DNA of 22,643 bases, taken from positions 1 to 22,643 of the IMG/VR virus record IMGVR_UViG_3300042402_003939. One strand, written 5' to 3'. The DNA is from a virus. Position numbers and translations under genes: made by a program. Numbering within the stretch: the first letter of the stretch is position 1; each line of letters starts with the position of its first letter. Shown piece by piece: positions 1 through 22,643 of this stretch. A model generated the notes under the pieces. The model had not been told where the DNA came from and did not search any database. It was given only the letters and a program-made list of their open reading frames with translations.

Positions 1-246
1 TGCTATATAAACAACTCTAGTGCCACGCTTGGCATGTCCCAGCACTCTACGAACTACGTTGGTGTGACTTTGTTTCCAGCGCCATTTGTTTTGTTGGATA
101 CGCCAGGCGTCAATGATGTCGCCCACAAGATAAAGTGTGTCGCAGGTGTTGTGTTTGAGAAAGTTGTTTAGCTTTTCCGCTTGGCTGTCTTTGGTGCCAA
201 GATGAACATCGCTGACAAAGATTGAGCGATAGGTCTTGGCTGTCAT
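1..246 (-). CDS. LpxH-like calcineurin-type metallophosphoesterase, N-terminal part (cut by window edge)
   Basis: Reading leftward from an ATG at 244-246, an open frame of 82 codons runs off the left edge. It shows the first two metal-binding blocks of calcineurin-like phosphoesterases: SDVHLG (residues 12-17, D-x-H) and GDIIDAW (42-48, GD-x2-D), followed by the strand that normally leads to the GNHD block, which lies outside the window. The spacing and the DAW after GDIID resemble the UDP-2,3-diacylglucosamine hydrolase group (LpxH/COG2908), which cuts a pyrophosphate bond in lipid A synthesis. The true substrate cannot be read from this fragment; another phosphodiester or nucleotide is possible. 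A GGAG lies about 14 nt before the ATG, rather far for a ribosome binding site. Confidence 0.8.
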   Translation of the reverse strand, partial: MTAKTYRSIFVSDVHLGTKDSQAEKLNNFLKHNTCDTLYLVGDIIDAWRIQQNKWRWKQSHTNVVRRVLGHAKRGTRVVYIA

Positions 247-272
247 ACCAATATTTATTGCTCCGGCAGTGT

Positions 273-300
273 TGTAATATTACAGAACCGTTACAGGTTC
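273..300. repeat. Two adjacent palindromes between the oxygenase and phosphoesterase genes
   Basis: TGTAATATTACA (273-284) is a perfect 12-bp palindrome. It is followed directly by GAACC-GTTACA-GGTTC (285-300), a 5-bp inverted repeat. They fill most of the 52-bp gap after the oxygenase stop and before the phosphoesterase start. They could be an operator or a weak transcription end; no U-run supports a classical terminator. Confidence 0.35.
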
Positions 301-937
301 AATAGTTGTGCCAGGATGTATGAGTAAATTCAACATTGGGCACTGTATTTCTACTGATTTGTATAGCCACACGAGTTGATTCAACATTTTCCACTGCGTG
401 TAGAATTGCAGAGTTTATGCACATCCATTGTTGTGCAGGAAAGCACACACGGTCAATTTCCTTCATTGAGTCAAAATTCTTTGGTATGCGATCAGGATCA
501 AACACTGACTTTAGATCGGGACGCACCAGTGGGTATCCATGCTGTTGATACCATGATGTTTCTACCCGACTGCCACCTGTGTCCAAGATGTACATGATGG
601 TGTAGTCTCTGCTGATGTCCACATGTGGTGCAAAGAACGAGCTGTGATCATCATAAACTGCTACCCCACACGGTGCAGGATCTTGATCAAAGTACTGGCG
701 TACCCATTGATCAAATTCCTTACTGATACTGTACCTATGGGACTTGATAGTTTTGACTTCTGCGCCATCACGCAAGGTAAAATTTCGATATTCGTACTCA
801 GCATACCCAGGTCGGTCCAACCAATTGTTAACCTTGACTTCGTGGTTGTTTTTGTTGATTTCCAAACTTGCCCAGGCCGCATCCACAATTGTCTGCGGCA
901 ATGGGGGTAAGTCTAGGTATGCGTAAGTAAACGTCAC
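299..937 (-). CDS. 2OG-Fe(II) oxygenase-like protein
   Basis: The 212-residue protein carries the facial-triad pattern of double-stranded beta-helix 2-oxoglutarate/Fe(II) dioxygenases: H105-x-D107 (in APHVDISR), a distal H180 (in ILHAVEN), and R189 nine residues later, where the family binds the 2OG carboxylate. These enzymes hydroxylate proteins, nucleic acids or small molecules, and are common accessory genes in large marine and freshwater phages. There is no signal peptide, so it is probably cytoplasmic. The start is a GTG at 935-937 that overlaps the stop of the upstream binding-protein gene by 4 bp (GTGA), implying translational coupling. The substrate is unknown; a prolyl- or aspartyl-hydroxylase-like activity is possible. 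The fold call rests on motif spacing only. Confidence 0.65.
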   Translation of the reverse strand: MTFTYAYLDLPPLPQTIVDAAWASLEINKNNHEVKVNNWLDRPGYAEYEYRNFTLRDGAEVKTIKSHRYSISKEFDQWVRQYFDQDPAPCGVAVYDDHSSFFAPHVDISRDYTIMYILDTGGSRVETSWYQQHGYPLVRPDLKSVFDPDRIPKNFDSMKEIDRVCFPAQQWMCINSAILHAVENVESTRVAIQISRNTVPNVEFTHTSWHNY

Positions 938-1827
938 TTTTTGTTTTTTTCTGCTATGCGTTCAAAAATTTGCGCTTCTCTGTTGGCATACTGAGCAGCT
1001 CGCTGAGGTCCGTAGTTCAGCACAGTGAGCCCCAACAAATCTTTGAAGCTGGTGTTGGTGGAGTCTTGAACCAGTTTTGACATTTCTGTCACTGCCGCAC
1101 GATCAGTGTCTTGTCTGGCCCAAACTGCATACCAATTGTGGGTGTAGCTACCACTGAAACCCAGCTCGTTGGCAGTGGGCACAGTTGGCATCTGTGGCAG
1201 TCGACGATCACCAAATACCAACACTGGTCTCACCTGCCCATTGTTGAAGGACGGACCAATTCCAGTGTAGGCCAGTACACCATATTCAGTGTGCCCGGGC
1301 AACACGTCATTGACCATGGGCGCCAGACCTTTGTAGGGAATCAAATTGAGTTTGGTGGGCCACTTTAGATCATTGAGCCATATTTCGCCTTGATTGGCCA
1401 CGCCCACGTTGATGATGTCTTGGTTTCGGATCTGTTGTCGGATCTTGGAGTCGGAGCCTGTGCCACTGACAAACATCACATATGGACTTTCACCAATCAG
1501 CGCCACTGGCATAAATTCTCGATAAGTGTTGGTGCCCAACAATGCTGGCCCAACTACAAATCCAGCTTCGGCAACAATAAATGTGTGATTGTCGTTGGGT
1601 CTATTCAACACATGTGTGGTGGCAACTGCTATGGCCGCCCCGGGCATGTACTGAACTTCAACTGGAACTGTGACTTTGCTTTGAAAGTCTTTTTGCATGG
1701 CTCTTGCAAATCTATCAATAAGCCCACCGGGTGGATATGGAACAATAAGCGTAATGGACTTAGTCGGCCAGGCCAGCGCAGACACAGAAATCAACATGGT
1801 CGTGATAAAGGCTAACAGCTTTTTCAT
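934..1827 (-). CDS. TctC/Bug-type periplasmic solute-binding protein, copy 1
   Basis: The 297-residue protein begins with a clear Sec signal peptide (MKK, hydrophobic core, cleavage near SALA-W at residue 19). The mature start matches the tripartite tricarboxylate transporter receptor family: WPTKSITLIVPYPPGG, then DRFARAM, and later an IPYKG block. The family binds carboxylates (citrate, other di- and tricarboxylates, some amides) in the periplasm and normally hands them to the TctAB membrane complex. No TctA or TctB gene is present here, so it would have to use host permeases or act alone. A good ribosome site (GAGGAT, 4 nt before ATG) precedes it. Length is slightly below the usual 310-330. 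The gene overlaps the following oxygenase by 4 bp. The family call is firm; the ligand is unknown. Confidence 0.9.
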   Translation of the reverse strand: MKKLLAFITTMLISVSALAWPTKSITLIVPYPPGGLIDRFARAMQKDFQSKVTVPVEVQYMPGAAIAVATTHVLNRPNDNHTFIVAEAGFVVGPALLGTNTYREFMPVALIGESPYVMFVSGTGSDSKIRQQIRNQDIINVGVANQGEIWLNDLKWPTKLNLIPYKGLAPMVNDVLPGHTEYGVLAYTGIGPSFNNGQVRPVLVFGDRRLPQMPTVPTANELGFSGSYTHNWYAVWARQDTDRAAVTEMSKLVQDSTNTSFKDLLGLTVLNYGPQRAAQYANREAQIFERIAEKNKK

Positions 1828-1852
1828 ATATCCTCAAAAAGTAATTGTTGAA

Positions 1853-1877
1853 CAAAAGCACTGCTAGAGTGCTTTTG
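1853..1877. terminator. Perfect 10-bp hairpin, probable bidirectional terminator
   Basis: CAAAAGCACT (1853-1862) and AGTGCTTTTG (1868-1877) form a perfect 10-bp stem with a 5-nt loop. The A-rich and T-rich stem ends give a short T tract on either strand. It lies between dctP-like and tctC-like copy 1, so on the minus strand it would end the dctP transcript. This means tctC copy 1 needs readthrough or its own promoter. Confidence 0.6.
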
Positions 1878-1915
1878 TCTAGAGACAGTAACAGGGATGG
1901 CTCCCACGTTGCTGT

Positions 1916-2875
1916 TTATTGATGTTGTTGAATACTTTCGACCAATCCAGGAGTGAATGTGTCGCGGAATTGATCATACACACCGCTCAGTGCAGCCTTG
2001 GCAGACTCACGTTGCTGTTGTGTCCACTTTACAATGTTGGCGCCTTCTTCTTCCACAAGACGCTGTTCGGCACGAGCACCATCACGAATGGTTTCAGCAC
2101 GCTCTTCGCGTCCAGCCAGCACAGCAGCTTGCTTGATAACGGCTTGAACCTCAGGGCTCAGGCTATCCCAAAAGCGATCGCCAATGATCATTGATGTAAG
2201 GAACAAACTGTGACCAGTGTCAATTACTGACTTGGTGACTTCGTTTTGACGCAGTGGGTACACACGTGGGTAGTTGGTTTCGCCGCCTTCAGCTTCACCG
2301 TCAACCACCACCTGACGCAGGTCTTCTACTTCGGCCACAACAGGCTTCATGCCCAGTGCAGAAATAGTTGCTTGTGCAACAGGGTTACGGTTTGAACGAA
2401 CTGGTGTGCCGGCAAGTTCTTCAAGAGTGCTGACTCGCTTGTTGGAAATCATTTGACGGAAACCGCCTGAGTATGTGAAACTCAAGCCACGTACATTTGA
2501 CTTGTCTGTGAGCTTGGCCAGCAGTGCTTCTCCAACTTCGCCTTCAAGCACACGACTAGCATGATCGTGATCCTTGAACAAGAATGGTAGATCAAATACC
2601 AGGAAGTCTTGTTCATACTTCTCAGCAAGCCATGTAGTATACATTTGGCTCATTTCAATTTTGCCTGCTTCCATGAGATCCAGCAAATCGTGTTTGGTAA
2701 CAACGACGCCATCGTTATAGCGTTGGCTGTACTCACTGAGAGTCATGATCTCAACTTCGATTTTGTGCTCGCTTTGTTGTTCGTTTACACGGCGCTCAAA
2801 GTCTTCAGCAGCTCGGAGGAAAAGATTCAAAGGTTCATGGGCAATGACCCAGCGAATTTTAGTAGTTTTACTCAT
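1916..2875 (-). CDS. TRAP transporter solute-binding protein (DctP-type) without a signal peptide
   Basis: The sequence reads as a DctP-family TRAP receptor: DLPFLFKDHDHASRVL (95-110) followed by EGEVGEALLA, then GGFRQMISNKR (137-147), a second arginine in TPVRSNR (157-163), and the VVDGEAEGGE block (190-199) matching the family's VDGqE. The paired arginines are where these receptors bind a carboxylate ligand. Such proteins are normally secreted to the periplasm and work with DctQM membrane subunits, which are absent here. I chose ATG 2873-2875 (319 aa, weak GGA 7 nt upstream) over an in-frame TTG at 2887. Neither choice, nor the open codons up to the in-frame TAG upstream, encodes a signal peptide, so as written the protein would stay in the cytoplasm. 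It is flanked on both sides by hairpins. Confidence 0.88.
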   Translation of the reverse strand: MSKTTKIRWVIAHEPLNLFLRAAEDFERRVNEQQSEHKIEVEIMTLSEYSQRYNDGVVVTKHDLLDLMEAGKIEMSQMYTTWLAEKYEQDFLVFDLPFLFKDHDHASRVLEGEVGEALLAKLTDKSNVRGLSFTYSGGFRQMISNKRVSTLEELAGTPVRSNRNPVAQATISALGMKPVVAEVEDLRQVVVDGEAEGGETNYPRVYPLRQNEVTKSVIDTGHSLFLTSMIIGDRFWDSLSPEVQAVIKQAAVLAGREERAETIRDGARAEQRLVEEEGANIVKWTQQQRESAKAALSGVYDQFRDTFTPGLVESIQQHQ

Positions 2876-2910
2876 TTTTATATCCAAAATTAGGTAGTTT
2901 AAATGTGCTT

Positions 2911-3010
2911 GCGAGCATGCTCGCTACGGTTGGCGTTCTAGGCATAACATGCTAGTAAAGGAGTCGCTACTCCAGGCGTCTTTGACCCGACGTCGATCAC
3001 TTGATCGGCG
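2911..3010. repeat. Three hairpins in the spacer between tctC copy 2 and dctP
   Basis: The 144-bp spacer holds no gene but three dyads: GCGAGCATGCTCGC (2911-2924, perfect 14-bp palindrome), GGAGT-CGCT-ACTCC (2960-2973), and a nearly perfect arm pair centred on CGATCA-CT-TGATCG (2994-3007, extendable to 2991-3010 with one G-T pair). On the minus strand the middle hairpin is followed by TTTAC, terminator-like but weak. A role in ending the tctC copy 2 transcript, RNA stability or recombination is possible. Confidence 0.6.
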
Positions 3011-3019
3011 CTGCCACTT

Positions 3020-3919
3020 TTATTTAGTCAGTGACACGCCTTGACTCAAACGTTTCCACAGCGCCACCTGTGAATCAAACCAAATTTGTGTGGCCGAAGT
3101 GTTGATGTTGCTCGGATCACAGTAGTCCACTGAATAGGCACGCTGTACTTTATCTGTTCGGGCGGCTTGCAGTACCAGTCCGCGCAGTTCTTGATACTGT
3201 GCTTCGGGCATGGTTCTGGGTACTTGCAAACTGTGCATGTTGACCACTTCACCCACGCCAGCAAAGCCCTGACTTTCCAATGTGGTAATACCGCGTACTA
3301 CTTTTCGACCACTAATACCCAAGGCATTGAGATCACCGCGATCCAAGAAACCTTCAACTTCGCCCAAGAATGCCACACTGAGATCAATGTTACCCGAGAT
3401 GGCATCGATGCTGGCTTCACGTGTGCCTTTGTAGGGCACCGGAGTGGCGTTGGGATAGCGTTTGACAATTTCCATGGCCATGAGGTGCGAAGTAGCACCC
3501 AAACCAGAAATACCAATGCTGAGCTTTTGATTGCGGTCAATTTCACGCCAACTACGATACTTCTTGCTCACAATCAACATGGGCGCTGCGCATTGAGTCA
3601 TCAGCGGCCGGAAGTCACTGACTCGATGACTTTCATCAGGATAAAAGTTGGGACGCACAAAAAATGCTGTGCTTGCGGCCAGCACAGTGTTTGGTGTAGC
3701 TGCTACATACTTGGCACCAATGGTTGCACCTGCGCCAGGCTTGTTTTCCAGGATGAAATTGTATTTCTTTTGACCGGCGTTGAGTTCTTCCACCAGGCTG
3801 CGACTGTATTGGGCCTGTGTGTCGCTCATGCCAAACGGCCAAACAATAGAAATAGTTTGCTGTGCTTGTGAAGCCAATGATGTAACTACAAATGCAGCGG
3901 TAATTAGAAGTTTTTTCAT
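3020..3919 (-). CDS. TctC/Bug-type periplasmic solute-binding protein, copy 2
   Basis: The 299-residue protein has a Sec signal peptide (MKKLLITAAFVVTSLASQA, cleavage near residue 19) and family hallmarks ENKPGAGATIGAKYVA (typical ENrPGAgg...a) and PVPYKGTREASIDAISG (typical VPYKG...G). It belongs to the tripartite tricarboxylate transporter receptor family, which binds small carboxylates in the periplasm. It is clearly diverged from copy 1 (for example WPFGMSDTQ here versus VPYPPGGLID there), so the two probably differ in ligand and are not a recent duplication. Its ATG overlaps the stop of the PP-loop gene by 4 bp (ATGA), with AAGGA about 9 nt upstream. No membrane partners are in the window. 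Confidence 0.9.
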   Translation of the reverse strand: MKKLLITAAFVVTSLASQAQQTISIVWPFGMSDTQAQYSRSLVEELNAGQKKYNFILENKPGAGATIGAKYVAATPNTVLAASTAFFVRPNFYPDESHRVSDFRPLMTQCAAPMLIVSKKYRSWREIDRNQKLSIGISGLGATSHLMAMEIVKRYPNATPVPYKGTREASIDAISGNIDLSVAFLGEVEGFLDRGDLNALGISGRKVVRGITTLESQGFAGVGEVVNMHSLQVPRTMPEAQYQELRGLVLQAARTDKVQRAYSVDYCDPSNINTSATQIWFDSQVALWKRLSQGVSLTK

Positions 3920-5100
3920 TTGAGATTTCCTTGTATGATATCTGTGTTGACAAAGTCAGCGGGGCCCAGGTCATAGAATGTGTCCATGAACCCCACAAAG
4001 CCCACTGGCCGGCCCAACTCATATGTAAAAAATTTGGGATCAATTTTGTCTACCATGTGTTGCACCCCGGCCTTCCACACTTCGTAGAAACGTGTTTCTG
4101 TAAAGTTTTTAAAGAACCACCAGCCCATTTCGCTGTAGAAGTTGTTGGTGCTTTTCATGGTTTGCCATGTTGTGGGATCGTAGTCCTCATAGATCAGGGG
4201 ACGAGCAATTTGTTCGTAGGCATTGCGCTGTGCAGGACTGTGATTGGGCCAGCGCATCAAGAACTGCAAGTGCTTGGTGTGTGGCAATTGGAACCAGTTG
4301 CGGATTGTGTGAGCCTGCTTGATCACAATCTCAGGAATGTCTGGTTGCCAGTAAAAATATTCTGTGGTCAAGTTGGTGTAGGGACCAACAGTGGCCTGGC
4401 TGTGGTTGGCCTGAATGTCCAAGAAGTACAGGTACCAACGGCCATCCCGGATACAAATCTTGGGTTTGTCAATGCCATACAACACACAGATACTCTTGCC
4501 CGACTCTGCCAGTTGCTTGTGGCCGTCCATGCCCAAGGGATCATGTTTGAATGTGTGTTCAGGGTGCAGGTAATCTCTAGCACGTTCTACCCATGACTCG
4601 TCTCCCCGGTAGTCAAGAATGTTTTGACTGAAGTCGTGCATGGTAATTTTTGTGTTGGGATGACTCAACGCTAACTTTTGCAACACAGGCTTGGCTGCAA
4701 AGTGCCACTCGCTGAGAGTGTTTTCTGCTTTCATGTTCTTGGCATCGGGGCCAAGATTTTTATCGCCCTGTGCTGGATAGCGAAAAACCACTTCGTCAAT
4801 GTGAATACCGTTGTTGATAAAACTGTACAACACTGTGGTTGAATCTGAGCCGCCACTGAACTCCAGTCTGATGTAATCGTATCGATCTCGAAGTTGTTGG
4901 GCCCGCATGCGATACAGTTCACGCAAACTGGTCTGGGGCTCTACAGTAGTATCTATCTTGCTGTAGACATCTCTGTTGAAATTAAAATGAGGGAAATGCC
5001 CTGTGGTAGTTGCTTCCAACAGGGCCTGCGGTTTGCTATAAAAACGTTTGTCGCCTACAGTGTAAAAACCTAATCTTGGATTTTGTTCTAGTTCAATCAT
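3916..5100 (-). CDS. PP-loop ATP pyrophosphatase-like protein
   Basis: The 394-residue protein contains a clear PP-loop, EFSGGSDSTTVL (SGGSDS at 82-87), the ATP-binding signature of N-type ATP pyrophosphatases that adenylate a carboxylate or carbonyl before amidation or thiolation (asparagine synthetase, QueC, TilS, TtcA and relatives). The N-terminal 80 residues have no Cys2 glutaminase domain, so an amide donor would have to come from elsewhere. The long C-terminal part is rich in W, Y and F and matches nothing I recognise. It overlaps the upstream gene by 8 bp and tctC copy 2 by 4 bp, and so is probably co-translated with it. Length and context fit neither QueC (about 220-230 aa) nor TilS well. 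The ATPase class is confident; the reaction is unknown. Confidence 0.7.
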   Translation of the reverse strand: MIELEQNPRLGFYTVGDKRFYSKPQALLEATTTGHFPHFNFNRDVYSKIDTTVEPQTSLRELYRMRAQQLRDRYDYIRLEFSGGSDSTTVLYSFINNGIHIDEVVFRYPAQGDKNLGPDAKNMKAENTLSEWHFAAKPVLQKLALSHPNTKITMHDFSQNILDYRGDESWVERARDYLHPEHTFKHDPLGMDGHKQLAESGKSICVLYGIDKPKICIRDGRWYLYFLDIQANHSQATVGPYTNLTTEYFYWQPDIPEIVIKQAHTIRNWFQLPHTKHLQFLMRWPNHSPAQRNAYEQIARPLIYEDYDPTTWQTMKSTNNFYSEMGWWFFKNFTETRFYEVWKAGVQHMVDKIDPKFFTYELGRPVGFVGFMDTFYDLGPADFVNTDIIQGNLK

Positions 5101-5665
5101 TGTTGTTGTCTTCTACTACTTTCCAACCTAACTTCAGTAGGTCTCGGCGGATTTCGTCTGTGACCTCGCTTTCACTCACAAAGTTTTTTTGGTACCAATC
5201 GTATTTGACACGTTGTTCTTCAGACATAGCTGCCAATTCAGATTCCGAAGCATTGTTGCGAATACCTGTACAGTACCAGTCAATGTAGTCGCCTTGTTCA
5301 CGCATGTCGGCCACAATGCCGCCAGCATAGCGCCACGAACACGAGTAAGTCTCGCCCTTGAGCAGGGGCCATACGTCTAGCTTTTGAAAGTCGTTGTTGC
5401 ACATGGCTGCGTACAAGTTTTGAGCGTACTCTTCTCTGGCCTTGGCTTTGTCGCAAATCCACTGGGTGCTGCGCAAGTCGTATTCTAGATTGTTCTTTTG
5501 CCACTCGGGATCGGCTTCTTGTTGTTTCTTTTGGTCCCGGACTACCAACTCAATGTCAAGAGCTTGCTGTACAGATTCAGCAGTGTTGGGATCGCAACCG
5601 TCTTCGATGGCGCGTTCAACGGCACATTGACGATGAAAAGTTCCACGTTGGGCACTGCTATTCAT
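5093..5665 (-). CDS. Conserved-looking phage protein of unknown function
   Basis: A 190-residue soluble, charged protein with no signal peptide or membrane segment. I chose the ATG at 5663-5665 (MNSSAQRG) because it overlaps the upstream stop by 4 bp (ATGA); an upstream start at 5698 would overlap by 37 bp. The middle part has several tryptophans and three or four cysteines (WICDKAK, AAMCNND, YSCSWRY, YCTGIRN) that could bind metal, though no standard zinc motif is seen. The C terminus is acidic (VVEDNNND). Placed between a small phage gene and the PP-loop gene in one overlapping unit. I do not recognise the family. Confidence 0.75.
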   Translation of the reverse strand: MNSSAQRGTFHRQCAVERAIEDGCDPNTAESVQQALDIELVVRDQKKQQEADPEWQKNNLEYDLRSTQWICDKAKAREEYAQNLYAAMCNNDFQKLDVWPLLKGETYSCSWRYAGGIVADMREQGDYIDWYCTGIRNNASESELAAMSEEQRVKYDWYQKNFVSESEVTDEIRRDLLKLGWKVVEDNNND

Positions 5666-5898
5666 TGTTGTCGCTGTAGATTTGCCCATGCCAACCACTG
5701 CTTGAATGCAAGATATACAGCCTCGGCTTCTTGCTCATCTGCAGGTACACGCACCCCACGAACATAAAAACCTTGTTTGGTTACCCGGAGCATTTCATCG
5801 CCGCCGGTAATGTGCATGGCAATCGCAGCCTCTTCATAAGGCGCATAAATTTGAATTGCCCCGTCGCTAAGTCCCGTGTCTTGCATGTTGTCAGTCAT
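5662..5898 (-). CDS. Small conserved phage protein (GFYVRGVRVP type)
   Basis: A 78-residue acidic protein with the block GGDEMLRVTKQGFYVRGVRV followed by P and an EAEAVYLAFKQWL helix. This arrangement recurs in small hypothetical proteins of many tailed phages (from memory), with no known function. The ribosome site AAAGGAT (8 nt before the ATG) begins right after the CCA end of tRNA-Arg, so the gene is probably on the same transcript as the tRNAs. Its stop overlaps the next start (ATGA). Confidence 0.8.
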   Translation of the reverse strand: MTDNMQDTGLSDGAIQIYAPYEEAAIAMHITGGDEMLRVTKQGFYVRGVRVPADEQEAEAVYLAFKQWLAWANLQRQQ

Positions 5899-5908
5899 AT
5901 ATATCCTT

Positions 5909-5983
5909 TGGTCCGGGGTAGAGGAATCGAACCTCTATTAAGGGCTTAGAAGACCCGTGTATTATCCATTATACGAACCCCAG
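5909..5983 (-). tRNA. tRNA-Arg (anticodon TCT)
   Basis: Read on the minus strand, all arms can be drawn: acceptor CTGGGGT/ACCCCGG (two G-T or T-G pairs), D stem GTAT/ATAC, anticodon loop CTTCTAA with anticodon TCT, and T arm AGAGG-TTCGATT-CCTCT. The discriminator is A and CCA is encoded (5909-5911). It would read AGA (and AGG by wobble), codons rare in high-GC proteobacterial hosts. The CCA is followed immediately by the ribosome site of the next gene, so 3' cleavage must separate tRNA and mRNA. Confidence 0.93.
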
Positions 5984-5986
5984 AAT

Positions 5987-6063
5987 TGGTGCGCCCACTA
6001 GGACTTGAACCTAGGACCAATGGATTATGAGTCCACTGCTCTGACCAACTGAGCTATAGGCGC
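5987..6063 (-). tRNA. tRNA with CAT anticodon, probably tRNA-Ile2 (alternatively Met)
   Basis: Acceptor GCGCCTA/TGGGCGC, D arm with AGCTCAGTTGGTCAGAGCA, anticodon loop CTCATAA, T arm with GGTTCAAGTCC, discriminator A and encoded CCA (5987-5989). The body resembles bacterial tRNA-Ile2 (ACTCATAAT, TTGGTC, TTCAAGTCC), in which C34 becomes lysidine by host TilS so that AUA is read; elongator Met cannot be excluded. It lies 3 bp upstream of tRNA-Arg and its 5' end is only about 8 nt from the promoter -10 box. Confidence 0.9.
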
Positions 6064-6071
6064 GTTTATAT

Positions 6072-6101
6072 ATTATAACAAAAAAGTTATTTAACCGTCA
6101 A
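6072..6101 (-). promoter_or_regulatory. Sigma70-like promoter of the tRNA operon
   Basis: On the minus strand, TTGACG (6096-6101), an 18-bp spacer and a consensus TATAAT (6072-6077). The predicted start at about 6065 is only a couple of bases before the tRNA-Ile2/Met 5' end. The transcript probably carries both tRNAs and then the genes from 5898 down to tctC copy 2. Confidence 0.8.
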
Positions 6102-6116
6102 GTTATTTTTGAGATT

Positions 6117-6479
6117 TTACGTCACCAACGAGATCAACCAAACATAGGTCAAGGCATGCAAGAATTGATCCAGGCCCAACAACCACCAGAACTGCTCATG
6201 TGTTGCAGCATTCCAACCCATTCGAGCATTGAAATTTGTTTTGACCCAATCAATGTGATAGTGGATCACAGTATCTGCCCAGGCCAACCAGGGTGCAGCC
6301 ATGGGAGCATACCACGCAAAACAAATCCAAGTACCGATGCCGTGTAGGCCTGCATGCAGAAGTCCGCCAGGATGCAAATAAGTACCTTTGTTGCTGTATT
6401 GATATCGACGTTGCAGAAGAAAATCCACTACAAAGTGTTTGGAGAACAACGCAACAACAAGCCACAGAGTTGTATTCAT
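6117..6479 (-). CDS. DUF3307-like small membrane protein
   Basis: A 120-residue, very hydrophobic protein with three or four membrane segments (about 3-22, 43-62, 62-75 and 97-119). Histidine and aspartate motifs placed near the segments match the DUF3307 family as I know it: KHFVVDFLLQ (14-23), LLHAGLHG (40-47), HYHIDWVK (73-80) and LDQFLH (103-108). The family is found in bacteria and phages; function unknown. I chose the ATG at 6477-6479, 4 bp after the upstream stop, over an in-frame TTG at 6512 that would overlap the upstream gene by 29 bp. It is the last gene of its run before the tRNA promoter. Confidence 0.72.
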   Translation of the reverse strand: MNTTLWLVVALFSKHFVVDFLLQRRYQYSNKGTYLHPGGLLHAGLHGIGTWICFAWYAPMAAPWLAWADTVIHYHIDWVKTNFNARMGWNAATHEQFWWLLGLDQFLHALTYVWLISLVT

Positions 6480-6483
6480 TGTT

Positions 6484-6720
6484 TCAACTTGGTTGGTCCT
6501 GCTCAATTCCAAAGTGTTTTCGAATCAGTGCTTGGGGATGTACAACATTACCGCTGGCGTCTAACGCTACTTCTACATTGTCAGTGAGAATCTTGCAACA
6601 TTGTTGCACAACCATCTCGCCGAACCGTTGCTGTAGGGCGGCGTTAACGTTGGGGTAGTGACTACCCCCTGCGGCAAGACTTAGTTCTGCAAATCGTTCT
6701 AGCAGTGGTATGTTATTCAT
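6484..6720 (-). CDS. Small phage protein, related to the gene at 7167-7391
   Basis: A 78-residue soluble protein with a layout seen in many small phage hypotheticals: an N-terminal helix (LLERFAELSLAAG), a middle helix QRFGEMVVQQCCKIL, and a C-terminal IRKHFGIEQ. The gene at 7167-7391 has the same plan (KHAELIVQECVLI and MEKHFGVEE), so the two look like diverged paralogues. No catalytic motif is seen. The start overlaps the preceding gene by 8 bp. Confidence 0.78.
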   Translation of the reverse strand: MNNIPLLERFAELSLAAGGSHYPNVNAALQQRFGEMVVQQCCKILTDNVEVALDASGNVVHPQALIRKHFGIEQDQPS

Positions 6721-6985
6721 TCATGTCTCCTTTGAGACTGTGCCAAAGTTTGGGGTCGGTACCCAGGTAAATTTTGTATTTGATATAGTTACGCCAACGT
6801 GTGATTTGATTGGTCTTGCGCTCAACAAAGTTGAACATTGCGTCGCGAAACCACAATGGGTTAACAACTGCCAACAGCATGACCAAGGCCAACGGTGGCA
6901 TTAGCACAGCCACAGTGATCCAATGAAATGTCATGGCTCTATAAAATCGTCCGCCTTGGGGAGTGAGTGTGATCTCTTTGTTCAT
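6713..6985 (-). CDS. Small single-pass membrane protein
   Basis: A 90-residue protein (from MNKEITL) with one strong hydrophobic segment (about residues 25-43, ITVAVLMPPLALVMLLAVV) followed by a basic, aromatic tail (ERKTNQITRWRNYIKYKIY), consistent with an inner-membrane anchor with a cytoplasmic tail. The ATG at 6983-6985 is chosen because it overlaps the upstream stop by 4 bp; the start at 7003 would overlap by 22 bp. No family recognised. It sits with another small membrane-type gene (6982-7179). Confidence 0.72.
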   Translation of the reverse strand: MNKEITLTPQGGRFYRAMTFHWITVAVLMPPLALVMLLAVVNPLWFRDAMFNFVERKTNQITRWRNYIKYKIYLGTDPKLWHSLKGDMNE

Positions 6986-7179
6986 TGCGGAATCTTTCGG
7001 CATTCAAAAACACCAGGGGACATTCGTTTCTCTCGTACCATTTGGTTCATGTTTGCGATCATAGAGGTTTTGACCTTTTCACATTCCTGTAGATCACGAA
7101 ATCGACTGATGTTTTCTATGTGGGAGCTCGGAGGTCCTGTGTTAATCACAATCAAAACGGTAAAGATCAGTTCGTACAT
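6982..7179 (-). CDS. Small protein with N-terminal hydrophobic segment
   Basis: A 65-residue protein: a short hydrophobic stretch (MYELIFTVLIVINTG), then a charged region with two cysteines placed like a disulfide pair (LQECEKV and VFECRKI). This suggests a small membrane-anchored or exported protein. It overlaps both neighbours (13 bp upstream, 4 bp downstream), which supports its being real. No family recognised. Confidence 0.68.
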   Translation of the reverse strand: MYELIFTVLIVINTGPPSSHIENISRFRDLQECEKVKTSMIANMNQMVREKRMSPGVFECRKIPQ

Positions 7180-7391
7180 TCCTCAACTCCAAAATGTTTT
7201 TCCATTCGTCTTCCGGCACTGAATCCATCTGTGCTGGTTCGAGAAATTAGCACACATTCCTGCACAATCAACTCGGCGTGCTTTCCTGCAACCACACCTT
7301 GAAAATACGTGGTGTCAGCATGTTCTTTGCCAATTGAGGTGTAAGCAAACTCAATGGCCTGTTTATACAGCTCTATGGCTCGTTCATTCAT
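7167..7391 (-). CDS. Small phage protein, related to the gene at 6484-6720
   Basis: A 74-residue protein (MNERAIELYKQAIEFAY), with KHAELIVQECVLI in the middle and MEKHFGVEECTN at the end; the same plan as the 6484-6720 gene. From memory, short phage proteins of the type NER...AELIV.EC...KEHFGVE are widespread and uncharacterised. The ATG at 7389-7391 has GAGG 9 nt upstream and is preferred; the ATG two codons earlier (7395-7397) is too close to that site. Both overlap the upstream gene's end. Confidence 0.76.
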   Translation of the reverse strand: MNERAIELYKQAIEFAYTSIGKEHADTTYFQGVVAGKHAELIVQECVLISRTSTDGFSAGRRMEKHFGVEECTN

Positions 7392-7794
7392 ATTCATAGT
7401 CCTCGGTTTCGTAGCTGCCAGCAGTTTCGATCTGCACATGACCAAAATGGATCAAGCCGTGATCTTCGCTCACTTCAAACGGTGCATCAAACTCCACAAT
7501 GGCACCCAGTTGTTCGATGTCCGCATAGGTGTTGTCGCGAATGTCTTCCACGCGGATGCAACCAATGCTGCCAGAATCCACTGAGTGACTGGTGCTGATA
7601 TTGCTTTGATAAGCGCCATCACCGTAGGCTGTGCCAAAGCTGGCAAAGCGGCGGCCATCCTTCAGCACAAACTCGCCGTTGACGTCGCGGACCACCTGGT
7701 CCAGAGGGAAAAACAAGTCACAGACTTCGTGCCATTCATCGTGCATGACATAGCACAAGTCACCAATGTAATAACGTCCAGCGGGCATGGTCAT
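7384..7794 (-). CDS. Conserved phage protein (PAGRYYIGDLCYV type), unknown function
   Basis: A 136-residue acidic protein starting MTMPAGRYYIGDLCYVMHDE, with LKDGRRFASFGTAYGDGAYQ in the middle and HSVDSGSIGCI later. This pattern recurs in hypothetical proteins of phages and some bacteria (from memory); the function is not known. I chose the ATG at 7792-7794, which follows GGGG by 6 nt and lies 2 bp after the upstream stop. The C terminus is strongly acidic (ETEDYEYE). No signal peptide or membrane segment. Confidence 0.78.
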   Translation of the reverse strand: MTMPAGRYYIGDLCYVMHDEWHEVCDLFFPLDQVVRDVNGEFVLKDGRRFASFGTAYGDGAYQSNISTSHSVDSGSIGCIRVEDIRDNTYADIEQLGAIVEFDAPFEVSEDHGLIHFGHVQIETAGSYETEDYEYE

Positions 7795-7796
7795 GA

Positions 7797-8027
7797 TCAA
7801 CCCCAATCCTTTTTGTCACCATGTTGTTCATTGTAATTGAAACCTGCGGTGTAGGCCACAATTTCTTCAGCAGTCATATTGGCTAATTCTACACGCTCAC
7901 TGCCGTAGGTGTCACCTCGATAGTAGTGAGGTTCAAAACCGCGATGGTAGTAGCTGTCGGCAGACCCGCGATCAAACGCACCGCCATGGCGTTGATCATA
8001 TTGCGTGTCACTTTTTTGTGCAATCAT
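7797..8027 (-). CDS. Small conserved phage protein (DRGSADSYY type)
   Basis: A 76-residue protein with FDRGSADSYYHRGFEPHYYR near the middle, a MTAEEIVAYTAGFNYNE helix and a GDKKDWG end. Proteins of this layout are frequent in tailed phages (from memory) with no assigned function. The start overlaps the upstream stop by one base (TAATG). Confidence 0.8.
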   Translation of the reverse strand: MIAQKSDTQYDQRHGGAFDRGSADSYYHRGFEPHYYRGDTYGSERVELANMTAEEIVAYTAGFNYNEQHGDKKDWG

Positions 8028-8347
8028 TATGCAATCTCCAGTTCAGTTGCGGGGTAATCAATGCGGCCATCATACTCCAGTTGATCCTGCTCATACTGAG
8101 TAAGATAGTCGTCGGCCACCAGTTGCCAGTCCAGGATGTGCTCGCGATAAGCATCGCTGTCGTGCTCGATTCGACCGCAAACCTGCTCCACCAACAAGCC
8201 CGGGGCCACAGTCAGGGGATCAACTCCACGGATCACATATTCGTTGCCGCCCTTGGCCTTCCAGTAGGCATCGTCGCCGGTGCCCAGGCTACCGTCCTCG
8301 CGCCAGGCATAGTTTTCGTAAACTTGGGTGGTGATCAGCAGTTTCAT
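8027..8347 (-). CDS. Conserved phage protein (MKLLITTQVYENY type), unknown function
   Basis: A 106-residue acidic protein. The start MKLLITTQVYENYAW and the YWKAKGGNEYVI block are familiar from many phage hypotheticals; no enzymatic motif is seen. A strong ribosome site (GGAG, 6 nt before the ATG) and a consensus promoter about 25 nt upstream show this is the first gene of the run that continues down to 6117. Confidence 0.82.
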   Translation of the reverse strand: MKLLITTQVYENYAWREDGSLGTGDDAYWKAKGGNEYVIRGVDPLTVAPGLLVEQVCGRIEHDSDAYREHILDWQLVADDYLTQYEQDQLEYDGRIDYPATELEIA

Positions 8348-8376
8348 TTCAGCTCCTTGTTTCTTACTATGCTTCT

Positions 8377-8405
8377 ATTATAGCAAATTGGCAATTATTG
8401 GTCAA
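8377..8405 (-). promoter_or_regulatory. Sigma70-like promoter, copy A (drives 8347 to 6117)
   Basis: Minus strand TTGACC (8400-8405), 17-bp spacer, consensus TATAAT (8377-8382). The -35 box lies inside the last codons and stop of the GIY-YIG gene. Spacer and boxes are almost identical to copy B at 8734-8762. Confidence 0.85.
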
Positions 8406-8727
8406 CCGATTTCACACGCACATCGGTGTTGAGTGTGGGCCGATGTGCACGGATTAGCTCACGCTCAAAATTGTGTGCTAAAGTTTTACCGCGCAACACA
8501 GCCAAAACGCTTACAGTAAAAGCACCAACACCACGCTCGCGCAGAGCTTCATACAGTGCCCAGCTCTTGTCTTCACTGCGGCTACGATACAGGTGCTTGC
8601 GGCAACGAGTCATCACGCTGAGTTTCACAGTGGAAGCAGTCTTGGCAGTGACACCGATGTAGAAGTCCGAGCCCGAAGTGAGCATGTAAACAATGTGAGT
8701 ACGATCCAAACGCTTTTTTCTTGTCAT
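8395..8727 (-). CDS. GIY-YIG nuclease
   Basis: A 110-residue protein starting MTRKKRLDRT. It has a GIY-YIG variant core: HIVYMLTSGSDFYIGVTA (VYM...YIG, residues 11-28), R43 and H45 in the next helix, E90 in NFERELI (metal ligand position) and N100 in PTLNTD. A single-domain protein of this size fits a phage nuclease or a reduced homing endonuclease; no DNA-binding extension is present. I chose ATG 8725-8727 over a TTG at 8766, because the promoter -10 box is at 8734-8739 and the TTG would lie upstream of it. It has very little leader and no clear ribosome site, and sits exactly between two near-identical promoters. Confidence 0.78.
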   Translation of the reverse strand: MTRKKRLDRTHIVYMLTSGSDFYIGVTAKTASTVKLSVMTRCRKHLYRSRSEDKSWALYEALRERGVGAFTVSVLAVLRGKTLAHNFERELIRAHRPTLNTDVRVKSVDQ

Positions 8728-8733
8728 GTGTAT

Positions 8734-8762
8734 ATTATAGCAAATTGGCAATTTCGGGTCAA
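8734..8762 (-). promoter_or_regulatory. Sigma70-like promoter, copy B (drives the GIY-YIG gene)
   Basis: Minus strand TTGACC (8757-8762), 17-bp spacer, TATAAT (8734-8739). Over the 32-bp unit it differs from copy A at three spacer bases only. The predicted start (about 8727) coincides with the GIY-YIG ATG, so the mRNA could be leaderless. Confidence 0.82.
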
Positions 8763-8781
8763 CCAAAATTAGGTGTTGTAA

Positions 8782-8798
8782 AAATACTACAAAAGTAT
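8782..8798. repeat. AT-rich dyad between divergent promoters
   Basis: AATACT-(5 nt)-AGTATT forms a 6-bp stem in the 155-bp gap between the GIY-YIG gene and the plus-strand island. Lying between divergent promoters it could be an operator; a weak terminator is the alternative. Nothing coding is seen in this gap. Confidence 0.35.
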
Positions 8799-8809
8799 TA
8801 CTTTTTGGG

Positions 8810-8839
8810 TTACAAAATCGGGATTGTGTAAACTATAAT
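8810..8839 (+). promoter_or_regulatory. Probable sigma70-like promoter of the plus-strand island
   Basis: TTACAA (8810-8815), 18-bp spacer, consensus TATAAT (8834-8839), about 44 bp before the first plus-strand ATG. The -10 box is strong and the -35 weaker. A second candidate element, TATAAGTA, lies at 8870-8877. Confidence 0.55.
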
Positions 8840-8882
8840 TGAATATTTGGTCAACCAGCATCTTGACCCTATAAGTACAGCG

Positions 8883-9929
8883 ATGACAATAGATACCCCA
8901 ACCATTATCCACAAAGGAGAAATTTGGCAAAAAACTCAGTGCAGGTCACAAGAAGAACAGCTGGTCAATAATATCTACCTGATTTTGCAAGCAAACTATT
9001 TTGAAAAAATAACAGAAATCAGTTATACTAGATCTGTTTGGCAACGAGAAAATCGCAAGGTTGTGGTAAGTTTGGTTGATGACTTTTGGGATTGTGCACC
9101 GGATCAAGCTCGGGAAACACCTTACCTATTTGATCGTCAAACACTGGTAATTACTGATAATTTTATAAATTGTCCTACATTGTATCGCTTGCATCAACTG
9201 GCGCCAAGTTTTTATGGAATCTACTATTACGAGCCCAGTAACACTTCATGGTTACCGGATCGCGATTATTCTTTTGCTGTTAACCGACTGGACTACAAAC
9301 GCATGCAGATTCTTGCCGAAGTGCATCAACATTTGAAATTCGGCGTTGGTTATGTAAATTTCAATTGCGATATTGGTGGTCGATATCCGGCAGACCAACA
9401 AACCAAACAACAGGCATTTTTGGATCAAGCACGGATTTATGCTGGCTCGCCAGCCGAAGAAAAAACATTTTCAACCCTGGCCCACATGATGCCATTGAAA
9501 AACTATGACATTGAACATGACAACATCTTTACTCGCAGTTGGCTCAATCTTGTGGTTGAAACCTACAGCAGCGACAATGTGATAAGCTTCAGTGAAAAAA
9601 TATTTAGATGCTTGGTGACGCCGGCCCCTTGGGCAGTGTATGCAGGCCGGTACGCTGTGGCACGCCTTCGGCAATTGGGCTTTGATGTGCTGGACGATAT
9701 AGTTGATCACAGCTATGACGGCCTCATGGAAATGCAACACAAAACAACAAACTTTGCTCTTCAAGCTCGGAACACCATAGCCAAATTAAAAACTCAAGAT
9801 TGGCACAGTGTTCGATCACGCTGTGAGTCTGCGGCATTGCACAATCGAAAACTCTTGGTAGAATTTTCGCAGGCCTGGCAGCAACAAATACCAGCTTGGT
9901 TGGATCAACTTGGTCAGGACATGGCATAA
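8883..9929 (+). CDS. Putative glycosyltransferase with GT10-like C-terminal signature, copy 1
   Basis: A 348-residue protein. The C-terminal part has VVETYSSDNVISFSEK (224-239), then PWAVYAGRYAVARLRQLGFD (248-267) and DDIVDHSYDG (271-280). This matches the order seen in GT10-type fucosyltransferases and related viral proteins: (T/S)E, TEK, GxP, G, LGF and DxSYD. The paralogue at 12111-13211 keeps the classical TEK, which is SEK here. GT10 enzymes transfer a sugar from a nucleotide donor; donor and acceptor are unknown. I chose ATG 8883 over a TTG at 8847; no good ribosome site precedes it. The stop overlaps the next ATG by one base (TAATG). The family call is by pattern only; an uncharacterised viral family is the alternative. 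Confidence 0.5.
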   Translation: MTIDTPTIIHKGEIWQKTQCRSQEEQLVNNIYLILQANYFEKITEISYTRSVWQRENRKVVVSLVDDFWDCAPDQARETPYLFDRQTLVITDNFINCPTLYRLHQLAPSFYGIYYYEPSNTSWLPDRDYSFAVNRLDYKRMQILAEVHQHLKFGVGYVNFNCDIGGRYPADQQTKQQAFLDQARIYAGSPAEEKTFSTLAHMMPLKNYDIEHDNIFTRSWLNLVVETYSSDNVISFSEKIFRCLVTPAPWAVYAGRYAVARLRQLGFDVLDDIVDHSYDGLMEMQHKTTNFALQARNTIAKLKTQDWHSVRSRCESAALHNRKLLVEFSQAWQQQIPAWLDQLGQDMA

Positions 9930-11410
9930 TGTGCGGCATATTGTTTGTTGAAAGTCGGCATGCAATTCCTTTAGAAAAACATCTTGAAGCCCTGCAGATC
10001 TTGCAGAGTCGCGGCCCTGATTTCACACGCTACGAACATCGTGGCAATCAGTTTGTGGCACAAACAGTGTTGCATGTCACAGGCACAGCAGATTTCTACA
10101 ACAGAACTGGCAATGATTTCTTTGCCTACAACGGTGAAATATACGATTTCCTTTGGTATGGTAGATACAGCAACGACATTGAATTGGTGTATCACGCGGC
10201 GCATCGAGATCACAGACTGTTCCGTTACTTTGAAGGGCCTTGGGCATGGGTACACACTGACTTTGATCGAGTGATGTATGCTAGTGATCCACAAGGCGAG
10301 CATTATTTGTATCGTTATCAAGACGATGACATTGTGATTGTGTGCAGTGAGGTTGCACCCATACTGTGTTATATCAACACAGTCAAGGTGCCTGTGCTGT
10401 ATGTCAACAAGTCATGGACCTTGCAACAACAAACACCTTGGCAGGGCATTGAGCGTCTTGAACCTGGTAGGCTATACATCAATCATGAGGCCGACACAAG
10501 CCTAGATGACATTTGGTCTTGGATCAATCCAAGGCAAGATCTATCTTTTGAAGACGCCTATCGGGAATTTGATTCCATATGGACCAGAGCCATGCGCATC
10601 ATCAAACCTGAGTGTGCGACTGTTCTCAGTTATTCAGGAGGATTGGACAGCAGTATTATTTTGCCAGATCTCAATCCATCACAGTTGATTGTGACCAACA
10701 TGACTGGCAAAGATCCCATAGCCGACCGTGTTAAAGAATTCCTAACACCCAAACAACAACAGAGATTGACCCAAGTACACATAGACTATGAACAGTATGC
10801 ACAACATTATCTAGCTGTGATTGATCGTACTCGCATGCCGGTTCAAAGCTGGAGCTACGTGGGCAAATGGATAGTGGCACAGGCCTGCCAGGCACGAGTG
10901 TTGTTTTCGGGCCAAGCAGCCGATGAGTTGTTTGGCGGGTATGATGTGTACAGAAATATTTCCTATACCACCGAGCACTCGACCAGTCCCTACAGTTTGC
11001 ACATTGATTCTGACACCTGGCAAAAATGTCTAGCAGTTTACAACAACGATCCGCGACAGGCCACATTGTTGGCCGACTACTGGTGTCAAATAGTTGGGTC
11101 GGACGGTCCGGGTAGTGACCGTATTGGTGGTGCACACGGCATAGAAACACGCAACCCATTTCAACTCAAAAGTGTCATGACATTTGCTTTGAACTTGCCC
11201 TGGGAGTTCAAAGTCAGCAATGTTGGTAAACCCTTGATAAGAAAAAAATTCCTGGAGCGTTGGCCTGAAGATTTGGTATTGCCCAAGATGGGATTTGCCG
11301 GACATGCCAATGACTCGCTGCCTTGGTTGGGGGTAGAGATTGACTCAACCGGTGATCGGCATCGTGATTGGCAACAAATAGCACAAAAAACTTTTTACAA
11401 ACACGCTTGA
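9929..11410 (+). CDS. Glutamine-dependent asparagine synthetase-like amidotransferase
   Basis: A 493-residue protein starting MCGILF, which exposes the Cys2 nucleophile of class II glutaminases. The glutaminase half also has SRGPD (27-31) and NGEIYD (68-73). The synthetase half has the PP-loop YSGGLDSS (235-242) and FSGQAADELFGGYD (326-339), both diagnostic of AsnB. All expected catalytic blocks are present, so it should be active: ATP activates a carboxylate, which is then amidated with ammonia from glutamine. It may make asparagine, but relatives in surface-sugar clusters amidate uronic acids or peptides, and its glycosyltransferase-like neighbours favour such a role (inference). Its end overlaps the convergent minus gene by 16 bp. 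An earlier GTG/ATG frame start before 9929 is not needed. Confidence 0.88.
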   Translation: MCGILFVESRHAIPLEKHLEALQILQSRGPDFTRYEHRGNQFVAQTVLHVTGTADFYNRTGNDFFAYNGEIYDFLWYGRYSNDIELVYHAAHRDHRLFRYFEGPWAWVHTDFDRVMYASDPQGEHYLYRYQDDDIVIVCSEVAPILCYINTVKVPVLYVNKSWTLQQQTPWQGIERLEPGRLYINHEADTSLDDIWSWINPRQDLSFEDAYREFDSIWTRAMRIIKPECATVLSYSGGLDSSIILPDLNPSQLIVTNMTGKDPIADRVKEFLTPKQQQRLTQVHIDYEQYAQHYLAVIDRTRMPVQSWSYVGKWIVAQACQARVLFSGQAADELFGGYDVYRNISYTTEHSTSPYSLHIDSDTWQKCLAVYNNDPRQATLLADYWCQIVGSDGPGSDRIGGAHGIETRNPFQLKSVMTFALNLPWEFKVSNVGKPLIRKKFLERWPEDLVLPKMGFAGHANDSLPWLGVEIDSTGDRHRDWQQIAQKTFYKHA

Positions 11411-12099
11411 TATTGTGACCAATCAATCACTTGGTCAAACCATTCAGGGGTAAAATTAACTTCTGGATGTACGGCAAAATATTTGGTCATCATACCAACT
11501 GCTTGATCTTCACCGGGCGTGACTGATCGTGTGCGTGAACTGTTATACTCATACCAGTCTATGCCATAAGGTGCATCAGCATCGGTTAGTCTAAACAAGA
11601 ACTCTTGGCCAGATTCGGCGCCACACAATTCGGCAAATCGATCAAATGTGTCAACTGGTTCAAGATTACTATACAAGTGCGCACGGCAAGCATGAGTTGA
11701 AATAAACGCCGATACTGTGCGTATTTCGGGTATGCGTTCAAGGCAACGCAGTCTTGAATCACCATTGCCAGATTGAAAAGAACCATCTCCTAGATCTTGT
11801 ATTAACCAAGGTTTGACTATGCCCTGTCTGCGTATATCGTGTATCCACATGTTGAGTTTGACCAAATTGGCAATGTCATAAAAACATTTAGGATTGGTTA
11901 AAAATGCATGAGTGCCTTGTGTTTGTCGGCCATGATTGGCCCAAGCACACAGATCTGCTAGACGTTGGGCAGTTGATATATGATCAAATCTGGATTGTGG
12001 GTTCCAGAATAAACAATGCTGACCACCATGTGCGGCCTTAAATATTACATCGCTTGGACCAGGATACTGAACTTGTTCTAGGGGGTTATTCCAATACAT
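11395..12099 (-). CDS. Unknown protein in the plus-strand island (possibly ParB-like core)
   Basis: A 234-residue protein on the opposite strand, convergent with the synthetase and divergent from the next gene. The stretch LGDGSFQSGNGDSRLRCLE, followed by an acidic/aromatic C-terminal half (FLFRLTDADAPYGIDWYEY), faintly recalls the G-x-G/N-x-x-R-L-x-A core of ParB-like folds; this is weak. The ATG at 12097-12099 (MYWNNPL) leaves 11 bp to the divergent ATG; an alternative ATG at 12135 would overlap it. TATAAGTA lies just upstream and no ribosome site is visible, so a leaderless mRNA is possible. Function unknown. Confidence 0.65.
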   Translation of the reverse strand: MYWNNPLEQVQYPGPSDVIFKAAHGGQHCLFWNPQSRFDHISTAQRLADLCAWANHGRQTQGTHAFLTNPKCFYDIANLVKLNMWIHDIRRQGIVKPWLIQDLGDGSFQSGNGDSRLRCLERIPEIRTVSAFISTHACRAHLYSNLEPVDTFDRFAELCGAESGQEFLFRLTDADAPYGIDWYEYNSSRTRSVTPGEDQAVGMMTKYFAVHPEVNFTPEWFDQVIDWSQYQACL

Positions 12100-12110
12100 A
12101 CCATACTTAT

Positions 12111-13211
12111 ATGATAGAAATCTTTGGCCCAACATATCGCTACAACGGCGAGATCTTAACTGAACCTGAAATAATTTATGTTAACGATCATCACTATGAT
12201 GAAGAAAATCATTGTTTTCATGTGAAAACTTTGTTGGAAAACAGCACTTGCGACCCCCATAAACACTTGGTGGTATTTGATCATATCAACCATGATGACG
12301 AATTGGCTGAATACAATATCTTGTGTATGCCTATATTTTTAACTGCCGAAGCCAAAGAGTTTGAAACAAGAAACATACAACCCAATTGGAACAACAAACA
12401 TTATGCTTTCAATTTCATGATCAACAAACCCAGGCCCAACAGAGAGTTCTTGTTGGTGTTGATCAAACACTTTGGGCTAGACAATTACACCTATTCGTTG
12501 TGCTGGAAAAAAACCGATATCAATCGCGCCAAAATGTTGGCCAATACCAATTCAGATTGGTACAAACAAATTATAAACAACACCCAAGTTGACATTCCAG
12601 AAAAATCTTATGCGTTCGGACACGAAGTTTTTTTAGATCAAGGACTTAAATCCGGACAAATCAAGAATATGGAAAACTATGCTGGGCTGTTGAAAGATAC
12701 ACTGTTTGAGCCCAGTTGCGTGAGTCTAATCACTGAACCCAGTTTCTATGAACGTGAAACACTCAAAACAGAAAAGACCATTATGGCTATCTATGGCGGA
12801 ACTATACCGATTTGGGTAGGCGGTTGGGCCATACCTGAAAGTATGCGCCGCCTGGGGTTTGATGTGTTTGATGATATAGTAGATCATAGTTACGAACGCA
12901 TGGTAGATCCTTGGGATCGCGCCTACTATGCTGTAGAAAAAAATCTACATCTATTGCGTGACGTTGACCGCACTCGAAAGTTTATACAAAATAATCGGGC
13001 TAGATTTCAACATAATCTTGATCTAGTGCATCGCAATGTGTTCATGGAAGATCTTGTAGAAAAAATCAACCGATATGATGCAAAGACTCAACGTGTGCTC
13101 AGAGAAATTTCTCGAGGTTTCAGATTTAGATTGTTTAATGATTATAAATTGCTAGGTGATATATTAGGCAGGCCTGGTCCACCGATTGAAGAAACAAAGA
13201 GATGGGGTTAA
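12111..13211 (+). CDS. Putative glycosyltransferase with GT10-like C-terminal signature, copy 2
   Basis: A 366-residue protein. It shows FMINKPRPNREFLLVLI (around 102-118), a Y-S-x-CW strand after it, then SLITEPSFYERETLKTEK (205-222), IPIWVGGWAIPESMRRLGFD (232-251) and DDIVDHSYE (254-262). The TEK and LGF...DHSY blocks are the same as in the 8883-9929 protein, whose C-terminal RLGFDVxDDIVDHSY stretch is nearly identical, while the N-terminal halves differ; this pattern would fit the same reaction with different acceptors. I chose ATG 12111 over a TTG at 12054. It ends on TTAA, shared with the stop of the convergent gene. GT10-like is a pattern-based call. Confidence 0.55.
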   Translation: MIEIFGPTYRYNGEILTEPEIIYVNDHHYDEENHCFHVKTLLENSTCDPHKHLVVFDHINHDDELAEYNILCMPIFLTAEAKEFETRNIQPNWNNKHYAFNFMINKPRPNREFLLVLIKHFGLDNYTYSLCWKKTDINRAKMLANTNSDWYKQIINNTQVDIPEKSYAFGHEVFLDQGLKSGQIKNMENYAGLLKDTLFEPSCVSLITEPSFYERETLKTEKTIMAIYGGTIPIWVGGWAIPESMRRLGFDVFDDIVDHSYERMVDPWDRAYYAVEKNLHLLRDVDRTRKFIQNNRARFQHNLDLVHRNVFMEDLVEKINRYDAKTQRVLREISRGFRFRLFNDYKLLGDILGRPGPPIEETKRWG

Positions 13212-13567
13212 AGTCTCTCAAGATAGCGTAAAAACTTTTCCAAGTCGCCATACATGGCATACATGATGGCTTGTTGACTGCCGAATATAATTAGTTTGGG
13301 AGTTTTACCGACTTTGAGATAGTAGGGACAATCCAGTTTTCGATTCAAGGTCATCAGCAAACCGGGACTCAACATTTTTGTAAAATCAAACTGGTATTGT
13401 TCAATGGACAAAAATTTAAAAGTATCATACCCAGATATACTCAATCTCAATCCACCATCATTTCGCAAATCTTGCCACCACGACTTTAACGCCCATTCAA
13501 AACTAGGCCGATCATCTACTGGCAGTTGATTTAACAGTTGTTGGGTAAGTTGTTGTTTATCGGGCAT
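13208..13567 (-). CDS. Conserved phage protein (WWQDLRNDGGLRLS type)
   Basis: A 119-residue protein with SWWQDLRNDGGLRLSISGYD, then LNRKLDCPYYLKVGKTPKLI and a C-terminal QAIMYAMYGDLEKFL. I recall this order (WW.. R..GGLRL.. G; PYY; F..Q.AM....GDL..) from hypothetical proteins of T4-like phages. It could be a small DNA- or tail-associated protein; no catalytic residues are evident. The last four bases are shared with the convergent gene's stop (TTAA), and the start overlaps the upstream gene by 11 bp. Confidence 0.8.
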   Translation of the reverse strand: MPDKQQLTQQLLNQLPVDDRPSFEWALKSWWQDLRNDGGLRLSISGYDTFKFLSIEQYQFDFTKMLSPGLLMTLNRKLDCPYYLKVGKTPKLIIFGSQQAIMYAMYGDLEKFLRYLERL

Positions 13568-13853
13568 CGGGGTATACCTGCGCCCCCTGCGTCAACAGCA
13601 CCACTGTGAACTTGTCAGTCTTGAATTGTGTGTTGAGTTTTTTGGCCAAGTTTCTGGCATGCCCGGGATTGGAAAAACTTACTTTTTTGTATTTGGGTCC
13701 GGGGTATTGTGTGAGCATGTTTGATGTTTTCAAGTTAATGGGCTTGGTATCAAAAAACACAGCCCACACTCCCTCGGAGGCCAACACTTGCTCGGTCTTG
13801 TAAGTTGCTTTGTCAGTGTGCTCGATCAGCACCGTTGGCTTGGGTCTACTCAT
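13557..13853 (-). CDS. Conserved phage protein (SNPGHARNLAKKLN type)
   Basis: A 98-residue basic protein: PTVLIEHTD, a WAVFFDTKPINLKTSN strand pair, YPGPKYKKVSFSNPGHARNL and LNTQFKTDKFTVVLL. The same blocks occur in small uncharacterised phage proteins (from memory). A GGAG ribosome site lies 7 nt before the ATG. GATAAATA, one mismatch from the T4 late motif TATAAATA, lies about 17 nt upstream (13868-13875 region) and may be a promoter element. Confidence 0.8.
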   Translation of the reverse strand: MSRPKPTVLIEHTDKATYKTEQVLASEGVWAVFFDTKPINLKTSNMLTQYPGPKYKKVSFSNPGHARNLAKKLNTQFKTDKFTVVLLTQGAQVYPDAR

Positions 13854-13884
13854 CGTTATCTCCGTAGTTTATTTATCTCAAAAA

Positions 13885-14094
13885 CTACGTGCTTTTAAAA
13901 CCACCACCACTCATCTCCACTGTGACAGTTTCTTCGCGACTGGCCGAATTGCGCATACTTTCCAAGGTCAACAACAGTTTGGTAATGTCCCCGTGTAGGT
14001 CTTTGGCATCACGCAAGGTCATTGTGAGGTCACGTTGGCCACGACTTTCTGCAGCCTTGATTGTATCCACAAAACGATTGATATGTAGACTCAT
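13885..14094 (-). CDS. Small conserved phage protein (AESRGQRDLTMTLRDAKDLH type)
   Basis: A 69-residue helical protein with AAESRGQRDLTMTLRDAKDL and a second helix DITKLLLTLESMR. Short proteins of this layout are common in tailed phages; function unknown. It starts one base after the stop of the MazG-like gene, so the two are probably translated together. Confidence 0.8.
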   Translation of the reverse strand: MSLHINRFVDTIKAAESRGQRDLTMTLRDAKDLHGDITKLLLTLESMRNSASREETVTVEMSGGGFKST

Positions 14095-14095
14095 T

Positions 14096-14479
14096 TCAAG
14101 AAAATTTCTTCATGAAATGTGTTTTACTGAGATACTGCTCAAGTTCAGGTGGAATCCATCCCTGTGGCTTGAGTACTTTGCCATCTTCACGCTTTCGAAC
14201 CTTGCCGGTGTCTCGATCGATCTTGGCAAAGTTTGTGCGCATGACTTCCTTCCATGCACCTTCGCCGTCGGCACCCAGGCTGTGAATAGCACCAATTGTG
14301 ACCACCAAGATGTCAATCAGGGCATCTAAGTCGTCTTTGGCTGTGGTACTGGCCACAAGTTCATCAAATTCTTCTCTAATGAGGTTACAATACATTTGGT
14401 ATTGTTGTTCATTGAACTCGCCTGTGGTTTGATCACAGGCCTTCATGAATTTTTCTTGATCACGAAACGGATTGGTCAT
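14096..14479 (-). CDS. MazG-like nucleotide pyrophosphohydrolase
   Basis: A 127-residue protein of the all-alpha NTP pyrophosphohydrolase group. The metal-binding pattern is visible as IREEFDELVAST (EE-x-x-E type) and, 20 residues on, DALIDILVVTIGA (D-x3-D). The C-terminal GKVLKPQGWIPPELEQYL is typical of phage members. It would hydrolyse (d)NTPs or related nucleotides to monophosphates; phage MazG proteins have been proposed to adjust nucleotide or alarmone pools in infected cells. I chose ATG 14477-14479 (MTNPFRDQ), because the longer reading would overlap the upstream gene heavily and has low-complexity, non-homologous residues. Overlap with the upstream gene is 20 bp. Confidence 0.8.
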   Translation of the reverse strand: MTNPFRDQEKFMKACDQTTGEFNEQQYQMYCNLIREEFDELVASTTAKDDLDALIDILVVTIGAIHSLGADGEGAWKEVMRTNFAKIDRDTGKVRKREDGKVLKPQGWIPPELEQYLSKTHFMKKFS

Positions 14480-14912
14480 TGGCTTGCTCTTGAGTTTGAA
14501 AAGGACCTTGGTAAGCATAACGCTCCAAGGCAATAAGTTTGGGGTGTTGCACCACTCGCCACTTGCGATGTTGTTTGACCCGGTACCAGCCTGCTGCGAA
14601 CCAGGACTTAGATTTTTCTTCTTTGGTAAACAACGGTAATTTATGTTTGACATCCCACAGTGGATTGAACACCGCACCCATGACCTCGTGTCCATACACC
14701 ATGTTTGCCGGCTGTGGCGTTGCTGTTTCAGCTGGCTCGAATTGGATGTTTATGGCATCGCGAGCCATTTTAATGGTTTGATATTTTGCTACACTGTCTA
14801 GGATTTTTATTGTGCAGTTGCCGTTGTCAGCAACTTCAAGTTGGCCAATCTTGCGATTATCCTTCTTGAGTATCCAATACTGATTCTCTACTATGGGTTT
14901 GGCTAGTATCAT
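14460..14912 (-). CDS. Conserved phage protein (AAGWYRVK type), unknown function
   Basis: A 150-residue protein. The N-terminal half (QYWILKKDNRKIGQLEVADN) reads as an antiparallel beta domain, and the C-terminal half has HKLPLFTKEEKSKSWFAAGW followed by a WRVVQHPKLI strand and RYAYQGPF. I recall this combination from uncharacterised proteins of T4-like phages, often near nucleotide or recombination genes. An excellent ribosome site (AAGGAG, 6 nt before ATG) lies inside the end of the exonuclease gene, which it overlaps by 56 bp. Confidence 0.82.
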   Translation of the reverse strand: MILAKPIVENQYWILKKDNRKIGQLEVADNGNCTIKILDSVAKYQTIKMARDAINIQFEPAETATPQPANMVYGHEVMGAVFNPLWDVKHKLPLFTKEEKSKSWFAAGWYRVKQHRKWRVVQHPKLIALERYAYQGPFQTQEQANDQSVS

Positions 14913-15906
14913 CTAGTACTCCTTTATATGTTTCGTTGAGCCATCGACTGACTTGTTCGGCGTTCTCACTGAGTTTGGTCAACTCATACCGGCCACAGAA
15001 TCGCATGAAGTGAACTCCAACTTGTCCAACGTCGCGATGACTGACTTGCTCACGAATGCATTGGTCAACCACGGCCTTGACATCATCGGGTTGCGCAGTA
15101 AGGTCAACCAAGGTCCGATTGCGTTCGTAATCATCCTTGACTCGGTGTTCTGCACCATTGTGGTCAGTCCAACGTTGTAGCATCAGATTGTTCCAGTTGT
15201 AGCCTTTATTACCGCGATCCGCGTAGGCTTCACGGAGACCAACCTTATTCTTTGTTCCCTTCTCACGTACTCCCGGATATGCACTAAACACATTGTCGGA
15301 GGTGTCCCCACGCATGCACTTTTCAAATAGTAGCCACTGGGGGTCCGGAGTGATTTTTGGTTGTTTAGTTTTCTTATCAACGACAGGGTTGCCTTTGGCA
15401 TCAAATATACCTTCCAGGGTCAGTAGTTCGTCCGTGATACCGTTGTATTGTTGTACATTGGCAGCCAGTAACTGCACAAAGTCAGTGTCTGAGCTTACAA
15501 TTGTGTGTTCATCTTGGGGGTGTAGTGCAATCCAACGTGCAATGACGTCATCTGCTTCGGCGGTGGCGCAGCGGACGACGCTACAGTTTGTTCGAGTAGA
15601 CAAGTATTTAGTCAGCTCATCATAGGTTTCCCAAAACAGCTTGTCTTCTTCTGCTTCAGTTTCCGTCATTGCACCACGTGCCACAGCACGGTTTTTCTTG
15701 TAGGGTTCGTAGAAGTCCTTGCGCCAGCTACGCCCTTCTAGTGCAAAAATCACATGATCTGCTTGGAATCTACGAGCCACTTTGTTGGCGGCCATAATGG
15801 TCACATGCAGGGCAAAGCCCAATTTGGTCCATGTGTCACTGGCACGATGTGCACTGTGCCTGGCACGGAAAAACATGTTGGCAGTGTCAATCAGCAGATA
15901 TTTCAT
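14857..15906 (-). CDS. 5'-3' exonuclease, T4 RNase H-like (FEN/PIN family)
   Basis: A 349-residue protein with the acidic clusters of the FEN family: D7 in LLIDTAN, the arginine/lysine arch FALEGRSWRKDFYEPYKKNR, ATAEADDVIARW (E117, D119, D120), IVSSDTDF (D140, D142) and MRGDTSDN (D201, D204), followed by a helix-hairpin-helix-like YPGVREKGTKNKV. These coordinate the two metal ions that cut flaps and RNA primers from the 5' end. In T4 this removes lagging-strand primers. I chose ATG 15904-15906 (MKYLLIDTAN) over an in-frame TTG. It overlaps the upstream gene by 20 bp and the downstream gene by an unusual 56 bp. It is the best evidence for a phage replication module here. Confidence 0.9.
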   Translation of the reverse strand: MKYLLIDTANMFFRARHSAHRASDTWTKLGFALHVTIMAANKVARRFQADHVIFALEGRSWRKDFYEPYKKNRAVARGAMTETEAEEDKLFWETYDELTKYLSTRTNCSVVRCATAEADDVIARWIALHPQDEHTIVSSDTDFVQLLAANVQQYNGITDELLTLEGIFDAKGNPVVDKKTKQPKITPDPQWLLFEKCMRGDTSDNVFSAYPGVREKGTKNKVGLREAYADRGNKGYNWNNLMLQRWTDHNGAEHRVKDDYERNRTLVDLTAQPDDVKAVVDQCIREQVSHRDVGQVGVHFMRFCGRYELTKLSENAEQVSRWLNETYKGVLDDTSQTHSRESVLDTQEG

Positions 15907-16612
15907 TGGGTGCAATCAGGTTGTTATCGTTGATGTATTGTAACACATAGTTGGCCCAAAAGCAATGGGCATCAGCACCAAAATGATATGTTTTGGGATT
16001 TACGTATTCAAAACCGTTGTTTCTACACACAGCACTATAGGAATGATCTATGGAATAGGGTTGAATATATGAAACTCCCCAATCCTGATCTGCTGGCAGT
16101 TCACTGAATGTACTGTGTCCGTTAAAAAACAAGTGCGGTATTTGAAGATGCGTCAACTCTTGATGAAAAGCCCAAATTTGGTCATGTGCTCTACGAGTGG
16201 CCACTTTCCAATCAACATCAATCACATACTGCTTGTACCTATCACGCAGTTCGGGTGGAACTATATCCCATCCACTGGCGTTGACTTGATACCAGATGCC
16301 ATTGTGTAACCACTCCTCGCGTTCCCAAGTTGACCACTGTATGATCATAAAAGTGTTGGATAGTTTATCTGGATTGTTTTTGATCCAATCACGTGTGGTA
16401 CGAATCATGCGGTCATTGCTACTGGCTGACTCTGCAGCACAATACATTTCAATACCGAGATGCTGGGCCAATTTAGTGCACCAACTCACCGCTAGATTTG
16501 CAGGGTGCGGTCGACGATCTATGCCATTCTGACCATCATCTACAGCAAATGCTGCATCGACTGCGGCTTCTGCAGCCGCGGTATGGCTACAGCCGTTAAC
16601 GTATAAAATCAT
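15887..16612 (-). CDS. SGNH/GDSL-like hydrolase of phage type
   Basis: A 241-residue protein with block I as NGCSHTAAAE (residues 6-15, the G-x-S-H-T variant) and a C-terminal YHFGADAHCFWANYV (D-x-H type), which together place Ser9 and Asp/His of an SGNH catalytic triad. The middle SSNDRMIRTTRDWI and MIIQWSTWEREEW resemble uncharacterised proteins of T4-like phages. SGNH enzymes are esterases, lipases or O-acetylesterases acting on lipids or glycans; a role in removing or adding O-acyl groups on a surface glycan would fit the sugar genes nearby (inference). It has no signal peptide. The ends overlap both neighbours. Confidence 0.68.
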   Translation of the reverse strand: MILYVNGCSHTAAAEAAVDAAFAVDDGQNGIDRRPHPANLAVSWCTKLAQHLGIEMYCAAESASSNDRMIRTTRDWIKNNPDKLSNTFMIIQWSTWEREEWLHNGIWYQVNASGWDIVPPELRDRYKQYVIDVDWKVATRRAHDQIWAFHQELTHLQIPHLFFNGHSTFSELPADQDWGVSYIQPYSIDHSYSAVCRNNGFEYVNPKTYHFGADAHCFWANYVLQYINDNNLIAPNEISAD

Positions 16613-16848
16613 TCTTGATATGTGGGATTTGGAATTTCTAATTCAAACACATGGTATTCACTGAATACTGTGTCGGTGTTCTTGAGTAGTTCTATGGTGC
16701 GAAGTTGCTCGGCTTCTTGTCGTGTGCCGTAAAATCCTGAACCAAATGTGACGCTGCTACCACCGCCATACACATAGCTCATTTGAAGCCCGGTCTGTTT
16801 GATCACAGCATAGACCTTGAATGTGGGCAACGGTTTAAGTGGTTCCAT
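16609..16848 (-). CDS. Small conserved phage protein (ELEIPNP type)
   Basis: A 79-residue protein with a glycine-rich middle (YVYGGGSSVTFGSGFY), a helix TRQEAEQLRTIELLK and a C-terminal FELEIPNPTY. The last blocks are familiar from short phage hypotheticals. It overlaps the upstream gene by 14 bp and the downstream start by 4 bp (ATGA). Function unknown. Confidence 0.78.
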   Translation of the reverse strand: MEPLKPLPTFKVYAVIKQTGLQMSYVYGGGSSVTFGSGFYGTRQEAEQLRTIELLKNTDTVFSEYHVFELEIPNPTYQE

Positions 16849-17317
16849 CTTTCAACACCTTGAATGTTTCTGCTTCTACTACACGTTTGCGTAGGCTTGA
16901 ACTGGAGAAGCTGTGGTCACGTCGGTTGAATACATGTTGTATTCCTCGTGCTGCACCTTCACTGCGACCGGTGAAATTGGTGTCCTCGTACTCTACACCC
17001 AGAATTCGAACATCAATGGGAAGAATCAAGATCAAGTCAATGAGATCTTGCTCGGTGCTGTACACCACAACTTCATCAACGTAGCGACACGCCGCCAACT
17101 GTATCTGGCGTTCCACAATACTTTGTACAGGCCTATTCTTGGTATCTGGCCTGTCGATAGTGGGATCAGTCTGTAACCCACAGATGAGGTAATCACAGTG
17201 ATTCTTTGCTTCGGAGAGCATTGCAATATGGCCTGCATGTAGCATGTCAAAGGTCGAGAATGTGATGCCAATTTTTTTACCTTGATCTTTGAGATCTTTG
17301 ATGTGATTTAAAATCAT
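16835..17317 (-). CDS. Cytidylyltransferase-like protein (TagD/RfaE type)
   Basis: A 160-residue nucleotidyltransferase of the HIGH superfamily: ITFSTFDMLHAGH (residues 18-30, HxGH at 27-30) and, near the C terminus, RDHSFSSSSLRKRV (133-146) in place of the usual R-x3-S-T-S-x-x-R loop. Such enzymes transfer CMP (or AMP) from CTP to glycerol-3-phosphate, heptose-phosphate or similar alcohol phosphates, making activated donors for surface polymers. The substrate is not readable from the sequence. It lies in the nucleotide/nucleic acid block but might feed the sugar-transfer genes. Its neighbours overlap it on both sides (4 and 14 bp). Confidence 0.85.
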   Translation of the reverse strand: MILNHIKDLKDQGKKIGITFSTFDMLHAGHIAMLSEAKNHCDYLICGLQTDPTIDRPDTKNRPVQSIVERQIQLAACRYVDEVVVYSTEQDLIDLILILPIDVRILGVEYEDTNFTGRSEGAARGIQHVFNRRDHSFSSSSLRKRVVEAETFKVLKDGTT

Positions 17318-17721
17318 GATACTTCGCTCCTACCGTTGCCGATGTCTCTGGTGTTGACGTATTGACTACTGTATTTTTGTATAGCTTGTTCTTGTTCCCA
17401 AGTTTCCATGACAACATGTCTACAAATGTTTTGGAACCAGCGATCCACAATGTCTGCATCTGTGTCCGTGGGCTTCATCATGTAGCCGGCCTTGACCAGG
17501 CGCGCCACAAATATTTCATTCCAATCCAGTTCAAACGCACCTTGATGCAGATTGCTAGGATCAATATCCATCTTGACAATGCTCACATACGGTTCACCTT
17601 TTTCTGTAGCCAGTTCCTTGTCGGTCTTGGCAGGTTCTTTTGTGGCTTTTGGTGTGTCATCCACGGGTGTGGATATACGTTGTTTCTTTTTGGGCTTGTT
17701 AAACCAATCAAATATCGCCAT
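17314..17721 (-). CDS. Conserved phage protein (GAFELDWNEIFVARL type)
   Basis: A 135-residue protein. The first 45 residues are lysine/threonine-rich and probably disordered (MAIFDWFNKPKKKQR...). The rest is conserved-looking: PYVSIVKMDIDPSN, GAFELDWNEIFVARLVKAGY, DIVDRWFQNICRHVVMET. I recall the core from proteins of T4-like phages; its function is not known. I chose ATG 17719-17721, which overlaps the queE stop by one base (TAATG), over a TTG at 17733. Confidence 0.8.
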   Translation of the reverse strand: MAIFDWFNKPKKKQRISTPVDDTPKATKEPAKTDKELATEKGEPYVSIVKMDIDPSNLHQGAFELDWNEIFVARLVKAGYMMKPTDTDADIVDRWFQNICRHVVMETWEQEQAIQKYSSQYVNTRDIGNGRSEVS

Positions 17722-18572
17722 TAGGTTCCCCATTCGTTCTTGAAAAGTGGCACTTGAAGTCGATCACTGTACCGCCAGCCTTTTCGCATTGCCATGTCTG
17801 CCACTGCACGATTGTTAAGGGTATACACCCGCTCAACACCACCAACGGGCATAATATAAACAGGACCCGTAAACCCTGCCGCACGATATTCATCAACGGC
17901 TCTTTCAGCATCTTGCAAGTCCCCTTGTGTAGCCACAACAAATTTGAGATATGTGTAGCCATAGTCTTCATAGCTACAAACAATTTCGGGCCTGATGGCT
18001 TCTTCCCACTTCTCTCCTGAACATGGCAGTTTGGCACTGACACTGAATGTGAGTTCTCGCAACCAGTCTTTGTCATGATGATGTGCCCAACGATGCAGAT
18101 ACGATCCAAACTCTTTGCTGATTTCTTGAGTGCCGTTGGTTTCAAATGTGATTTCTTTGAGACTCGACATCTTGGGATGGTTCAATAGATCTGGATATGC
18201 ACGTTGCCAACCCAGCAGTGGTTCTCCGCCAGTGATCACAAGATGTTCGTCACGCCATTCCTTGTGCGGTAGCGTATCCACAATAGCATCGGCAATCGCA
18301 CCAGTATCAAGAAGGGGAGATAGATGACGAAAGCGAGGATCCCAACTAGCGTAACTGTCGCAACCTGTAGATACCAAAGGAAGCGATTTGTACTCGGTGT
18401 ACTGAGTCGGATCAATATTGTTTGCTTCTTCACTGAGTTCTCCTCGGGGCATGCCAAAACCGGCACATTTAAAGTTGCAGCCAAAAACACGTAAAAACAC
18501 CGAAGGAACGCCCATGTAACGACCTTCGCCTTGAATTGAATAAAATAGTTCTGCTACCTTGAGTTTAGACAT
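17721..18572 (-). CDS. queE: QueE-like radical SAM enzyme (7-carboxy-7-deazaguanine synthase)
   Basis: A 283-residue protein. The N-terminal VAELFYSIQGEGRYMGVPSV is the signature of QueE, which contracts carboxy-tetrahydropterin to 7-carboxy-7-deazaguanine for queuosine tRNA or deazaguanine DNA modification. FGCNFKCAGFGMPRGE gives Cys32 and Cys36, but the third position of the usual C-x3-C-x2-C is Phe39; a cysteine appears instead at 71 in STGCDSYASWD. TITGGEP-like ITGGEP (113-118) contacts SAM. I recall this arrangement from QueE relatives in T4-like cyanophages, so it may be a phage subfamily. QueC, QueD and DpdA are not in the window. It begins the 18572-13208 run with its own promoter and a good ribosome site (AAAGGAT). 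Confidence 0.85.
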   Translation of the reverse strand: MSKLKVAELFYSIQGEGRYMGVPSVFLRVFGCNFKCAGFGMPRGELSEEANNIDPTQYTEYKSLPLVSTGCDSYASWDPRFRHLSPLLDTGAIADAIVDTLPHKEWRDEHLVITGGEPLLGWQRAYPDLLNHPKMSSLKEITFETNGTQEISKEFGSYLHRWAHHHDKDWLRELTFSVSAKLPCSGEKWEEAIRPEIVCSYEDYGYTYLKFVVATQGDLQDAERAVDEYRAAGFTGPVYIMPVGGVERVYTLNNRAVADMAMRKGWRYSDRLQVPLFKNEWGT

Positions 18573-18599
18573 CTGTATCCTTTTGTTGTGTGCTCTGTT

Positions 18600-18628
18600 A
18601 TTGTACTAGAACTTTGCACACCGAGCAA
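18600..18628 (-). promoter_or_regulatory. Probable promoter of the queE operon
   Basis: Minus strand TTGCTC (18623-18628), 17-bp spacer, TACAAT (18600-18605), in the 60-bp gap after the epimerase gene. The predicted start leaves about a 20-nt leader holding the AAAGGAT ribosome site. The -10 is 5/6 to consensus; the -35 is weaker (3/6). Confidence 0.55.
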
Positions 18629-18632
18629 CCAC

Positions 18633-19526
18633 TCATTGGCCAATTGATTTTTGTACACCTAGCTCAAACGACATAGGGTCGTAGTCGGGCATGATGCTTT
18701 TGAGTTTGGCAATATTGGGTCTGCGATTAGCTGTGCTTCCGGGTTTGCCGGGTGTGGTTGCCCATGTGGGATTGCTGTGACCCAAGGCGGAGGCAATGAT
18801 TTGAGCTGCATCCATGATGGTGATCTCTCGGTCATTGCCAATGTTGATCAGTTCACGAATCTGTGTTTGGGCGCAGTGGATGCTGGCTCTCACAGCATCT
18901 TCCACGTGACAGAAACTTCTAGTTTCGTTGGCACCAAAACACTCAAATCTGCCTTCCTTGATCTTGGCAATTTGGTCAGCCAAGAAGTGTCCGGCCTTGC
19001 TGTTTTCACCATACACATTGAAATAGCGCAACATAACATAGGGCAGTTGGCTGTTGGCCAGATAATTTTCACTGCACACTTTGGCCAGTCTGTAGCTCCA
19101 ACGTGCATTGTGAATGTCTCGCACAGCAATATCTGCATGCTCGGGTACTGGGCTCACAGGATCATCACTCACAATTTCGCTGCTACTGGCGTACACAATT
19201 TTCTTGAGATTTTTAATATTGGCAGCGTACTCAAAAATATTAATGTCACACACAAAATTATTGCGCAACACTTGATTGGGGCGCTCGTAAAAGTTCTTGG
19301 TGCCATTGATAGCACCGTAGTGATAGATGTAATCAAAATCTTGCGGCAGGGTCCCAATCGCCCGAGGATCATTCAAATCAATTTCAAGGAAATGATCACA
19401 AGGTGGTACGGTTGTGCTGCGACTGTGATTGTCAACTGCCCAAACCTCGTTGGCAGCATCAGTTTTTAATTGTCTGCAAATTTCAGTGCCCAACAATCCA
19501 CTTGCACCTGTTACTAATATTTTCAT
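18633..19526 (-). CDS. NAD-dependent sugar epimerase/dehydratase (extended SDR)
   Basis: A 297-residue extended SDR: TGASGLLG (6-13, NAD-binding glycine motif), YASSSEIV (112-119, catalytic Ser), and WSYRLAKV (143-150, catalytic Y145 and K149). The later LRYFNVYGEN and RSFCHVEDAV are typical of UDP-glucose epimerases and dTDP-glucose 4,6-dehydratases acting on nucleotide sugars. The exact substrate cannot be told. It overlaps the dehydrogenase-like gene by 4 bp and is the last gene of the sugar cassette, closed by the queE promoter region. Confidence 0.85.
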   Translation of the reverse strand: MKILVTGASGLLGTEICRQLKTDAANEVWAVDNHSRSTTVPPCDHFLEIDLNDPRAIGTLPQDFDYIYHYGAINGTKNFYERPNQVLRNNFVCDINIFEYAANIKNLKKIVYASSSEIVSDDPVSPVPEHADIAVRDIHNARWSYRLAKVCSENYLANSQLPYVMLRYFNVYGENSKAGHFLADQIAKIKEGRFECFGANETRSFCHVEDAVRASIHCAQTQIRELINIGNDREITIMDAAQIIASALGHSNPTWATTPGKPGSTANRRPNIAKLKSIMPDYDPMSFELGVQKSIGQ

Positions 19527-20296
19527 TTGGTCACCTTGTTGTTGTCATCAATCACGCTTTGAATCAAAGTATAGGGCAGGTCAAGATTCTTGATCAAGTT
19601 GTTCCACGCACTGGTGTCTTTGGGCAAACAGTGTCCACCGTAGCCACGCATGTTCTCATTGGCCATCAAGTAGTGTGGATTGATACACTCTCTGCGAGTA
19701 ATTGCGTCATACACATTCTTGTAATCAGCACCTAATTTTTTACACACATCATAAGTGATATTGGCAAAGGTCACGCTCATGGCATGGTGCACGTTATTGA
19801 AATACTTGACAACTTCAGCTTCTGTGGGACTAACACGAGCCACAGTCTTGGGAAAATGCCCGTGTATCTTTTCAATCAAGTCAAAGTCTTGCTCACGATT
19901 GCTGCCAATGATCAACAAATCATGATTGTAAACAAAGTCTGCCAGTGCAGTCTTGGCTCGCAAAAACTCAGGCACGCTGCAAATTTTAAGATTGGGATAC
20001 TGCTCGCTCAATCTTTGGCTGGTTCCAGGAACCACAGTGCTTTTGATTGCTATCAGGCCCTGATACTGATGCTGACCCAGTTCCGCAACCACTCGTTCAA
20101 CAATGCTGGTATCACAGTCTCCATTGGCCGCTTGGTTCGTGGGCACACTGAGAAACACACACTCAGCCTCTAGCACATCAGCAAGTTTACTGCCCTCATA
20201 GGCAGGATCATAAAAGCACATATTGTGTCCAAGATACTCAAGACCTTCGTATACAGCCTTGCCCACTGTGCCTTTTCCAATTATTCCTATTTTCAT
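19523..20296 (-). CDS. Short UDP-glucose/GDP-mannose dehydrogenase-like protein
   Basis: A 257-residue protein with the family's landmarks: GKGTVGKA (NAD motif, 7-14), SVPTN (50-54), STVVPGTS (86-93), VPEFLRAKTAL (108-118), EVVKYFNN (161-168, catalytic Lys164) and RGYGGHCLPKDTSAW (catalytic Cys223). The family oxidises the C6 of UDP-glucose, UDP-sugars or GDP-mannose twice, giving a uronic acid. The C-terminal UDP-binding domain is absent: the usual 390-450 residues end here after the linking helix. The frame closes with a proper stop and overlaps both neighbours, so it looks like a natural short form rather than a frameshift. Activity without that domain is uncertain. Confidence 0.82.
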   Translation of the reverse strand: MKIGIIGKGTVGKAVYEGLEYLGHNMCFYDPAYEGSKLADVLEAECVFLSVPTNQAANGDCDTSIVERVVAELGQHQYQGLIAIKSTVVPGTSQRLSEQYPNLKICSVPEFLRAKTALADFVYNHDLLIIGSNREQDFDLIEKIHGHFPKTVARVSPTEAEVVKYFNNVHHAMSVTFANITYDVCKKLGADYKNVYDAITRRECINPHYLMANENMRGYGGHCLPKDTSAWNNLIKNLDLPYTLIQSVIDDNNKVTK

Positions 20297-20907
20297 TTTA
20301 CATCCTTAAAAGTCATGTCTACACACCTACTGGTTGAATTTGACTCAACCAGTTGAAAAATTTCTTCAGCAACTTGTTCAGGCTCAAGATAGTCCAACGT
20401 GGAATCAATTGCTTTGCCTGCTGTGGCCATCTTGGTGCGTGTTCTCACTGGATTCACCAAGTCAACTATGACAGCTGATCCCGCAAAGTAATCTCTAGCC
20501 GATTCCCACAAATTGTACAACGCTGCCTTGCTGGCGCTGTACAACGGATACAACCGGCGACCACCTGTGTAACTGCTGCTGCCAATCATGATAATTCTTG
20601 TGGGCTTGCTCAAGCCTTCTAGCGTCATATAATGACTCACGATTGACCAGTTACTGCCAAAGTTCACATTCATAGTGACATGATGTGTGTTGGTGTACCC
20701 ATTGACAAACACACCGGCACAATTAATTACAACATCAGCCTGCGCTTGATTCAGCAACTTGGCTGCATCCAAGTGACTTTGTTCGCTGTCAAAATTCAAA
20801 TGTTCGCTGTTCAAGGCAATAACATGATATCCTTTGTCAGCAAACAATTTTGCAGTAGCACCACCAATGCCACCTGATGCGCCAAAGATTACCACGGTTT
20901 TTTCCAT
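20293..20907 (-). CDS. Short-chain dehydrogenase/reductase
   Basis: A 204-residue classical SDR: GASGGIG (9-15), NCAG (62-65), catalytic Ser in MIGSSSYTG (107-115) and YSASK (Y123, K127). All three catalytic residues are present. In a sugar cassette it probably reduces or oxidises a nucleotide sugar or related compound. I chose the ATG at 20905-20907, which overlaps the cupin stop in TGATG, over a GTG directly before it. Length is a little short (240-260 is common). Confidence 0.85.
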   Translation of the reverse strand: MEKTVVIFGASGGIGGATAKLFADKGYHVIALNSEHLNFDSEQSHLDAAKLLNQAQADVVINCAGVFVNGYTNTHHVTMNVNFGSNWSIVSHYMTLEGLSKPTRIIMIGSSSYTGGRRLYPLYSASKAALYNLWESARDYFAGSAVIVDLVNPVRTRTKMATAGKAIDSTLDYLEPEQVAEEIFQLVESNSTSRCVDMTFKDVK

Positions 20908-21317
20908 CACGGTGCAGCTATATCTGCTACTCGATAAGTATCAGACTCATAATCCTCGCCACCACGCGGTCCTTCTGCAAATGCAAGAAATGTGCAGCCA
21001 TCAGAACCAGCTCTCATGGCATGAACTTCAAAGGGCTCACTTATGATCATGTCACCTGCAACAGCATTGAATACATTCACTAACTGTGAACCGTTTATAC
21101 TTTTGCTATAATAAGTCAGTGTGCCCGACATAACAAATGTATATTGCGTGGTGAATTTGTGATAGTGATTGCCGCGAACTGCTCCAGGCTGATTGGCAAT
21201 AACACAGCCATGATTCATGTTGGCTTTGTAGAATATATCAGTGATACTGCCGCGATCATCGCTGAATTTTCCCAGGCCAGGCTGGCCGTGTTCGCTGTAG
21301 ATGTTGTATGTTTTCAT
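20907..21317 (-). CDS. Sugar-type cupin (WxcM/FdtA or RmlC-like)
   Basis: A 136-residue cupin. DDRGSITDIF is followed by GCVIANQPGAVRGNHYHKFT, where the GNHYHK (49-54) histidines form cupin motif 1, and then YTFVMSGTLTYY. The later AGDMIISEPFEVHAM is motif 2. This order matches nucleotide-sugar ketoisomerases (FdtA type) and dTDP-4-dehydrorhamnose 3,5-epimerase relatives. It would act on a 4-keto sugar made by a dehydratase. It overlaps both neighbours, consistent with a coupled cassette. Which of the two reactions applies cannot be told. Confidence 0.72.
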   Translation of the reverse strand: MKTYNIYSEHGQPGLGKFSDDRGSITDIFYKANMNHGCVIANQPGAVRGNHYHKFTTQYTFVMSGTLTYYSKSINGSQLVNVFNAVAGDMIISEPFEVHAMRAGSDGCTFLAFAEGPRGGEDYESDTYRVADIAAP

Positions 21318-22540
21318 TGTGAAATAAACCTTGTGTTGGGGTTGATATTTAATATAGCACGCCGAAGACCCTCACCAATGTTCCAACTCAAAATCAAAGC
21401 ATACGGCCGTGGGTGGCGAGCAAACTCCTCGTCGGCCAGCACTGGAATTCTGGTCAATGGTGTGAATTTGCCTTGCTTGTGTTTGCTGGCATCAGTAATG
21501 CAATGAATCACTGTGCTGTCAAGCCCATGCCATTTCAGCCATGTATTGGCCTTGGCAGCGGCTCCAACACCAATTACTACTGCATTGGGATCTTGTTCCA
21601 ATAACTTGTAAAAATTGGCCAACCATGTAACCTTGGCAGTTTCAAATCGGCGTTGTAAATCTTGATAAAATTTGGGGTCAAACAAACCTATTTCGGTTTC
21701 CCGACTGATGGCCTGTTGAATTTTGTCAGGCATGCCGGCACCTGTGATGTGTCTAGCAAACACTCGCAAACTACCGCCGTGATAGTCAACAACATCAAAA
21801 TCAAATATTTCTAGTCCAGCTGCCTGCAACACATTGTGGGCCATTTTGATGGTGAAGTAGGTGGGATGTTCATGATACACCATGTCGGTGAATCTGCCGG
21901 ACTCAATCATGCTGAGCCAATAAGGAACTTCAAACACAAACTCACCAGCAGGGGCCAGCAGTTTTGCCACACTTTGAGCAAATGCCACAGGGTCGTTGGC
22001 ATGGTTGAACACATTGTTGGCAATCACAGTTCGGGCTGTTCCATGTTGCGATCGTATCAGTTCAGCGGTGCTGTTGTCAAACAAGGCATGCACAGTTTCA
22101 ACACCTCGAGCCCGGCTCAACGCACACATTTCTGCACTGCTGTCCACGGCCACCGCTTGATCAAACTGCGAAACAAGATACCCATCGTTGCTACCAATCT
22201 CAACCACAAGTCCCGAATGCCCACGATGTTTGATTGTTTGAACACATTCATCCCAGTGGTCTCTAGCAGTCTTGCTGTTGCTGGAAGTGTAACTGTAACT
22301 GTAGAGATTGTAGCGATCTTCGGCTGAACTTAGATAACCCAACTGTATACTACCAGTGTTGCTGTTCAAGAAAACCTGTAGTGGAAACACAGGTTCACTG
22401 AGATGAAGTTGATCGGCTCTAACAAAAGTGTCAGCATAGGCATGCTGACCAAAATCAAGTATTTTTACAACCGGCTGTTGGGAAATCACACACTTGGTAA
22501 CTGCATCACTCACAGTGATGTTACTGCTTGACAAGGTCAT
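21314..22540 (-). CDS. Sugar C-methyltransferase-like protein, with degenerate zinc domain
   Basis: A 408-residue three-part protein like the deoxysugar C-methyltransferases (TylC3/NovU type): an N-terminal zinc-binding-like domain (ILDFGQHAYADTFV, 27-40), a SAM-binding domain with VEIGSNDGYL (113-122), and a C-terminal domain with YHGGSLRVF. YHEHPTYF (222-229) matches the catalytic YHEH block. In the zinc domain only Cys17 of the usual four cysteines remains; the second pair position reads VFLNSNTGSIQL. I chose ATG 22538-22540 because GAGG lies 9 nt upstream; ATG 22549 and a TTG at 22573 are alternatives. It overlaps the upstream partial gene by about 20 bp and the cupin gene by 4 bp. Confidence 0.8.
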   Translation of the reverse strand: MTLSSSNITVSDAVTKCVISQQPVVKILDFGQHAYADTFVRADQLHLSEPVFPLQVFLNSNTGSIQLGYLSSAEDRYNLYSYSYTSSNSKTARDHWDECVQTIKHRGHSGLVVEIGSNDGYLVSQFDQAVAVDSSAEMCALSRARGVETVHALFDNSTAELIRSQHGTARTVIANNVFNHANDPVAFAQSVAKLLAPAGEFVFEVPYWLSMIESGRFTDMVYHEHPTYFTIKMAHNVLQAAGLEIFDFDVVDYHGGSLRVFARHITGAGMPDKIQQAISRETEIGLFDPKFYQDLQRRFETAKVTWLANFYKLLEQDPNAVVIGVGAAAKANTWLKWHGLDSTVIHCITDASKHKQGKFTPLTRIPVLADEEFARHPRPYALILSWNIGEGLRRAILNINPNTRFISQ

Positions 22541-22643
22541 TCCTGACATCCTCACTTCTTCGATCCGGCTCAACAGATACTACTTGACCTTGAGTATCCA
22601 GCCTCATTACAAACTGGCTCATCTGCCGATTGACATCTAGTTC
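22521..22643 (-). CDS. C-terminal end of an unrecognised gene (cut by window edge)
   Basis: From the right edge, an open frame of 40 codons runs leftward to TAA at 22521-22523, overlapping the methyltransferase start by about 20 bp, a spacing seen elsewhere in this genome. The residues visible (NRQMSQFVMRLDTQGQ, ending RNDLVKQ) are not recognisable. Position suggests it is the preceding gene of the sugar cassette. Confidence 0.55.
   Translation of the reverse strand, partial: ELDVNRQMSQFVMRLDTQGQVVSVEPDRRSEDVRNDLVKQ

Follow-up and report, generated by a model that had tools for sequence, protein, structure and literature searches.

What would a virus make with genes for a methyltransferase, a cupin, an SDR, a dehydrogenase-like protein, and an epimerase-like protein, joined end to end without spacers? 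Such a run closes the window, the whole stretch of viral DNA analyzed here (IMGVR_UViG_3300042402_003939, positions 1 to 22,643; 22,643 nt), and a preliminary description took the tight coupling as a hint that all five enzymes share a single product and are made in equal amounts. Our favored answer, held with moderate confidence, is that the cassette lets its phage assemble a branched nucleotide sugar and then transfer it.

Layout of the cassette and its enzyme families

Five minus-strand genes, MT, cupin, SDR, UGD, and EPI, were confirmed in the window sequence, joined by overlaps of 1 to 4 nt. The MT/cupin junction is −4, the cupin/SDR junction −1 (TGATG; −4 from an alternative SDR start, GTG at 20910), and the SDR/UGD and UGD/EPI junctions −4 each, in keeping with the ATGA or TGATG coupling first described for all four. 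Position 22643, previously given as the limit of the cassette, is only the contig end, where the 3′ end of a sixth minus-strand gene, GT, is truncated (22521 to 22643; 29-nt overlap with MT). A contig 100% identical to that of the window and reaching 2.4 kb further (L002) holds this gene whole (L002:1552-2442; 296 amino acids [aa]). At the other end, a 60-nt gap with a conserved −10 box separates EPI from a queE-like radical SAM gene (17721 to 18572, minus strand; phrog_2076, 176 bits), a neighbor outside the sugar unit, and a promoter-like site for queE (TTGCTC-17 nt-TACAAT; 18600 to 18628, minus strand) ends the unit. A consensus promoter scan found none in this gap (9 overall, against 10.0 expected by chance); because it did no better than chance, conservation was used instead. 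The hexamer TA[TC]AAT was present in the gap at 19/19 related loci with queE directly after EPI (pattern picked after viewing 12 of the 19, which are mutually related), which bears out the proposal that queE has its own promoter. Downstream of queE, a cytidylyltransferase-like gene (16835-17317) gave the only hit in a DNA-level search of deposited phages, a short match at 66-74% identity in 3 Vibrio phages.

MT (21314 to 22549, minus strand; 411 aa from ATG, with a longer ORF possible from TTG at 22573) matched Pfam families PF08484 (102.4 bits; cutoff, 23.5) and PF13489 (46 bits; cutoff, 27), and combines a SAM-binding domain with a C-terminal PF08484 domain. In a profile comparison with the PDB, it aligned over nearly its whole length with D-mycarose 3-C-methyltransferase 4rv9 (E value, 9e-69), and likewise with 3ndi. 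The YHEH motif, the catalytic active-site motif of sugar C-3-methyltransferases, is invariant in 23/23 aligned MT rows and aligns with the same motif in 4rv9. The zinc-binding N-terminal domain fell under its cutoff (PF08421, 28.7 bits; cutoff, 31.3), and the zinc-finger CxxC is lost, its second Cys missing in the alignment rows shown. From these matches, MT is most likely a sugar C-methyltransferase of the TylC3/TcaB9 family.

The cupin (20907 to 21317, minus strand; 136 aa) resembles the C-terminal epimerase domain of CapF and matched PF14667 (Polysacc_synt_C; 31.2 bits; cutoff, 28.7). Its metal-binding His residues (H51, H53, and H99) and the motif R-G/A-NHYH are invariant in the alignment; PDB matches were weak and mixed, with oxalate decarboxylases at the top and Cap5F at an E value of 0.006, and do not separate an epimerase from a ketoisomerase or another kind of cupin. 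It is proposed as a 4-keto-sugar epimerase, and the adjoining SDR (20293 to 20907, minus strand; 204 aa; adh_short, 60.8 bits), a classical SDR by alignment, as a 4-ketoreductase.

UGD (19523 to 20296, minus strand; 257 aa) is a short UDP-glucose/GDP-mannose dehydrogenase-like protein (PF03721 and PF00984) with NAD-binding and central domains and the catalytic GGxCxPKD motif, here GGHCLPKD. Residues E110, K164, N168, C223, K226, and D227 are invariant in 16 rows, and the protein resembles UGDH and GMDH structures in the PDB by both sequence and fold, although confidence in its predicted structure drops over residues 218-225, where the catalytic Cys motif lies. The protein stops after the central domain, and no third-domain match to the C-terminal nucleotide-binding domain was found. 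Short forms (≤296 aa from the first Met) also occur in 11 of the 17 genome-collection relatives measured (48 fetched).

EPI (18633 to 19526, minus strand; 297 aa) is an extended SDR. The UDP-glucuronate decarboxylase signature is described as T/S-S-E, YxxxK, a conserved Asn, and an Arg aligned with ArnA R619 (PMC10338323). In EPI, S116-E117, Y145, K149, N170, and R203, aligned to UXS1, are invariant in 20 rows, and the S-S-E triad (T-S-E in L045, L046, and L047), YxxxK, Asn, and Arg are all present. PDB profile scores (UXS1, 98 bits; 4-epimerases, 98-104 bits) do not separate decarboxylases from 4-epimerases. We propose that EPI is a UDP-glucuronate-decarboxylase-like maker of a 4-keto sugar.

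GT matched no Pfam family, and a sequence search against solved structures (PDB) gave nothing; its AlphaFold model (pLDDT, 92.9) has a GT-A fold like that of the TarP/RmlT/TarS enzymes (Foldseek probability, 1.00). Of the nucleotidyltransferases and transferases proposed as search targets to the right of the window, a transferase was recovered, and no sugar nucleotidyltransferase adjoined the cassette in the loci read.

Conservation and exchange across viral loci

Loci were retrieved by searching with proteins of the cassette or with those that replace them (MT relatives, best 80 of 271), and those with an identical cassette protein were dropped (137 to 73; larger set, 164 to 88). The five genes are contiguous in 48/73 non-redundant viral loci, and in 8 more the SDR has moved ahead of GT; the preliminary description had suggested a search for the same set in the same order. 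GT is absent from 10 of the 70 loci with MT and cupin, some of them cut by contig ends, and one locus (L056) has GT-UGD-EPI without MT, cupin, or SDR. Among 50,697 deposited phage records, there were matches to MT in 9, cupin in 1, GT in 2, and UGD in 40. Only LR756502 matched both MT and cupin (27-29% identity), with a single 867-aa protein carrying epimerase and C-methyltransferase domains (Pfam) and a cupin stretch between them (tblastn). A search of open-licence literature found no phage pathway with this gene set, and the earlier remark that none has been described is not contradicted. The enzyme families are known; their combination is new for a phage.

The overlaps prove little, because overlaps are common across the window: 8/11 other minus-strand neighbor pairs within 13208-19526 overlap too (EPI/queE included; start sites as chosen). 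One of these overlaps, of 236 nt, was put down to a doubtful start. Overlap was dropped as evidence of shared function. Beyond chance, across the 73 loci, are the MT/cupin overlap of exactly 4 nt in 66/66 measured junctions and the UGD/EPI overlap of 1-14 nt, likewise in 66/66.

Two exchanges of parts were observed. All 70 MT+cupin loci carry either UGD+EPI (59 loci) or GDP-mannose 4,6-dehydratase (GMD; 11 loci), with none having both or neither; the best NCBIfam match of GMD was TIGR01472 (366 and 373 bits, under the 415 cutoff). In 7 loci, E1alpha/E1beta, a thiamine-enzyme pair, lies beside short UGD+EPI; MT and cupin were not found in six of these and are both present in the seventh. The E1 evidence is confined to these 7 loci, since five others had no short UGD and much lower E1 scores.

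Trees were built from MT ORFs of ≥370 aa and, for cupin and GT, without loci having neither or both supply types. The MT tree needs 3 supply-type changes, all forced by strong branches, with a single origin in 0/200 bootstrap trees; the bootstraps and the careful MT tree together need 3-4 changes. A single clade of GMD-linked MTs was not rejected (AU test; P = 0.097 with 11 rows and 0.099 with 7 rows). The GT tree needs 4 changes, at least 2 of them forced. Cupin type follows supply, because the cupin tree needs only one change (SH-aLRT, 79). The UGD tree shows no repeated exchange of MT and E1, since the E1 rows group together on it with one change. Parts most likely pass from phage to phage as interchangeable cartridges. 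A single product for all the enzymes is supported by the conserved order and the coupled swaps, the overlaps themselves not being the evidence.

Proposed pathway and competing readings

From the gene families, order, and swaps, we infer the reactions, their sequence, substrates, product, and target. UGD would take a nucleotide hexose from the host (UDP-glucose, or possibly GDP-mannose) and oxidize it at C6; EPI would oxidize C4, with C6 lost as CO2, to give an NDP-4-keto-pentose. MT would then put a SAM-derived methyl carbon beside the ketone, the cupin would epimerize a carbon adjoining the ketone, the SDR would reduce the ketone, and the GT-A enzyme would move the branched sugar, most likely onto the virion or a glycan at the host surface. 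In relatives, GMD would take the place of the first two steps, or a thiamine-type two-carbon branching pair would be used. Because the UGD+EPI, GMD, and E1 swaps read as 4-keto-nucleotide-sugar supply plus branching, the product of the window phage is probably a C-methylated 4-keto-pentose derivative. Several observations count against this pathway: the undivided EPI scores, a UGD without a nucleotide-binding domain and with a weakly modeled Cys-motif region, an MT without the zinc-finger CxxC, the missing adjoining sugar nucleotidyltransferase, the unrejected single clade of GMD-linked MTs, the single change of the E1 rows on the UGD tree, the small number of E1 loci, the retrieval of all loci through cassette-derived queries, and the absence of GT from 10/70 loci.

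In the mycarose/tetronitrose dTDP-sugar branch, TylC3 and TcaB9 act with an epimerase, a 4-ketoreductase, and a transferase. The cassette is alike in its C-methyltransferase family, epimerase-type cupin, ketoreductase, and transferase; it differs in being phage borne, in an MT without the zinc finger, in showing no 2,3-dehydratase or thymidylyltransferase, and in its supply by UGD+EPI or GMD. Everninomicin/avilamycin systems (EvdS6, AviE2, and AviB1/AviB2) would share a decarboxylase-type 4-keto-pentose supply with the cassette: EvdS6 releases UDP-4-keto-xylose, proposed as the precursor of a thiamine-branched sugar (PMC10338323), and the pyruvate-dehydrogenase-like two-carbon branching proteins AviB1/AviB2 (PMC4425429) are mirrored by the E1alpha/E1beta loci, whereas the branching enzyme of the window is a one-carbon methyltransferase and no orthosomycin genes were seen. 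A cupin epimerase and an SDR 4-ketoreductase acting on a 4-keto nucleotide sugar, as proposed for the cassette, are paired in CapF (Cap5F; PMC5393024) and, on GDP-4-keto sugars, in Campylobacter (DdahB/C and MlghB/C; PMC7949155); in contrast, the cassette has two separate overlapping genes and an added C-methyltransferase. Phages are also described as carrying nucleotide-sugar auxiliary genes (galE, rmlB, rmlD, gmd, and rmd; PMC12911398), gmd being shared with some of our loci, whereas here six genes form a conserved unit with a proposed carbon-branching step; the word "methyltransferase" is absent from the main text of that report.

Such single phage genes, together with the equal EPI scores for 4-epimerases, the commonness of overlaps, and the L056 arrangement, lend some weight to an ordinary host-type LPS sugar, in which EPI would be a 4-epimerase with a uronate or pentose as its product, MT, cupin, and SDR would act on another host 4-keto-6-deoxy sugar, and overlap and order would reflect phage gene packing. 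We consider this unlikely, if still a serious contender: the complete replacement of UGD+EPI by GMD beside MT and cupin (70/70) is expected only if both feed the same steps, and cupin type tracks supply. That the contig is a mis-binned bacterial LPS locus is very improbable. Short UGD and EPI-like genes of a similar kind do occur close together in the genomes of many Patescibacteria, and the window also has transporter solute-binding protein genes; yet 6/25 related records (up to 347 kb) carry the T4-type major capsid gene Gp23, the viral contigs have the same exonuclease, MazG, and queE genes as neighbors of the cassette, and the best genome-collection relative of UGD (scan with two peptide patterns) is 48% identical. 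No base-for-base match to a host LPS locus, the sign of a bacterial contig, came out of that scan, and the carriers are large T4-like lake phages.

The branched sugar might instead be put by GT on a modified base of the phage's own DNA, like arabinose in RB69-type phages, the base perhaps being 7-deazaguanine from the flanking folE/queD/queE. Pentose DNA modifications have been described in phages, and among 40 loci with ≥4.5 kb on both cassette sides, folE+queD+queE occur in 25, queD+queE in 6, and queD alone in 1; all three are absent, however, from 8/40. Neither a base-modifying hydroxymethylase (thymidylate synthase/hydroxymethylase family PF00303, 0/25 viral records) nor a base exchanger (TGT family PF01702, 0/23) was found in these possibly incomplete records, where a divergent DpdA could be missed; QueC exceeded its cutoff in 3/23, as partial matches, and by fold GT comes closest to teichoic-acid and polysaccharide enzymes. 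We regard DNA as an improbable target, a surface glycan or the virion being likelier, and its specific form, a branched C-methyl pentose on 7-deazaguanine made through folE, queD, and queE, as slightly less probable again; if true, phage DNA would be hypermodified by glycosylation with branched sugars that can be exchanged for one another.

Under the proposed pathway, the short UGD, which Patescibacteria share, becomes a candidate nucleotide-sugar oxidase, open to testing, that lacks the customary nucleotide-binding domain. If the branched-sugar pathway is right, phages would themselves make branched sugars, which are familiar chiefly from the chemistry of antibiotics and O-antigens, and the exchange of supply and branching enzymes as cartridges would be a way to diversify surface sugar, with relevance to superinfection exclusion, receptor masking, and virion glycosylation.

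Gene layout and conservation

The preliminary description had claimed five genes joined by overlapping stops and starts, for a methyltransferase, a cupin, SDR, a dehydrogenase-like protein and an epimerase. Genes and overlaps are real; on the minus strand lie a C-methyltransferase (MT), the cupin, SDR, a short dehydrogenase (UGD) and an epimerase-like protein (EPI), with four junctions of −4, −1, −4 and −4 nt. A sixth gene, encoding a glycosyltransferase (GT), is truncated by the right edge of the window (final 40 codons, 22521 to 22643). With its 22,643 bases the window makes up an entire IMG/VR virus record; L002, a separate contig with cassette proteins 100% identical to those of the window, reaches 2.4 kb further right.

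Overlap by itself is weak evidence, because many neighboring genes in the window also overlap. Related loci were collected with a UGD-based scan (59 viral loci) and an MT-alignment scan (best 80 of 271 relatives), and removal of loci with an identical cassette protein in common reduced 137 loci to 73 (window counted). All five genes were contiguous in 48/73 non-redundant loci and SDR lay directly upstream of GT in 8; the remaining 17 were partly contig-cut loci (L009, L010, L013, and L050; L034 and L141 upstream) and partly real variants. Among non-redundant loci, the MT/cupin junction was an overlap of exactly 4 nt in 66/66 measured, UGD/EPI overlapped by 1 to 14 nt in 66/66, and GT/MT spacing was −20 to +1 in 53/60. 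The proposal that the unit ends at EPI and that queE has its own promoter is supported by a −10-like hexamer within the EPI-queE gap in 19/19 loci having the two adjacent, a pattern picked after examples had been viewed, in loci that are kin. Downstream of EPI in L015, L047, L048, L049, and L051 stands a 364- to 369-aa gene (cluster 39; S-adenosylmethionine synthetase by eye), and L058 carries a second, longer UGD (415 aa; 11065 to 12312) behind queE.

Single nucleotide-sugar genes, gmd included, are already known in phages (excerpts of PMC12911398). No phage described with this gene set was found in open-licence literature or by tblastn of 50,697 phage records, so that the statement of no described phage pathway met no counterexample there.

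Enzyme identities and proposed route

MT matched D-mycarose 3-C-methyltransferase among solved structures along almost the entire protein (E 9e-69), retaining the YHEH motif and having lost the zinc-finger CxxC. The cupin scored above the Pfam cut-off of the CapF C-terminal domain family, with weak, mixed matches in PDB, and SDR falls among the classical short-chain reductases. Residues catalytic in UDP-glucose/GDP-mannose dehydrogenases are preserved in UGD, which stops before the nucleotide-binding domain; EPI has the residue set of glucuronate decarboxylases, yet 4-epimerases score equally well. GT (296 aa in L002) matched no Pfam family, and no solved structure was related to it by sequence; its model (pLDDT 92.9) resembled GT-A glycosyltransferases, including TarP, RmlT, and TarS (Foldseek probability 1.00, TM-scores about 0.5). 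A second GT copy lies at L058 2686 to 4251, with a weak FkbM-methyltransferase match ahead of it within the same protein.

On the best reading, UGD and EPI, or a GDP-mannose 4,6-dehydratase (GMD), would provide a 4-keto nucleotide sugar, which MT would branch, the cupin then epimerise, SDR reduce, and GT transfer. The intermediate of the window phage is likely a 4-keto-pentose nucleotide, with either UDP or GDP as the carrier. That epimerase, cupin, and MT act together is independently supported by LR756502 (642-kb deposited phage genome), in which a single 867-aa protein (L217 5600 to 8203) fuses an epimerase domain to a C-methyltransferase by Pfam; tblastn and the translation show a stretch of cupin separating the two.

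Exchange of proposed supply and branching genes

Where UGD and EPI were absent in variant loci, a 323- to 327-aa gene stood instead; for two of these, the best NCBIfam match was GDP-mannose 4,6-dehydratase (366 and 373 bits, below the cut-off of 415). After the set was widened by two further scans (below), MT and cupin occurred together in 70 loci, accompanied by UGD and EPI in 59 and by GMD in 11, with none having both or neither. The two supplies look interchangeable; either can yield a 4-keto nucleotide sugar, the substrate required by this C-methyltransferase family. Decarboxylases and 4,6-dehydratases are described as alternative keto-sugar sources for acetyl branching in excerpts of the EvdS6 paper (PMC10338323). 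On the MT tree, supply type changed at least 3 times, with strong branches forcing each and a single origin in 0/200 bootstrap trees; one clade was not rejected by the AU test (p 0.097). The GT tree needed 4 supply changes, at least 2 of them forced. On the cupin tree one change suffices (support 79) and cupin type therefore travels with supply, as expected for an epimerase fitted to a single substrate. DegT/DnrJ/EryC1 aminotransferase-like proteins (about 200 aa versus a 360-position profile) occur at L004 604 to 1227 and L213 8411 to 9004, the latter between cupin and GMD.

Additional scans with E1alpha (of a thiamine-enzyme pair, E1alpha/E1beta) and a variant cupin as queries brought the total to 164 loci (88 non-redundant). 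The E1 pair lay beside SDR-UGD-EPI in 7 loci, including L117, additionally with MT and cupin, and the contig-cut L203, where E1beta alone scored. A 4,6-dehydratase-family gene replaced UGD and EPI in 3 other E1 loci, these genes being remote (about 142 against the GMD model; 244 to 254 bits for Pfam GDP_Man_Dehyd), and two E1 loci had neither. The E1 rows form one group on the UGD tree; thus, repeated MT/E1 exchange is not seen on that tree. The E1-like pairs AviB1/AviB2 add two-carbon branches to sugars in the avilamycin and paulomycin clusters (excerpts of PMC4425429).

Genome setting and probable target

Gp23, the T4-type major capsid gene, was present on 6/25 related viral records searched, including those of 317 kb and 347 kb, which places the cassette in large phages of T4-like type; no capsid gene was identified in the window itself. 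The window also carries, on the minus strand, a metallophosphoesterase fragment (1 to 246; phrog_1649, LpxH-like by eye), genes for three solute-binding proteins (transporter receptors, two TctC and one DctP; 934 to 1827, 1916 to 2887, and 3020 to 3919), an odd phage cargo, and adjacent tRNA-Arg (tct) and tRNA-Met (cat) (5909 to 6063). Short UGDs are common in Patescibacteria genomes (L063 to L110), often with an EPI-like gene close by and in some cases an MT-like one; the closest is L063 (48%; record title “viral-cat”).

Of the 40 loci whose flanks both extended 4.5 kb or more, 31 had queD and queE in that stretch (25 also folE), 1 had queD alone, and 8 had none. A tie between the cassette and deazaguanine DNA modification is possible but improbable: TGT-family genes were found in 0/23 and thymidylate-synthase-family genes in 0/25 viral records searched. 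A cytidylyltransferase-like gene (16835 to 17317, minus strand; nearest PHROG, heptose kinase/adenylyltransferase) recurs downstream in many related loci. L183, a phage contig, encodes a KdsA-type 3-deoxy-8-phosphooctulonate synthase (10499 to 11329; over the curated cut-off) adjoining a GMD cassette variant. This synthase and the polysaccharide-type transferase point to surface glycans as the target.
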